A stretch of 50,722 nucleotides of DNA. Source: an uncultured Oscillospiraceae bacterium. GTDB lineage: Bacteria; Bacillota; Clostridia; Oscillospirales; Oscillospiraceae. The notes under the pieces were generated by a model that was not told the origin of the DNA, did not search any database, and saw only the letters and a program-made list of their open reading frames with translations. Where the stretch lies: the NCBI GenBank assembly GCA_944387635.1, contig CALXFT010000010.1, forward strand, positions 1-50,722, given 5' to 3'. Positions within the stretch are counted from its first letter, which is position 1, and each line of letters begins with the position of its first letter. Positions 1 through 50,722 of this stretch are shown in pieces. The position numbers and the translations under genes are program-made.

Positions 1-2
1 TA

Positions 3-76
3 TGGAGCGGGTGACGGGAATCGGACCCGCGTATCCAGCTTGGAAGGCTGGTGTTCTACCATTGAACTACACCCGC
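3..76 (-). tRNA. tRNA-Gly (anticodon TCC)
   Basis: The reverse strand folds as a complete cloverleaf: a GCGGGTG/CACCCGC acceptor stem, a D loop with the GG pair, a CCAGC/GCTGG anticodon stem around loop CTTCCAA (anticodon TCC), a GCGGG/CCCGT T stem and an encoded CCA end (TGG at 3-5). The T loop reads TCCGATT, so the usual T at position 55 (TTC) is a C. It lies 58 bases after the end of the HAD phosphatase gene on the same strand, and no terminator is obvious between them. Confidence 0.95.
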
Positions 77-134
77 AAATCCCATACGTCCTGCTGATTC
101 AGCCCTAGAATTTTATCATGGATATGGGATCTTG

Positions 135-989
135 TCAAGAGCTTTTTCGCAGGACTTCCGGGATTTTTTTGTAGATCACGTCGGCCACGGAGCCTTCGGC
201 GCAGGGGCAGACGGTTTCGAACCGGTCGGCTGCCACGCCGTCCGCTGGGCTGTAGGCGTAGTCCGCGTCCCGAAGCATGGACACGTCGTTCTCTCCGTCG
301 CCTACGCACACCAGGAGCTTCCGGCCCAGACGGCCCTGAAGTTCCCGGGCGGATCGGGCCTTGGATACGCCCTTGGCGTGGACGTCGATGATCCGGGCGG
401 CGGCCCGGAAGATTTCACAGCGATCCCCGAATTCCTGGAGCAGCTCCTCCTGGACCCAGTCCATTCGGCGCAGCTCCGCCTCACCGGCTTCAAAGAGACT
501 TGCCACGGTGACATCCCGAATCTGGCCGTAGAGGGTAAATTTCAGGAAGGGACCCAGGTCGTCGCCGGGGCTGGCCAGCCGCCAGGCGCATTGGTTGTGC
601 TCGGAGAAGGCCTCCCACATGGGGTCCTTGCGGAAGCAGTAGTGGGCCTGAATCCCCTGAACCTCCACCGTCAGGTCTGGGAACAGGGCCTGACACCGGC
701 GGACGGTCTGCCACAGGTCCAGGTCAATCTCCCGGCAGAAGGGAATCCGGTTTTCCGCCAGGTCGTAGGTGGCTGAGCCGTTGTACAGCAGGAGCGGGGC
801 GTTCACCGGCACCCGGTCCCGGAAGGCACGGGTCATGGGCAGACTCCGTCCGGTGTTGATCGTGAAGGCGCCGCCGTTGTCCATGAAATAGCCGATGGCC
901 TCCAGATTCCGGGCGGGAATGGAGGAGTCCGGGGCGGTGAGGGTGCGGTCATAGTCTGCGGTGAGCAGTACGTCGGAAAACAGAGCCAT
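135..989 (-). CDS. HAD-superfamily Cof-type phosphatase
   Basis: 284 residues, the usual length for Cof/HAD-IIB hydrolases, which dephosphorylate small phosphorylated metabolites in the cytoplasm. Motif I is the DYDRT sequence at residues 12-16, with Asp12 as expected nucleophile and Asp14 as acid/base. A GDGEND motif near residue 230 supplies the C-terminal Mg-binding acids, and INTGRS near residue 45 is the motif II region. The start ATG has GGGAGG about 8 bases upstream. It lies 19 bases after the pseudouridine synthase gene and is the last protein gene of an lspA-led unit. The substrate cannot be read from sequence. Confidence 0.9.
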   Translation of the reverse strand: MALFSDVLLTADYDRTLTAPDSSIPARNLEAIGYFMDNGGAFTINTGRSLPMTRAFRDRVPVNAPLLLYNGSATYDLAENRIPFCREIDLDLWQTVRRCQALFPDLTVEVQGIQAHYCFRKDPMWEAFSEHNQCAWRLASPGDDLGPFLKFTLYGQIRDVTVASLFEAGEAELRRMDWVQEELLQEFGDRCEIFRAAARIIDVHAKGVSKARSARELQGRLGRKLLVCVGDGENDVSMLRDADYAYSPADGVAADRFETVCPCAEGSVADVIYKKIPEVLRKSS

Positions 990-1008
990 AGAAAGCCTCC
1001 CTGAACAA

Positions 1009-1911
1009 TTAACTCATCTTTTCCAGCTTTTCCAGGACCTGCCGGAAATAGTCGGGCAGCTGGGCCAGGACGATCACGGGCCGCCCGTCCCGGGGGTGCC
1101 GGAAGGTCAGGGCGCTGGCGTGGAGGCACTGGCTGTCCTGGCCCAGTTCCGGCTTCTTCCGGCCGTAGACCATATCCCCCAGAATGGGGTGGCCGATGTG
1201 GGCCATGTGGACCCGGATCTGATGGGTCCGGCCGGTCTCCAGGCGGCAGCGGATGTGGGTGTAGCCCCGGTACCGGCGGACCACCTCCCAGTGGGTCACC
1301 GCGGGGCGGGAATTGCGCTGGGTTACGCACATCTTCTTGCGGTCGGAGGGGTGCCGCCCGATGGGGGCGTCCACGGTGCCACTGTCCTCTTTCAGGACCC
1401 CGCAGACGACGGCGTCGTAAGTCCGGGCCATGGTATGGTCCTTCAGCTGGGAGGCCAGCATGGCGTGGGCGTAGTCGTTTTTGGCCACGGCCAGCAGGCC
1501 CGAGGTGTCCTTGTCAATGCGGTGGACGATGCCGGGGCGCAGTTCCCCGTTGATGCCGCTGAGGCCGTCGCCCAGGGCGTAGAGCAGGCCGTTGACCAGG
1601 GTGTCGTCGCTGTGGCCCGGGGCGGGGTGGACCACCAGGCCCTTGGGCTTGTTGATGACCAGCAGGTCCTGGTCCTCGTAGGCGATGTCCAGACGCATTT
1701 GGGTTGGCCGGATGTCCACGGCCTGGGGTTCGGGGATGGTAAAGTCCACGGCGTCTCCGGCGGTCAGCCTGTCGTTTTTCTTGCCGGGGCGGCCGTTGCG
1801 GCTGACCCGGCCCGCCTCAATGAGCTTCTGGGCCGCGCTGCGGCTGAGTCCGCCCTGCCGGGCCAGGAAGGCGTCCAGCCGCTCCCCGTCCATGTCCGCG
1901 ATCAGGCGCAT
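1009..1911 (-). CDS. RluA/RluD-family pseudouridine synthase
   Basis: 300 residues. It isomerises uridine to pseudouridine in rRNA or tRNA. An N-terminal S4 RNA-binding domain (residues 1-60, with LSRSAAQKLIEAG) is followed by the catalytic domain with the signature HRIDKDTSGL at 130-139, where Asp133 is the predicted nucleophile, and by GRTHQIRVH. In Firmicutes the gene after lspA is usually an RluD-type enzyme, and here the two overlap by 10 bases, indicating translational coupling. Family certainty is high; the exact target uridine is not determined. Confidence 0.95.
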   Translation of the reverse strand: MRLIADMDGERLDAFLARQGGLSRSAAQKLIEAGRVSRNGRPGKKNDRLTAGDAVDFTIPEPQAVDIRPTQMRLDIAYEDQDLLVINKPKGLVVHPAPGHSDDTLVNGLLYALGDGLSGINGELRPGIVHRIDKDTSGLLAVAKNDYAHAMLASQLKDHTMARTYDAVVCGVLKEDSGTVDAPIGRHPSDRKKMCVTQRNSRPAVTHWEVVRRYRGYTHIRCRLETGRTHQIRVHMAHIGHPILGDMVYGRKKPELGQDSQCLHASALTFRHPRDGRPVIVLAQLPDYFRQVLEKLEKMS

Positions 1912-2384
1912 GATTTTTCATCCTTCCAGAAGTTCTTGTTGAAAAAGACCAGGTGGACCATCAGGGCGGCGCAGCCGCAGGTGATGAAGCAGTCGGCCAG
2001 ATTGAACACGGGGAAGTCCATGAACACGGTCTCGAACATGTCCACCACATAGCCCAGACGGACCCGGTCGATCATGTTGCCCAGACCTCCGCCGTAAATG
2101 GCGGCAATGCACCAGCGCTCAAAGACGGTGAAGCCCAAGGGCTTCTTGAAATACTCCAGCAGGATCAGGCCGGTGAACAGCAGGAAGATCAGGGCGAACA
2201 GCCACTGCTGGCCCTCAAAGGAGGAGAAGGCCGCGCCGGTGTTGCGCACATAGGCCAGCTGCAGCACCCCCGGCAGAAAATCCACGGTCTCATAGAGCGC
2301 CAGATTGGTGACGGTGAGATATTTCACGATCTGATCCGCCGCGGCAATGGCGGCGGCGAACAGAATATAAAGGAAAAATTGCAT
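1902..2384 (-). CDS. lspA: Lipoprotein signal peptidase (signal peptidase II)
   Basis: 160 residues, normal for LspA, an integral membrane aspartyl protease that cleaves prolipoproteins before the lipid-modified cysteine. Four hydrophobic helices are apparent (about 3-22, 60-77, 88-104 and 127-150). The catalytic pair lies in NMIDR (Asp106) and NLAD (Asp131), and the RNTGAAFS signature is at 47-54. The start has AGGAGG 7 bases upstream and a good promoter lies at 2413-2442. First gene of lspA-rluD-HAD. Confidence 0.97.
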   Translation of the reverse strand: MQFFLYILFAAAIAAADQIVKYLTVTNLALYETVDFLPGVLQLAYVRNTGAAFSSFEGQQWLFALIFLLFTGLILLEYFKKPLGFTVFERWCIAAIYGGGLGNMIDRVRLGYVVDMFETVFMDFPVFNLADCFITCGCAALMVHLVFFNKNFWKDEKSCA

Positions 2385-2412
2385 GGCGGAATCCTCCTAT
2401 GACGTTGGCTGC

Positions 2413-2442
2413 ATTATACCATGGGACGAGGGGGAAAGTCAA
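2413..2442 (-). promoter_or_regulatory. Sigma-A-type promoter of lspA
   Basis: On the minus strand TTGACT (2437-2442) and TATAAT (2413-2418) are separated by 18 bases. The start codon of lspA follows about 30 bases after the -10 box. Confidence 0.8.
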
Positions 2443-2491
2443 TCCGACAGGGCGGAAGACAGGGAAGCGTAAAAAATCGTGAACAGGCATT

Positions 2492-2522
2492 AAAAAACCC
2501 GCCCCGAGTATTCCCAGGACGG
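2492..2522 (-). terminator. Rho-independent terminator after the HPr-like gene
   Basis: The minus strand reads CCGTCC, an 11-12 base loop, then GGGCGG followed by GTTTTTT. One G-T pair is needed. It lies about 25 bases past the HPr-like stop codon and upstream of the lspA promoter, so it separates the two units. Confidence 0.6.
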
Positions 2523-2544
2523 TGCTACGAGAGCCGTATGGAAT

Positions 2545-2781
2545 TTACAGGACGCGGAATTTTCCGGTCAGCCGCAGCAGATGGTCATAGCCATCGTCGG
2601 TGCACGAGGCCCGCACTGTCAGCGGGCGGCTCAGGTCCAGGCAGAACATTTCCATGAAGCAGCTGCCGTTGACCCAATGATATCCGTCGCCGATGGTCAC
2701 GCCGAAGGGCAGGGTGGTGACCAGCGCGATAAATTCCTGAACGTCCTGAACACATTGGAGCCGTATCTGAAATTCTCTCAT
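2545..2781 (-). CDS. Degenerate HPr-like protein
   Basis: 78 residues, close to the length of the phosphotransferase carrier HPr (85-88). The segment VNGSCFMEMFCLDL (38-51) resembles the HPr Ser46 region (VNGKSIMG...). The His15 active-site motif is absent from the first strand-helix segment and the regulatory Ser46 position reads Cys, so phosphotransfer is unlikely. A purine-rich GGGGGGAC precedes the ATG. It is a single gene bounded by a terminator at 2492-2522 and diverging from mtaB. The fold assignment rests on the motif and length; the role is unknown. Confidence 0.65.
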   Translation of the reverse strand: MREFQIRLQCVQDVQEFIALVTTLPFGVTIGDGYHWVNGSCFMEMFCLDLSRPLTVRASCTDDGYDHLLRLTGKFRVL

Positions 2782-2800
2782 AAAAGTCCCCCCTGGAAGC

Positions 2801-2829
2801 TGTACAAACGGATCGTTTTCGTGTATAAT
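2801..2829 (+). promoter_or_regulatory. Probable promoter upstream of mtaB
   Basis: TGTACA (2801-2806) and TATAAT (2824-2829) are 17 bases apart on the plus strand. Transcription would start near 2836, leaving a 140-base AT-rich leader before mtaB. A 14-base perfect palindrome, TCGAAAATTTTCGA, lies in that leader at 2897-2910. Confidence 0.55.
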
Positions 2830-2896
2830 GGGGAGGCCAATGGAAGATTGACTCCAGAAATCATGCGCTTTTGCTTGGGTTGTAATGTATATTATA

Positions 2897-2910
2897 TCGA
2901 AAATTTTCGA
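2897..2910. promoter_or_regulatory. Perfect 14-base palindrome, possible operator
   Basis: TCGAAAATTTTCGA reads the same on both strands. It lies 67 bases upstream of the mtaB start, in the only strongly AT-rich stretch nearby. It is not followed by a T run, so it is not a terminator. An operator is an inference from symmetry and position. Confidence 0.35.
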
Positions 2911-2977
2911 AAAAGCAACTGGCCAACTTGGATGATTAACACAATTTATACCGACGAATTTTGGTGGTTTTGATAGA

Positions 2978-4270
2978 ATGAAGATCGCGTTTTACACCCT
3001 CGGATGCAAAACAAATCAATATGAGACCCAGGCCATGGGACGGCTGCTGCTGGAACAGGGCCATCAGCTGGGCAGCTTTGAAGAAGACTGCGACGCCTAT
3101 GTGATCAACACCTGCTCCGTCACCGCCGTGGCGGACAAGAAGAACCGGGCCGTGATCCGCCGGTGCCGCCGGGACCACCCCGGCGCGGTGGTGGCCGTCT
3201 GTGGCTGCTATACCCAGCACGACCCGGAGGCTGCCCGGGCTTTGGAGGCGGACGTCATCGGCGGCAGCGCCAACCGCCGGGAGTTTCTGGACATGCTCCT
3301 GAAGGCGGTCTGGGAGAAGCGGCCGGCGGAACAGCTGGACGATCCCCGCCGCCGCCGGGAATTTGAAGTCCTCCCCGCCGGGGGACTGGGGGAGCGGACC
3401 AGGGCCATGCTGAAGGTCCAGGACGGCTGCGTCAACTTCTGCGCCTACTGCATCATCCCCTACACCCGCGGGCCTATCCGCTCGGCGCCTCTGGAACTGG
3501 CGGTGGAGCAGGCGAAGGACCTGGCGGAGCAGGGCTACCGGGAGATTGTGCTCACCGGCATTGAGATTGCCGGGTGGGGGGCGGACCTGCCGGGGAAGCC
3601 TCCTTTGACGGACCTGATCCGGGCGGTCTGCGGGGCCGTGCCGGATCTGCGAATCCGCCTGGGCTCCCTGGAGCCCAGGGTGGTGACAGAGGACTTCTGC
3701 CGCCGTCTGGCCGCCTGTCCCAACCTGTGTCCGCAGTTTCACCTGAGTCTGCAAAGCGGCTGCGACACGGTGCTCAAGCGCATGAACCGGAAGTATGACA
3801 CGAAGGGGTATCTGCAAAGCCTGGAGCTGCTGCGCCGGTTTTTCCCCGGCTGCGCCGTGACCACGGATTTGATTGTGGCCTTCCCCGGGGAGACCGAGGA
3901 GGAGTTTCAGCAGACCCTGGACTTTATCCGCCTCTGCGGTTTTGCCCAGATTCACGTCTTCCCCTATTCCCGCCGCCCTGGCACCCCGGCGGACAAGATG
4001 CCCGGCCAGCTGGGCAACGCCGTGAAGGAGGCCAGGAGCCGGGCCGCCATGGCTGCGGCGGAGCAGATGAGCCGGGAATACCGGCGTGGGCTGGTGGGTA
4101 CGGTCCAGAGCGTGCTCTTTGAAGAACCCCAGGGGGAGCTGTACACCGGCCATGCTCCCAACTATATGAAGGTCTATGCCCCGGGCCGGGACCTGCATAA
4201 CCGGGTGCTCCCTGTGCGCATCCGGGAAGTGTACCGGGACGGCCTGATGGGGGAGGTGGAGGAAGTATGA
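2978..4270 (+). CDS. mtaB: tRNA t6A37 methylthiotransferase (MtaB type)
   Basis: 430 residues. A radical-SAM enzyme that adds a methylthio group to C2 of t6A37 in tRNAs reading ANN codons. The order is an N-terminal UPF0004 domain with conserved cysteines (CKTNQYE, NTCSVT, CGCYTQ), a radical-SAM domain with CVNFCAYC at about 145-152 giving the CxxxCxxC cluster, and a C-terminal TRAM-like RNA-binding region. The MKIAFYTLGCKTNQYE start is typical of MtaB rather than MiaB. The upstream sequence has only a weak GGTGG. It overlaps queH by 4 bases (ATGA), so two tRNA-modification genes are coupled. Confidence 0.95.
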   Translation: MKIAFYTLGCKTNQYETQAMGRLLLEQGHQLGSFEEDCDAYVINTCSVTAVADKKNRAVIRRCRRDHPGAVVAVCGCYTQHDPEAARALEADVIGGSANRREFLDMLLKAVWEKRPAEQLDDPRRRREFEVLPAGGLGERTRAMLKVQDGCVNFCAYCIIPYTRGPIRSAPLELAVEQAKDLAEQGYREIVLTGIEIAGWGADLPGKPPLTDLIRAVCGAVPDLRIRLGSLEPRVVTEDFCRRLAACPNLCPQFHLSLQSGCDTVLKRMNRKYDTKGYLQSLELLRRFFPGCAVTTDLIVAFPGETEEEFQQTLDFIRLCGFAQIHVFPYSRRPGTPADKMPGQLGNAVKEARSRAAMAAAEQMSREYRRGLVGTVQSVLFEEPQGELYTGHAPNYMKVYAPGRDLHNRVLPVRIREVYRDGLMGEVEEV

Positions 4271-4812
4271 AAACCCTGCTGCATATCTGCTGCGCGCCCT
4301 GCGCCAACCGGCCCATTGACATTCTGCGCGCCGACGGCCTGGAGGTCACCGGCTTCTGGTACAATCCCAACATCCACCCCTTCACCGAGTACCGAGCCCG
4401 GCGCAACTGCCTGCGCGACTACGCCCAGCGGATCGAGCTGCCCCTGATCGAGCGCAACGACTACGGCCTGCGGCCCTTCGTGCGCGCCGTGGCGGAGGAC
4501 ATCGCCGGACGCTGTGTCAAGTGCTATGAGATGCGCCTGTACGAGACGGCCCGGCAGGCGGCGGAGGGAGGCTTCGACAGCTTCACCTCGTCGCTGTTCA
4601 TCAGCCCCTACCAGAACCACGAGCTCATGGGTGAAGTGGCCCAGCGGGCGGCGGCGGAGTACGGCGTGACCTTCCTGTACCGGGACTTCCGGCCCTGGTT
4701 CCGGGAGGGCCAGGCCTTCGCCAGGGAGCAAGGATTCTATATGCAGAAGTACTGCGGCTGTGTGTTCTCGGAGGAGGAACGGTACCTGAAGGCCGGTAAG
4801 ATCATACCGTGA
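4267..4812 (+). CDS. queH: Epoxyqueuosine reductase QueH
   Basis: 181 residues. QueH (formerly DUF208) reduces epoxyqueuosine to queuosine in tRNA, replacing the cobalamin-dependent QueG in many anaerobes. The N-terminal HICCAPCANRP motif and the later CVKCYEMRL and KYCGC cysteines match the family's metal and iron-sulfur ligands. Its start overlaps the mtaB stop. The heptad-repeat hairpin that follows may end or attenuate the transcript before the methyltransferase gene. Confidence 0.95.
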   Translation: MKTLLHICCAPCANRPIDILRADGLEVTGFWYNPNIHPFTEYRARRNCLRDYAQRIELPLIERNDYGLRPFVRAVAEDIAGRCVKCYEMRLYETARQAAEGGFDSFTSSLFISPYQNHELMGEVAQRAAAEYGVTFLYRDFRPWFREGQAFAREQGFYMQKYCGCVFSEEERYLKAGKIIP

Positions 4813-4814
4813 AA

Positions 4815-4919
4815 GACAATGGACAATTATGAGAATTGACAATGGACAATTGACAATGGACAATTGACAATTGACAATTGACAATTATATTGTCCATTAT
4901 CCATTATCAATTGTCAATT
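4815..4919. repeat. Heptad tandem repeat arranged as a long inverted repeat
   Basis: Units of GACAATT or GACAATG occur at 4815-4828 (two) and 4838-4886 (seven in a row). The inverse units ATTGTCC, ATTATCC, ATTATCA, ATTGTCA and ATT follow at 4889-4919. Forward and inverse blocks can pair into an AU-rich hairpin of about 30 base pairs that ends 8 bases before the ribosome binding site of the next gene. The low-complexity AT sequence contrasts with the GC-rich genes on both sides. Confidence 0.85.
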
Positions 4920-4937
4920 AAAAACGTTGGAGGTTTT

Positions 4938-6110
4938 ATGTCGACTTATGAATTTTCCGTTCCCTGCCTGTTCGGCATCGAAGGCATTGCCGGGGACGAG
5001 CTGCGGCGTCTGGGGATGGAGAACGTGCGTGTGGAGAACGGCCGGGTGCTGTTTTCCGGCGACGGCCTGGCCCTGGCCAAGGCCAACGTGTGTCTGCGCA
5101 CCGGCGAGCGGGTGCTGCTGGTGCTGGCGGATTTTCGGGCGGAGACCTTTGAGGAGCTGTTCCAGGGGGTCTATGGTACGAACCTGGAGGACTTCATCCC
5201 CAGGGACGGGGCCTTCCCGGTGAAGGGCCACTGCCTGAACAGCAAGCTCATGTCCGTGCCGGACTGCCAGGCCATTGTGAAGAAGGCCGCCTCCAAGCGG
5301 CTGGGCGAGAAATACGGCGTGGACTGGCTGCCGGAGACGGGGCCGAAATACCAGCTCCAATTTTCTGTCATGAATGACCGGGTCCAGCTGTATCTGGACA
5401 CCACGGGTCCGGGGCTGCACAAGCGGGGCTACCGGGCTGTGGGCAACGACGCCCCTCTGCGGGAGACCCTGGCCGCGGCCATGGTCCAGCTGACCAAGTA
5501 CCGGGGCCGGGACTTCGTCTGGGACCCCTTCTGCGGCTCCGGCACCATTCCCATTGAGGCGGCCCTCATTGCCAAGAACAAGGCTCCCGGCCTGAACCGC
5601 CGGTACGCCGGGGAGTGCTTCGCCTGGCTGGACCCCAAGCTCTGGGGCCAGGTCCGTCAGGAGGCCCGTGACAAGGAGTTCCGGGGGCCGTACCGGATTC
5701 TCGGCTCGGACAACGATCCCAAGTGCGTATCCCTGTCCATGGCCAACGCCCGGAAGGCCGGGGTCGGCGACGTTATTGTCTTCCGGGACGGGGACGCCAC
5801 CCAAATGCCCCTGCCCGCCCAGGAGGGCGTGATCATCTGCAACCCGCCCTACGGCCAGCGGATGATGGAACAGCGGAGCGCCCAGCGGCTCTACGCCGCC
5901 CTGGGGCGGCACCTGAAGTACGCCGATGGCTGGAAGAAGTACATCATCACCTCCGAACCGGAATTTGAGCACTTCTTCGGCAAGCGCTGCGATAAGAAGC
6001 GCAAGCTCTACAACGGCATGATCCAGTGCGGTTACTACATGTACACCGATACCGGCAGAAAGGCGGCCCCCAGGGCCGGTTCCGGGCGGAAGGGTGCCGA
6101 AGAGAAATGA
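4938..6110 (+). CDS. THUMP-domain rRNA methyltransferase (RlmL/YpsC-like)
   Basis: 390 residues from the ATG at 4938, chosen because TTGGAGG lies 4-5 bases upstream; a longer frame would translate the repeat hairpin. An N-terminal THUMP-type RNA-binding region (about 45-160) is followed by a Rossmann methyltransferase with DPFCGSGTIPIEA (SAM binding, near 197-209) and the N6/N2-type catalytic motif NPPYGQR near 300. The family includes the N-terminal half of E. coli RlmL, which methylates 23S rRNA G2445, and Bacillus YpsC. The next gene starts inside its stop codon (ATGA). Confidence 0.92.
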   Translation: MSTYEFSVPCLFGIEGIAGDELRRLGMENVRVENGRVLFSGDGLALAKANVCLRTGERVLLVLADFRAETFEELFQGVYGTNLEDFIPRDGAFPVKGHCLNSKLMSVPDCQAIVKKAASKRLGEKYGVDWLPETGPKYQLQFSVMNDRVQLYLDTTGPGLHKRGYRAVGNDAPLRETLAAAMVQLTKYRGRDFVWDPFCGSGTIPIEAALIAKNKAPGLNRRYAGECFAWLDPKLWGQVRQEARDKEFRGPYRILGSDNDPKCVSLSMANARKAGVGDVIVFRDGDATQMPLPAQEGVIICNPPYGQRMMEQRSAQRLYAALGRHLKYADGWKKYIITSEPEFEHFFGKRCDKKRKLYNGMIQCGYYMYTDTGRKAAPRAGSGRKGAEEK

Positions 6111-7027
6111 CCCATCTGTTCATCATCAACCCGGCGGCAGGCAGCCGGGACCGGACGGAGGACTACACCCGAGCCATTCGGCCCGCCTGTGAGAAGCGGG
6201 GGCTGACCTACCGGATCGAGGTGTCCCAGGCCCCCGGAGAGTGCCGCCGTCTGGCCCGGGAGGCGGCGCTTACCGGGGAGGAAGTCCGGCTCTACGCCTG
6301 CGGCGGCGACGGGACCCTGAACGAGGTGGCCTCGGGGGCGGCTGGATTTCCCAACGCGGCGGTGACGGTGTTCTCCGGCGGCAGCGGCAACGACTTTGTG
6401 CGCATGTTCAGCGATCCTAAGGCGTTTTACGACATTGAACGGCTCCTGGATGCGGAGCAGACCTGCTTCGACATGATCCGCTGCAACGATTCCATGGCCC
6501 TGAACATCTGCTCCGTGGGCCTGGACGCCCGGATCGGCACCGATGTGGCCCGGTACAAGCGGCTGCCCCTGCTCAGCGGCTTCCGGGCCTACCTGGCATC
6601 CACCCTGGTCAATGTGATCCGGGGAATCTCGGAGCACTACGTGGTGCAGATCAACGGCCGGCGGATTGACGCCGAGCAGACCTTCATCTGTGTCTGCAAC
6701 GGCCAGTACTACGGCGGCGGCTTCCACCCGGTACCCGAGGCGGACCCCGGCGACGGGGTGCTGGACGTGCTGCTGGTGAAGAAGCTCAGCCGCCTTCAGG
6801 TCCCCGGGGCCATCGGCAAGTACAAAAACGGCCGGTACCGGGAGCTTTCCCAGCTGATCCACCATTTCCGGACGGACCGGCTGACGATCCTGTGCGACAA
6901 GCCCTCTGCCATCAACCTGGACGGAGAACTGCTCCGGGCCAGGGAGGTGGAGATTCGCCTGGAGCCAAAGGCTCTGCGGTTCTTCTACCCCAGGGGGCTG
7001 ACCTGGTTGGAGGGGGAAAGGACATAA
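6107..7027 (+). CDS. Diacylglycerol/lipid kinase family protein
   Basis: 306 residues from the ATG at 6107, which overlaps the preceding stop by 4 bases; the earlier in-frame ATG would read through the methyltransferase gene. It belongs to the DagK/YegS/BmrU family, which phosphorylates diacylglycerol or related lipids with ATP. Visible motifs are the N-terminal FIINPAAGS, the glycine-rich nucleotide loop CGGDGTLNEV (about 65-74), GGSGNDF, and the C-terminal INLDGE acid motif. The exact lipid substrate is not determined. A strong hairpin follows. Confidence 0.92.
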   Translation: MTHLFIINPAAGSRDRTEDYTRAIRPACEKRGLTYRIEVSQAPGECRRLAREAALTGEEVRLYACGGDGTLNEVASGAAGFPNAAVTVFSGGSGNDFVRMFSDPKAFYDIERLLDAEQTCFDMIRCNDSMALNICSVGLDARIGTDVARYKRLPLLSGFRAYLASTLVNVIRGISEHYVVQINGRRIDAEQTFICVCNGQYYGGGFHPVPEADPGDGVLDVLLVKKLSRLQVPGAIGKYKNGRYRELSQLIHHFRTDRLTILCDKPSAINLDGELLRAREVEIRLEPKALRFFYPRGLTWLEGERT

Positions 7028-7090
7028 AAAACAGGCCTGCGGGCCTCTTTGCTCCCCAGGAAGGGAGGAAGAGGCCCGCGGGCTTGTTTC
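7026..7090 (+). terminator. Terminator hairpin after the lipid kinase gene
   Basis: A 19-base-pair stem (7031-7049 with 7069-7087, two G-T pairs) with a 19-base loop is preceded by an A run and followed by TTTCTTT. It starts directly after the stop codon and could also work from the opposite strand. Confidence 0.75.
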
Positions 7091-7102
7091 TTTGTGCGCC
7101 AG

Positions 7103-7128
7103 AAAAAACGGGAGGCGAAACGCCTCCC
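7103..7128 (-). terminator. Second minus-strand terminator for the fab operon
   Basis: The minus strand reads GGGAGGCG TTT CGCCTCCC followed by GTTTTTT: an 8-base-pair stem with a 3-base loop. It stands downstream of the hairpin at 7136-7166, so the operon has tandem terminators. Confidence 0.7.
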
Positions 7129-7135
7129 CTACGGT

Positions 7136-7166
7136 AAAAAAGAGGCGCCGCGGACCGCGGCGCCTC
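7136..7166 (-). terminator. Terminator of the fab/acc operon
   Basis: The minus strand reads GAGGCGCCGCG, a short GTC loop, CGCGGCGCCTC and then TTTTTT. It lies 55 bases beyond the stop of the acyl-CoA synthetase gene. Confidence 0.85.
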
Positions 7167-7220
7167 CGGACATAGGAAAAGCCCTGTCGAGCTTTTCCGC
7201 ATACGCCGCGCGCTGAAATA

Positions 7221-8873
7221 TCAGGGGGCGTGGGGAATGGGATTGGCTTTCTTCAGTTCGGTCTTGCGGATCTTGCCGCTGATGGTCTTGGGCATCTCCC
7301 GGACAAACTCCACCAGCCGTATCCACTTGTACTCGGCCAGGCGGCTGTTGCAGAAGTCCTTGATCTCCTTCTCCAGCTCCTGGGTGGGTTCCTGGCTCTG
7401 AGGCAGGACCACGAAGGCCTTGATGGCCTGGCCCCGCAGGGTGTCGGGGACGCCGACGACGCTGCACTCGACTACGGAAGGATGCGCCATCAGCACATGC
7501 TCCACTTCGTAGGGGCCTACCCGATAGCCGCCGGTTTTGATGATGTCGTCAAACCGGCCGTGGAACCAGTAGTTCCCGCTTTCGTCCTGCCAGGCGGTGT
7601 CGCCGGTGTGGTAGACCCCGCCCCGCCAGGCCCGGTGGTACTGATCCTGGGCGTCCAGATAGCCGCAGAACACGCCCACAGGCCGCCTGCCGCCCTGGGG
7701 CAGGACCACCACCTCGCCGATCTGACCGGCGGGGACGGGGTTCCCCTGGGCGTCCACAATGGCGACCCGGTACAGCGGGGAGACACGGCCCATGGAGCCC
7801 TCCAGAGGCGCCCGGTCGTAAAAATTGGCCATGAGCAGGGTGGTCTCGGTCTGGCCGTAGCCTTCCCGCAGCTGCAGGCCCGTCCGCTCCCGGAACTTGC
7901 GGAAGATCTCCGGGGACAGGACCTCGCCGGCGGTGGTGGCATGCCGCAGGGTGGGCATGTCGGGAATCCCCTTGCGCACCAGATAGCGGTATACCGTGGG
8001 CGGGGCGCAGAAGGAGTTGACGCCGTAGCGGTTGATTACGGCGCACAGCTGCTTGGGCTCGAAGTTGTCAAAGTCGTAGATCATGACCGCGCTGCCCACC
8101 AGCCACTGGCCGTAGAGCTTGCCCCAGGAGGACTTGGCCCAGCCGGTCTCCGCTACGGCAAAGTGCAGGCCGTACTCCTGCGCCCGGTGCCAGTACTTGG
8201 CGGTGACGATGTGGGCCAGGGGGTAGGAATGGTCGTGGATGACCCCCTTGGGTTCCCCGGTGGTGCCGGAGGTGAAGTAGATCAGCATGGGGTCGGTGAC
8301 CTTGGTATCGACCCGGTCCAGGGTGTCGGGACACAGAGCGGCCTCGGCGGTCAGGTTCCGGAAGCCCGGAATGTCCTGCCGGACCGTGAAGAGCGTGCAG
8401 TCCACCCCGGCCTGGTCCACGGCGGAGCGGAGCTTCCGGGGTACATCCCCCTGGGGGGTGCAGACAATGGCCTTCGCCCCGGAGGCCCGGAGCCGGTAGA
8501 CGTAGTCGCTGACTGTGAGCATATGGGTGGCGGGAATGGCGGTGACGCCCAGCTTGTGCAGGGCCACCACGGCGAACCAGTATTCATAGTGCCGCTTGAG
8601 CACCAGCATCACCCGGTCCCCCCGCTTCAGCCCGGCGGCGGTGAAGGCGTTGGCCATGCGGCCGCTCTCCCGGGACACGTCGGCAAAGGTGAAGGTGTGT
8701 TCCTCGTTTTCCGTGTTGCACCAGACCATGGCCCGCTGGTCCGGCTCCGCGGCGGCAATGGCGTCCACCACGTCGTAGCCAAAGTTGAAATTGTCCGGAT
8801 AGTCCAGCCAGATCTCCTCCAGCCCCCCCTGGGGGTTCAGAACTTCCGTACAGTAGTTGCGATAGATCTGCAT
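7221..8873 (-). CDS. Acyl-CoA synthetase (AMP-forming, medium-chain/ACSM-like)
   Basis: 550 residues, normal for ANL-superfamily acyl-CoA ligases, which activate a carboxylic acid with ATP to an acyl-adenylate and then to acyl-CoA. Motifs in order are the P-loop YFTSGTTGEPKGV (199-211), GYGQTETT, YHTGDTAW, GRFDDIIKTGGYRVGP and PKTISGKIRK, with Lys534 as predicted catalytic lysine. The sequence resembles butyrate and medium-chain ligases more than acetyl-CoA synthetase. It is the last gene of the fatty-acid operon, 9 bases after accA, suggesting salvage of exogenous acids or supply of a primer. The substrate is not determined. Confidence 0.9.
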   Translation of the reverse strand: MQIYRNYCTEVLNPQGGLEEIWLDYPDNFNFGYDVVDAIAAAEPDQRAMVWCNTENEEHTFTFADVSRESGRMANAFTAAGLKRGDRVMLVLKRHYEYWFAVVALHKLGVTAIPATHMLTVSDYVYRLRASGAKAIVCTPQGDVPRKLRSAVDQAGVDCTLFTVRQDIPGFRNLTAEAALCPDTLDRVDTKVTDPMLIYFTSGTTGEPKGVIHDHSYPLAHIVTAKYWHRAQEYGLHFAVAETGWAKSSWGKLYGQWLVGSAVMIYDFDNFEPKQLCAVINRYGVNSFCAPPTVYRYLVRKGIPDMPTLRHATTAGEVLSPEIFRKFRERTGLQLREGYGQTETTLLMANFYDRAPLEGSMGRVSPLYRVAIVDAQGNPVPAGQIGEVVVLPQGGRRPVGVFCGYLDAQDQYHRAWRGGVYHTGDTAWQDESGNYWFHGRFDDIIKTGGYRVGPYEVEHVLMAHPSVVECSVVGVPDTLRGQAIKAFVVLPQSQEPTQELEKEIKDFCNSRLAEYKWIRLVEFVREMPKTISGKIRKTELKKANPIPHAP

Positions 8874-8882
8874 AGTGCCTCC

Positions 8883-9671
8883 TTATCCCTGGAGAAATTG
8901 GGCGCCCATCCGGCGGAACCGGGCGTAGCGGCTGCCCACCAGGTCCTCATCCCCGGCCAGTTCCGTCAGGGTCCGGCTCAGACGGCTGCGAAGCCCCTGA
9001 TAGAAGGGCTGCTTTCCCAAATTTTCCTCAGAGAGGATCTCGTCAATGACGCCCAGGTCCTTGGCGTCCTGAGCGGTGAGTTTCAAGCTGGCGGCGGCGG
9101 TCTCCGCCTTGGCCGCGTCCTTCCACAGGATGCTGGCGCAGCCCTCGGGGGAGATCACGGAGTATACCGCGTTCTCCAGCATCCAGACCCGGTCCGCCAC
9201 CCCCAGGGCCAGGGCTCCGCCGCTGCCGCCCTCGCCGATGAGAACGGAGATGACGGGCACGCACAAGGTGGTCATTTCCATGAGGTTTTCCGCGATGGCC
9301 AGGCCCTGGCCCCGCTCCTCGGCCTCCACGCCGCAGCAGGCGCCGGAGGTGTCGATGAAGCAGATCACGGGACGGCCGAACTTCTCCGCCTGTTTCATCA
9401 GCCGCAGCGCCTTGCGGTAGCCCTCTGGGTTGGGCGCGCCGAAGTTGCGGAAGCTGCGCTCCTTGGCGGTGCGGCCCTTCTCAATGGCGATGACCGTGAC
9501 GGGGAGGCCCTCCAGGCGGGCAATGCCGCCGACGATGGCGGCGTCGTCCCCGAACCGGCGGTCGCCGTGGAGTTCCACGAAGCCCTGGAACAGGTTGTGG
9601 ATATAGTCCAGGCCCGTGGGCCGGGTGTTGTCACGGGCTTTTTTGACAATGCTGTAGGGTGTCTGGCTCAC
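8883..9671 (-). CDS. accA: Acetyl-CoA carboxylase carboxyltransferase subunit alpha
   Basis: 262 residues from a GTG at 9669-9671, chosen because GGAGG lies about 8 bases upstream and a longer frame would run through accD. AccA and AccD together move the carboxyl group from biotin to acetyl-CoA, forming malonyl-CoA. The sequence has the clostridial AccA start ([20 protein letters not shown]), the crotonase-fold oxyanion region around [18 protein letters not shown], and [12 protein letters not shown]. It begins 1 base after the accD stop, implying equal translation of the two subunits. Confidence 0.95.
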
Positions 9672-9672
9672 G

Positions 9673-10527
9673 TTACACGCCTCCGTTGTGCAGCCGCAGG
9701 AGCTCCGAAAGCATCTGCTTCTGACCGCTCCGGGGGACAATGCTGTCCAGGAACCCGTGCTGGAGCACGGACTCGGCGGTCTGGAAGCCCTTCGGCAGGG
9801 ATTTTCTGGTGGTTTGTTCGATGACTCTGGCCCCGGCGAAGCCGATGGTCGCCCCCGGCTCGGCCAGCAAAATGTCCGCCTCCATGGCGAAGCTGGCGGT
9901 GACGCCGCCGGTGGTGGGATCGGTGAGCACCGCCACATACAGCAGCCCCGCGTCGCTGTGCCGCTTGACGGCGGCGCTGGTCTTGGCCATCTGCATAAGG
10001 GAGACCAGGCCCTCCTGCATTCTGGCGCCGCCGGAGACGGTGAAGCCCACCACGCTCAGCCGCCGCTCTACGGCGTATTCAAAGAGCCGGGTGATCTTCT
10101 CGCCTACCACGCTGCCCATGGAGCCCATCATGAAGTAGGGGTCCATGACGAACAGACAGCACTTCTGGCCGTCTATGGCGGCGGTGCCGCAGATGACGCC
10201 CTCTTTCTCGCCGCTGGCGTTGCGGACCGTGGCCAGCTTCTCCCCGTAGCCCGGAAAGTCCAGAGGATTTCCGGCGGTGAGGTCGGCGTACAGCTCCCGA
10301 AAGCTGCCCGGGTCTGTGACCATGGCCAGCCGCTGGCGGGCGTTCATGCGGAAGTGGCAGCCGCAGGGGCAGACCAGGTGGTTGGCCCACAGGCGGCTCA
10401 GGGGGATGGCCTTGCGGCAGTTTGGGCAGGTTTTTTCCGGTTCCCCGGCGTCCTCCTGCACCGGCGCGGCGGTGCGGCCTCCCTCTTCCAGCTGATTTTT
10501 CGGTTTGATAAAGTTGATAAAGGCCAT
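9673..10527 (-). CDS. accD: Acetyl-CoA carboxylase carboxyltransferase subunit beta
   Basis: 284 residues. The N-terminal zinc ribbon is visible as CPNC and CPCGC between residues 34 and 57. The crotonase-like domain has SGGARMQEG (oxyanion hole) and [13 protein letters not shown]. It pairs with AccA to make the carboxyltransferase. It lies 4 bases after accC on the same strand. Length and motifs are those of a full AccD. Confidence 0.96.
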
Positions 10528-10531
10528 GTCT

Positions 10532-11839
10532 TCACCCGTTTCCCATAAATGTCAGGTCATAATTGCCGGATGTGAACCGGTCGTCGGCGATCCATTGCAG
10601 CTGCTGCTCGATGTTGGTGGGAATGCCCCGGATCACCAGCTCGCACAATGACGCCCGGAGCTTGCGCAGGGTCTCCTCCCTGGTTTTGGCGTAGACGATG
10701 AGCTTGCCCAGAAGGGAGTCGTAGTAGGGGGTCACCTGGGTTCCCTCCATAAGGCTGGTGTCAAAGCGCACGGCGGGGCCGCCGGGGACATGGAGCATTT
10801 CCAGTTTTCCGCAGCCCGCGGCGTTGATCCGGCACTCGATGGCGCTGCCCTCCAGGCGGATGTCCTCCTGGGTAAAGTTCAGGGGGATTCCGGCGGCAAT
10901 GCGGATCTGCCACTTCACCAGGTCTATGCCTGTGAGCATCTCGGTGACGCAGTGCTCCACCTGGAGCCGGACGTTCATCTCCATAAACCAGAAGTTGCCC
11001 TCTCTGTCCAGGAGGAACTCCAGGGTGCCAGCGCCCACATAGCCGATCTGCTTCACGGCCTGACAGGCCTGGGCCATGATTTTGGCCCGTCTGTCCGGGT
11101 CAATGGCCGGGGAGGGGGTCTCCTCAATGAGCTTCTGGTTCCGCCGCTGGACGGAGCAGTCCCGCTCGCCCAGGCAGACCACGTTGCCGTACTCGTCGGA
11201 GAGCATCTGCAGCTCCACATGCCGGGCGGGGGAGACGTACTTTTCCAGGTACAGGGAGCCGTCGCCGAAGGCGCTGAGGGCCTCGGAGGCGGCCTGCTGC
11301 CAGGCGGGCTCCAGCTCCTCGGGGCTCAGAATCCGCCGGATGCCCCGTCCGCCGCCGCCGGCACAGGCCTTGAGCATGACGGGGTAGCCGATTTTCTCGG
11401 CGGCGGCCCGGGCCTCCTCCAGGCCGGACAGGGCCTGGGTGCCGGGAATGGGCCGAAGCTCCGTATCGGAGATGATCCGCTTGAGAATGGCTTTGTCGCT
11501 GAGCCGCTCCATGCTGGCCGGGTCCGGGCCGATGAAGGCCAGGCCGTTTCTCCGGCACAGCCGGGCGAAGTGGGCGTTTTCCGACAGGAAGCCGTAGCCC
11601 GGGTGGATGGCCTGGGCGCCGGAGAGCAGGGCGGCGCTGACGATCTGGTTTTCTTTCAGATAGCTTTCCGAGGCCTCGGGGCCGCCGATGCAGTAGCTTT
11701 CGTCGGCCAGGGCCACGTGGAGGGCTTCCGCGTCGGCCTGGGAGTACACCGCCACCGTGGCGACGCCCATCTCCTTGCAGGCCCGGATGATCCGCACGGC
11801 GATCTCGCCCCGGTTGGCAATGAGAATTTTCGAGAACAT
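10532..11839 (-). CDS. accC: Biotin carboxylase subunit of acetyl-CoA carboxylase
   Basis: 435 residues, slightly shorter than the typical 445-450. It carboxylates the biotin on AccB with ATP and bicarbonate. It starts with the family signature KILIANRGEIAVRIIRAC, followed by an ATP-grasp domain with the glycine loop KACAGGGGRGIR, the ERDCSVQRRNQKLIEE motif, EMNVRLQVEH (metal and bicarbonate binding), and a C-terminal biotin-carboxylase domain. It lies 3 bases downstream of fabZ. Confidence 0.97.
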   Translation of the reverse strand: MFSKILIANRGEIAVRIIRACKEMGVATVAVYSQADAEALHVALADESYCIGGPEASESYLKENQIVSAALLSGAQAIHPGYGFLSENAHFARLCRRNGLAFIGPDPASMERLSDKAILKRIISDTELRPIPGTQALSGLEEARAAAEKIGYPVMLKACAGGGGRGIRRILSPEELEPAWQQAASEALSAFGDGSLYLEKYVSPARHVELQMLSDEYGNVVCLGERDCSVQRRNQKLIEETPSPAIDPDRRAKIMAQACQAVKQIGYVGAGTLEFLLDREGNFWFMEMNVRLQVEHCVTEMLTGIDLVKWQIRIAAGIPLNFTQEDIRLEGSAIECRINAAGCGKLEMLHVPGGPAVRFDTSLMEGTQVTPYYDSLLGKLIVYAKTREETLRKLRASLCELVIRGIPTNIEQQLQWIADDRFTSGNYDLTFMGNG

Positions 11840-11842
11840 AGG

Positions 11843-12259
11843 TTACGCTCCTGTAATGGCAAAGGAAAATTCCGCGCTGACGCAGAGCCGTCCGTCCACC
11901 GTCACCGTGCCTTCGGCGAAATAGAAGGGGTGCTTGACCCGGGTGACGCGGCAGCGGGTCTGAACGGTGTCGCCGGGACGGACGGGGGAGCGGAACTTCA
12001 CATGGTTCAGCCCGGTGTACATGGGCAGCTGGCCCTCCTTCAGGGAACCCTGGAGCAGCACGCAGGCGCTCTGGGCCAGAATCTCGCAGAGAATCACCCC
12101 TGGGACCACGGGATTGCCGGGAAAGTGGCCCTGGAGGAAATACTCGTCGCCCCGGACGTGGTACAGGCCCACGGCGGCGTCGCCTTCCAGGGTCACTTCG
12201 TCTACCAGGAGCATGGGCTCCCGGTGGGGCAGAATGGTTTTGATCTGTTCGCGGTCCAT
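11843..12259 (-). CDS. fabZ: 3-hydroxyacyl-ACP dehydratase FabZ
   Basis: 138 residues, the usual size. It removes water from 3-hydroxyacyl-ACP to give trans-2-enoyl-ACP. The hot-dog fold active site is GHFPGNPVVPGVILCE, with His45 and Glu59 as the catalytic pair. It sits between accB and accC with gaps of 3-4 bases, as in other clostridial fab operons. Confidence 0.97.
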   Translation of the reverse strand: MDREQIKTILPHREPMLLVDEVTLEGDAAVGLYHVRGDEYFLQGHFPGNPVVPGVILCEILAQSACVLLQGSLKEGQLPMYTGLNHVKFRSPVRPGDTVQTRCRVTRVKHPFYFAEGTVTVDGRLCVSAEFSFAITGA

Positions 12260-12263
12260 GGCG

Positions 12264-12692
12264 TTACCTCTGAATCCGGAACAGCTCCGCGCCGTATTCC
12301 ACCATCTGGCCGTTGGAGACGCAGATCTCCGTAATGACCCCGTCTTCCTCGGCGGTGATCTCGTTCATGAGCTTCATGGCCTCCACGATGCACAGGGTCT
12401 GGCCCTTCTTCACCCGGTCGCCCAGGGAGACATAGGGCTCGGCGTTCTCCGCCGGGGCGGCGTAGAACAGGCCCACGATGGGGGAGCGGACGCTGACGAA
12501 GCGCCCGTTGTCCGCCGCCGGGGCCGGGGCCGCGGCCGCGGGGGCGAATACGGCGGCGGGAGCGGATACGGCGGCGGGGGCGGAAACCGCCCGCTCCAGG
12601 CGAACAGACTGGTCCGGCCCGGAGAACTCCAGCCGGGTCAGCCCCAGCTCCTGCATGAGCTGGGCATATTTGCGAATATCGGTTTCTTCCAT
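12264..12692 (-). CDS. accB: Biotin carboxyl carrier protein of acetyl-CoA carboxylase
   Basis: 142 residues. An N-terminal helical segment (1-35) is followed by an Ala/Pro linker (37-60) and a biotinyl domain with EAMKLMNE, in which Lys107 is the biotinylated residue (the usual AMKM motif reads AMKL). The linker is encoded by imperfect GC-rich repeats around 12530-12600. It carries carboxybiotin between AccC and AccAD. It starts 3 bases after fabF. Confidence 0.97.
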   Translation of the reverse strand: MEETDIRKYAQLMQELGLTRLEFSGPDQSVRLERAVSAPAAVSAPAAVFAPAAAAPAPAADNGRFVSVRSPIVGLFYAAPAENAEPYVSLGDRVKKGQTLCIVEAMKLMNEITAEEDGVITEICVSNGQMVEYGAELFRIQR

Positions 12693-12695
12693 AAT

Positions 12696-13934
12696 TCAGA
12701 CCCTCCGGAAGGCCAGGGAGGCGTTGTGGCCTCCGAAGCCCAGAGAATTGGACAGGCACAGATCCACCTGAGCGGTGACGGCCTGGTTGGGAACGTAGTT
12801 CAGGTCGCATTGGGGGTCGGGCTCCAAAAGGTTGATGGTGGGAGGCACGATGCCGGTTTCCAGGGCTTTCAGGCAGACAATGGCCTCAATGGCGCCGGCA
12901 GCGCCCAGCATGTGGCCGGTCATGGACTTGGTGGAGCTGATCAGGGCCTTGACGGCGGCGTCTTCCCCCAGGGCCTTCTTGATGGCCTTGGTCTCGCCGA
13001 TGTCGTTCAGGGGGGTGCCGGTGCCGTGGGCGTTGATGTAGACGGTCTCGGAGCCGGTATAGCCCGCCTCGGCCAGGGCCTGCTCCATAGCCCGGGCGCC
13101 GCCCAGGGCGTCGGGGTGGGGAGCGGTGATGTGGTAGGCGTCACAGGTGGAGCCGTAGCCGCAGACCTCGCCGTAGATCTTGGCTCCCCGGGCCTTGGCG
13201 TGCTCGTACTCCTCCAGGACCAGAGCGGCCGCGCCCTCGCCGATGACGAAACCGGCCCGGCGCTTGTCAAAGGGCAGGCTGGCGGCGTTGGGGTCCTCGG
13301 CCACGGACAGGGCCTTCATGTTGACAAAGCCCGCAATGCCCACAGGTACGATGGAGGCTTCCGCGCCGCCGGTGATCATGGCGTCGGCGTAGCCGTGGCG
13401 GATGGTCCGCAGAGCCTCGCCGATGGCGTTGGAGCCGGAGGCGCAGGCGGTGACGGCGGGCAGGGCCGCGCCTTGGCAGTTGTAGCGGATGGCGATCATG
13501 CCGGCGGCCATGTTGGGGATCATCATGGGTACGCACAGGGCGCTGACCCGGTGGGGACCGCGGGCGGCCAGCTTGCCGATTTCCGTGGAGACGGTGTTCA
13601 GGCCGCCGATGCCGGAGCCGAAGTACACGCCCACCCGGTCCGGGGGCAGGGTGCCGATGACGCCGCTCTCCTCTACGGCCTGGACCGCCGCGCCTATGGC
13701 GTACTGGGCGTACAGGTCGCTGCGCAGGGTCTCGCTGCGGTCCATGTACTTGGCGGGGTCAAAGTCCCGGACCTGGGCGGCCAGCTTGGCCTTGTAGTTG
13801 GTGGTATCAAAATAGGTAATGGGGCCGATGCCGCAGCTGCCGGATACCATACGGTTCCAGGCGGTTTCCATGTCGCTGCCCAGGGGGCTGACGACGCCGA
13901 GGCCGGTGACCACTACACGCCGGTTTTCAGACAT
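12696..13934 (-). CDS. fabF: 3-oxoacyl-ACP synthase II (FabF)
   Basis: 412 residues from the ATG at 13932-13934, chosen over one 9 bases upstream because AAGGAG is properly spaced only for the later codon. It elongates acyl-ACP by condensation with malonyl-ACP. The Cys-His-His triad is Cys164 (TACASGSNA), His303 (NAHGTGT) and His341 ([10 protein letters not shown]). With no fabH in the window this is the only condensing enzyme of the operon. It is separated from fabG by a 285-base non-coding insert. Confidence 0.96.
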
Positions 13935-14219
13935 AAGATACATTCTCCTTTTTGGAAACGGAAAAATCTGGGTATGGACCATGGGCGGGGAACTGCCGGA
14001 AGGGCTGTTCCTCACCCATGAGATATGCGGGATCTTGGCTCCCCCTGCAATGGGCCGCAAAGAATCCGCTGCAGGGGAGGTGTTTCGCCTCCGGCTTTTC
14101 CTGGGCGCCGGCAGAGGCGGGACGGGAAACCCGTCTCCTGCGGTTTTGCCGCTTGGAAACGGAATTGTGAAGTTGATCACATTGCCCCAAGGGGCGAGCC
14201 GCGGTGCGCGGCGGATATT
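13935..14219. other. 285-base non-coding spacer with palindromic repeats inside the fab operon
   Basis: The other spacers of this operon are 1-9 bases or overlaps, so this gap is exceptional. It holds CCCCTGCA (14043-14050) with TGCAGGGG (about 14070-14077) as an inverted repeat, a GGAGG-TGTTTC-GCCTCC hairpin, and a 16-base string CCCCAAGGGGCGAGCC (14185-14200) that recurs at 46612-46627. Only frames that are shadows or lack a ribosome binding site were seen. The AAGGAG of fabF is at its 5' end. It looks like a small inserted repeat element. Confidence 0.6.
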
Positions 14220-14945
14220 TTACATGGCCAGGCCGCCGTCTACCCGCAGGACCTCGCCGGTGACGTAGCCGGCGCAGGCCAGATAGGCCGCTGCCTGGGC
14301 CACGTCCTCGGGCCGGCCCATGGCGCCCAGGGGGATCTGGGCAAGCAGGGGATTATCGGCCTGGGACCCGGTCATGTCCGTCTGGATGAAGCCCGGGGCA
14401 ATGGCGTTGCAGCGGATGCCCTTGGGGGCCAGCTCCTTGGCCACGGACTTGGTCAGGCCGATGAGACCGGCCTTGGAGGCGGCGTAGTTGCACTGGCCGG
14501 GGTTGCCCACCAGGCCGGAGACGGAGCTGATGTTGATAATGCAGCCCTCTTTGGCCCGCAGGAACAGCCCGGTGCAGTGGCGGATCATGTTGAAGGCGCC
14601 TTTCAGGTTGGTGTCCAGCACCGCGTCGTAGGCCTCCTCCTTCATCATGGCCAGCAGGCCGTCCCGGGTGATGCCGGCGTTGTTGACCAGAATGTGGACG
14701 CTGCCGAAGTCGGCCTTAATGGCGGCTACGGTGTCCTTGGTCTGCTGGAAGCTGGACACGTCGCAGCGGTAGGTCCGGGCCTGGACGCCGTAAGCGGCGC
14801 ACTGCCCGCGGACGGCCTCGGCGGCGGTCTGGTTGCCGGCGTAGACCAGGGCCACATTGGCCCCAAGCCGGGCCATTTCCAGGGCAATGGCCGCGCCGAT
14901 GCCCCGGGAGCCGCCGGTGACGACGGCGGTTTTTCCGTTTAACAT
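14220..14945 (-). CDS. fabG: 3-oxoacyl-ACP reductase FabG
   Basis: 241 residues. A short-chain dehydrogenase that reduces 3-oxoacyl-ACP with NADPH. It has the TGGSRGIGAAIA cofactor loop, NNAG, and the catalytic Ser141, Tyr154 and Lys158 (YAASK). Its start lies inside the end of fabD (7-base overlap), so the two are translationally coupled. The gene ends at the non-coding insert before fabF. Confidence 0.96.
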   Translation of the reverse strand: MLNGKTAVVTGGSRGIGAAIALEMARLGANVALVYAGNQTAAEAVRGQCAAYGVQARTYRCDVSSFQQTKDTVAAIKADFGSVHILVNNAGITRDGLLAMMKEEAYDAVLDTNLKGAFNMIRHCTGLFLRAKEGCIINISSVSGLVGNPGQCNYAASKAGLIGLTKSVAKELAPKGIRCNAIAPGFIQTDMTGSQADNPLLAQIPLGAMGRPEDVAQAAAYLACAGYVTGEVLRVDGGLAM

Positions 14946-15847
14946 GGGGTTACCTCCCGGATCAGGGTCTCCAGCTCCGCGGTGCAGTACGTCCGGGCCT
15001 GGGGCAGGATCTTTCTGACCATGTTGGTCAGGGTCTTCCCGGGGCCAAGCTCCAGGAAGGTGTCAATGCCAGCGTGGGCCATGTTCCGGATGATGTTCTC
15101 CCACAGAACGGGGCTGGCGATCTGCCGGGACAGCAGGTCCTTGGGGTCCTCCCCGTAGGGCATGCCGGTGACGTTGGAATACAGGGGAATCCTGGGAGCC
15201 GCCAATGGAACCCGGTCCAGCTCCCCGGCGAAGGCCCGGCTGGCCTCGTTCATGAAGGGACTGTGGAAGGCCCCGGCGACCTTCAGAGGAATGGCCCGGC
15301 CGCCTGCGGCCTTTACGTCGGCGCTGAAGGGGACCATCTGCTCCCGCAGGCCGGATACGGTGATCTGGCCGGGGCAGTTGAAGTTCACGGGATAGACCTG
15401 GCTGTAGCGGCCGCACAGTTCCCGAACGGTCTCGGGGGTCAGCTTGACTACGGCGGCCATGGAGGTGTCGAAGTTCCCGGCGGCCCGCTGCATCAGCGCG
15501 CCCCGGCGGCAGACCAGCCGGAAGCCGGTCTCCAGGTCGTAAAGTCCCGCGGCAGCCGCCGCGGCAATCTCGCCCAGGGAAAAGCCCGCGGCGGCGGCGG
15601 GGACGATGCCCCGCTCACGGAGGACCGCCGCGGAGGCCAGCTCCAGGGCGTACAGACAGGGCTGGGTGTTGGCGGTCTGCTTCAATTCTTCCTCGGTACC
15701 CCGGAAGCACTGGTCCAGGGTGCCGGGGCGCAGGGCCTCGCAGGCGTCGAAGACCTGTTTGGCGGCGGGGTAAGTGTCATACAGGGCTTTGCCCATGCCG
15801 GGGAACTGATCTCCCTGGCCGGAAAAGAGGAATCCTATGCCAGCCAT
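14939..15847 (-). CDS. fabD: Malonyl-CoA:ACP transacylase FabD
   Basis: 302 residues. It transfers malonyl from CoA to the ACP pantetheine. The nucleophile elbow is GFSLGE with Ser90 (the more common form is GHSLGE, so the His before Ser is Phe), and the catalytic His195 is in AGAFHSPFM. The N-terminal FLFSGQGDQFPGMG motif is typical. Its start overlaps the end of fabK by 13 bases. Confidence 0.96.
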   Translation of the reverse strand: MAGIGFLFSGQGDQFPGMGKALYDTYPAAKQVFDACEALRPGTLDQCFRGTEEELKQTANTQPCLYALELASAAVLRERGIVPAAAAGFSLGEIAAAAAAGLYDLETGFRLVCRRGALMQRAAGNFDTSMAAVVKLTPETVRELCGRYSQVYPVNFNCPGQITVSGLREQMVPFSADVKAAGGRAIPLKVAGAFHSPFMNEASRAFAGELDRVPLAAPRIPLYSNVTGMPYGEDPKDLLSRQIASPVLWENIIRNMAHAGIDTFLELGPGKTLTNMVRKILPQARTYCTAELETLIREVTPC

Positions 15848-16779
15848 TGACCGGCCCTCCCCAGAACCTGCTCCGCCTGGTCCATCACTTCCTTGACGAT
15901 CTCGGCGGCGGGCTGCTCCTTATTGACCATGGCGGCAATCTGTCCGCACAGGAAGCTGCCCTTCTCGTTGTCGCCCTCCTGGACGGCCTTGCGCAGGGCG
16001 CCTACGCCGAAGGCCTCCAGCTCCTCGTCAGACATGCCGCCGTACTCGGCCTTGGCGTAGCTGCGGGCGAAGGGGGTCCGCAGGCTGCGGACGGGGTGGC
16101 CCAGACGCTTGCCGGTGACCATGGTGCACAGGTCTGTGGCCTTCAGGACCTTCTGCTTGTAGTTGGGGTGAATGGTGCACTCATAGGCGCTGAGGAACCG
16201 GGTACCCATCTGAACGCCGCAGGCTCCCAGCAGGAAGGCGGCGGCTGCGCCCCGGCCGTCGGCAATGCCGCCGGCGGCCAGCACCGGCAGATGGGTGGCG
16301 TCGCAGACCTGAGGCACCAGAACCATGGTGGTCAGCTCGCCCACATGGCCGCCGCTTTCGCCGCCCTCGGCAATGAGGGCGCAGGCGCCCAGACGGGTCA
16401 TGAGCTTGGCCATGGCCACGGAGGCCACCACGGGGATCACGTGGATGCCGGCCTGCTTCCAGCCGGCCATGTATTTGGAGGGGTTGCCCGCGCCGGTGGT
16501 GACCACCTCCACCTTCTCCTGAGCGACCAGCCGGGCCACTTCGTCGGCCCAGGGGCTCATGAGCATGATGTTGACGCCGATGGGTTTGTCCGTCAGGCTC
16601 CGGGCGATGCGGATCTGCTCCTGTACATAGGAGGCCGGAGCGTTGCCCGCGGCGATAATGCCAAGGCCGCCGCCGTTGGACACGGCAGCGGCCAGTTTGC
16701 CGTCGGCAATCCAGGCCATGCCCCCCTGAAACACCGGGTATTGGATACCCAGAAGTTTACAAATCGGTGAGCGGATCAT
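15835..16779 (-). CDS. fabK: Enoyl-ACP reductase II (FabK)
   Basis: 314 residues from the ATG at 16777-16779; a longer frame would cover acpP. FabK is the FMN-dependent enoyl-ACP reductase of many Firmicutes and performs the last step of each elongation cycle. Visible motifs are YPVFQGGMAWIADGKLA near the N terminus, the FMN-binding GGESGGHVGE region and LAAGGIADGRG. No fabI is present here. The gene follows acpP by 4 bases. Confidence 0.95.
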   Translation of the reverse strand: MIRSPICKLLGIQYPVFQGGMAWIADGKLAAAVSNGGGLGIIAAGNAPASYVQEQIRIARSLTDKPIGVNIMLMSPWADEVARLVAQEKVEVVTTGAGNPSKYMAGWKQAGIHVIPVVASVAMAKLMTRLGACALIAEGGESGGHVGELTTMVLVPQVCDATHLPVLAAGGIADGRGAAAAFLLGACGVQMGTRFLSAYECTIHPNYKQKVLKATDLCTMVTGKRLGHPVRSLRTPFARSYAKAEYGGMSDEELEAFGVGALRKAVQEGDNEKGSFLCGQIAAMVNKEQPAAEIVKEVMDQAEQVLGRAGQWLA

Positions 16780-16783
16780 GGCC

Positions 16784-17005
16784 TTACCCCTGCTTGCTCT
16801 GGATGAACTTGTCCAGCTCGCCCACGGTGGCCACGGACTGGTCCAGCTCGATCTCGATGCCCAGCTCATCTTCCAGGTTCATCAGCAGCTCCACGGTATC
16901 CAGGGAGTCGATGCCCAGCTCGGTGAAGGTGCTCTCGGGCTTCACGGTGGAAACGTCGCATCCGGTGCGCTCGGCAACGACCTTAGCAATGGCTTCAAAA
17001 TACAT
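16784..17005 (-). CDS. acpP: Acyl carrier protein
   Basis: 73 residues from the ATG at 17003-17005, with TTGGAGG about 8 bases upstream. The phosphopantetheine site is GIDSLDTVEL with Ser34. The protein is strongly acidic as expected. It is the first gene of the fatty-acid operon; fabH and a marR/fabT-like regulator, common ahead of acpP in Clostridia, are not seen here. Confidence 0.96.
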   Translation of the reverse strand: MYFEAIAKVVAERTGCDVSTVKPESTFTELGIDSLDTVELLMNLEDELGIEIELDQSVATVGELDKFIQSKQG

Positions 17006-17080
17006 AATCCATTCCTCCAAAAATATTGTCCATAGATTTTTGTTGATTTTGTCCAGCGGCAGCGGGCCGCTTTTGTGAGT

Positions 17081-17086
17081 ATTATA
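17081..17086 (-). promoter_or_regulatory. Likely -10 box of the acpP-led operon
   Basis: The minus strand has GGTGTATAATAC about 76 bases upstream of acpP. The sequence 17 bases further upstream (ATCGCC) is a poor -35 box, so activator help or a different start point is possible. No FapR- or FabT-like palindrome was recognised in the leader. Confidence 0.4.
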
Positions 17087-17161
17087 CACCGTCCCTGTTC
17101 CCCGGCGATTCCTCCGGAGTTCCTCCAGCGTTCCAAAAGCGCAAAAATTTTTTCGCCGGGC

Positions 17162-17197
17162 AAAAAAACTGCCCCGTTCCCGGAGGAACGGGGCAGT
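17162..17197 (-). terminator. Terminator downstream of the exported two-domain protein gene
   Basis: The minus strand reads ACTGCCCCGTTCC, a 4-base loop, GGAACGGGGCAGT and then TTTTTTT: a 13-base-pair stem with a clear T tail. It lies 133 bases after the gene's stop and insulates it from acpP. The rest of the 17006-17329 gap shows nothing else beyond the acpP leader. Confidence 0.9.
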
Positions 17198-17329
17198 CCG
17201 CCCGTGAGGCAGGTCCTGTACCGGGCCTGCAGGGAGGTGTGCCGTGAGACCCGGAGGAAGGACGTATGTGGGGCGGGGGGTGTTAATTCACGCGCGCTTT
17301 GCTTCGCTCTCCACGCTTTTGCGCCATAA

Positions 17330-18298
17330 TCAGAACACCGGGTCCCGCAGGCCCAGGGAGAAGGTGCAGCGGAAGTCGCCGCTCTTGCCGCAGACCACAG
17401 CCACGGCCTCCACCCGGGTGGGCTGGGACAGGGCGACCTCCAAGGTGGCCGTGTGGTCGTCCATGGTGAAGAAACCAGCGCTCTTCCACTTGTCATCGTC
17501 GGTGCGGTAGATCACCTCGAAGCGGCAGTCGTCCTTCAGGGTGCCGCTGGTGACCTCTTCAATGGCGTAGTCCAGAGTAAAGCCCTCGCAGGAACGCAGG
17601 GGGTCGTCCAGGACCAGGGGATAGGTCCAGCTGCCGCTGGGGCGGGAGAGCTTGTCGCCCCAGTGGGCGCTGAGGTAGGTGTGGTTCTCTTCCGTCTCAG
17701 GGGCCGCGGCGGGGCTGCCGCCCTCAATGGGGTCGGTAACGGTCAGGTCAAAGCTGTAGGCCACGTGGGCGTCGTTCTTTCCGCAGGTGACGGCTACGGC
17801 GTCGATGGTCAGCCGCTCCTCCAGCCAGATGGTCACGGTGGTCTCATAGCCCTTCATCCGGAAGGTGCCGGCGCTGTGCCAGCTGCCGTCCAGGCCCCGG
17901 ACGATGACACTGAAGCGGAAGTTGCCGGTCAGGTCGCCCTGGTGGACCTCGGTGATCTCATAGTTCAGGGTAAAGCCTTCGCACTTGCGGATGGGGTCGT
18001 TGAATACATAGGGGTAGGTGTAGCCATTGCACCGCTGGTCCTCGTTCTTGGGAACGGTGTCAAAGACGTCATAGGGGAAGCTGTAGTTCCGGGAACGGCC
18101 CATCTGCTCGCCGTACAGGCCGGGCAGGCCGTCGGTTTCCGGAACCAGCTGGGTGGCGGACTCGGACACGTTGATCGTCTGGAAGCCGTCCGCGTCTGTC
18201 AGGTCCAGGGCGGCGGCGGAGGCGGCGGTGCAGCCCAGCCGGATCAGGATGGTCAGGCTCAGAATGAGGGCCAGGGTCAGACTCATGAACTTGCGCAT
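17330..18298 (-). CDS. Exported protein with two tandem homologous domains, unknown function
   Basis: 322 residues from the ATG at 18296-18298, with AAGGAGG 7 bases upstream. A signal peptide is clear: MRKF, a hydrophobic core (6-21) and an ASAAA cleavage region near 26-30. The mature part holds two copies of a domain of about 95 residues (94-190 and 224-320). Each has YPxVxxDPxRxCEGFTLxY near its start, RFxVIxR and WxSAGxFxM in the middle, and AVAVxCGK before a final DP. Beta-rich alternation suggests a jelly-roll or carbohydrate-binding-like fold, which is inference. It diverges from the large TPR/RyR gene. I do not recognise a named family. Confidence 0.8.
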   Translation of the reverse strand: MRKFMSLTLALILSLTILIRLGCTAASAAALDLTDADGFQTINVSESATQLVPETDGLPGLYGEQMGRSRNYSFPYDVFDTVPKNEDQRCNGYTYPYVFNDPIRKCEGFTLNYEITEVHQGDLTGNFRFSVIVRGLDGSWHSAGTFRMKGYETTVTIWLEERLTIDAVAVTCGKNDAHVAYSFDLTVTDPIEGGSPAAAPETEENHTYLSAHWGDKLSRPSGSWTYPLVLDDPLRSCEGFTLDYAIEEVTSGTLKDDCRFEVIYRTDDDKWKSAGFFTMDDHTATLEVALSQPTRVEAVAVVCGKSGDFRCTFSLGLRDPVF

Positions 18299-18424
18299 GG
18301 GGAAACCTCCTTTTTTATTTTCGCGGGTACGGCAGGCGGGGTGCAGAGAAGAATTTTTCATAGATGCTACGTCCTTTCCTGTTGCTCGTCCGGCGGGACG
18401 ATTTGTATTTCTCTTTACGGGATT

Positions 18425-18453
18425 ATTATAAAACCTAATATCCTTACATGCAA
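18425..18453 (-). promoter_or_regulatory. Promoter of the exported two-domain protein gene
   Basis: On the minus strand TTGCAT (18448-18453) and TATAAT (18425-18430) are 17 bases apart. The predicted leader is about 120 bases and contains a small GTCC-GGAC hairpin. The rest of the 18299-18607 gap is AT-rich divergent promoter DNA without a gene. Confidence 0.65.
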
Positions 18454-18607
18454 GAGGCAGTCTGTTTTAATCGCTCTACTCATTATGATTTTTGCGGCTT
18501 AAAACTCTACTTTCTGAAAATTGCGTAAAAAATGGAGAGGGCGGCGGTTGACTTCCCGGTGTAAACCTGCTACTGTAATATCAAAATAAGGAAAAGGAGC
18601 GCGTGCC

Positions 18608-21346
18608 ATGTCTGAGACGATGCCCATCCGAACCCTGAGCGATTTGTTCTACCGCCTGTTCCGGGGCGGCGGAGAGCCGGTGATCCAGGGACAGCCCCGG
18701 CGGAACCGGGAGGACTATTTTCAGATGCTGTTTCCTGAGTCCCTGTGCCGCCAGTACGAGGGAAAGGCCAAGGCGAATCTGACCTGGTTTTTCAATGACG
18801 ACAGGACCAACAAGGCCATCAAACGGTCCCTGATCCGTCTGCTCTGCGAGGAACTGCCCGAGGTCCTGGGGACGACGCACCGCAAATGCGCCGCCGTGCT
18901 CTGGCCCGACGGCCAGCACCCGGCCTTTCAGCGGGAGGCTCTGGAGCGGACCCTTGCCGCCGTCCGTGTACCCGGCGGCAAAGCCGGGACTGACTTCGGG
19001 GCAATGCTGGAACGATACTTCCGGGCGGACCCGGCGGCGGCTCTGGCCCGGGTGATCCTGACGCTGGCAGTGGCCTCCGACGCGCCGGAGGACCTGATCC
19101 GCAGGATCTGGAGCCGGGAGACGGAACCGGCGGAGGACGGACAGTGGCGGCGGTCCGTGGAGGGCCACATCCGCCGGGGGAATCTGCTGTATCTGAACGG
19201 ACAGCGGCAGGAGGCCTTTCGGGTCTATGAAAAAGCCGCCGCCCGCCTGGGCCGGGAAGCCCAGACCCGGGAGGAGTCGGAGCTGTACTGCCGCCTGGGG
19301 ACCATGCTGGCCTCCGGCGACGGACACTACCGGGACCCGGCGGGTGCTGTGGCGTATCTGCGTCTGGGCTGTCTGCCGGAGAACCCGGAATCGTACTACC
19401 TGCTGGCCCGGTATGGCAAGGGACCGGAGGCTGACCAGGCCCTGGAGCGGGCAGGTCAGCTGGGCTGGCCTCCGGCTTTGCGGGAGCTGGGCAACGGCTG
19501 GTACTACGGCCGGGGCCGGGAGAAGGACCGGGAGCGGGCAAGGCAGTGCTTCCGGGAAGGCATGGCCCCTGAGAGCGATGACGGGGCCTACTGCGCCTGC
19601 ATGCTGGGCAGGATCTATCAGGAGGAGGGGGATCTGCCCGCCGCCCTGAGCGCCTATGGGCTGGCCCGGGAGTGGGGAAGCCGGGAGGCTGCCCGGCGGC
19701 TGGAGGAACTGGAGCAGCCTTCCGCGCCGGTCTGGGTCCCGGAACAGGCGGAAGCGGCTCCGGGAGCCGGGGGGATCTGCCTGAGCAACCGCCAGACCGG
19801 GGGGAATCCGGACTTCCTGGAGAGCCTGCCCGACGGGTGGGAGACGGAGATCTGCGTCCGGGAGACGGCGTTGGTCCGAAAGCTGAGGGAACTGGTCCGG
19901 GACCGGTTCGGGCCGGACCGGGAGACCTTCCCGGAGCTTATTGTGGCCCTGCTGTCTGAGGACCGGCAGGACAACCTGTGCCTGGCCGCCGCGGCTCTGG
20001 GGGTTCTGGAGCAGGCGGCGGCTGCCCTGGGCAGCCGGAAATGGGACCTGGTCCGGGCGGTGAGGATCTATGCCGCCGCGGACTGGGAAACCGGGGCTTT
20101 GTTCCTGGACGCTGCCTACGACACTTTTACCGGGGCGGCCATCCCCCTGCGGCTGTGCGACGCCGACCAGGACGCGGTGGAGGAGCTGTTTGCCGCGGCG
20201 CCCCTCTTTCTGCCGTGCATGGGCCAAAAGGCCGCGCCCTCCCTTCGGCTGGTGATTCTGGGGAACACGGAAACGGCCATGGCCGCCCTGCGCAAAGCCC
20301 TGTGCCTGCCCCTGGACCGGCCGGTGTCCATCCGTGTCTTCGGTCCTGAGGCCGGGGACATGGCCCTTCGGTTCCGGGAGCTGTGTCCCGGAGTCACCGA
20401 GGGGGCGGCGGAGACGGTGACGGTGCCTACCTTCCACGACTGCGGCCTGCTCCGGGGCGAGATGACACAGCTGCTCCGCCGGCACAGGCGGCAGGAGCCC
20501 GGCGTCGATGACGCCGGGCTCCTGGGACAGGGAAATTACTATATCATAGCGGCGGGAACCGATGAGGAGAATCTGCGTCTGGCGGTACAGCTGCGCCGGG
20601 AGCTGCTGAAGGCGGACCCAGGCTTTACCAACCTGCCCTTCATCGCGGTCCACGTCCGTAGCGAGGCCGCGGCCAGACTGGCAAGCCGGTTCCGCCCCGG
20701 CGGCCGGGAGGAGGACCGCCGGTGGTACAGCCAATACGACCTGTTCTGCTTCGGCTCCGGGGCTCGCTACACCTATGCCGGACTGAAGGAGGACCTTCTG
20801 GAGAAGCAGGCGCAGGAGGTACACCTGCAATATGCCGGGGAAGACCCCAACCGCCACCGGGCTCTGGGGGACTACTACCGGATGCAGTACAACCGGGACA
20901 GCTCCCGGATGGTGGCCGTCTACGCCCGGTATCGGCTCTTTGCCGCAGGATTCGCTCCGGCGGACTGGCGGATGTACGCCATTCCGGATCAGCTGGGACG
21001 GCTGGCCGAAGGCTATGGACAGTGGCTGGAGGACCCGGTCAATCTGGAGGCGGCGGCCAGGCTGGAGCACAGCCGGTGGAACTGCTACCTGCTCAGCCAG
21101 GGCTGGGAGCCGGCGGCGCCGTCCCAGGTGGAGACCTATGTCCAGCGGGGCAGCCCGACCCATCAGCTCCACCTGGCCAAGCTGCACCCCTTCCTGTGCC
21201 CCTGGGAGGAGCTGGAGCAGGGCGGCCGGCTGGCATCGGTGCGGGAGGCGGTGTACAGCAGGCTCCCCGAGGCCCGAATCCAGGACCCGCGGGAGGCGGA
21301 CGCCCGGACCGCAGCGGACACGGTCCGGCTGCTTACGATCCGCTGA
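18608..21346 (+). CDS. Large TPR/Sel1-, Rossmann- and RyR-domain protein, putative conflict-system sensor
   Basis: 912 residues from the ATG at 18608 (AAGGAG 8 bases upstream; a possible TTGACT -35 at 18548). Three regions are visible. Residues 185-368 form TPR/Sel1-like helical repeats (GNLLYLNGQRQEAFRVYEKA; ALRELGNGWYYGRGREKDRERA). Residues 545-720 look like a Rossmann, TrkA-N-like domain (LRLVILGNTETAMAAL, then YYIIAAGTDEENLRLA and LPFIAVHVRSE). Residues 815-880 resemble a RyR domain (ARLEHSRWN, GWEP, HPFLCPWEEL). There is no signal peptide or membrane helix, so it is cytoplasmic. Its 3' end overlaps the convergent RyR gene by 14 bases. Domain assignments are by eye; the function is unknown. 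Confidence 0.75.
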   Translation: MSETMPIRTLSDLFYRLFRGGGEPVIQGQPRRNREDYFQMLFPESLCRQYEGKAKANLTWFFNDDRTNKAIKRSLIRLLCEELPEVLGTTHRKCAAVLWPDGQHPAFQREALERTLAAVRVPGGKAGTDFGAMLERYFRADPAAALARVILTLAVASDAPEDLIRRIWSRETEPAEDGQWRRSVEGHIRRGNLLYLNGQRQEAFRVYEKAAARLGREAQTREESELYCRLGTMLASGDGHYRDPAGAVAYLRLGCLPENPESYYLLARYGKGPEADQALERAGQLGWPPALRELGNGWYYGRGREKDRERARQCFREGMAPESDDGAYCACMLGRIYQEEGDLPAALSAYGLAREWGSREAARRLEELEQPSAPVWVPEQAEAAPGAGGICLSNRQTGGNPDFLESLPDGWETEICVRETALVRKLRELVRDRFGPDRETFPELIVALLSEDRQDNLCLAAAALGVLEQAAAALGSRKWDLVRAVRIYAAADWETGALFLDAAYDTFTGAAIPLRLCDADQDAVEELFAAAPLFLPCMGQKAAPSLRLVILGNTETAMAALRKALCLPLDRPVSIRVFGPEAGDMALRFRELCPGVTEGAAETVTVPTFHDCGLLRGEMTQLLRRHRRQEPGVDDAGLLGQGNYYIIAAGTDEENLRLAVQLRRELLKADPGFTNLPFIAVHVRSEAAARLASRFRPGGREEDRRWYSQYDLFCFGSGARYTYAGLKEDLLEKQAQEVHLQYAGEDPNRHRALGDYYRMQYNRDSSRMVAVYARYRLFAAGFAPADWRMYAIPDQLGRLAEGYGQWLEDPVNLEAAARLEHSRWNCYLLSQGWEPAAPSQVETYVQRGSPTHQLHLAKLHPFLCPWEELEQGGRLASVREAVYSRLPEARIQDPREADARTAADTVRLLTIR

Positions 21347-21632
21347 CCTTGCGGATCTCATAGCCCATGGCGAGGATGTAGCGCAGGGTGTTCATGGCGG
21401 TGACGCGGTCGTAGACCTTCTCCTCCTCGGGCAGGTCTTCGTAGGGGACCAGCAGAGGGGTCTGCTTCAGCGCGTCGCTGCGCCGGGGGCCGCTGCGCCA
21501 TCCGGCTTGCAGCCGCTCCCGCGCCCAGGTGTTGTGGACGTTCCGGGCCAATTCCTCGGCCAGGCCCTCCAGTTCCCGGGGTAGGGAAATGTGGGACAGG
21601 TCCTGGGTTTTCGGACTCCATTGTTCGGACAT
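21333..21632 (-). CDS. Stand-alone RyR-domain protein
   Basis: 99 residues from the ATG at 21630-21632, with GGGAGG about 8 bases upstream; an upstream in-frame ATG lacks a ribosome binding site. Residues 18-92 match the RyR domain first described as a repeat in ryanodine receptors: LPRELEGLAEELARNVHNTWA, RLQAGW, a polar stretch, LLVPYEDLPEEEK and YDRVTAMNTLRYILAMGY. In bacteria the domain has been proposed to bind nucleotide-type ligands, mostly from genomic context. The gene converges on the 912-residue gene with a 14-base overlap and diverges from the TIR gene. Confidence 0.85.
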   Translation of the reverse strand: MSEQWSPKTQDLSHISLPRELEGLAEELARNVHNTWARERLQAGWRSGPRRSDALKQTPLLVPYEDLPEEEKVYDRVTAMNTLRYILAMGYEIRKVSGS

Positions 21633-21663
21633 AGGTGATTCCTCCCTTGGTTTTTCTAAACAC

Positions 21664-21693
21664 AGCATACCACACAGTACCCTTACGTCGCAA
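21664..21693 (-). promoter_or_regulatory. Promoter of the RyR gene
   Basis: On the minus strand TTGCGA (21688-21693) and TATGCT (21664-21669) are 18 bases apart. Transcription would start about 25 bases before the gene. On the plus strand the same 214-base gap carries TTGCAA (21773) and TATAAA (21794), a weaker candidate for the TIR gene. Confidence 0.5.
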
Positions 21694-21846
21694 CCGTCTG
21701 AGCGGGAGGCGGCTCTATTTTTTGAAAGCGGGACTAATTTTTTCCGAACCGCGATTTTTTCGCCTGAGCCCGTTGCAAACCACTGAACTTTATTATAAAA
21801 TGAAAGTCAGACAAGGCGCAGACACGGAAAGAGGAGTCGATCCGCC

Positions 21847-23325
21847 ATGAGAGGAAAGAAATATGACGTATTCATCAGCTACCGCCGGGACGGCGGAGAT
21901 AATCTGGCCCAGCTGCTATATGACCGGCTGACGCAGCGGGGATACCGGGTCTTCCTGGACATCGAATCCCTCCGGGGCGGCCGGTTCAACAAGGCTATTT
22001 TGGACACCATGGACGGCTGCAGGGATGTGATCGCCGTCCTGCCGCCGGAGGGGCTGAAGCGGTGCGCGGATCCCGAGGACTGGGTCCTGCTGGAGCTGTC
22101 CCACGCCCTGAAGCAGAAGAAGAACCTGGTTCCGGTGCTCATGCGGGGGTTCCAGTGGCCCCGGCCCATGCCCCGGGGGCTGGAGGGCCTGGAGACCTAC
22201 AACGGCGTGGCCGACAACAAGGATTACTTTGACGCCGTGGTGGACCGGCTGGTCACTTTGCTGCAAAGCCGCCCGGTCCGGAAGATCCGACGCCGGACGG
22301 CGGCAGCCTGCCTGATCCTGGCGGCGGCCCTGTGCCTGGGCATCTGGTTCCGGTTCCTGGCGAAACCGACGGTCCGGGAGTCCCAGACAGAACCGAACAT
22401 TCAGACAGCCTCGGAACCGGCCGAGACACGGACTGCCGAAAGGGAAGCGGGGGAAACCGCCGAAACAGAAGCGGGAGAAATCGCCGAAACGGAAGCGCGG
22501 ACCGGGGCCTCACGGACCATTGTGGCCCTGGACGGCGGCAGCGGCCATACGGTGGCCCTTTACAGCGACGGCACGGTCAACGCCGTGGGGGACAACCGGT
22601 ACGGCCAGTGCAGCCTGTCGGACTGGACGGACGTCGTGCAGATCAGCACCATGCAGGACTTCACCGTGGGACTGCGCTCTGACGGCACCGTGGTGGCCGT
22701 GGGGGACAACCGGGAGGGCCAGTGCGAAGTGTCGGACTGGACCGACATCGTCATGGTCAGCGCGGGCCGGTATCACACCGTGGGCCTGCGCTCTGACGGC
22801 ACCGTGGTGACGGCGGGCAGCAACAGCTTCGGCCAGTGCGGGGTGGACGGCTGGACGGACATGGTGGCTGTGGCCGCCGCCTACAGCAACACCATGGGCC
22901 TGCGGTCCGACGGTACGGTGGTGATCTGCGGCAGCTTCTACGGAAAGGGCGTGACCAGGACGGTCAGCGGCTGGCAGGACATTCAGGCCATCTGCGCCAG
23001 CGACTCCCATTTTTTGGGACTGCGGGAAAACGGCAGCGTGGCGGCGGTCGGCAACAACAGCAGCGGCCAGTGCGGCATCGAGACCTGGCGGGACGCCGTG
23101 GACATTGACGGCGGCGCGGGATTCACTGTGGGACTGTTCGTCGACGGCCGGGTGGTGGTGGAGGGAATCAACGATCAGAAGCAGACAGACGCCTGCGCCT
23201 GGCGGGACATGGCCCTCATCGGTTGCGGCATTGAGCACATCGTGGGCATGAAGACCGACGGGACCCTGGTCTCCGTCGGGGACAATTCCTACGGCGAGCG
23301 GGACCTGGAGGCTCTGCTTCCCTGA
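21847..23325 (+). CDS. Membrane-anchored TIR protein with a seven-repeat RCC1 beta-propeller
   Basis: 492 residues; GAGGAG lies 10 bases before the ATG. Residues 4-100 are a bacterial TIR domain: KYDVFISYRRD, FLDIESLRGG (BB loop), and DWVLLELSHA with Glu83 at the position of the NADase catalytic glutamate. A single membrane helix spans about 151-171; six basic residues precede it and three follow, so the N terminus should be inside. After a Thr/Glu-rich linker (178-222) come seven RCC1-like repeats of 38-40 residues (225-492) with GLRSDGTVVAVGDN and GQC...WTD motifs, enough for one seven-bladed propeller, predicted outside the cell. Neighbouring RyR genes suggest a shared sensing system. Ligand and enzyme activity are unproven. 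Confidence 0.88.
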   Translation: MRGKKYDVFISYRRDGGDNLAQLLYDRLTQRGYRVFLDIESLRGGRFNKAILDTMDGCRDVIAVLPPEGLKRCADPEDWVLLELSHALKQKKNLVPVLMRGFQWPRPMPRGLEGLETYNGVADNKDYFDAVVDRLVTLLQSRPVRKIRRRTAAACLILAAALCLGIWFRFLAKPTVRESQTEPNIQTASEPAETRTAEREAGETAETEAGEIAETEARTGASRTIVALDGGSGHTVALYSDGTVNAVGDNRYGQCSLSDWTDVVQISTMQDFTVGLRSDGTVVAVGDNREGQCEVSDWTDIVMVSAGRYHTVGLRSDGTVVTAGSNSFGQCGVDGWTDMVAVAAAYSNTMGLRSDGTVVICGSFYGKGVTRTVSGWQDIQAICASDSHFLGLRENGSVAAVGNNSSGQCGIETWRDAVDIDGGAGFTVGLFVDGRVVVEGINDQKQTDACAWRDMALIGCGIEHIVGMKTDGTLVSVGDNSYGERDLEALLP

Positions 23326-23401
23326 GCTTTTGAACTTTCGGCTGGGCAAAATCTCCCGGCATCCGCTTCTGCCGGTTTCATCAGAGCTTCCCAAGAGAAA
23401 G

Positions 23402-23446
23402 AAAAACGTTCTGACGTACCCGGAAAAGGTTCGTCAGAACGTTTTT
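23402..23446. terminator. Bidirectional terminator between the TIR gene and the frd operon end
   Basis: AAAAACGTTCTGACG (23402-23416) pairs perfectly with CGTCAGAACGTTTTT (23432-23446), a 15-base-pair stem with a 15-base loop and T runs on both strands. It can end the TIR transcript and the 12-gene operon arriving on the minus strand. Confidence 0.9.
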
Positions 23447-23450
23447 ATCT

Positions 23451-24197
23451 TCAGTCCTCCGGGTCCGCGGTGACGATGGCCTCGTCCTCTTCCGCTCCTG
23501 AGAGCAGGGTGATGAACCGCAGGTGCCGGTTGCGGATGCGGAGCATAAGCACCGCCGCCGTCAGGAGGATGGGGCAGCACAGCAGCACCGTCCACTGGCC
23601 GAAGCTGTCGGAGAGCTTGCCGCCCACCGCCGCGCCGACCATGAAGAACAGAATCACCACCCCGTAGATCAAGGTCCGGTGCCGCCGCTCGGGATCTCCG
23701 GTGCTGCGCCAGTAGTACAGGTTCTCCACGCAGCTGCGCAGGTTGCCGATGCACATGGTGGTGGCGTAGGCGTTCCCCTCCAGCTGCCGGAAGGACTCCA
23801 CCTGTATGGCGCAGACGAAGCTGACCAGGAAGTTGGCCAGAAAGTTCAGGCTCTGGGGCAGGAAGGCAACCAGGGCCAGGACTCCCGTCTCCAGCAGCAG
23901 AATGCTGTGCCGCCAGTGGGTGACGATGCTCCGGGTGTGGAACCGGTGGCGGATCGCCTCGGCGGTGTAGATCCCCAGGGCGAAGGCCGCCACGGGCAGC
24001 AGATACCGCCCCGCCTCCATCCAGTCCCCGTGGGCCAGGTTCTGGCCCATGAGGACGATGTTGCCGGTCTGGGCGTTGGCATAGACCTGGCCCCGGACAT
24101 TATAGGTATAGGCATCCTGCAGGCCGCCGGAGGCGCTGAGCAGGCAGCCGATCAGCAGGGAGTCGGAGGCCTGTTTGGCCCGGTGCTTTCGGTACAT
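23451..24197 (-). CDS. YoaK-family (DUF1275) membrane protein
   Basis: 248 residues with about six hydrophobic helices. DUF1275 features are visible: the N-terminal LLIGCLLSASGGLQDAYTY, NAQTGNIVLMG, and ESFRQLEGNAYATTMCIGNLRS in the middle. The family is widespread and its function unknown. It lies 33 bases after frdA with its own AGGAGG and no terminator between them, followed by the strong terminator at 23402-23446, so it is probably the last gene of the mdh-frdA transcript. A role in transport linked to succinate formation is only a guess from position. Confidence 0.9.
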   Translation of the reverse strand: MYRKHRAKQASDSLLIGCLLSASGGLQDAYTYNVRGQVYANAQTGNIVLMGQNLAHGDWMEAGRYLLPVAAFALGIYTAEAIRHRFHTRSIVTHWRHSILLLETGVLALVAFLPQSLNFLANFLVSFVCAIQVESFRQLEGNAYATTMCIGNLRSCVENLYYWRSTGDPERRHRTLIYGVVILFFMVGAAVGGKLSDSFGQWTVLLCCPILLTAAVLMLRIRNRHLRFITLLSGAEEDEAIVTADPED

Positions 24198-24230
24198 GGA
24201 TTCCTCCTGTGAATTCGGTCCGGGACAGGA

Positions 24231-25835
24231 TCAGAAATCCTTCCCCAGGGAGTTGTAGGTGGGCAGCAGCTTGGGAGAGACCACACCGGTGTCCACACCG
24301 GCCTGGTCCAGAGCCGCGTGGAAGGCCTCCACATGGGACAGGGCTGCTCTGCCCGGAGTGACCCCGGCGGCCTTGGCGGCGGCATGCCGGCCCGCGCTGC
24401 GGCCGAAGACGATGATGTCCAGCAGGCTGTTGCCCATGAGCCGGTTCCGGCCGTGGATGCCGCCCACAGCCTCGCCGGCCACGAACAGGTTCTCCACATC
24501 GGACTGGCCGTCCACGGAGATCTTCAGGCCGCCGTTCTGGTAGTGGAGGGTGGGGTAGACCAGGATGGGCTCCTTGCGGATGTCGATGCCGTACTTGCCG
24601 AACATGCGCATCATGGCGGGGATTCGCTTTTCAATGGTGCCGGGGCCGTGCTTGCGCTCGATCATGGGGGTGTCCAGCCAGACGGCATAGCCCGCCGGGG
24701 TCTTCACCCCGTTGCCCCGGTCGGAGCACTCCCGGATGATGGCGGCGGCGGACACGTCCCGGGTCTCCAGGGGGTTCATGAAGGCCTGGCCCTTGGCGTT
24801 GATGAGCATGGCGCCTACGGAGCGGACCTTTTCCGTGACCAGAGCGCCGAAGATCTGGGCGGGGAAGGCGGCGCCGGTGGGATGGTATTGCAGGGTGTCG
24901 GGGTACAGCAGCCGCGCCCCGGCCCGATAGCCCAGGACCAGGCCGTCGGCGGTGGCGCCGTAGTGGTTGGAGGTGGGGAAGCCCTGGTAGTGGAGCCGTC
25001 CCGCGCCGCCGGTGGCCAGGACCACGGTCTTGGCCCGGGCGATCAGCAGTTCCCGGGTCTCCATGTTCATGAGCACCGCGCCGGCGCACCGGCCCGACTC
25101 GTCCAGAAGCAGCTCCACGGCGGAGGTGAAGTCGATGACGGGAATGCCCCGGTTGATCACCTCGTCCCGGAGGGTCCGCATGATCTCCGCGCCGGAGTAG
25201 TCCTTGGCCGCGTGCATGCGCTTGCGGGAAGTGCCGCCGCCGTGGGTGGTAATCATGGTGCCGTCGGGGGCCTTGTCGAATTCCACGCCCAGATTGCTCA
25301 GCCACTGGATGGCCTCAGGGGCCTCGGTGACCAGTTTCGCCAGCAGGTCCTTCTGGGCGGCGAAGTGGCCGCCGCCGTAGGCGTCCAGGAAGTGCTGGGC
25401 GGGAGAGTCGCCGGGCTTGTCCGCAGCCTGGATTCCGCCCTCGGCCATCATGGTGTTGGCGTCGCCCATGCGCAGCTTGGTCACAACCATGACCTTGGCT
25501 CCGGCCTGGTGGGCCTCAATGGCCGCGGAAGCGCCGGCGCCGCCGCCGCCGATGACCAGCACGTCGGTCTCGTAGTCGGCTTTGCGCAAATCCATGGACG
25601 GGGAGATCCGGGAGCGGCCCTGGAGCAGGGCGGCCAGCTCCCTGGGTACCTTCTGGCCCTTGCTGGGGCCTACCCGCAGGACCTCGAACTGGTCCTCCCG
25701 GTAGTCCGGGTGGTAGGTCTTCAGCAGATCTTCCTTCTCCTGGGCCGTCATGCGGGGAGGATCTATGTGGATGTTGGTTTCACGGGCAGCTGCCACCAGT
25801 TCGGCGGAGGCAGCAATGACAGGATCTTGATACAT
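24231..25835 (-). CDS. frdA: Soluble fumarate reductase flavoprotein subunit (FrdA/TfrA-like)
   Basis: 534 residues. Predicted to reduce fumarate to succinate. The FAD-binding fold begins after an unusual extension of about 88 residues: DVLVIGGGGAGASAA (91-105), then NTMMAEGGI (127-135), YHPTGAAFP (317-325), and GEAVGGIHGRNRLMGNSLLD (454-473), the fumarate reductase signature. The His that binds FAD covalently in membrane SdhA/FrdA is Asn127 here, so FAD should be non-covalent, as in soluble thiol:fumarate reductase. There is no cytochrome b gene. It follows frdB by 12 bases at the end of a flx-hdr operon. An L-aspartate oxidase role is unlikely given the context. Confidence 0.85.
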   Translation of the reverse strand: MYQDPVIAASAELVAAARETNIHIDPPRMTAQEKEDLLKTYHPDYREDQFEVLRVGPSKGQKVPRELAALLQGRSRISPSMDLRKADYETDVLVIGGGGAGASAAIEAHQAGAKVMVVTKLRMGDANTMMAEGGIQAADKPGDSPAQHFLDAYGGGHFAAQKDLLAKLVTEAPEAIQWLSNLGVEFDKAPDGTMITTHGGGTSRKRMHAAKDYSGAEIMRTLRDEVINRGIPVIDFTSAVELLLDESGRCAGAVLMNMETRELLIARAKTVVLATGGAGRLHYQGFPTSNHYGATADGLVLGYRAGARLLYPDTLQYHPTGAAFPAQIFGALVTEKVRSVGAMLINAKGQAFMNPLETRDVSAAAIIRECSDRGNGVKTPAGYAVWLDTPMIERKHGPGTIEKRIPAMMRMFGKYGIDIRKEPILVYPTLHYQNGGLKISVDGQSDVENLFVAGEAVGGIHGRNRLMGNSLLDIIVFGRSAGRHAAAKAAGVTPGRAALSHVEAFHAALDQAGVDTGVVSPKLLPTYNSLGKDF

Positions 25836-25847
25836 GTTCGCCCCTCC

Positions 25848-26522
25848 TTACTTTTCGATGTCCCGGGTGTTGTACAGACGGCGCAGCTCCTCGGGAGACT
25901 GGGCCATGAGCTCCTGGAGCAGGGCCTCGTACCGGCCCTCTTTGATCTCCTCCACCCGCTTGTCCAAATGCTCGCAGATGGGAGCCAGGTATTTGCCGTT
26001 GAGGCGGCGGGCCAGCATGGCCACCTGGGGATGGGAGATGCCGGCGGGACACCGGGAGGAGCAGACGCCGCACATGACGCAGTCGAAGCTCTCCTCGGCG
26101 CACTTTTCGTACTCGCCCCGCTGGGCGTAGGCGATGTACTGCATGACGTTCAGGCCCTGGGTGCAGGCCTTGGTGCAGGCGTTGCAGCCTACGCAGGCGT
26201 AGATCTCCGGGTACAGCTGCATCATGATCTGCTGGGAGGGACGCACCTTTTCAATGTCGTAGACCGCCTTGACCAGGGGGAAGAAGGGCAGGGTTGCCAC
26301 ATACATGTTGTCCTCGACCTTGGTTGAGCAGGCCAGGCAGGCGTGGAGCTCCCGGTCTCCGGCGATCCGGTACAAGGTGGCGCATGCGCCGCAGAAGCCG
26401 TTGCGGCAGCCGCAGCCCCGGACAAGCTGGTATCCGGCAAACTCCATGGCCTCCATAATGGTGGCGCTGGCGGGCACGGCGTAGCGCTTGCCGTAGAGGT
26501 ATACGTTAACCATTTGTTCCAT
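25848..26522 (-). CDS. frdB: Fumarate reductase iron-sulfur subunit (TfrB N-terminal-like)
   Basis: 224 residues. An N-terminal 2Fe-2S domain has Cys37, 39, 44, 47, 62 and 65 (RGCGCRNGFCGAC, ACLAC). Two CxxCxxCxxxC sites follow: Cys110/113/116/120 and Cys148/151/154/158. Usual SdhB/FrdB has one 4Fe-4S and one 3Fe-4S site; here both look like full 4Fe-4S sites. The HdrB-like CCG half of TfrB (thiol:fumarate reductase) is missing, but separate HdrB and HdrC are encoded in the same operon. It should pass electrons to FrdA. It lies 12 bases after flxA. Confidence 0.85.
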   Translation of the reverse strand: MEQMVNVYLYGKRYAVPASATIMEAMEFAGYQLVRGCGCRNGFCGACATLYRIAGDRELHACLACSTKVEDNMYVATLPFFPLVKAVYDIEKVRPSQQIMMQLYPEIYACVGCNACTKACTQGLNVMQYIAYAQRGEYEKCAEESFDCVMCGVCSSRCPAGISHPQVAMLARRLNGKYLAPICEHLDKRVEEIKEGRYEALLQELMAQSPEELRRLYNTRDIEK

Positions 26523-26534
26523 TGTCTCGTCTCC

Positions 26535-27368
26535 TTAATATTCATCCGGAAGCTGGGCCATCTGGTCCAGCCGGAACACCGGGCCGTCCTTGCAGACGTA
26601 CTTGTCGCCGATGTTGCACCGGCCGCACTTGCCCAGGGCGCACTTCATTTTCAGCTCGAAGGTGGTGTAGACCTGGTCCCGCCGAAAGCCCAGCTCCTCC
26701 AGACCGGCCAGGGTGAACTTGATCATTACGGGAGGTCCGCACATGACCACGGTCTTGCCCGTGTCGAAGGCCAGCTCCTTGACGTAGTTGGGAACGAAGC
26801 CCACATGGCCGTCCCAGTCGGGCTGGGGGTTGTCGATGGTCAGGTGGACGGTGACGCCGTCCTCCCGGCACCATTGCTGGAGGATCTCATCGTAGTCCAC
26901 CAGGTCCTCCTTGCTCCGGGCGCCGTAGACGATGTCCACGGAACCGTAGCGGCCGCGGTGGTGGCGGACGTAGTTGATTACCGAGCGCAGAGGCGCCAGG
27001 CCGATGCCGCCGGCGATGAACAGCAGGTCCTTCCCCACAAAGTCCGTGTCCACGGGGAAGCCGTTGCCGTAGGGACCCCGGAGCGTCACCTGCTGGCCCG
27101 GCTCAATGGCGTGGAGCCAATTGGTGACGCAGCCGCACTTCTTGATGGAGAACTCCAGGTAATCGGCGTTGGTGGGGGAGGAGGTAATGGAGAACAGAGC
27201 CTCGCCGACGCCGGGCATGGAAAGCATGGCGCACTGGCCGGGAATGTGCTCCATGGGCTTCTTCCCGTCCAGACCCACCACCCGGAAGGTCTTGACGTCG
27301 GGGGTGTCGGTGCGGATGTCGGTGACCAGGGCCACCATGGGGATCAGAGGATCGCGCAAAATGCTCAT
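26535..27368 (-). CDS. flxA: FAD/NAD(P)-binding flavin oxidoreductase subunit FlxA
   Basis: 277 residues from the ATG at 27366-27368, which overlaps the flxB stop by 4 bases. A ferredoxin-NADP reductase fold: an FAD domain with FSITSSP (59-65), a nucleotide domain with AGGIGLAPLRS (119-129) and MCGPP, and a C-terminal 2Fe-2S site with Cys243, 248, 251 and 259. It is related to the gamma subunits of sulfhydrogenase and anaerobic sulfite reductase. In FlxABCD-HdrABC it is the NADH entry point. The name is based on gene order together with domains. Confidence 0.85.
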   Translation of the reverse strand: MSILRDPLIPMVALVTDIRTDTPDVKTFRVVGLDGKKPMEHIPGQCAMLSMPGVGEALFSITSSPTNADYLEFSIKKCGCVTNWLHAIEPGQQVTLRGPYGNGFPVDTDFVGKDLLFIAGGIGLAPLRSVINYVRHHRGRYGSVDIVYGARSKEDLVDYDEILQQWCREDGVTVHLTIDNPQPDWDGHVGFVPNYVKELAFDTGKTVVMCGPPVMIKFTLAGLEELGFRRDQVYTTFELKMKCALGKCGRCNIGDKYVCKDGPVFRLDQMAQLPDEY

Positions 27369-28366
27369 GCTTTGCCCTCCTTCAACGCTTTGGCGACTTT
27401 GACAATGTTCATGGAGATGGGACACTTTTGCAGGCACCTTCCGCAGCCGACGCAGCCGATCTGCCCGGCGTGGTTGTTGGGGTGGTAGACCAGCTTGTGC
27501 ATGAAGCGCTGACGGAACCGCTCCTTCTGCGTGGGCCGGTTGGTGCCGTGGGCCATCATGGTGAAGTCGGAGTACATGCAGCTGTCCCAGCAGCGGAACC
27601 GGCGGATCGTGGCGCCGCCGTCGAAGTCCTCGACGTCGTAGCACTGGCAGGTGGGGCAGACAAAGGTGCAGCTGCCGCAGCCCAGGCAGCTCTGGGAGAG
27701 GCTGTCCCAGACGGGGCTGTTGAACCAGTCCATCAGGGGCTTCTCCCCGAAGACCGAGAAGTCCAGATCCTTCAGAGGCAGCCTATGGAAGACGGAGGCG
27801 TCGGTCTGCGGTTTCTCTCCCTGGCCAAGCTGAGGCAGGGAGGAAAGAAGGGCCTGGCCTTTTTCCGTGTTGGCCTCTAAGTACAGGGTGTCCTCCATGG
27901 CCCAGCAGGAGACGTCTCCGGCAGGGGCCTGGGGATCGATGCCCAGGCTGGTGCAGAAGCAGGTCTCCTCGGGCTCGGAGCAGGCCAGGGTCATGACCGT
28001 GGCGTGGGACCGGCGGTCGGCGTAGAAGGTGTCCACAGGGTCGGAAAGGAACACGGAGTCCAGAATGTCAAAGCTGCGGCAGTCACAGGCCCGGACGCCG
28101 AAAATTACGAAGTCCTCCACTTCCTCCCGGCCCGGCTCCACCTGAATCCGGCGGCCGGAGACCTTGAAGTTCACCAGATTCTCCACCTGGGGGAAGAACA
28201 GGTCCTTGGCGCTGCGGCCGGTGTTCAGGGCCTTGGTCATGGACAGGCCCGGCGTCCAGAGGGTAAAGGCCGGCTGGCCCGCCGCGTCGGCGGGGATGTA
28301 GAGCTTCTGAGCCGCGGCAATGGCGGCGAAGAGACTGTCAAGTTCGGAAAGCTTCCAGGTTTTCAT
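27365..28366 (-). CDS. flxB: 4Fe-4S electron-transfer subunit FlxB
   Basis: 333 residues. An AsrA/HydB-like protein with two C-terminal ferredoxin-type sites, Cys227/230/233/237 and Cys305/308/311/315, plus further cysteines (94, 96, 129, 136, 138) in the N-terminal region. It would relay electrons from FlxA towards FlxC/FlxD and HdrA. Both ends overlap neighbours by 4 bases, indicating a tightly coupled complex. No signal peptide, so cytoplasmic. Confidence 0.85.
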   Translation of the reverse strand: MKTWKLSELDSLFAAIAAAQKLYIPADAAGQPAFTLWTPGLSMTKALNTGRSAKDLFFPQVENLVNFKVSGRRIQVEPGREEVEDFVIFGVRACDCRSFDILDSVFLSDPVDTFYADRRSHATVMTLACSEPEETCFCTSLGIDPQAPAGDVSCWAMEDTLYLEANTEKGQALLSSLPQLGQGEKPQTDASVFHRLPLKDLDFSVFGEKPLMDWFNSPVWDSLSQSCLGCGSCTFVCPTCQCYDVEDFDGGATIRRFRCWDSCMYSDFTMMAHGTNRPTQKERFRQRFMHKLVYHPNNHAGQIGCVGCGRCLQKCPISMNIVKVAKALKEGKA

Positions 28367-29337
28367 TGGCCGTCCCTCCCGTTGGTGATGATGGATGCCT
28401 CCGGGTCCTCCGGGGTGAAGGCCAGCATGGGGGGCTTGGAATCAAAGTCAGCGCCCGCCTGGTAGGGACCGTACAGCTGGTTCATGTCCTTGATGAGCTT
28501 CCGGTTCAGCAGATGCAGGGGGATGCCCTGGGGGCAGACCCGGGAGCACTCGCCGCAGTCGGTGCAGCGTCCGGCCACGTGGAAGGCCCGGATGATGTGG
28601 AACAGGTTCTCTTCAAAGCTGTCGGCGGCGGCCTTGTTCCGGACCCCGGAGCCGGGGTTGTCGAAGACGCACTTTTCGCAGGAGCAGGCGGGGCAGACAT
28701 TGCGGCAGGCGTTGCAGCGGATGCACTTGCTCAGCTCGCTTCTCCAGAAGGCGAACCGCTCTTCCGGCGTCATGGCCTCCAGGGCCTCCACCTGGGCGAA
28801 GCGGTCGGAGGGAAGATCCCCGCCCTGCTCGCCGATGATCTCGTCGCAGTCGTTTAAGCGCTTGCTCTTGCAGACGCGGCACCGGAGGGACAGGGCCTCC
28901 CGGCGGGGGACGGTCTTCTCCCCGTAGAGGGTGGAGACGATCAGATTGTCCCCCACCTCCCGGGCGGCGGTGACGCCCCTGAGGCCCAGGGCCTTCAGAG
29001 AGTCCATGTCGATCATGCCGTCGCACTGGACGCCTACGGCATAGACCTTGTCCCGGGCGATCCGGTGCTCCTTTTGCAGCTGGACAAAGGAGAAGGTGTC
29101 GCAGGGCTTTAAGAACACGGCGATCTTCCCCTCTTTCCGGCTCTCGGCGATGAGGTACTTGGACAGGTTCGGCCCGCAGAAGGGGTTATAGACCATCTGG
29201 GTCCGGACCTCTTCGGCGGAGGTGAACACCGCCGGGGTCACGTCGTAGAAAAATTCGCCGGTCTTCCAGCCCAGGACCCGGGTGCAGACGCCGCTTTCCA
29301 GCAGGGCGGCGGCTTTTTCCATTACTCTGTCTTGCAT
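28363..29337 (-). CDS. flxC: 4Fe-4S electron-transfer subunit FlxC (F420-hydrogenase beta-like)
   Basis: 324 residues from the ATG at 29335-29337; a longer frame would run deep into flxD. Residues 1-150 resemble the FrhB/FdhB-like fold (VYNPFCGPNLSKYL, VFLKPCDTFSFVQL, GVQCDGMID). Cysteines 153, 156 and 164 may bind a cluster. Two ferredoxin sites follow (Cys205/208/211/215 and Cys258/261/264/268), with an extra CSCEKC motif between them. It overlaps flxD by 16 bases and flxB by 4. Predicted to bridge FlxA/B and the MvhD-like FlxD. Confidence 0.83.
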   Translation of the reverse strand: MQDRVMEKAAALLESGVCTRVLGWKTGEFFYDVTPAVFTSAEEVRTQMVYNPFCGPNLSKYLIAESRKEGKIAVFLKPCDTFSFVQLQKEHRIARDKVYAVGVQCDGMIDMDSLKALGLRGVTAAREVGDNLIVSTLYGEKTVPRREALSLRCRVCKSKRLNDCDEIIGEQGGDLPSDRFAQVEALEAMTPEERFAFWRSELSKCIRCNACRNVCPACSCEKCVFDNPGSGVRNKAAADSFEENLFHIIRAFHVAGRCTDCGECSRVCPQGIPLHLLNRKLIKDMNQLYGPYQAGADFDSKPPMLAFTPEDPEASIITNGRDGQ

Positions 29338-29762
29338 CGCAGATCCTCCAATCTCCGGTTGGGTCCCAGCTTGATGATGGTTTCGGTGAAGTCGTTCATG
29401 GTGGCGGCGAATTTCGCGCCCTCGGCGGCGGAGACCCACTCCACCCGGGTCCGGCCCCGCTCAATGCCCATGTAGTCCAGCAGGGAGAACAGGAGCGTCA
29501 TCCGGCGGCGGGCATAGTAGTTGCCCGTGGTGTAGTGGCAGTCGCCGGGGTGGCAGCCGCACAGGATCACCCCGTCGGCGCCCCGCTGGAAGGCCCGCAG
29601 AATGAACATGGGGTTCAGGCGGCAGGAGCAGGGAATGCGGATGATCTTTACATTGGCGGGGTACTGCAGCCGGTTGGTGCCGGACAGATCCGCGCCCGCG
29701 TAGGAACACCAGTTGCAGCAGAAGGCCACAATGGTGGGCTTGAACGTTTCGTTTACCGGCAT
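29322..29762 (-). CDS. flxD: MvhD-like iron-sulfur subunit FlxD
   Basis: 146 residues from the ATG at 29760-29762. MvhD carries a 2Fe-2S centre and passes electrons to the flavin of HdrA. Conserved cysteines are visible at 15, 16 and 19 (CCNWCSYAGAD), 45 and 47 (PCSCRLNP), and 68, 70 and 75 (CGCHPGDCHY). It overlaps hdrA by 10 bases, consistent with a fixed subunit ratio. Confidence 0.92.
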   Translation of the reverse strand: MPVNETFKPTIVAFCCNWCSYAGADLSGTNRLQYPANVKIIRIPCSCRLNPMFILRAFQRGADGVILCGCHPGDCHYTTGNYYARRRMTLLFSLLDYMGIERGRTRVEWVSAAEGAKFAATMNDFTETIIKLGPNRRLEDLRCKTE

Positions 29763-31750
29763 ATGGCATCCACCTCCGCCATGATTTGTTGATTGGAGAA
29801 GCCCTGAAGGTCCATGGCTCCCGAGGGACAGGCAACGGTACAGGCGCCGCAGCCCTGGCACACCGCCGGATTCACCTGGGCCACGCGGCGGATCAGGGTG
29901 GTCCGGTTGGGACCCCGGAAGGGCTTGTCAATGTAGGTAATGGCCCCGTAGGGGCAGACCTTCTCACAGCTGGAGCAGCCGTTGCACATGAGCTCGTCGG
30001 GCTTGGCGGTGCAGGGGCTGCAGGTCAGGGAGTCCTTGACCAGCAGGCCGATGACCTTGGCGGCGGCGGCGCTGGCCTGGGCTACGGTCTCGGGGATATC
30101 CTTGGGACCCTGGCAGGCGCCGGAGAGGAAGATGCCCGCCGTGGGGCTCTCCACAGGGCGCAGCTTGGGATGGGCCTCGGTGAAGAAGTCGTTGGTGTCC
30201 ATGGAGGCGGTGAGCATGGTGGCCAGGGGCCGGGCGGTCTTGTCCGGCTCGATGGCGGCGGCCAGGATCACCATGTCCGCGTCGATGCGCAGCTGCCGCC
30301 CGCCCAGCAGGTCCGATGCCTGGACCTTCAGCTTGCCGTCCTGGGGAGTGACTTTGCCCACCATGCCCTTGATATAGTGCACGCCGTATTCCTCCACGGC
30401 CCGGCGGTAGAACTCGTCGAAGTTCTTGCCCGGGGTCCGGACGTCGATGTAGAACACATACACCTCCGTATCCGGGTACTTCTCCCGGATCAGCATGGCG
30501 TGCTTGGCGGTGTACATGCAGCAGATCTTGGAGCAGTAGGACTTGCCCTTCTCCCCGCCGTCGCACCGGGAGCCGACGCACTGGACGAAGACCAGGGTGT
30601 GGGGGTGGGAACCGTCCGAGGGCCGCAGCAGAGTGCCGCCGGTGGGTCCGGCCGCGTTCATCAGCCGCTCAAACTCCAGGCTGGTGACCACGTCGGGGCT
30701 CTGGGAGTAGGCGAACTCGTCGAACTTGTCCAGCCGGATGGGCTCGAAGCCGGTGGCCACCACAATGGCGCCGTATTCCCGGGTGATCAGCTGGTCTTGC
30801 TGCTTGTAGTCGATGGCCCCGGCGGTGCAGACCTTGGCGCAGACGCCGCACTTGCCGGACTTGAGCATGGTGCAGTAGTTGGGGTCGATGGCGGCCACCT
30901 TGGGTACGGCCTGGGCGAAGGGGATGTAAATGGCCCGCCGGTTGTCCAGGCCCAGGTTGAATTCGTTGGGTACCTTCTTCTGGGGACACTTCTCGGTGCA
31001 CAGGCCGCAGCCGGTGCACTTGGTCTCGTCCACATACCGGGCCTTCTTCCGGATGGTCACGGAGAAGCTGCCCACGAAGCCCTGGACCTTTTCCACCTGG
31101 GCGTAGGAGATGATGTCAATGTTCTCGTTCTGGGACGCGTCCACCATTTTCGGGGTCAGGATGCAGGCGGCGCAGTCCAGGGTGGGGAAGGTCTTGTCGA
31201 TCTGGGCCATTTTACCGCCGATGGTGGGCTTCTTCTCCACAATGTCCACGGGGAAGCCGGCCTCGGCAATGTCCAGAGCGGTCTGGATGCCGGCAATGCC
31301 GCCGCCGATGACCAAGGCCCGCTTGGTCACAGGGCTCTGTCCCGCGGTCAGGGGCGCGTTGAGCTGGACCTTGGCAATGGCGGCCCGGCCCAGGATCACG
31401 GCCTTTTCCGTGGCGGTGAGCTTGTCCTTGTGAATCCAGGAGCAGTGCTCCCGGATGTTGGCGATCTCCAGCAGGTAGGGGTTCAGGCCCGCCTTCTCCA
31501 CGGTCTTTCGGAAGGTGGCCTCGTGCATCCGGGGGGAGCAGGAGCAGATCACCACGCCGGTGAGCCGGTGCTCCCGGATGGCGTTCTGGATCATCTCCTG
31601 GCCCGCCTGGGAGCACATATATTGGTAGTGGGTGGAGTACACCACGCCCGGCTCCTGGGCCAGGGTCTGGGCCACCTTTTCCACGTCTACAGTGGCGGCA
31701 ATGTTGCTGCCGCACCAGCAGACGAATACGCCGATTCTTTGCATACTCAA
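29753..31750 (-). CDS. hdrA: Heterodisulfide reductase subunit A (electron-bifurcating flavoprotein)
   Basis: 665 residues, the common HdrA length. The N-terminal domain has CWCGSNI (11-17) and CSCSPRMHE. The FAD fold has VIGGGIAGIQTALDIAEAG (147-165) and PTIGGKMAQIDKTFPTLDC. Inserted ferredoxin sites lie at Cys245/248/251/255 and around Cys293-308, and two more are at the C terminus (CNGCSSCEKVC, CQGCGACTVAC). HdrA holds the bifurcating FAD, which splits electron pairs between ferredoxin and HdrBC. No selenocysteine is needed. It overlaps hdrC by 4 bases. Confidence 0.95.
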   Translation of the reverse strand: MSMQRIGVFVCWCGSNIAATVDVEKVAQTLAQEPGVVYSTHYQYMCSQAGQEMIQNAIREHRLTGVVICSCSPRMHEATFRKTVEKAGLNPYLLEIANIREHCSWIHKDKLTATEKAVILGRAAIAKVQLNAPLTAGQSPVTKRALVIGGGIAGIQTALDIAEAGFPVDIVEKKPTIGGKMAQIDKTFPTLDCAACILTPKMVDASQNENIDIISYAQVEKVQGFVGSFSVTIRKKARYVDETKCTGCGLCTEKCPQKKVPNEFNLGLDNRRAIYIPFAQAVPKVAAIDPNYCTMLKSGKCGVCAKVCTAGAIDYKQQDQLITREYGAIVVATGFEPIRLDKFDEFAYSQSPDVVTSLEFERLMNAAGPTGGTLLRPSDGSHPHTLVFVQCVGSRCDGGEKGKSYCSKICCMYTAKHAMLIREKYPDTEVYVFYIDVRTPGKNFDEFYRRAVEEYGVHYIKGMVGKVTPQDGKLKVQASDLLGGRQLRIDADMVILAAAIEPDKTARPLATMLTASMDTNDFFTEAHPKLRPVESPTAGIFLSGACQGPKDIPETVAQASAAAAKVIGLLVKDSLTCSPCTAKPDELMCNGCSSCEKVCPYGAITYIDKPFRGPNRTTLIRRVAQVNPAVCQGCGACTVACPSGAMDLQGFSNQQIMAEVDAICR

Positions 31751-32133
31751 CCTCCCTTGCTGTATTTGCGCAGGGCGCTGGTGATGGCCTGCTGGGGCAG
31801 GTCCTCCTCCAGAAGCCCGGGGATCTGATCCGGCTTCATGTGGTTGCCGCCCTGCTGCCGGATCACGGCCAGGCGCACGGCCTCGATGATGTGGGCGGGC
31901 TCCACGTTTCTGGGGCAGCGCTCCACACAGGCAAAGCAGCTTAAGCAGGTGTAGATCCCCCTGGAGGCCATGAGCTCCTCCACCCGTCCGCTCTGGACCA
32001 TGTCCACGAACTGGTGGGGATGGTACTCCATCCGGTCATAGGCGGGGCAGGCGGCGGTGCACTTGCCGCACTTCATGCATTTGCGGGGGTTGACCCCGGA
32101 AATGTCCTGAATCCGCTGGGTCCAATCGCTCAT
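31747..32133 (-). CDS. hdrC: Heterodisulfide reductase subunit C
   Basis: 128 residues with two 4Fe-4S sites, Cys19/22/25/29 (CMKCGKCTAAC) and Cys63/66/69/73 (CLSCFACVERC). It wires HdrA to HdrB. It overlaps hdrB and hdrA by 4 bases each. The organism should lack the methanogen CoM-S-S-CoB substrate, so the electron acceptor downstream of HdrB is different. Confidence 0.93.
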   Translation of the reverse strand: MSDWTQRIQDISGVNPRKCMKCGKCTAACPAYDRMEYHPHQFVDMVQSGRVEELMASRGIYTCLSCFACVERCPRNVEPAHIIEAVRLAVIRQQGGNHMKPDQIPGLLEEDLPQQAITSALRKYSKGG

Positions 32134-32921
32134 TGCGCTTCCTCCTTAAGGCCCAGGGCCTGGGCCAGCAGTTCGGTGAAGTAGACCACCGGCAGCTTGC
32201 CGCCGCCGTTTTTCTGAAGGTTGTACAGGCACAGGGGGCAGGCGGTGGTCAGGGTTTCGGCTCCCTGGGCGGCGGCGTTGTCCTCCACGGCGGCGGCTCT
32301 GGTCCGGGCCAGGGACCGGTCCTCCAGGGTCACATAGCCGCCGCAGCACTCGTTGCGCTGGGCGTAGATCACAGGCTCGGCGCCGATTGCCCGGATAAAG
32401 TCCTCCATAATGGTGGGATTCTCCGGATCGTCAAAGGCCATCTGGCGGCTGGGCCGCAGAAGCAGGCAGCCGTAGTAGGCGCCGATTTTTTTCCCCGTCA
32501 GGGGGTTCTTCACCTGCTTTGCCAGGTTGTCGAAGCCCACCGCGTCCCGCAGGACCTCCAGATAGTGCAGCACCTGAGTTTCTCCCGCGTAGGGGGTCTC
32601 CGGGGCCAGGTAGGTGTTGGCCCGGTCGCGGAAGGTCTCGTCCCGGGCGATATCGCAGTTGGTCCGCTTGATCACATGGTGGCAGGCCGAGCACAGTGTG
32701 ACCAGGGGGCGGTTTAACGCCCGGGCGTCCATGAGAGCCCGGACCGAGGACAGGCGGCTGGCAATCTCATCCTTGGCCAGGGGATAGACCGCCCCGCAGC
32801 ACTGCCACTGGGGCAGCTCCTCCAGGGTGATCCCCAGGGCCTCCATGGAGACCCTGCCCCACCGGTCCAGGTCCGCGGCCTGGGTCTTCAGGGTGCAGCC
32901 GGGGAAATAGGCATAGGTCAT
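32130..32921 (-). CDS. hdrB: Heterodisulfide reductase subunit B
   Basis: 263 residues. Both CCG domains are intact: Cys9, Cys41-Cys42, Cys77, Cys80 for the first and Cys152, Cys192-Cys193, Cys228, Cys231 for the second. In methanogen HdrB these bind two non-cubane 4Fe-4S clusters that reduce the disulfide. Retention of all ligands argues for a working thiol/disulfide site or a relay to the fumarate reductase encoded downstream. AGGAGG precedes the ATG; 14 bases separate it from fumC. Confidence 0.93.
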   Translation of the reverse strand: MTYAYFPGCTLKTQAADLDRWGRVSMEALGITLEELPQWQCCGAVYPLAKDEIASRLSSVRALMDARALNRPLVTLCSACHHVIKRTNCDIARDETFRDRANTYLAPETPYAGETQVLHYLEVLRDAVGFDNLAKQVKNPLTGKKIGAYYGCLLLRPSRQMAFDDPENPTIMEDFIRAIGAEPVIYAQRNECCGGYVTLEDRSLARTRAAAVEDNAAAQGAETLTTACPLCLYNLQKNGGGKLPVVYFTELLAQALGLKEEAQ

Positions 32922-32935
32922 GGCGTCTTTCCTCC

Positions 32936-34312
<1,377 letters not shown>

Positions 34313-34334
34313 TGGTTCCTCCTGTTGTCTGTAA

Positions 34335-35282
34335 TTACAATTCCAGCTGGGCGATGATGGACTTGAGCTTCTCGGCGCTGTACTGGAGCTTCTTGACCTC
34401 TTCCACGGTCAGATCGTTGGTGATCTTGCCCCGGACGCCGGTTTTGTCCACCATGTTCAGAATGGACAGGCACACGTCGTCCACGCCGTACTCTCCGTGC
34501 ATCATGGTGGACACGGTCAGGGCGGTGCCGGCTCCGTTGAAGATGCACTTGCAGATGTGGCACACAGACACGGCCACGGCGTAGAAGGTGGCGCCCTTGG
34601 CTTTGATCACCTGGCTGCCGGAGGTGCGGACAAAGTCCTCCACCTCGTCATAGTCGTAGTTCCACTTGATCTCGTCGCCGTGGGGAGCGTGGGCCTTGTA
34701 CTCGTCGATGTGGTTGTTGGCGATGTGGACCAGGGACCAGGGGACGAAGGAGGAGTCCCCGTGCTCGCCGTAGACATGGGCGTGGACGTTCTTGGGGCTG
34801 ATGGAGAACCGCTGGGCCAGGGTGGCCTGGAGGCGGCTGGTGTCCAGAATGGTGCCGGAGCCGATGATCTGATTCTCGGGCAGGCCGGAGATCTTGGTGA
34901 ACACGTAGGTCAGCACGTCCACGGGGTTGGACACAATGATATAGATGGCCTTGGGGGCGGCGGCCACAATGCTGGGGGTGATCTGCTTAATCACATCCAC
35001 ATTGGCCTGGGCCAGATCCAGACGGCTCTGACCGGCCTTCCGGGGCAGGCCCGAGGTGATGATCACCACGTCGGAACCGGCGGCGTCGGCATAGTCTCCG
35101 GCCCGGACGATGGTGGGAGAGCCGAAGGTGGCGCCCTGATAGATGTCCAAAGCCTCACCGAAGGCCTTTTCCTGGTTGATGTCGATGAGAACAATCTCAG
35201 AGGCGATGCCCTGGATCATCAGATCGTTGGCGATGGTGGCGCCTACGCTTCCTGCGCCGATGACGCTGATTTTCTTGCTCAT
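34335..35282 (-). CDS. mdh: Malate dehydrogenase of lactate-dehydrogenase type
   Basis: 315 residues from the ATG at 35280-35282 (AAGGAG 8-9 bases upstream). An NAD-dependent 2-hydroxyacid dehydrogenase with GAGSVGATIA (9-18), Asp147, Arg150 and His174 (GEHGDSS) in their catalytic places. Much of the sequence is LDH-like (GSGTILDTSR, GEHGDS, KGATFYA), but the substrate-specificity loop reads GLPRKAGQSR, with Arg81 where LDH has Gln102. That exchange is known to turn LDH towards oxaloacetate, and the gene leads a fumarate-reduction operon, so malate formation is favoured. A plain LDH remains possible. Confidence 0.85.
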   Translation of the reverse strand: MSKKISVIGAGSVGATIANDLMIQGIASEIVLIDINQEKAFGEALDIYQGATFGSPTIVRAGDYADAAGSDVVIITSGLPRKAGQSRLDLAQANVDVIKQITPSIVAAAPKAIYIIVSNPVDVLTYVFTKISGLPENQIIGSGTILDTSRLQATLAQRFSISPKNVHAHVYGEHGDSSFVPWSLVHIANNHIDEYKAHAPHGDEIKWNYDYDEVEDFVRTSGSQVIKAKGATFYAVAVSVCHICKCIFNGAGTALTVSTMMHGEYGVDDVCLSILNMVDKTGVRGKITNDLTVEEVKKLQYSAEKLKSIIAQLEL

Positions 35283-35324
35283 GATATCAGTCTCCTTTTT
35301 CATAAAAGTGGCGATGCAATCGTT

Positions 35325-35341
35325 CGTTTTGTATCGGTAAT
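35325..35341. promoter_or_regulatory. Sequence motif shared with the rnf upstream region
   Basis: The plus strand TCGTTTTGTATCGGTAA has a counterpart TCGAATTGTATCGATAA upstream of rnfC (41367-41383), 14 of 17 positions identical. Here it covers the predicted P2 start point. A shared regulator of the two energy operons would explain it; chance similarity in AT-rich DNA is the alternative. Confidence 0.35.
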
Positions 35342-35370
35342 ATTATATCAAAACCCGCGCTCTATGGAAA
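35342..35370 (-). promoter_or_regulatory. Proximal promoter (P2) of the mdh-frd operon
   Basis: On the minus strand TTTCCA (35365-35370) and TATAAT (35342-35347) are 17 bases apart. Transcription would start near 35335, within a motif that also occurs upstream of rnfC (see 35325-35341). Confidence 0.6.
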
Positions 35371-35498
35371 CCCCTTTTTCGCCCAGGCTCCGACGAAATC
35401 TTTCGTGGAAATCCGTATGCTTTTATCGAAAATGCCAAGACCAGGCACAGACCCCCGGGGGGCAGAAAAATCGCGCATAGAACCCATTTTGAATTACT

Positions 35499-35527
35499 AT
35501 AGTATCCGGCTTGCGGAAAAATGTCAA
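35499..35527 (-). promoter_or_regulatory. Distal promoter (P1) of the mdh-frd operon
   Basis: On the minus strand a perfect TTGACA (35522-35527) is 17 bases from TACTAT (35499-35504). It lies just after the DUF3737 terminator, so it must serve mdh, giving a leader of about 210 bases. The 35283-35529 gap holds these promoters and no gene. Confidence 0.75.
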
Positions 35528-35529
35528 GG

Positions 35530-35568
35530 AAAAGGGAAAAACGGCGGGGTCCCCTGTGGGGACCCCGC
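35530..35568 (-). terminator. Terminator of the DUF3737 gene
   Basis: The minus strand reads GCGGGGTCCCC ACA GGGGACCCCGC followed by CGTTTTTCCCTTTT: an 11-base-pair stem with a 3-base loop 7 bases beyond the stop codon. Confidence 0.9.
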
Positions 35569-35574
35569 GGAAGG

Positions 35575-36417
35575 TCACGGAGATTCTTGCTGGATCACCC
35601 GGCCCAGGGCCTGGGGGATGTCCCGGATGATTTGGCCGGCCCGGGGCAGGCGGATGGTTCCCTTAAGGGGATTTTTGATGCTGAGGACCTCGGTGGTGAT
35701 CTGGGCCTCCACCTCGGAGCGCTCAAAGGCCAGGTCCGCGTCGATCATTTCGCAGTTAATGAGCCTGAGTCCCTTGCAGTAGCACAGGGGCTGGGTGCCG
35801 GCGAGACGGCAGTTTTCGAAGGTCACGTTTTCACAGTACCAGGCCAGGTATTCGCCCCTGACCAGGCTGTTGCGGACCACCACATCCTTGGCGTGCCAGA
35901 AGGCGTCCTTGGTGTCGAATACGCAGTTTTCGAACAGGGCGCCGGTGATGTACTGGAACGCGTATTTGCCCTTCAGGGTCACGTCCCGGAAGCGCAGATC
36001 CCGGGCGCGCATCATGAAGTACTCCCCCTCGGCCCGGCAGTTCGTCATGGACACGTCTTGGCAGGACCAGCCGAACTCGGCGGATTGGATGGAGCAGTGG
36101 TCCAGGGTGACGCCGCCGCACTGGCGCAGGGCCTTGATGCCGTGCAGAGCGCAGCCGGTGGCACGGATATCCCGGGAGTACCACAGGGCCGCCCGGCAGG
36201 CGGGGGTCAGCTCGCAGTCCCGGAGCTGAAGGCCCCGGTCATGCCAGAAGGGGTAGCGCAGGTTGAAGCGGCAGTGTTCGGCCTGAATCCGGCCGCACTC
36301 TTTCAACGCGCTCTCCCCGTCGGCGGGTCCGTCGAAGCCGCAGCCCCGGACCAGCAGGTCCTCCCGGCCGTACAGGGCCCGCTCTGTGTCAAATGTCTGA
36401 TTCTCGATGACGGTCAT
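35575..36417 (-). CDS. DUF3737 family protein
   Basis: 280 residues, the usual length. The sequence is a run of short right-handed beta-helix-like coils, each with a Cys, Asp or Asn turn (for example FWHDRGLQLRDCELT, LWYSRDIRATGC, AWYCENVTFENC). It starts with ENQTFDTERALYG, the typical DUF3737 beginning. No signal peptide. The family is common in gut Firmicutes and Bacteroidetes and its function is not established. GAGAGG lies 9 bases upstream of the ATG. Single-gene unit between the fbp and mdh transcription units. Confidence 0.9.
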   Translation of the reverse strand: MTVIENQTFDTERALYGREDLLVRGCGFDGPADGESALKECGRIQAEHCRFNLRYPFWHDRGLQLRDCELTPACRAALWYSRDIRATGCALHGIKALRQCGGVTLDHCSIQSAEFGWSCQDVSMTNCRAEGEYFMMRARDLRFRDVTLKGKYAFQYITGALFENCVFDTKDAFWHAKDVVVRNSLVRGEYLAWYCENVTFENCRLAGTQPLCYCKGLRLINCEMIDADLAFERSEVEAQITTEVLSIKNPLKGTIRLPRAGQIIRDIPQALGRVIQQESP

Positions 36418-36548
36418 GGAAAATAGCCTCTCTTTTCTGGTAAAATGCGTGGGAAATATTTATATGGACTGCGGGTTCCGGGGGCCGCCGCTGACGGAAC
36501 CGGCGCGGCGGCCGCTCAGAAATCTCCGCGCCCCCCGCGGGCGCCCCA

Positions 36549-38540
36549 TCAGTGCCGGTGGTCCTCGGTCACCGCGCCGGTGCGGTAGGCGTCCAGAAGC
36601 ATCATCAGATCGTCCACCTGGGCCTGGAGCGCCACGCCTTCGTCGGTCTGGCAGATCCGCATGCGGCTGGGCAGCTGCTCAAAGACCAGGGACTCGTTCT
36701 GAATGTCGTCGTTTTTATGGATGGCGTTCCACTTGCCCGTAAAGGGCTGGTGGGAGACGATCCGGTAGTGCCGGGAATTGTAGATCAGGGTATAGCCGGC
36801 GATGCCGGTGGTGGGCTGGTAGGCCCGGCAGAAGCCGCCGTCGATGACCAGCAGCTTGCCGCCGCCCTTAATGGGGCTCTCTCCGCTCTTGGTCCGAACA
36901 GGCACATGGCCGTTGATGATGTGGCAGTGGTCCCCCTCCAGGCCGAATTCCTTGAGCAGCATGTCGCAGACCTTGGGGTCCTGGCAGTAGCGGTAGTAGG
37001 CGTTCTTGGGCTCGGCCCAGGTTGTCTCGTCGGCCAAGAACCGCCGCTCGAAGGTGGTCATCCGGCTCCGGCCGAAGATGGGGCTGTCCCGCCCGGCCCA
37101 CAGCCACCACAGGAAGTCCATGCCGAACTGCCGCTCCGCGCTGCCCCGCCGGTCGTAGTAGGCCTTCCGGGCGGTCTTCTCCGCGTAGTCCAGGAACCGC
37201 TTGCCGGAGCGTTCCTTGCCGCCGATGGTGAAGGTCTTCAGCTGGCCGTCCTCGGTCATGGGGATGCAGCCGTGGAACAGCAGGTTGCCGTTGCAGATCT
37301 TGTACAAGCTGCCCCGGGAGTAGAGGAACCGGATGTGCTGCTGGAGCTTTTCGGAGTTGCGGAAGGAGTCGGTCAGCTGCTCGATGACGTGGCTCTCCTC
37401 CTCGGTCAGGGCGTAGGGGTCCGCCGGGTCCACTGTGGGGAAGTCCCAGTCCAGCAGGGGATAGGCCTGGCCGTTTATGGAGACGGTCCGGTTCTCACGG
37501 TCGATCTTGTCCAGCAGGAGCCGGTCGGCCATGCCGAACTCCGGATGGCGCAGAAGCTTCTGGCCCTCCAGCTTGAACAGAATGATGGTAATGGCCTTGT
37601 ACATCCGGGCGGAGAGGAGCTTGTCCTTCTCCGTGTACTGCTTGGCGTCGTCGCCGGTGAGCTTGACCTGGAACTGCCGGGTGTCGCTGCCGGAGTAGAT
37701 CTCGTTGGCGAAGATGGACAGGGGCCGCAGGGAGATGCCGTAGCCGGTCTCGATGACGTCCAGGTTGTTGTAGCGGATGGAGTTGGACAGCACCGTGGCC
37801 ACTAAGGTCCGGGAGCCGGAGGCCGCGCCCATCCACAGCACGTCGTGGTTGCCCCACTGGATATCCACATTGTTGGTCTGCATGAGGGAGTCCATGACGA
37901 TGTCCGCCCGGGGGCCCCGGTCGAAGATGTCGCCCACAATGTGCAGCCGGTCCACCACCAGGGCTTTGATCAGCTGGCTCAGGGCCTGAATGACGGGGGC
38001 GGCCTGGCCGATCTGGATGATGGTGCTGATGATATTCTCATACTGGTCCTGGCGGAAGCCGCCCTCTCCGGCCAGGTGGATCAGTTCGTCCAGAATGCTC
38101 TCATATTCCGGGTCCATGTAGGAGCGGACCTTGCGCCGGGTGTGCTTGGTGGAGACGTAGCGGCACAGATTCACCAGCCGATGGATGGTCAGCCGGTACC
38201 ACTCCGTCAGATTCCCGGTCTCCTCGGCCTCCAGCTCCAGCTTGGCCCTGGGGTAGTAGATCAGGGTGGCCAGGTCGCTGCAGTCCCGCTGGCTCAGGGT
38301 GTTGCCGAAGAGCTCCAGGATCTTCTCCTTCACCTCGCCGGAGCCGGAACCCAGGATGTGCAGGAAGGCCTCGTGCTCCCCGTGGATGTCGGACATAAAG
38401 TGTTCCGTGGGCTTGGGCAGGTTCAGAATCGCCCTGAGCCGGATGATCTCCGTACCCGCCGCCTGCACGGTGGGGAATCGCTTGCTCAGAAGCCGCAGAT
38501 AGCGCAGCTGTTCCGGGGTGAAGGTTCGCTTTTCGTCCAT
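36549..38540 (-). CDS. fbp: Fructose-1,6-bisphosphatase, class III
   Basis: 663 residues from the ATG at 38538-38540; AAAGGG precedes it, and upstream ATGs lack ribosome binding sites. Class III (Firmicutes) FBPase removes the 1-phosphate from fructose-1,6-bisphosphate in gluconeogenesis. It has a metallophosphatase core with HFMSDIHGEHEAF (metal-binding Asp and His near residue 50), GDIFDRGPRAD, WGNHDVLWMGA, and later NGHVPV and DGGF. The long spacers between motifs are normal for this class. Beyond the gene, 36422-36548 holds a GC-rich imperfect hairpin (GGTTCCG/CGGAACC) but no clear T tail. Confidence 0.95.
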   Translation of the reverse strand: MDEKRTFTPEQLRYLRLLSKRFPTVQAAGTEIIRLRAILNLPKPTEHFMSDIHGEHEAFLHILGSGSGEVKEKILELFGNTLSQRDCSDLATLIYYPRAKLELEAEETGNLTEWYRLTIHRLVNLCRYVSTKHTRRKVRSYMDPEYESILDELIHLAGEGGFRQDQYENIISTIIQIGQAAPVIQALSQLIKALVVDRLHIVGDIFDRGPRADIVMDSLMQTNNVDIQWGNHDVLWMGAASGSRTLVATVLSNSIRYNNLDVIETGYGISLRPLSIFANEIYSGSDTRQFQVKLTGDDAKQYTEKDKLLSARMYKAITIILFKLEGQKLLRHPEFGMADRLLLDKIDRENRTVSINGQAYPLLDWDFPTVDPADPYALTEEESHVIEQLTDSFRNSEKLQQHIRFLYSRGSLYKICNGNLLFHGCIPMTEDGQLKTFTIGGKERSGKRFLDYAEKTARKAYYDRRGSAERQFGMDFLWWLWAGRDSPIFGRSRMTTFERRFLADETTWAEPKNAYYRYCQDPKVCDMLLKEFGLEGDHCHIINGHVPVRTKSGESPIKGGGKLLVIDGGFCRAYQPTTGIAGYTLIYNSRHYRIVSHQPFTGKWNAIHKNDDIQNESLVFEQLPSRMRICQTDEGVALQAQVDDLMMLLDAYRTGAVTEDHRH

Positions 38541-38570
38541 GGTACTCAACCCTTTCGTCATCGCGTTGGT

Positions 38571-38590
38571 CAGGCGGAGCCGTCCGCCTG
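38571..38590 (-). other. Hairpin in the fbp leader
   Basis: CAGGCGGA and TCCGCCTG pair over a 4-base loop between the fbp promoter and its start codon. There is no T run, so it is not a terminator. A role in mRNA stability or control is possible. Confidence 0.4.
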
Positions 38591-38601
38591 CTCTGACCTC
38601 C

Positions 38602-38630
38602 ATTATAGCGGATGGAAGCCCGCGCAACAA
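38602..38630 (-). promoter_or_regulatory. Promoter of fbp
   Basis: On the minus strand TTGTTG (38625-38630) and TATAAT (38602-38607) are 17 bases apart. The leader is about 55 bases. Confidence 0.75.
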
Positions 38631-38700
38631 GGGACTTTTTGCAAAAAAGGAAAAAACCGGGAGGAAAAAAGCAAATGCCGGAAGAACCGGGAATTTTTTC

Positions 38701-38729
38701 TTGACTTATGGCCGGGTTGGTTTCATAAT
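38701..38729 (+). promoter_or_regulatory. Promoter of the anchored repeat protein gene
   Basis: TTGACT (38701-38706) and CATAAT (38724-38729) are 17 bases apart on the plus strand. The gene starts 85 bases downstream of the -10 box. Confidence 0.75.
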
Positions 38730-38814
38730 AGATGTGTTATCGACCTGTTTGGAACCGGTCCGGCCGGTTCCGTTCGCGGGGGGACGCGGTTCCCCCAAAA
38801 GGAGGACCTTGCAT

Positions 38815-40371
38815 ATGGGTGGGAAAAAGAAAGCATTCGTTGCGATTCTGATGGTGGTGCTCCTGGCGGCGGTAATCGTTGGCCTGGTCTGGCATATGGG
38901 CCACTATGTGATGGTGGACTTCCGGTTCTATCCCCGGAACGCCGCCAGCCTGGACCTGCGGGACCGGGAGATCACCGTGGAGCACTATGAAAAGCTCTGC
39001 CGGCAGCTGCCGCAGTGCGTGATCCACTGGAACGTGCCTTTCCAGGACGGAGCGTATCCGGAGGACAGCGAGGAGCTGACCGTGGACAGCCTGACGGCGG
39101 AGGATGTGGAGCGGCTGAAGCTGTTTACCTCCCTGAAGACCCTCCACGCGGAGCAGTGCACGGACTATGACCAGATCCTGGCCCTGCGGGAGCAGATGCC
39201 GGAGCTGACGGTGGTCTGCAATGTGACGCTGGACGGCCAGACCTATTCCAACGACGCCAAAACCGTGACCCTGAGCCGTGTCACCCAGGAGGAGGTCAAA
39301 CTGCTGCGGTGCCTGCCGGAGCTGGAGACCGTGGTGGTCCGGGACGGTGAGGATACGGCGAATATGGACCTGGTCCGGGACTACTGCCATGACCGGGATA
39401 TCCGCTTCTGCGTGGAGATCGGCGGCGAGCGGGTGTCGGAGACGGCGGACAAGCTCAGTCTGGAACAGGTGACCGACGGAGAGCTGAATCTGCTGAGCCT
39501 GCTGCCCCAGCTGGAGCAGGCGCACATTGTGAACCCCCAGGCCTCGGCACAGAACCTGGCGGCCTTTCAGGACGCCAACACCGGCGTGGACCTGACCTGG
39601 GAGCTGGAGATCGACGGCCAGCGGATCGACAGCCAGGCCGAAGAGGTGGACCTGTCCCAGGTCACCCTGGAGAGCCTGGACCAGGTGAAACGGATCATGG
39701 AATACTTCCCCGACGCCCAGCAGGTGTTCCTGGGGGAGCCGGGCTTTGAAAACGAGGACATCGCCGCCTACCGGGAGGAGGTCCGCCAGGACTATAAGGT
39801 GGTTTGGGTGGTCCGCTTCGGCGGCGAGTTCCCCACCCGGACGGATACCCAGATCTTCGCTCCGGGCCTGAAGGGCTGCCCCATCGCGTTCACGGACAAG
39901 GTCTCCTACAATCTGCGCTACTGCGAGGACATGGTCTGCATGGACATCGGCCACATGGGCGGCATCACCGACGTGAGCTTTCTGGCCTACATGCCCGACC
40001 TGGAATATCTGATTCTGGCCCACACCGGGGTCATGTACATCGACGCCATTTCCAACTGCAAGAAGCTGAAGTTCCTGGAGCTGGACTGGAGCGGCATCCG
40101 GGACCTGGCGCCTCTGGCCGGGTGCACCAGCCTGGAGGATCTGAACTTCGGCAAGACCTTCCCGGAGGTGGAGGGGATTCTGGAAATGACCTGGCTGAAA
40201 AATGTGTACATGATCTTCGGCAGCGGCGCCGACGCCTATCAGATCTCCCAGGCCCTGCCCAACACCCGGGTGGTCACCCACGGGGCGGTCACCGTGGGCA
40301 GCGGCTGGCGCAACCTTCCCAACTACTATGCCATGCGGGACTGGCTGGGTGAGCCCTACATGAACGGCTGA
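38815..40371 (+). CDS. Membrane-anchored leucine-rich-repeat-like protein, unknown function
   Basis: 518 residues from the ATG at 38815, with AAAAGGAGG 9 bases upstream. GGKKK followed by a hydrophobic stretch (about 7-27) indicates an N-terminal signal anchor with the rest outside. Three or four modules of about 75-80 residues follow, each with a short beta segment (VTLDGQTY, VEIGGERV, LEIDGQRI), a VT-E/S-L turn and a leucine-rich helix ending in LPELE or similar. The C-terminal third looks like leucine-rich repeats (DLEYLILAHTGVMYIDAI, KKLKFLELDWSGIRDLAPL). No LPXTG-type sorting signal is seen. A sortase gene follows with its own promoter. The function is unknown. Confidence 0.78.
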   Translation: MGGKKKAFVAILMVVLLAAVIVGLVWHMGHYVMVDFRFYPRNAASLDLRDREITVEHYEKLCRQLPQCVIHWNVPFQDGAYPEDSEELTVDSLTAEDVERLKLFTSLKTLHAEQCTDYDQILALREQMPELTVVCNVTLDGQTYSNDAKTVTLSRVTQEEVKLLRCLPELETVVVRDGEDTANMDLVRDYCHDRDIRFCVEIGGERVSETADKLSLEQVTDGELNLLSLLPQLEQAHIVNPQASAQNLAAFQDANTGVDLTWELEIDGQRIDSQAEEVDLSQVTLESLDQVKRIMEYFPDAQQVFLGEPGFENEDIAAYREEVRQDYKVVWVVRFGGEFPTRTDTQIFAPGLKGCPIAFTDKVSYNLRYCEDMVCMDIGHMGGITDVSFLAYMPDLEYLILAHTGVMYIDAISNCKKLKFLELDWSGIRDLAPLAGCTSLEDLNFGKTFPEVEGILEMTWLKNVYMIFGSGADAYQISQALPNTRVVTHGAVTVGSGWRNLPNYYAMRDWLGEPYMNG

Positions 40372-40407
40372 CGGAAAAACCGTAATGTTTTCTTAAGGCG
40401 TGCTGCC

Positions 40408-40436
40408 TTGACAGACATTCAAGCCTGGAATATAAT
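40408..40436 (+). promoter_or_regulatory. Consensus promoter of the sortase gene
   Basis: TTGACA (40408-40413) and TATAAT (40431-40436) are separated by exactly 17 bases, a full sigma-A consensus. The gene begins 22 bases after the -10 box. Confidence 0.9.
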
Positions 40437-40457
40437 AACCCAAGGAGGTATCTGCCT

Positions 40458-41270
40458 ATGAAATCTATGAAAAGGACCTTATATATCATTGTTCTTGTGC
40501 TGCTCCTGATCGCCTTCTGCGTCAGCGCCTTTCTGGTGATCCGCTATGTGGTGGAGGGAAAGCAGCAGGAGGACCGCTACAATGAGCTTTCCGACATCAA
40601 GAACAGCGCCCAGACCGCGCCCACTACCCCGTCGACCCAGTCGCCGGAGCCCGCGGACCCCACCGAGACCACCGGACCCCAGGAGCCTACGGAGCCTCAG
40701 ATCCTGGACTGCTACAAGGAGCTGTCCGAGATGAATACGGACATGGTGGGCTGGCTGGAGATCGACGGCACCAAGCTGGACTACCCGGTCATGCAGACTC
40801 CCGACGATCCGCAGTTCTATCTGTACCGGGACTTTGACAAGAACGACAGCAGCCGGGGCAGCGTATTTGCCTGGGGCGAAGCGGACATCAACGAGCCCAG
40901 CGACAACATCACCCTCTTCGGCCACAACATGAAGGACGGCTCCATGTTCGCCGCCCTGAACGCCTACACCAACAAGACCACCTGGGAGAACAATCCCCTG
41001 ATCTTCTTCGACACCCTGACGGAGTATCATACGTATGAGATCTTCGCCGTGTTCAAGACCAGCGCCAACCTGGGCGGCTTTGCCTATCACCAGTTTGTGG
41101 ACGCCGCCGACGAGGCCGAGTTCAACGAATTCGTCAGCACCTGCAAGGAGCTGGCCTTCTACGACACCGGCATCACCCCGGAGTACGGGGACAAGCTCAT
41201 CTGCCTGTCCACCTGCGAGTACTCCCTGGACAACGGCCGTCTGGTGGTGGCCGCCCGCCGCATTGTCTGA
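40458..41270 (+). CDS. srtB: Class B sortase
   Basis: 270 residues. A sortase joins surface proteins to the cell wall through a Cys transpeptidase site. An N-terminal membrane helix (about 7-30) precedes a Thr/Pro-rich linker (50-80) and the catalytic domain with His156 (LFGHNMKDGSMF), Cys253 (LSTCEYS) and Arg261 (GRLVVAARR). The extra helix around 160-185 and the TCEY motif indicate class B. AGGAGG lies 9 bases upstream. No substrate with an NPQTN-like signal was seen in the window. Confidence 0.93.
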   Translation: MKSMKRTLYIIVLVLLLIAFCVSAFLVIRYVVEGKQQEDRYNELSDIKNSAQTAPTTPSTQSPEPADPTETTGPQEPTEPQILDCYKELSEMNTDMVGWLEIDGTKLDYPVMQTPDDPQFYLYRDFDKNDSSRGSVFAWGEADINEPSDNITLFGHNMKDGSMFAALNAYTNKTTWENNPLIFFDTLTEYHTYEIFAVFKTSANLGGFAYHQFVDAADEAEFNEFVSTCKELAFYDTGITPEYGDKLICLSTCEYSLDNGRLVVAARRIV

Positions 41271-41291
41271 TTGAAGCGTACATATCCCCGG

Positions 41292-41325
41292 CGCCGCCTG
41301 TGGAAAACAGGCGGCGTTTTCCTTT
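41292..41325 (+). terminator. Terminator of the sortase gene
   Basis: CGCCGCCTG (41292-41300), a 7-base loop, and CAGGCGGCG (41308-41316) followed by TTTTCCTTT. Confidence 0.85.
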
Positions 41326-41366
41326 GGTTTCCGCTCCCGCCTTGGGGAATATGACGAACAAACCAG

Positions 41367-41383
41367 TCGAATTGTATCGATAA
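41367..41383. promoter_or_regulatory. Counterpart of the mdh upstream motif
   Basis: TCGAATTGTATCGATAA matches the mdh promoter-region motif at 14 of 17 positions and contains TCGA-N6-TCGA as an inverted repeat. It lies about 47 bases upstream of the predicted rnf -35 box. Confidence 0.35.
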
Positions 41384-41430
41384 AAAATGTGGTTAAGGTA
41401 AAATTTTGTTGACTGTGACAAAAAACAGGG

Positions 41431-41459
41431 TGGACAAATTCCCGCAAATGCGTTATCAT
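41431..41459 (+). promoter_or_regulatory. Promoter of the rnf operon
   Basis: TGGACA (41431-41436) and TATCAT (41454-41459) are 17 bases apart. The rnfC start is 52 bases after the -10 box. Confidence 0.65.
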
Positions 41460-41511
41460 GAAAAGGTAATCCTGCGGGACACTCCGCAAAACTTGAAAGA
41501 GGTGAAGTACT

Positions 41512-42840
41512 ATGGCGTTTTCTTTTTTCGGAGGGGTCCATCCCGAAGAAAATAAGTGGTATGCCTGTGACAAGCAGACCCAGATCTATCCGTCGCCGGA
41601 TATTGTGGTCATCCCTATGTCTCAGCATATCGGCGCCCCCTGCAAGCCCCTGGTAAAGAAGGGGGATCTGGTCACCATGGGTCAGAAGATCGGTGACAAC
41701 CAGGGCCTGTGCGTACCGGTCCACGCTTCCGTCTCCGGCAAGGTCAAGGCTGTGGAGGCCAGGGCGCACACCAGCGGCACTACGGTCCTCAGCGTGGTCA
41801 TCGAGAACGACCACCAGGACACCCTGTGCCCGGACATCCGCAAGCGTACGCAGGAGCAGGTGGACGCACTGACCGCCCAGGAAATGGTGGACATCATCCA
41901 CGAGGCCGGCATCGTGGGTATGGGCGGCGCGACCTTCCCCACACACGTCAAGCTCTCCGGCGCCATCGGCAAGGTGGACACGGTGATTATCAACGCCGGA
42001 GAATGCGAGCCCTACATCACGGCGGACGACCGGCTGTGCCAGGAGGAGCCTGAGAAGCTCATCGCCGGTCTGAAGCTCATCATGAAGATCCTGGGCCTGA
42101 AGGAAGGACATATCGCCATCGAGGACAACAAGCCCCAGGCGGTCCGGATGCTGAAGGCCAATCTGGCCGCCTCCGACGGCATCCACGTGGACGTGCTGCC
42201 CGCCAAGTACCCCCAGGGCGCGGAGAAACAGCTGATCTACGCGGTTACCGGCCGGGAGGTCCCCTCCGGCGGCCTGCCTGCGGCGGTGGGCTGCGCCGTG
42301 TTCAACGCCGCCACCTGTAAGGCCATTTACGATGCGGTCTACGACGGCATGCCCCTGATCCGCCGGATCGTCACGGTCTCCGGCGACGTCCTCATGGAGC
42401 CGAAGAACCTGCTGGTACCCATCGGCACCTCCTTCAACGACCTCATCGACGCCTGCGGCCACTCCGAGTACCCCTACAAGGTCCTCTCCGGCGGCCCCAT
42501 GATGGGCGTGGCTCAGTATGATCTGAACGTACCTACCATCAAGGGCGTCAACGCCATCACCGTCCTGGGCCGCCGCAACGCCTATGCCGTGGAGGACTCC
42601 CGGTGCCTGCGCTGCGGCAAGTGCATCGAAGTCTGCCCCATGAAGCTGATGCCTGTTCTGATGTACAAGTCCATCCAGTCCAACAGCGTCGAGGAGATGA
42701 AGGCAAACAACATTATGGACTGCATCGAGTGCGGCTGCTGCGCCTATACCTGCCCCGCCAGCGTCCCCCTGGTCCTGGGCTTCCGGGTAGCAAAGCAGCT
42801 GATCCGCAACGAGGCGGCCAAGGAAAAAGCAAAGGCTTAA
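41512..42840 (+). CDS. rnfC: Rnf complex subunit RnfC (NADH-binding)
   Basis: 442 residues, the compact clostridial form. RnfC is the cytoplasmic subunit that binds NAD(H) in the membrane ferredoxin:NAD+ oxidoreductase. The N-terminal barrel-sandwich segment (SQHIGAPCKPLVKKGDLVTMGQ) is followed by the nucleotide loop GMGGATFPTHVKL, ECEPYIT, and two C-terminal 4Fe-4S sites (CLRCGKCIEVC from about 365 and CIECGCCAYTC from about 404). AGAGGTG precedes the ATG. First gene of rnfCDGEAB. Confidence 0.96.
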   Translation: MAFSFFGGVHPEENKWYACDKQTQIYPSPDIVVIPMSQHIGAPCKPLVKKGDLVTMGQKIGDNQGLCVPVHASVSGKVKAVEARAHTSGTTVLSVVIENDHQDTLCPDIRKRTQEQVDALTAQEMVDIIHEAGIVGMGGATFPTHVKLSGAIGKVDTVIINAGECEPYITADDRLCQEEPEKLIAGLKLIMKILGLKEGHIAIEDNKPQAVRMLKANLAASDGIHVDVLPAKYPQGAEKQLIYAVTGREVPSGGLPAAVGCAVFNAATCKAIYDAVYDGMPLIRRIVTVSGDVLMEPKNLLVPIGTSFNDLIDACGHSEYPYKVLSGGPMMGVAQYDLNVPTIKGVNAITVLGRRNAYAVEDSRCLRCGKCIEVCPMKLMPVLMYKSIQSNSVEEMKANNIMDCIECGCCAYTCPASVPLVLGFRVAKQLIRNEAAKEKAKA

Positions 42841-42853
42841 GGAGGCGGAACGA

Positions 42854-43852
42854 ATGGCACAGATGAAATATTTTTATGAGCTGACGATTTCCAGCTCGCC
42901 CCACGTTCACGCTCCCATGACCACCCAGACCATCATGCGGGATGTGCTCATTGCCCTGGCTCCCGCTATGGTGGGCGCGATCTACTTCTTCGGCTTCCGG
43001 GCCCTTATGGTGACTCTGGTCAGCGTGGCCGCCTGCGTGTTCTTTGAATGGGCCTACTGCAAGCTCACCAAGCGCCACTGCAAGGTCTACGACCTGTCCG
43101 CTGTGGTCACCGGTGTTCTGCTGGCCTTTGTGTGTCCCGTGACCATTCCCTACTGGACCATCATTCTGGGCGCCTTCTTCGCCATTGTCCTGGTGAAGAT
43201 GCTCTTCGGCGGCCTGGGCCGGAACATCGTCAACCCCGCCCTGGCGGGCCGGGCCTTCATGTTCAGCTGGCCGGTGCTCATGAGCACCTGGGTGAAGGTG
43301 GGCTTTGAGAATTCCGCGGGCCTGCTGTCCACTGCCGACGCGGTGACCGCCGCCACCCCTCTGGCCAGCATGCACCAGGGGCTTATGCCCGAGGAGTCCG
43401 TGCTGGATATGTTCCTGGGCAACGTAGGCGGCTGTATGGGCGAGACCTCCGCCATGCTGCTACTCATCGGCTTCGCCTACCTGCTCCACCGGCAGGTCCT
43501 GACACTGCGTATCCCTGTGTCTTACCTGGGTACCGTGGCGGTTCTGACCTTCCTGTTCCCCCAGGGCAATGACCGGATCGCCTGGATGGCCGCCCAGCTG
43601 TTCAGCGGCGGCCTGATGCTGGGCGCCCTGTTCATGGCAACCGACTACGTCACCTCTCCCGTAACCAAGCTGGGTCAGATCCTCTACGGCATCGGCTGCG
43701 GCCTTTTGACCGTACTGATCCGCTACTTCGGCGGCTACAGCGAGGGCGTCTCCTACGCCATCCTGGTGATGAACGCCTGCGTGGTCCTGCTGGACCGGAT
43801 CGGCCGTCCTGTGAAGTTCGGCGCACCCAAGAAGGAGGCGGCAAAGGAATGA
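42854..43852 (+). CDS. rnfD: Rnf complex subunit RnfD
   Basis: 332 residues with about nine membrane helices. RnfD (related to NqrB) carries covalent FMN on a threonine; the expected motif appears as DAVTAATPL at about 162-170. It helps couple electron flow to Na+ or H+ transport. NPALAGRAFMF is typical of the family. It overlaps rnfG by 4 bases and lies 13 bases after rnfC. Confidence 0.95.
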   Translation: MAQMKYFYELTISSSPHVHAPMTTQTIMRDVLIALAPAMVGAIYFFGFRALMVTLVSVAACVFFEWAYCKLTKRHCKVYDLSAVVTGVLLAFVCPVTIPYWTIILGAFFAIVLVKMLFGGLGRNIVNPALAGRAFMFSWPVLMSTWVKVGFENSAGLLSTADAVTAATPLASMHQGLMPEESVLDMFLGNVGGCMGETSAMLLLIGFAYLLHRQVLTLRIPVSYLGTVAVLTFLFPQGNDRIAWMAAQLFSGGLMLGALFMATDYVTSPVTKLGQILYGIGCGLLTVLIRYFGGYSEGVSYAILVMNACVVLLDRIGRPVKFGAPKKEAAKE

Positions 43853-44397
43853 AAACAGAATCTACTGCGAAATACGTCATGCGTCTGGCCCTGACGCTGC
43901 TGGTGATCACCTCCGTGGTCGCCGTAGCCCTGGCCGGCGTCAACTCCGTCACCGAGCCCCGGATCGCCGCCATTGCCGCGGAGAAGACCCAATCGGCCAT
44001 TGAGGCGGTTCTCCCCGGCGGCGGTGAGCAGGTGGACTTCACCGACGACAGCGGCATCGTCAGCGCCGTGTACCAGGGCCAGGCGGGCTACGCCGTGGAG
44101 GTTGTCCCCGCCGGATTTAACGGCGGCATCACCATGATGGTGGGCATTGACAACCAGGGTACGGTCCTGGGCATCTGCGTGGTCTCCAACACCGAAACCG
44201 CGGGCCTGGGCGCCATTGCCGGGGCCGACACCTCCGCCGGCGAGGCCTTCCGGAGCCAGTTCGCGGGGACTTCCGGCTCCGTGGCCGTCTCCAAGGACGG
44301 CGGTCAGCTGGACTCCATTACCGGCGCTACCATCACCTCCCGGGCGATCTGCACCGGCGTCAACGCGGCCCTTGCCTGTGTCGCCAATCAGGGTTAA
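43849..44397 (+). CDS. rnfG: Rnf complex subunit RnfG
   Basis: 182 residues. An N-terminal membrane helix (about 11-31) anchors an external FMN-binding domain. The covalent FMN threonine is Thr161 in SITGAT. The NTETAGLGA motif (114-122) is also characteristic. It starts within the rnfD stop and is followed 12 bases later by rnfE. Confidence 0.95.
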   Translation: MKTESTAKYVMRLALTLLVITSVVAVALAGVNSVTEPRIAAIAAEKTQSAIEAVLPGGGEQVDFTDDSGIVSAVYQGQAGYAVEVVPAGFNGGITMMVGIDNQGTVLGICVVSNTETAGLGAIAGADTSAGEAFRSQFAGTSGSVAVSKDGGQLDSITGATITSRAICTGVNAALACVANQG

Positions 44398-44409
44398 GGA
44401 GGTATTCTT

Positions 44410-45054
44410 GTGAATTTTAAGAAACAGCTTTACGAGGGCCTGCTGACCAAGAACCCGGTCACGGTACAGCTGCTGGGCATGTGCTCCACCATGGCCATCA
44501 CCACCAGCCTGTTCAACGGCCTGGGCATGGGCCTGGCCGTCACCATCATTCTCACCTGCTCCAACATCCTCATCTCCGCGCTGCGCAAGGTCATTCCGTC
44601 CCAGATCCGCATCGCGGCCTACGTCACCATCATTGCCGGCTTCGTGACCATCGTGGACCTGGCCATCCAGGCCTTTGTCCCGGCGCTGTCCACCTCCCTG
44701 GGCGTGTTCATCCCCCTGATCGTGGTCAACTGCATCATCCTGGGCCGGGCGGAGGCCTTCGCCTCCAAGAACGGCATCCTGGCCTCGGCGGTGGACGGCA
44801 TCACCCAGGGCATCGGCTACACCCTGGCCCTGACCATCGTCTGCGTCATCCGGGAGCTGCTGGGCTCCGGCACCTTCGGCGGCGGCCTGCTCAACGGCGG
44901 CGAGGGCATCCGGATCATTCCCGATCCCTACCCTGCCATGCAGCTGGTCATGCCCGTAGGCGGCTTCCTGGTCCTGGGCTGCGTCATCGCCGGGTCTCAG
45001 TACATGGTAAAGAAGCTGGAGATGCGCAATAAGAAAAAGGAGGCGGCGAAGTAA
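44410..45054 (+). CDS. rnfE: Rnf complex subunit RnfE
   Basis: 214 residues from a GTG start, chosen because AAGGAGG lies 7 bases upstream. An integral membrane protein with about six helices, homologous to RnfA and NqrD. ITTSLFNGLGMGLAVT and VNCIILGRAEAFASKN are typical. Its stop codon shares its last base with the rnfA start (TAATG). Confidence 0.95.
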   Translation: MNFKKQLYEGLLTKNPVTVQLLGMCSTMAITTSLFNGLGMGLAVTIILTCSNILISALRKVIPSQIRIAAYVTIIAGFVTIVDLAIQAFVPALSTSLGVFIPLIVVNCIILGRAEAFASKNGILASAVDGITQGIGYTLALTIVCVIRELLGSGTFGGGLLNGGEGIRIIPDPYPAMQLVMPVGGFLVLGCVIAGSQYMVKKLEMRNKKKEAAK

Positions 45055-45632
45055 TGGAAGCGATTTTGGGTATTCTCATCAGCGCGCTCCTGAGTGAAAA
45101 CTTCATTCTGGTGAAATTCTACGGCATCTGCCCCTTCATGGGCGTCTCCAAGAAGATCGACACTGCCCTGGGCATGGGCATGGCCGTTACCTTCGTCATG
45201 GCTCTGGCCTCCGCCGCCTGCTACGGCATCAATATGATCCTGGTGGCTCTGGATCTGGAGTACATGCAGACCGTGGTCTTCATTCTGGCCATCGCCTCCA
45301 TCGTGCAGGTGGTGGAGATGTTCCTGAAGAAGAGCGTTCCCGCCCTGTACAAGGCTCTGGGCGTGTACCTGCCCCTGATCACCACCAACTGCGCCGTTCT
45401 GGGCGTGGTGCTGGTCAACGTGCAGGAGAGCTACAATTTCCTGCTCAGCGTGGTCAACGGCGCTGCCGGCGGCCTGGGCTTCACCGTGGCCATCGTCCTG
45501 TTCGCTTCCGTCCGGGAGCGGGTCGACAAGACCGACTGCCCCGAGTGCTTCAAGGGATTCCCCATTACGCTGATCTCTGCCGGCCTGCTGGCTCTGGCGT
45601 TCATGGGCTTCTCCGGCCTGAGCATTTTCTAA
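45054..45632 (+). CDS. rnfA: Rnf complex subunit RnfA
   Basis: 192 residues, six predicted membrane helices. LLSENFILVKFYGICPFMGVSKK at the N terminus and TTNCAVLGVVL in the middle are RnfA signatures; each carries a cysteine thought to bind an intramembrane iron-sulfur centre shared with RnfE. Coupled to rnfE by a 1-base overlap. Confidence 0.96.
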   Translation: MEAILGILISALLSENFILVKFYGICPFMGVSKKIDTALGMGMAVTFVMALASAACYGINMILVALDLEYMQTVVFILAIASIVQVVEMFLKKSVPALYKALGVYLPLITTNCAVLGVVLVNVQESYNFLLSVVNGAAGGLGFTVAIVLFASVRERVDKTDCPECFKGFPITLISAGLLALAFMGFSGLSIF

Positions 45633-45644
45633 GGAGGGCGAAGT

Positions 45645-46514
45645 ATGGAAATTTTGATTGCGGTTGCGATTCTGGGCGGCCTGGGACTGATCTTCGGTCT
45701 GGTCCTCTCCGCCGCCTCCAAGGTCTTCTATGTGGAGACCGATCCCCGTCTGGATCAGCTGAACGCGTGCCTGCCCGGCGCCAACTGCGGCGGCTGCGGC
45801 TATGCCGGCTGCGGCGGCTATGCCGAGGCGGTGCTCAGCGGCGAGGCTCCCATCGGCAAGTGCGCCTCCGGCGGCAACGAGTGCGCCCAGGCCATGGCGG
45901 CCATTATGGGCGTGAAGGCCGAGAAGGTCACCCGGAAGGTGGCTCTGGTCCGCTGCTCCGGCGTCAAGCGCTACGACAAGGACGGCAACCTGACCTCGGG
46001 CGCCAAGATCAAGGGCAACTACGAAGGCTTTAAGGACTGCCTGGCCGCCTCCAAGGTCGGCGGCAGCGGCCCCCTGGCCTGTAAGTTCGGCTGCCTGGGC
46101 TACGGCTCCTGCACCAAGGTCTGTAAGTACGGCGCCATTAAGGTCGTTGACGGAGTGGCTATAGTGGACGAGGACCTGTGCGTTGGCTGTATGGCCTGCG
46201 CCTCCGTGTGCCCCAGAAACCTGATCGTGCCTGTGGAGCCCAAGCGGAACGTGGTCATCGCCTGCGCCTCCCTGGCCAAGGGCGCCGCCACCACCCGGGC
46301 CTGCACCGTCGGCTGCATCGGCTGCGGCCTGTGCAAGAAGATCTGCCCCAACGACGCCATTACGGTGGAGAACAACCTGGCCCGGATCGACTACTCCAAG
46401 TGCGACAACTGCGGCCTGTGCGCCACGGTCTGCCCCAAGAAGCTCATCAAGGACTCCAAGGTAGAGACCTTGGGCGATCCTGTGGCCCAGCCCGTCAACG
46501 GACCCGCGGTGTAA
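45645..46514 (+). CDS. rnfB: Rnf complex subunit RnfB (ferredoxin-accepting)
   Basis: 289 residues. An N-terminal membrane helix (2-24) is followed by the 4Fe-4S site with Cys42, 48, 51 and 56 (ACLPGANCGGCGYAGC), and then further ferredoxin-type sites (CKFGCLGYGSCTKVC, CVGCMACASVC, CIGCGLCKKIC, CDNCGLCATVC). RnfB is the entry for electrons from reduced ferredoxin. It completes the rnfCDGEAB order typical of Clostridia, and a strong terminator follows. Confidence 0.96.
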   Translation: MEILIAVAILGGLGLIFGLVLSAASKVFYVETDPRLDQLNACLPGANCGGCGYAGCGGYAEAVLSGEAPIGKCASGGNECAQAMAAIMGVKAEKVTRKVALVRCSGVKRYDKDGNLTSGAKIKGNYEGFKDCLAASKVGGSGPLACKFGCLGYGSCTKVCKYGAIKVVDGVAIVDEDLCVGCMACASVCPRNLIVPVEPKRNVVIACASLAKGAATTRACTVGCIGCGLCKKICPNDAITVENNLARIDYSKCDNCGLCATVCPKKLIKDSKVETLGDPVAQPVNGPAV

Positions 46515-46522
46515 ATCAGCAT

Positions 46523-46562
46523 AAAAAATTACCGGTGGACTTCGGTCCATCGGTAATTTTTT
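46523..46562 (+). terminator. Terminator of the rnf operon
   Basis: AAAATTACCG-GTGGAC, a TTCG loop, and GTCCAT-CGGTAATTTTTT form a long stem with a UUCG tetraloop, 9 bases after the rnfB stop. Confidence 0.93.
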
Positions 46563-46569
46563 ACGGGGG

Positions 46570-46650
46570 CGGCCCTCCGGAATGCGCGGCGCGGCGCGCA
46601 CCCTTGGCTCTCCCCAAGGGGCGAGCCAAGTCGGCCCTGCGGGCCGCAGG
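46570..46650. repeat. GC-rich palindromic repeat fragment
   Basis: CTTGGCTC-T-CCCC-AA-GGGG-C-GAGCCAAG at 46603-46630 is a near-perfect hairpin. It includes the 16-base string at 46612-46627 that recurs at 14185-14200, and its CCCTTGGCTC start recurs at 50646-50655. The rest of 46563-46782 shows no gene and no clear promoter. Confidence 0.55.
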
Positions 46651-46782
46651 CTATGTTAAGTCAACAAACACAAACATTTTTACTGACTTTCATTTGTGGC
46701 GGTGCTGTTTACAGCATGGAAACTTAATCAAGAAAAAGTATGAGAGGTCATTGCCGCGGTTCGTTTTCCATAAGTGCGGGGA

Positions 46783-46962
46783 TCAGTTGGTTTGCTGTTC
46801 CGAGACGGCCCGGTCCAGCTGGGCGGCGATGGGGTAGCTTCCCCGGTACAGGCAGCTGCCGTAGGCGCAGTCGGCTTCCACCGCGGCGCCTTCCTCCAGC
46901 TCCGCCTCTACCACGCGGCTTCCGTCCAGCTGGCGGCAGTATCCGCTGACAAAGATCTCCAC
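46783..46962 (-). CDS. Small 59-residue protein coupled to the amylase gene
   Basis: Reads from a GTG at 46960-46962, 3 bases after the amylase stop, with GGAGG 8 bases upstream. The product begins VEIFVSGYCRQLDGSR and ends SEQQTN. It is acidic, has three cysteines (9, 32, 37), no membrane helix and a beta-like pattern. The ribosome binding site and spacing are those of a real coupled gene. I do not recognise a family. Confidence 0.55.
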   Translation of the reverse strand: MEIFVSGYCRQLDGSRVVEAELEEGAAVEADCAYGSCLYRGSYPIAAQLDRAVSEQQTN

Positions 46963-46965
46963 GGC

Positions 46966-48807
46966 TCAATCCTCCGTGACGCAGAAGCCTCTGGGACCCA
47001 GGGCCAGACAGCAGGAGGTCACCACATGGATGTGATAGCCGAAGACCAGACGCCCGGAGGGGATCTTCCAGATGTCGTTGCTGCGGTTGCAGTAGATCCG
47101 CAGCGTCCGGCCCCGGAAGCTGCGGGTGAACCCCACGTGCTTGTCTCCGGCTTGGAAGAACTGGATGTCCCCCAGCCGCAGGGCCTCATAGTCCCGGCGC
47201 AGCCTGCCCAGCCGCCGGAAGTGCTGCAAAAACTCCGGGTCCTCCATGCCCCAGGGGAAGGGGCGGCGGTTGAAGGGGTCCCGGTGGCCTTCCATGCACA
47301 CCTCGTCGCCGTAGTAGATGCTGGGGCTGCCGGGCAGGGTGTATTGCAGGAAGGAGGCCGAGAGCAGCCGGTCCCAGGCCACGTCAAACTGATTCCGGGA
47401 CAGCCGCCGGTGGGCCTTCTCCTCCCGGCTGCCGTCGAAGTCGTCCACCAGGGCCGTCAGGATACGGGGGGTGTCGTGGCTGCCCAGAAGGTTCATGTTA
47501 CAGGCCGCCACCTGGGCCGGGTAGTTCTCCACAATGCTCATCACCGTGTTCTTCAGCTCCGTGCCGCTGTCGTGACCCCGGACAAAGCGGATGATGGCGT
47601 TGCGGAAGGGATAGTTCATGACGGCGTCCAGCTCGCCCTGGGTGAAGTAGGTGCGGCGGACCCCGTGGGCGATCTTGTTGGAGGCGTCCTCCCAGACCTC
47701 GCCCAGAATCAGGGCATCGGGGTTGATGGAGCGGACCCGCTGGCGCAGAAGCCGGATGAATTCATCGGGCAGCTCGTCGGCCACGTCCAGCCGGAAGCCG
47801 TCGGCGCCCAGCTTCATCCAGTGGGCCACCACGCTGTCCTCGTCGGTGATGACGTAGCGGAGGAAGGAGGAGGACATCTTGTTGATGGTGGGCAGGGTGT
47901 CGAAGCTCCACCAGGAGTGGTAGGCGTTGGGCCATTGGTAGAAGGTGTACCAGTCATAGTAGGGCGACTCCTGGGAATTGTAGGCCCCCAGGGAGTCGAA
48001 GCTGCCGCTGCGGTTGAAGTAGAGGCTGTCGGAGCCGGTGTGGGAGAAGGCGGCGTCCAGGACCACCTTCATGCCGCGCTTGTGGGCCTCCCGGCACAGC
48101 AGGGCGAAGTCCTCCTCGGTACCCAGCAGGGGGTCCGGGGTCTTGTAGTCGCCGGTGTCGTAGCGGTGGTTGGAGAAGCTCTTGCAGATGGGGTTGAGAT
48201 AGAGAATGGTGGCGCCGAGCTCGGCGATGTAGTCCAGCTTTTCCGTAATGCCCCGGAAGTTGCCGCCGTAGAAGTCGTTGTTCAGCACGATCCCCTCCGG
48301 CGTGGGCTGCCAGCCCACCTCCTCGTACCAGGAGCTGTGAAGGGTGTAGGGCTGAAGCTTGCCGGTGACGTCGCATTCCCCCGCCTTGTGGAACCGGTCC
48401 GGGAAGATCTGGTAGATGATGGCGCCTTTGGCCCAGTCCGGGGTGGAGAAGTCCTCCGGGCAGCAGGTCAGCTGCCACAGCTCCCCGTCCTCCATGTTGG
48501 TATCGTCGCCCTGCTTGAACAGCCGGAAGCCTCCGGAGGCGGTGTGGACAAAGAAGTGGTAATAGTAAAGCCCGGTTTCCGCCAGGGAGAAGTTTCCGCT
48601 GAAGATCTCGTAACCAACCTGCCGCTTGTCCTGGCGCAGGGTGATGTTCCGCGTGTGTTCCGTGCCATCCTGCTTGAGGATGCAGGTGACGGAGGTGGCT
48701 TCCACCGTAAGCGGGATGTGGATGTGCAGGGTACAGACCTGGCCCGGCTTCAGGGCGCCGAAGGGGGACTTGAAAATCAATTGCTTGCTGTCGTAAAGGA
48801 TCCGCAT
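46966..48807 (-). CDS. Glycoside hydrolase family 13 alpha-amylase / neopullulanase-like
   Basis: 613 residues from the ATG at 48805-48807 (AGGTG 6 bases upstream). An N-terminal beta-sandwich domain (about 1-115, MRILYDSKQL...), as in neopullulanases and cyclomaltodextrinases, precedes the catalytic barrel. GH13 motifs are LDAAFSHTG, GFRLDVADEL with nucleophile Asp341, LGEVWED with acid/base Glu370, and LLGSHDTPR with Asp445. No signal peptide, so it should degrade imported maltodextrins in the cytoplasm. A small gene follows 3 bases after its stop. Confidence 0.93.
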   Translation of the reverse strand: MRILYDSKQLIFKSPFGALKPGQVCTLHIHIPLTVEATSVTCILKQDGTEHTRNITLRQDKRQVGYEIFSGNFSLAETGLYYYHFFVHTASGGFRLFKQGDDTNMEDGELWQLTCCPEDFSTPDWAKGAIIYQIFPDRFHKAGECDVTGKLQPYTLHSSWYEEVGWQPTPEGIVLNNDFYGGNFRGITEKLDYIAELGATILYLNPICKSFSNHRYDTGDYKTPDPLLGTEEDFALLCREAHKRGMKVVLDAAFSHTGSDSLYFNRSGSFDSLGAYNSQESPYYDWYTFYQWPNAYHSWWSFDTLPTINKMSSSFLRYVITDEDSVVAHWMKLGADGFRLDVADELPDEFIRLLRQRVRSINPDALILGEVWEDASNKIAHGVRRTYFTQGELDAVMNYPFRNAIIRFVRGHDSGTELKNTVMSIVENYPAQVAACNMNLLGSHDTPRILTALVDDFDGSREEKAHRRLSRNQFDVAWDRLLSASFLQYTLPGSPSIYYGDEVCMEGHRDPFNRRPFPWGMEDPEFLQHFRRLGRLRRDYEALRLGDIQFFQAGDKHVGFTRSFRGRTLRIYCNRSNDIWKIPSGRLVFGYHIHVVTSCCLALGPRGFCVTED

Positions 48808-48840
48808 GATGTTCACCTGACTCTTCCAATATTTCCGTAT

Positions 48841-48863
48841 CCGGAGACCCGGCAGGGCTCCGG
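48841..48863 (-). other. Hairpin in the amylase leader
   Basis: CCGGAG and CTCCGG flank an inner CCC-GGCA-GGG stem between the predicted -10 box and the start codon. There is no proper T tail in the direction of transcription. Confidence 0.35.
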
Positions 48864-48873
48864 TCCAAAAAAC

Positions 48874-48902
48874 AGTATACCGCACTTTCGGGAAGAATGG
48901 AA
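48874..48902 (-). promoter_or_regulatory. Possible promoter of the amylase gene
   Basis: On the minus strand TATACT (48874-48879) is preceded 17 bases upstream by a weak TTCCAT (48897-48902). Confidence 0.45.
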
Positions 48903-48964
48903 GGGAAAAATGCGGAAATATCCGCGCTTTTCCCTGCTTTCGCCGGGAGCGTGTGTTTTGCGGC

Positions 48965-48993
48965 TTGCTTTTCCATGGGGAATCGGATATAAT
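48965..48993 (+). promoter_or_regulatory. Promoter for the structured leader and DUF1292 gene
   Basis: TTGCTT (48965-48970) and TATAAT (48988-48993) are 17 bases apart. Transcription should begin near 49000, at the 5' end of a folded segment. Confidence 0.75.
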
Positions 48994-49000
48994 GAGACTT

Positions 49001-49133
49001 GCTTATTGATTTAACGCAGTCACCGCCCCCTTCGCAGGCCCTCCTTCCGGGAGATCCGGGGGGCGCGCGGGGCCGTCTGTCATGGCCCGGGTACTCCGGC
49101 GCCGGTGCGCTCCGCGATTTCAGTCGATAAGCG
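49001..49133 (+). ncRNA. Structured RNA candidate (leader or small RNA)
   Basis: The first bases after the predicted start, GCTTATTGA (49001-49009), pair with TCGATAAGC (about 49124-49132) to close the whole segment. Inside, CACCG pairs with CGGTG, GCCCCC with GGGGGC, and GGGCC with GGCCC. The segment is GC-rich with no credible reading frame. The closed-rod outline recalls 6S RNA but is shorter than usual, and no family signature was identified. It could be an independent RNA or a control leader of the DUF1292 gene. Confidence 0.4.
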
Positions 49134-49177
49134 TGTGATGAGAAAAAACCGTATATGGATTCTCAGGAGGTACTGTT

Positions 49178-49468
49178 ATGGAAAATGAAACCAACCTGCC
49201 CGAAGAGGAAAGCTTCATTCTGACGCTCACCGACGAGAATGGCCAGGACATGGACTTTGAGTATCTGGACTGTCTGGAGTACCAGGGTACGGAATACCTG
49301 GTCCTGCTCCCCGCCGGAGAGGAGACCGCCCAGATCGTGATCCTGGAGGTGGAGCCTGTGGACGAGGAGAACGAGAACTACCTGGCCGTGGAGGATGAGG
49401 CGGTCCTGGACGCGGTCTACGCTGTCTTCAAGGAAAAGTACAAGGACATTCTCACCTTTGAAGACTGA
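49178..49468 (+). CDS. DUF1292 domain protein (YrzB-like)
   Basis: 96 residues, very acidic. It matches the Firmicutes DUF1292 pattern: a short beta-rich core (ILTLTDENGQDMDFEYLDCLEYQGTEYLVLLP) followed by VILEVE and a C-terminal helix (LDAVYAVFKEKYKDI). In many Firmicutes the gene lies near alaS and ruvX; neither is visible here. Function unknown. AGGAGG precedes the ATG by 7 bases. Confidence 0.93.
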   Translation: MENETNLPEEESFILTLTDENGQDMDFEYLDCLEYQGTEYLVLLPAGEETAQIVILEVEPVDEENENYLAVEDEAVLDAVYAVFKEKYKDILTFED

Positions 49469-49476
49469 TCTTCCCG

Positions 49477-49504
49477 AAAAAGGCCCGGAACCAGGGCCTT
49501 TTTT
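49477..49504 (+). terminator. Terminator after the DUF1292 gene
   Basis: AAAAAGGCCC, a 7-base loop, and GGGCCTTTTTT form a stem 9 bases beyond the stop codon. Confidence 0.85.
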
Positions 49505-49564
49505 CAAACCGGCGCATATCCTGGGAAAACGGGAACGCCGTCGAAGGCCAAGGAGGAAAACGCC

Positions 49565-50506
49565 ATGACACCTATTGAACAGCAGATCGAAGGCATTGTG
49601 GACAGCATTCTGGAGGACTACCAGAACGGGCGCAGCATCGACAAGATGGACCCCTTCCTCAACCCGGACAAGGAAGTGGTCATCGACATGATCGGCAAGC
49701 TCCTGCGCATTGTCTATCCCGGCTTCTCCCGGGAGCGGACCTACCGGATCTACAATGCCAAGCACAACCTTTCCATGCTCATCGAGGATGTGATGTACAA
49801 TCTGAACAAGCAGATCGCCATCGTCCTGCGGGAGTCCGTGGGGGAGGAGGCCGCCCAGGAGAAGGCCCAGGAGCTGAGCATCCGGTTCTTCCGGGCCATT
49901 CCGGAGGTCCGGGCCGTGGTCCAGACCGACGTGGAGGCCTTTTACGAGGGAGATCCGGCGGCCTACAGCACCGACGAGATCGTCTTCTGCTACCCCGGGC
50001 TCTTCGCCATCACGGTCTACCGGCTGGCCCACATCCTGTACACCCTGGGCGTACCCATGCTGCCGCGGATTATGACCGAGCACGCCCACAGCGTCACGGG
50101 CATCGACATCAACCCCGGGGCCACCATCGGCCGCTACTTCTTCATCGACCACGGCACCGGCATCGTGGTGGGCGAGACCACGGTGATCGGGGACCGGGTG
50201 AAGGTCTACCAGGGCGTGACCCTGGGCGCGCTGACCACCCGGGGCGGACAGAGCCTGCGGGGCAAGAAGCGCCACCCCACCATCGAGGACAATGTGACCA
50301 TCTATGCCGGCGCGTCCATCCTGGGCGGCGGCACGGTCATCGGCCGGGACAGCGTCATCGGCTCCAACGTCTTCATCACCCACTCCATCCCGCCCTGCAC
50401 CACCGTGAGCATCAAGAGCCAGGAGCTCCAGTTCAAGCCCCGCAACTGCCCCGGCGATTGCAGCGCCTGCGACAAGCCGGAGCCCTTCTGGGACGGACAG
50501 AAATGA
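49565..50506 (+). CDS. cysE: Serine O-acetyltransferase (EpsC/CysE type)
   Basis: 313 residues. It acetylates L-serine with acetyl-CoA in the first step of cysteine synthesis. A helical N-terminal region (1-165) precedes a left-handed beta-helix with hexapeptide repeats (IDINPGATIG, FIDHGTGIVVGETTVIGD, VTIYAGASILGGGTVIG). The catalytic histidines fall in EHAHSVTG and IDHGTG. The cysteine-containing tail (CPGDCSACDKPEP) is unusual and might bind metal. AGGAGG lies 8 bases upstream. No clear terminator is seen after it. Confidence 0.93.
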   Translation: MTPIEQQIEGIVDSILEDYQNGRSIDKMDPFLNPDKEVVIDMIGKLLRIVYPGFSRERTYRIYNAKHNLSMLIEDVMYNLNKQIAIVLRESVGEEAAQEKAQELSIRFFRAIPEVRAVVQTDVEAFYEGDPAAYSTDEIVFCYPGLFAITVYRLAHILYTLGVPMLPRIMTEHAHSVTGIDINPGATIGRYFFIDHGTGIVVGETTVIGDRVKVYQGVTLGALTTRGGQSLRGKKRHPTIEDNVTIYAGASILGGGTVIGRDSVIGSNVFITHSIPPCTTVSIKSQELQFKPRNCPGDCSACDKPEPFWDGQK

Positions 50507-50640
50507 TAAGGATTCTCTTTTGATACTTCTTCTTGAATTTACTATGAAAGTCTCTAAAACAACGGTAAGATTCAAACAATTTTATGCTTATCGACTTTAA
50601 ACAGCAGAAAATGCAGAGGATACGTACCGGCTCAGAAACC

Positions 50641-50700
50641 CGCGCGCCCCTTGGCTCCCGCTCTCAAAGCCGCCCTCCCCTGGACCCCTCCCGGCGCGCG
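50641..50700. repeat. 60-base GC-rich element with 8-base inverted ends
   Basis: CGCGCGCC (50641-50648) and GGCGCGCG (50693-50700) bound a segment containing CCCTTGGCTC, shared with the repeat near 46601. The preceding 50507-50640 stretch is AT-rich and shows no gene. Confidence 0.45.
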
Positions 50701-50722
50701 CTTCGTTTGGTGCCGGTATTGC

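What the first reader, a model, noticed from the sequence alone, without database searches (positions are those of the whole stretch)
24231..35282. One operon for quinone-free, electron-bifurcating fumarate reduction
The order mdh-fumC-hdrB-hdrC-hdrA-flxD-flxC-flxB-flxA-frdB-frdA has gaps of at most 22 bases and many overlaps. It encodes oxaloacetate to succinate plus a complete FlxABCD-HdrABC module. In sulfate reducers that module is thought to oxidise NADH and split electrons between ferredoxin and a disulfide. Here a soluble FrdAB without cytochrome b is added. I infer 2 NADH + fumarate + oxidised ferredoxin giving succinate and reduced ferredoxin, either by direct HdrB-to-FrdB transfer or through a thiol/disulfide carrier.
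Basis: partly seen in the sequence, partly recalled or inferred. Interest (0 to 1): 0.85.

Follow-up and report, generated by a model that had tools for sequence, protein, structure and literature searches.

The report
NADH-driven fumarate reductase operon, gut Clostridia
An unnamed, probably gut-dwelling Clostridium-like bacterium, apparently without quinones, carries one operon that probably turns oxaloacetate into succinate using NADH while also charging ferredoxin; the idea is already in print for one thermophile, and here the operon turns out to be common among related gut bacteria and to use its own dedicated type of electron-transfer subunits.

Summary
The operon is real. Eleven same-strand genes, mdh-fumC-hdrBCA-flxDCBA-frdBA, lie at 24231-35282; the largest gap is 22 bases and six junctions overlap. 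Cofactor and catalytic motifs are intact. The held genome (90% complete) has no UbiA or MqnA/D match and menD only below cut-off. Gene order holds in 80 of 80 loci, the best of 572 hits. The idea is not new: a 2020 paper describes the same 'succinate operon' in Pseudoclostridium thermosuccinogenes and cites a 2019 preprint proposing electron bifurcation. New here: of 398 genomes in the phylum, 39 have frdB, in several neighbourhoods. A distinct HdrB type occurs in 27 genomes, all frdB-positive, and in 0 of 359 frdB-negative ones. Five genomes have hdrC-hdrB-frdB-frdA with no HdrA/Flx beside it (one cut by a contig end). FrdB lacks the HdrB-like domain that TfrB has. I therefore favour direct transfer HdrC-HdrB-FrdB-FrdA over a free thiol carrier. 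Against strict coupling: 17 of 38 other frdB genomes have no hdrB beside frdBA, and four have no HdrA or HdrB match at the thresholds used. Bifurcation itself is untested.

The parts
34335..35282 (-). mdh, LDH-like malate dehydrogenase (oxaloacetate to malate)
   Evidence: Pfam Ldh_1_N/C; TIGR01771 above cut-off but Arg at the specificity position (rule recalled)
32936..34312 (-). fumC, class II fumarase
   Evidence: Lyase_1 and FumaraseC_C
32130..32921 (-). hdrB, Frd-type, two CCG motifs (two non-cubane [4Fe-4S] sites by family)
   Evidence: PF02754, two stretches; ten cysteines conserved in 36 of 36 Frd-type HdrBs; phmmer to solved HdrBs 8rvv and 5odc
31747..32133 (-). hdrC, two [4Fe-4S] clusters
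   Evidence: Fer4_8 and TIGR03290 matches
29753..31750 (-). hdrA, flavin hub of electron bifurcation (role by family); no in-frame stop, unlike many relatives
   Evidence: HdrA2 NF040770 803.6 bits, Fer4 and FAD/NAD folds; no stop inside
29322..29762 (-). flxD (MvhD-like)
   Evidence: PF02662 183.6 bits
28363..29337 (-). flxC, iron-sulfur protein
   Evidence: Fer4_8/Fer4_17
27365..28366 (-). flxB, AsrA/sulfhydrogenase-beta-like iron-sulfur protein
   Evidence: Fer4_22, NF040829 154.4 bits
26535..27368 (-). flxA, FAD/NAD(H)-binding diaphorase subunit
   Evidence: PF00175, PF00970, PF10418
25848..26522 (-). frdB, [2Fe-2S] plus two [4Fe-4S] motifs, no CCG domain
   Evidence: C39/C44/C47/C65, C110/C113/C116/C120 and C148/C151/C154/C158 invariant in 21 of 21; matches TfrB residues 19-152 only
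24231..25835 (-). frdA, fumarate reductase flavoprotein with ~85-aa N-terminal extension and no match to the SdhA C-terminal part
   Evidence: TfrA 336.7 bits (profile 5-405 of 546), SdhA/FrdA 281.4 bits; H318, E335, R338, R359, H431, R465 invariant in 15 of 15; aligned with E. coli FrdA

Best explanation
The operon makes a cytoplasmic NADH-dependent, ferredoxin-coupled fumarate reductase, fed with fumarate by its own Mdh and FumC. FlxA takes hydride from NADH; FlxBCD pass electrons to the HdrA flavin; HdrA sends one electron of each pair down to ferredoxin and the other up through HdrC and the two non-cubane clusters of HdrB directly into FrdB and the FrdA flavin. Net (inferred): 2 NADH + fumarate + oxidised ferredoxin give 2 NAD+ + succinate + reduced ferredoxin. 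Reduced ferredoxin can then be used by Rnf (genes in the same window) or by [FeFe] hydrogenases. Shown here: genes, motifs, conserved order, co-occurrence of a distinct Hdr type with FrdAB. Inferred: direction, bifurcation, direct contact.
For: Complete Flx-Hdr and FrdAB with intact motifs. Order contiguous in 80 of 80 loci; same gene content in reshuffled order (frdBA before hdrBCA-flxDCBA) in 4 genomes of two other families. HdrB tree, 84 rows: a 100/99-supported branch holds 29 frd-linked HdrBs (window included) plus 7 from genomes where frdBA lies elsewhere, and none of the 36 from frdB-negative genomes. A profile of that type finds 27 genomes, all frdB-positive; 0 of 359 frdB-negative genomes, of which 122 have another HdrB at 1e-30. 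Five genomes carry hdrC-hdrB-frdB-frdA with no HdrA/Flx beside it in the stretch held (one stretch is only 3.8 kb), pointing to HdrBC as FrdB's partner. TfrB matches FrdB with its N-terminal part and HdrB with its C-terminal part, weakly, a fusion precedent. Own genome: one HdrB, one full-length FrdA-type match, no UbiA or MqnA/D, menD 63.3 vs cut-off 244.2 bits, Rnf at 41512-46514, two [FeFe] hydrogenase matches.
Against: No biochemistry. 17 of 38 other frdB genomes have no hdrB match beside frdBA in the fetched stretch (two of them have a weak hdrC-like match), and 4 (G263, G266, G490, G571) have no HdrA match at 1e-60 and no HdrB match at 1e-30, so FrdAB can work with another donor. HdrA and HdrC trees split by frd linkage about as well as HdrB (2 and 1 changes, HdrB 2), so the trees do not single out HdrB. 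All five hdrCB-frdBA genomes also have a generic HdrB in a separate Flx-Hdr operon, which leaves room for a thiol carrier there. Closeness of HdrB to the SdhE model is uninformative: generic HdrBs match it as well. In the own family only 2 of the 15 listed genomes have this FrdB, so the trait is patchy.
Confidence: 0.6

Rival explanations
1. Thiol carrier: HdrABC-Flx reduces a small disulfide with NADH and FrdAB oxidises the dithiol, as thiol:fumarate reductase (TfrAB) does with CoM-SH and CoB-SH.
For: All ten CCG cysteines are kept in Frd-type HdrB. Best NCBIfam match of FrdA is TfrA. The five hdrCB-frdBA genomes also hold a generic HdrB in a separate Flx-Hdr operon, i.e. two CCG proteins that could reduce and re-oxidise a carrier.
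Against: FrdB lacks the CCG domain that TfrB has. Only one HdrB was found in the window's genome (the other CCG hit is a 797-aa protein that I liken by eye to the diclust_near_Sec family), so one site would have to do both half reactions.
Confidence: 0.2
2. FrdAB is not wired to Hdr: it takes electrons from ferredoxin or another donor, and the Flx-Hdr module works on its own disulfide in the same pathway.
For: frdBA stands directly after a pyruvate carboxylase-like gene in three genomes without HdrA/HdrB matches (L190, L191, L193), beside multihaem cytochrome-like genes in L175 and L178, and beside FMN-binding and Fe-S-like genes in L187 (gene names by eye).
Against: 27 of 39 frdB genomes have the Frd-type HdrB, and 0 of 359 frdB-negative genomes do; two gene orders with the same content.
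Confidence: 0.12
3. The system runs backwards: succinate plus reduced ferredoxin reduce 2 NAD+ by electron confurcation, i.e. it oxidises succinate.
For: Some relatives of frdBA lie beside fumarase and malic enzyme-like genes in genomes whose lifestyle is unknown here (names by eye); the reaction is reversible in principle.
Against: At standard potentials the reductive direction is favoured by 33-48 kJ/mol; the close relatives are gut MAGs (titles; fermentative life assumed); the organism of the published operon makes succinate.
Confidence: 0.06

Closest known systems
'Succinate operon' of Pseudoclostridium thermosuccinogenes (PMC7282089, 2020: passages and outline seen; Koendjbiharie and van Kranenburg preprint 2019: title only)
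   Same: Fumarate hydratase (CDQ83_RS03365), Flx-Hdr block (RS03360-30, seven genes if tags run in steps of five), fumarate reductase (RS03325-20), in that order; same bifurcation hypothesis; about 4-fold up under CO2 limitation, not significant for all subunits.
   Different: The window adds mdh in front. Sequences and the gene behind frdA were not compared, since that genome was not among the named loci fetched.
FlxABCD-HdrABC of Desulfovibrio vulgaris (Ramos et al. 2015, recalled; seen only as a reference)
   Same: All seven subunits present.
   Different: FrdAB and fumarate-pathway genes in the operon; Hdr subunits of a lineage apart from Flx-Hdr of frdB-negative genomes of the phylum. The D. 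vulgaris sequences were not compared.
Thiol:fumarate reductase TfrAB of methanogens
   Same: Soluble, cytochrome-free (recalled); FrdA best matches TfrA.
   Different: No CCG domain in FrdB; scores below the TfrA/TfrB cut-offs (336.7 vs 718, 33.7 vs 385 bits); separate HdrBC instead.
HdrABC complexes with solved HdrB (5odc, 8rvu and others)
   Same: HdrB aligns over its length.
   Different: NADH module instead of hydrogenase; fumarate instead of CoM-S-S-CoB as high-potential acceptor (inferred).

Membership tests
FlxABCD-HdrABC | All seven subunits with NAD/FAD, FAD and Fe-S motifs | tested here: met
FlxABCD-HdrABC | NADH oxidation with bifurcation to ferredoxin | not testable with these tools
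   needs enzyme assays
Fumarate reductase / succinate dehydrogenase flavoprotein | Catalytic His, Glu and Arg residues (roles recalled) | tested here: met
   invariant in 15 of 15; aligned with E. coli FrdA
Quinol:fumarate reductase (FrdABCD / SdhABCD) | Membrane anchor in the gene cluster and quinone synthesis | tested here: not met
   no anchor gene among the eleven; no UbiA or MqnA/D match, menD below cut-off. No genome-wide search for the cytochrome b family was run.
Thiol:fumarate reductase TfrAB | CCG domain in the iron-sulfur subunit | tested here: not met
   FrdB, 224 aa, matches TfrB 19-152 only
8-methylmenaquinol:fumarate reductase (SdhABE) | NCBIfam equivalog cut-offs for SdhA, SdhB and SdhE | tested here: not met
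   220.3 vs 1100, 19.7 vs 600 and 144.2 vs 500 bits
P. thermosuccinogenes succinate operon | Fumarase, then Flx-Hdr block, then two-gene Frd | tested here: met
   description; seven Flx-Hdr genes inferred from tag numbers; sequences not compared

The most novel reading that the evidence does not exclude
There is a distinct 'fumarate-type' Hdr lineage whose HdrBC pair is an adaptor that plugs a soluble FrdBA directly onto different electron hubs: Flx-HdrA for NADH bifurcation, a double-HdrA hub without FlxAB, or a hub encoded elsewhere. HdrB's non-cubane clusters would then serve as a wire to fumarate rather than as a disulfide-cleaving site, making fumarate a direct high-potential acceptor of flavin-based electron bifurcation in many quinone-free gut Clostridia.
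Probability: 0.45. Interest if true: 0.75.

Novelty: new member of a known kind. Interest (0 to 1): 0.5.

Why it matters
It would explain how gut Clostridia without quinones or a membrane fumarate reductase could make succinate and still gain energy: fumarate reduction would charge ferredoxin for Rnf. Fumarate would be a direct acceptor in flavin-based bifurcation. The survey gives concrete test cases (five hdrCB-frdBA operons, four reshuffled operons, four genomes with frdBA and no Hdr match) that separate direct wiring from a thiol carrier.

Tried and rejected
Rejected or weakened: (1) HdrB as a quinone-anchor (SdhE-like) subunit because its best NCBIfam match is SdhE: five generic HdrBs match the same model with 167-196 bits. 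(2) Loss of a disulfide site in Frd-type HdrB: residues conserved in generic HdrB (H48, R83, W186, R238 in window numbering) are lost, but H48 and R83 have no evident counterpart, by eye, in the methanogen HdrBs aligned, so this says little. (3) 'Only HdrB tracks FrdAB': HdrA, HdrC and FlxD trees also split by linkage with 2, 1 and 3 changes. (4) Rnf as part of a conserved neighbourhood: no rnfC, D, G or E match in the ~20 kb stretches aimed upstream of the operon in 10 relatives. (5) The YoaK-like gene as a member: 1 of 80 loci. (6) LDH instead of MDH: see observation check.

Limits of the counts. A first gene-order run used wrong starts for flxC and flxA (stops in the query) and missed some copies; one search replaced it. 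The 80 loci are the best of 572 hits, so close relatives are over-represented. Into the HdrB tree went 83 of the 139 HdrB rows plus the window: left out were 5 second copies, 1 weak hit (L204, 40 bits), and 50 of 60 rows from L031-L110. The profile A2 was built from 11 Frd-type HdrBs including three unlinked cases, so one search is partly circular; the gap (376 to 286 bits, G475 at 315 between) and the four unlinked cases not in the profile (G206, G405, G430, G542) are the less circular part. Fisher values (7e-33; 4e-24 among HdrB-bearing genomes) ignore relatedness; the 27 genomes fall in 10 families. Neighbours of frdBA were read gene by gene in 15 of the 17 unlinked loci; L176 and L192 were not resolved. 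Papers: searches found no other report of a bifurcating fumarate reductase in the rows listed (40 of 71 shown, 30 of 32, 25 of 78; open-licence library only). Passages were seen of PMC7282089, PMC6776011, PMC9044749, PMC12773636 and PMC7382037, none read whole.
Full report
OBSERVATION. The eleven genes are present at the stated coordinates on the minus strand, with junctions from +22 to -16 bases. FlxA carries NAD- and FAD-binding domains plus the DHODB-type Fe-S domain; FlxD is MvhD-like; HdrA matches HdrA2 over most of its length; HdrB has two CCG stretches; FrdB has a [2Fe-2S] motif and two CxxCxxCxxxC motifs, invariant in 21 of 21 aligned relatives. FrdA keeps fumarate reductase catalytic residues (15 of 15; aligned with E. 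coli FrdA; residue roles recalled), has about 85 residues in front of the FAD domain, and lacks a match to the last ~140-160 positions of the TfrA/SdhA profiles. At the place of the covalent-FAD histidine of E. coli FrdA it has another residue (alignment; role recalled), so FAD is probably non-covalent.

GENOME CONTEXT. The own genome (2.36 Mb, 106 contigs, 90% complete) has one full-length FrdA-type match, one HdrB (two CCG stretches) plus one other CCG hit, one HdrA match at 1e-60, two [FeFe] hydrogenase matches, and RnfD in the window within a run that I read as rnfCDGEAB at 41512-46514. It has no UbiA and no MqnA/D match, and menD only below cut-off; PF00346 is absent. This is consistent with a quinone-free cytoplasmic route; absence in a 90% complete assembly is not proof, and the Sdh cytochrome b family was not searched genome-wide.

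CONSERVATION. In the same order, 38 of 197 genomes (own included) have an FrdB with 360 bits or more, and the next match has 40 bits. Of the 15 own-family genomes listed there, only the window's and one of the same genus have it, so it is patchy. In all 80 the genes found form one contiguous same-strand run of the window's order: 45 have the full eleven, 12 start at fumC although there is room for mdh, one (L048) starts at hdrB with room for fumC, and 22 stop at or near the left end of the stretch (L090 also lacks frdA at its right end).

PRIOR ART. [quoted passage not shown] about 4-fold up under CO2 limitation, though not significant for all subunits; [quoted passage not shown] It also reports from earlier work that hydrogen in the headspace nearly abolished succinate, which its authors find consistent with a ferredoxin-coupled enzyme. 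No other paper in the library holds that preprint number. By contrast a 2026 paper on Blautia luti (passages) measures viologen-dependent fumarate reductase and assumes a plain NADH-dependent enzyme in its model, with no mention of Hdr or Flx. The finding is thus a new member of a proposed kind.

COMPARATIVE RESULT. Among 398 genomes of the phylum, 39 (own included) have FrdB at 1e-25. I fetched the surroundings of the 38 others and mapped the window's genes on them. Five have frdBA with full hdrABC-flxABCD, four of these with frdBA in front instead of behind. Eleven have flxD and a distant flxC in front of frdBA and no flxA or flxB match; nine of them also show hdrC, hdrB, hdrA and a second HdrA-like gene, while L168 (hdrA only) and L174 (neither) are cut by contig ends. 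Five have hdrC-hdrB-frdB-frdA and no HdrA/Flx match (L188 is only 3.8 kb and lacks frdA); fumarase-like genes lie just upstream in L164, L196 and L197 and a TRAP-transporter-like gene in L164 and L196, but not in L183 (by eye). Seventeen have no hdrB match beside frdBA (L177 and L179 have a weak hdrC-like match); neighbours read by eye in 15 of them include fumarase and malic enzyme, cytochrome-like genes, pyruvate carboxylase and thiamine genes.

HdrB TYPES. HdrB was taken from these loci, the 19 other stretches and 40 more Flx-Hdr stretches where a hit was found, giving an 84-row tree. One branch (100/99) separates 36 rows (29 frd-linked with the window, 7 from frdB genomes with frdBA elsewhere, 0 from frdB-negative genomes) from 48 rows (36 frdB-negative, 11 from frdB genomes unlinked, 1 linked: G475). 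A profile of the first type over all 398 genomes gave 27 genomes at 376 bits or more, G475 at 315, and the rest at 286 or less. All 27 are frdB-positive. Of 359 frdB-negative genomes none has it, though 122 have another HdrB at 1e-30. Of 39 frdB genomes, 12 lack it: G475 (between), G449 (operon cut by a contig end), G325, five with generic HdrB only (G229, G235, G270, G275, G573), and four with no HdrB at 1e-30 and no HdrA at 1e-60 (G263, G266, G490, G571). HdrA, HdrC and FlxD trees also split by frd linkage, so this is a dedicated Hdr lineage, not HdrB alone.

MECHANISM. FrdB lacks the CCG domain of TfrB, whose N-terminal part matches FrdB and whose C-terminal part matches HdrB, weakly. One HdrB was found in the own genome. 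Five genomes reduce the cluster to hdrCB-frdBA. Together these favour HdrC-HdrB-FrdB-FrdA as a direct path, with HdrA as the bifurcation point (inference from the known role of HdrA). The net reaction is exergonic at standard potentials (potentials recalled). Direction, stoichiometry and complex formation remain untested, and frdBA in four genomes without Hdr matches shows that the module is not tied to this partner everywhere.

VERDICT. Observation confirmed; interpretation plausible, already proposed elsewhere, here extended by distribution, variants and a dedicated Hdr lineage that favours direct wiring.

Noticed in passing
41512-46514 (+): Rnf operon (read as rnfCDGEAB) about 6 kb upstream of mdh on the other strand; a natural sink for reduced ferredoxin, but no rnfC/D/G/E match upstream of the operon in 10 relatives.
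   Followed up: yes
G209, G293, G407 and many other matches: Many HdrA matches of the phylum have a single in-frame TGA, possibly selenocysteine; the window HdrA has none.
   Followed up: no
L133 584-12703: Variant operon: malic enzyme-like, hdrC, hdrB, hdrA, a 1070-aa protein that looks like two HdrA-like halves, flxD, flxC-like, frdB, frdA, with no flxA/flxB match; electron source unclear.
   Followed up: partly
L175, L178, L187: frdBA beside multihaem cytochrome-like genes (L175, L178) or FMN-binding and HdrC-like Fe-S genes (L175, L187), names by eye: a possible membrane-linked form of the same FrdBA.
   Followed up: partly
L190, L191, L193: frdBA directly after a 1144-aa pyruvate carboxylase-like gene in genomes with no HdrA/HdrB match; donor unknown.
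   Followed up: partly
21847-23325 (+): 492-aa protein with a TIR-like start and RCC1-like repeats (by eye).
   Followed up: no
23451-24197 (-): YoaK/DUF1275-like protein (recalled name) 33 bases after frdA; P. thermosuccinogenes has a possible succinate transporter at this place, but the gene matches in only 1 of 80 relatives.
   Followed up: partly
G000:C26:26404-26649 (L242): 797-aa frame with CCG motifs that resembles the diclust_near_Sec family (by eye), the only other CCG hit in the genome.
   Followed up: partly
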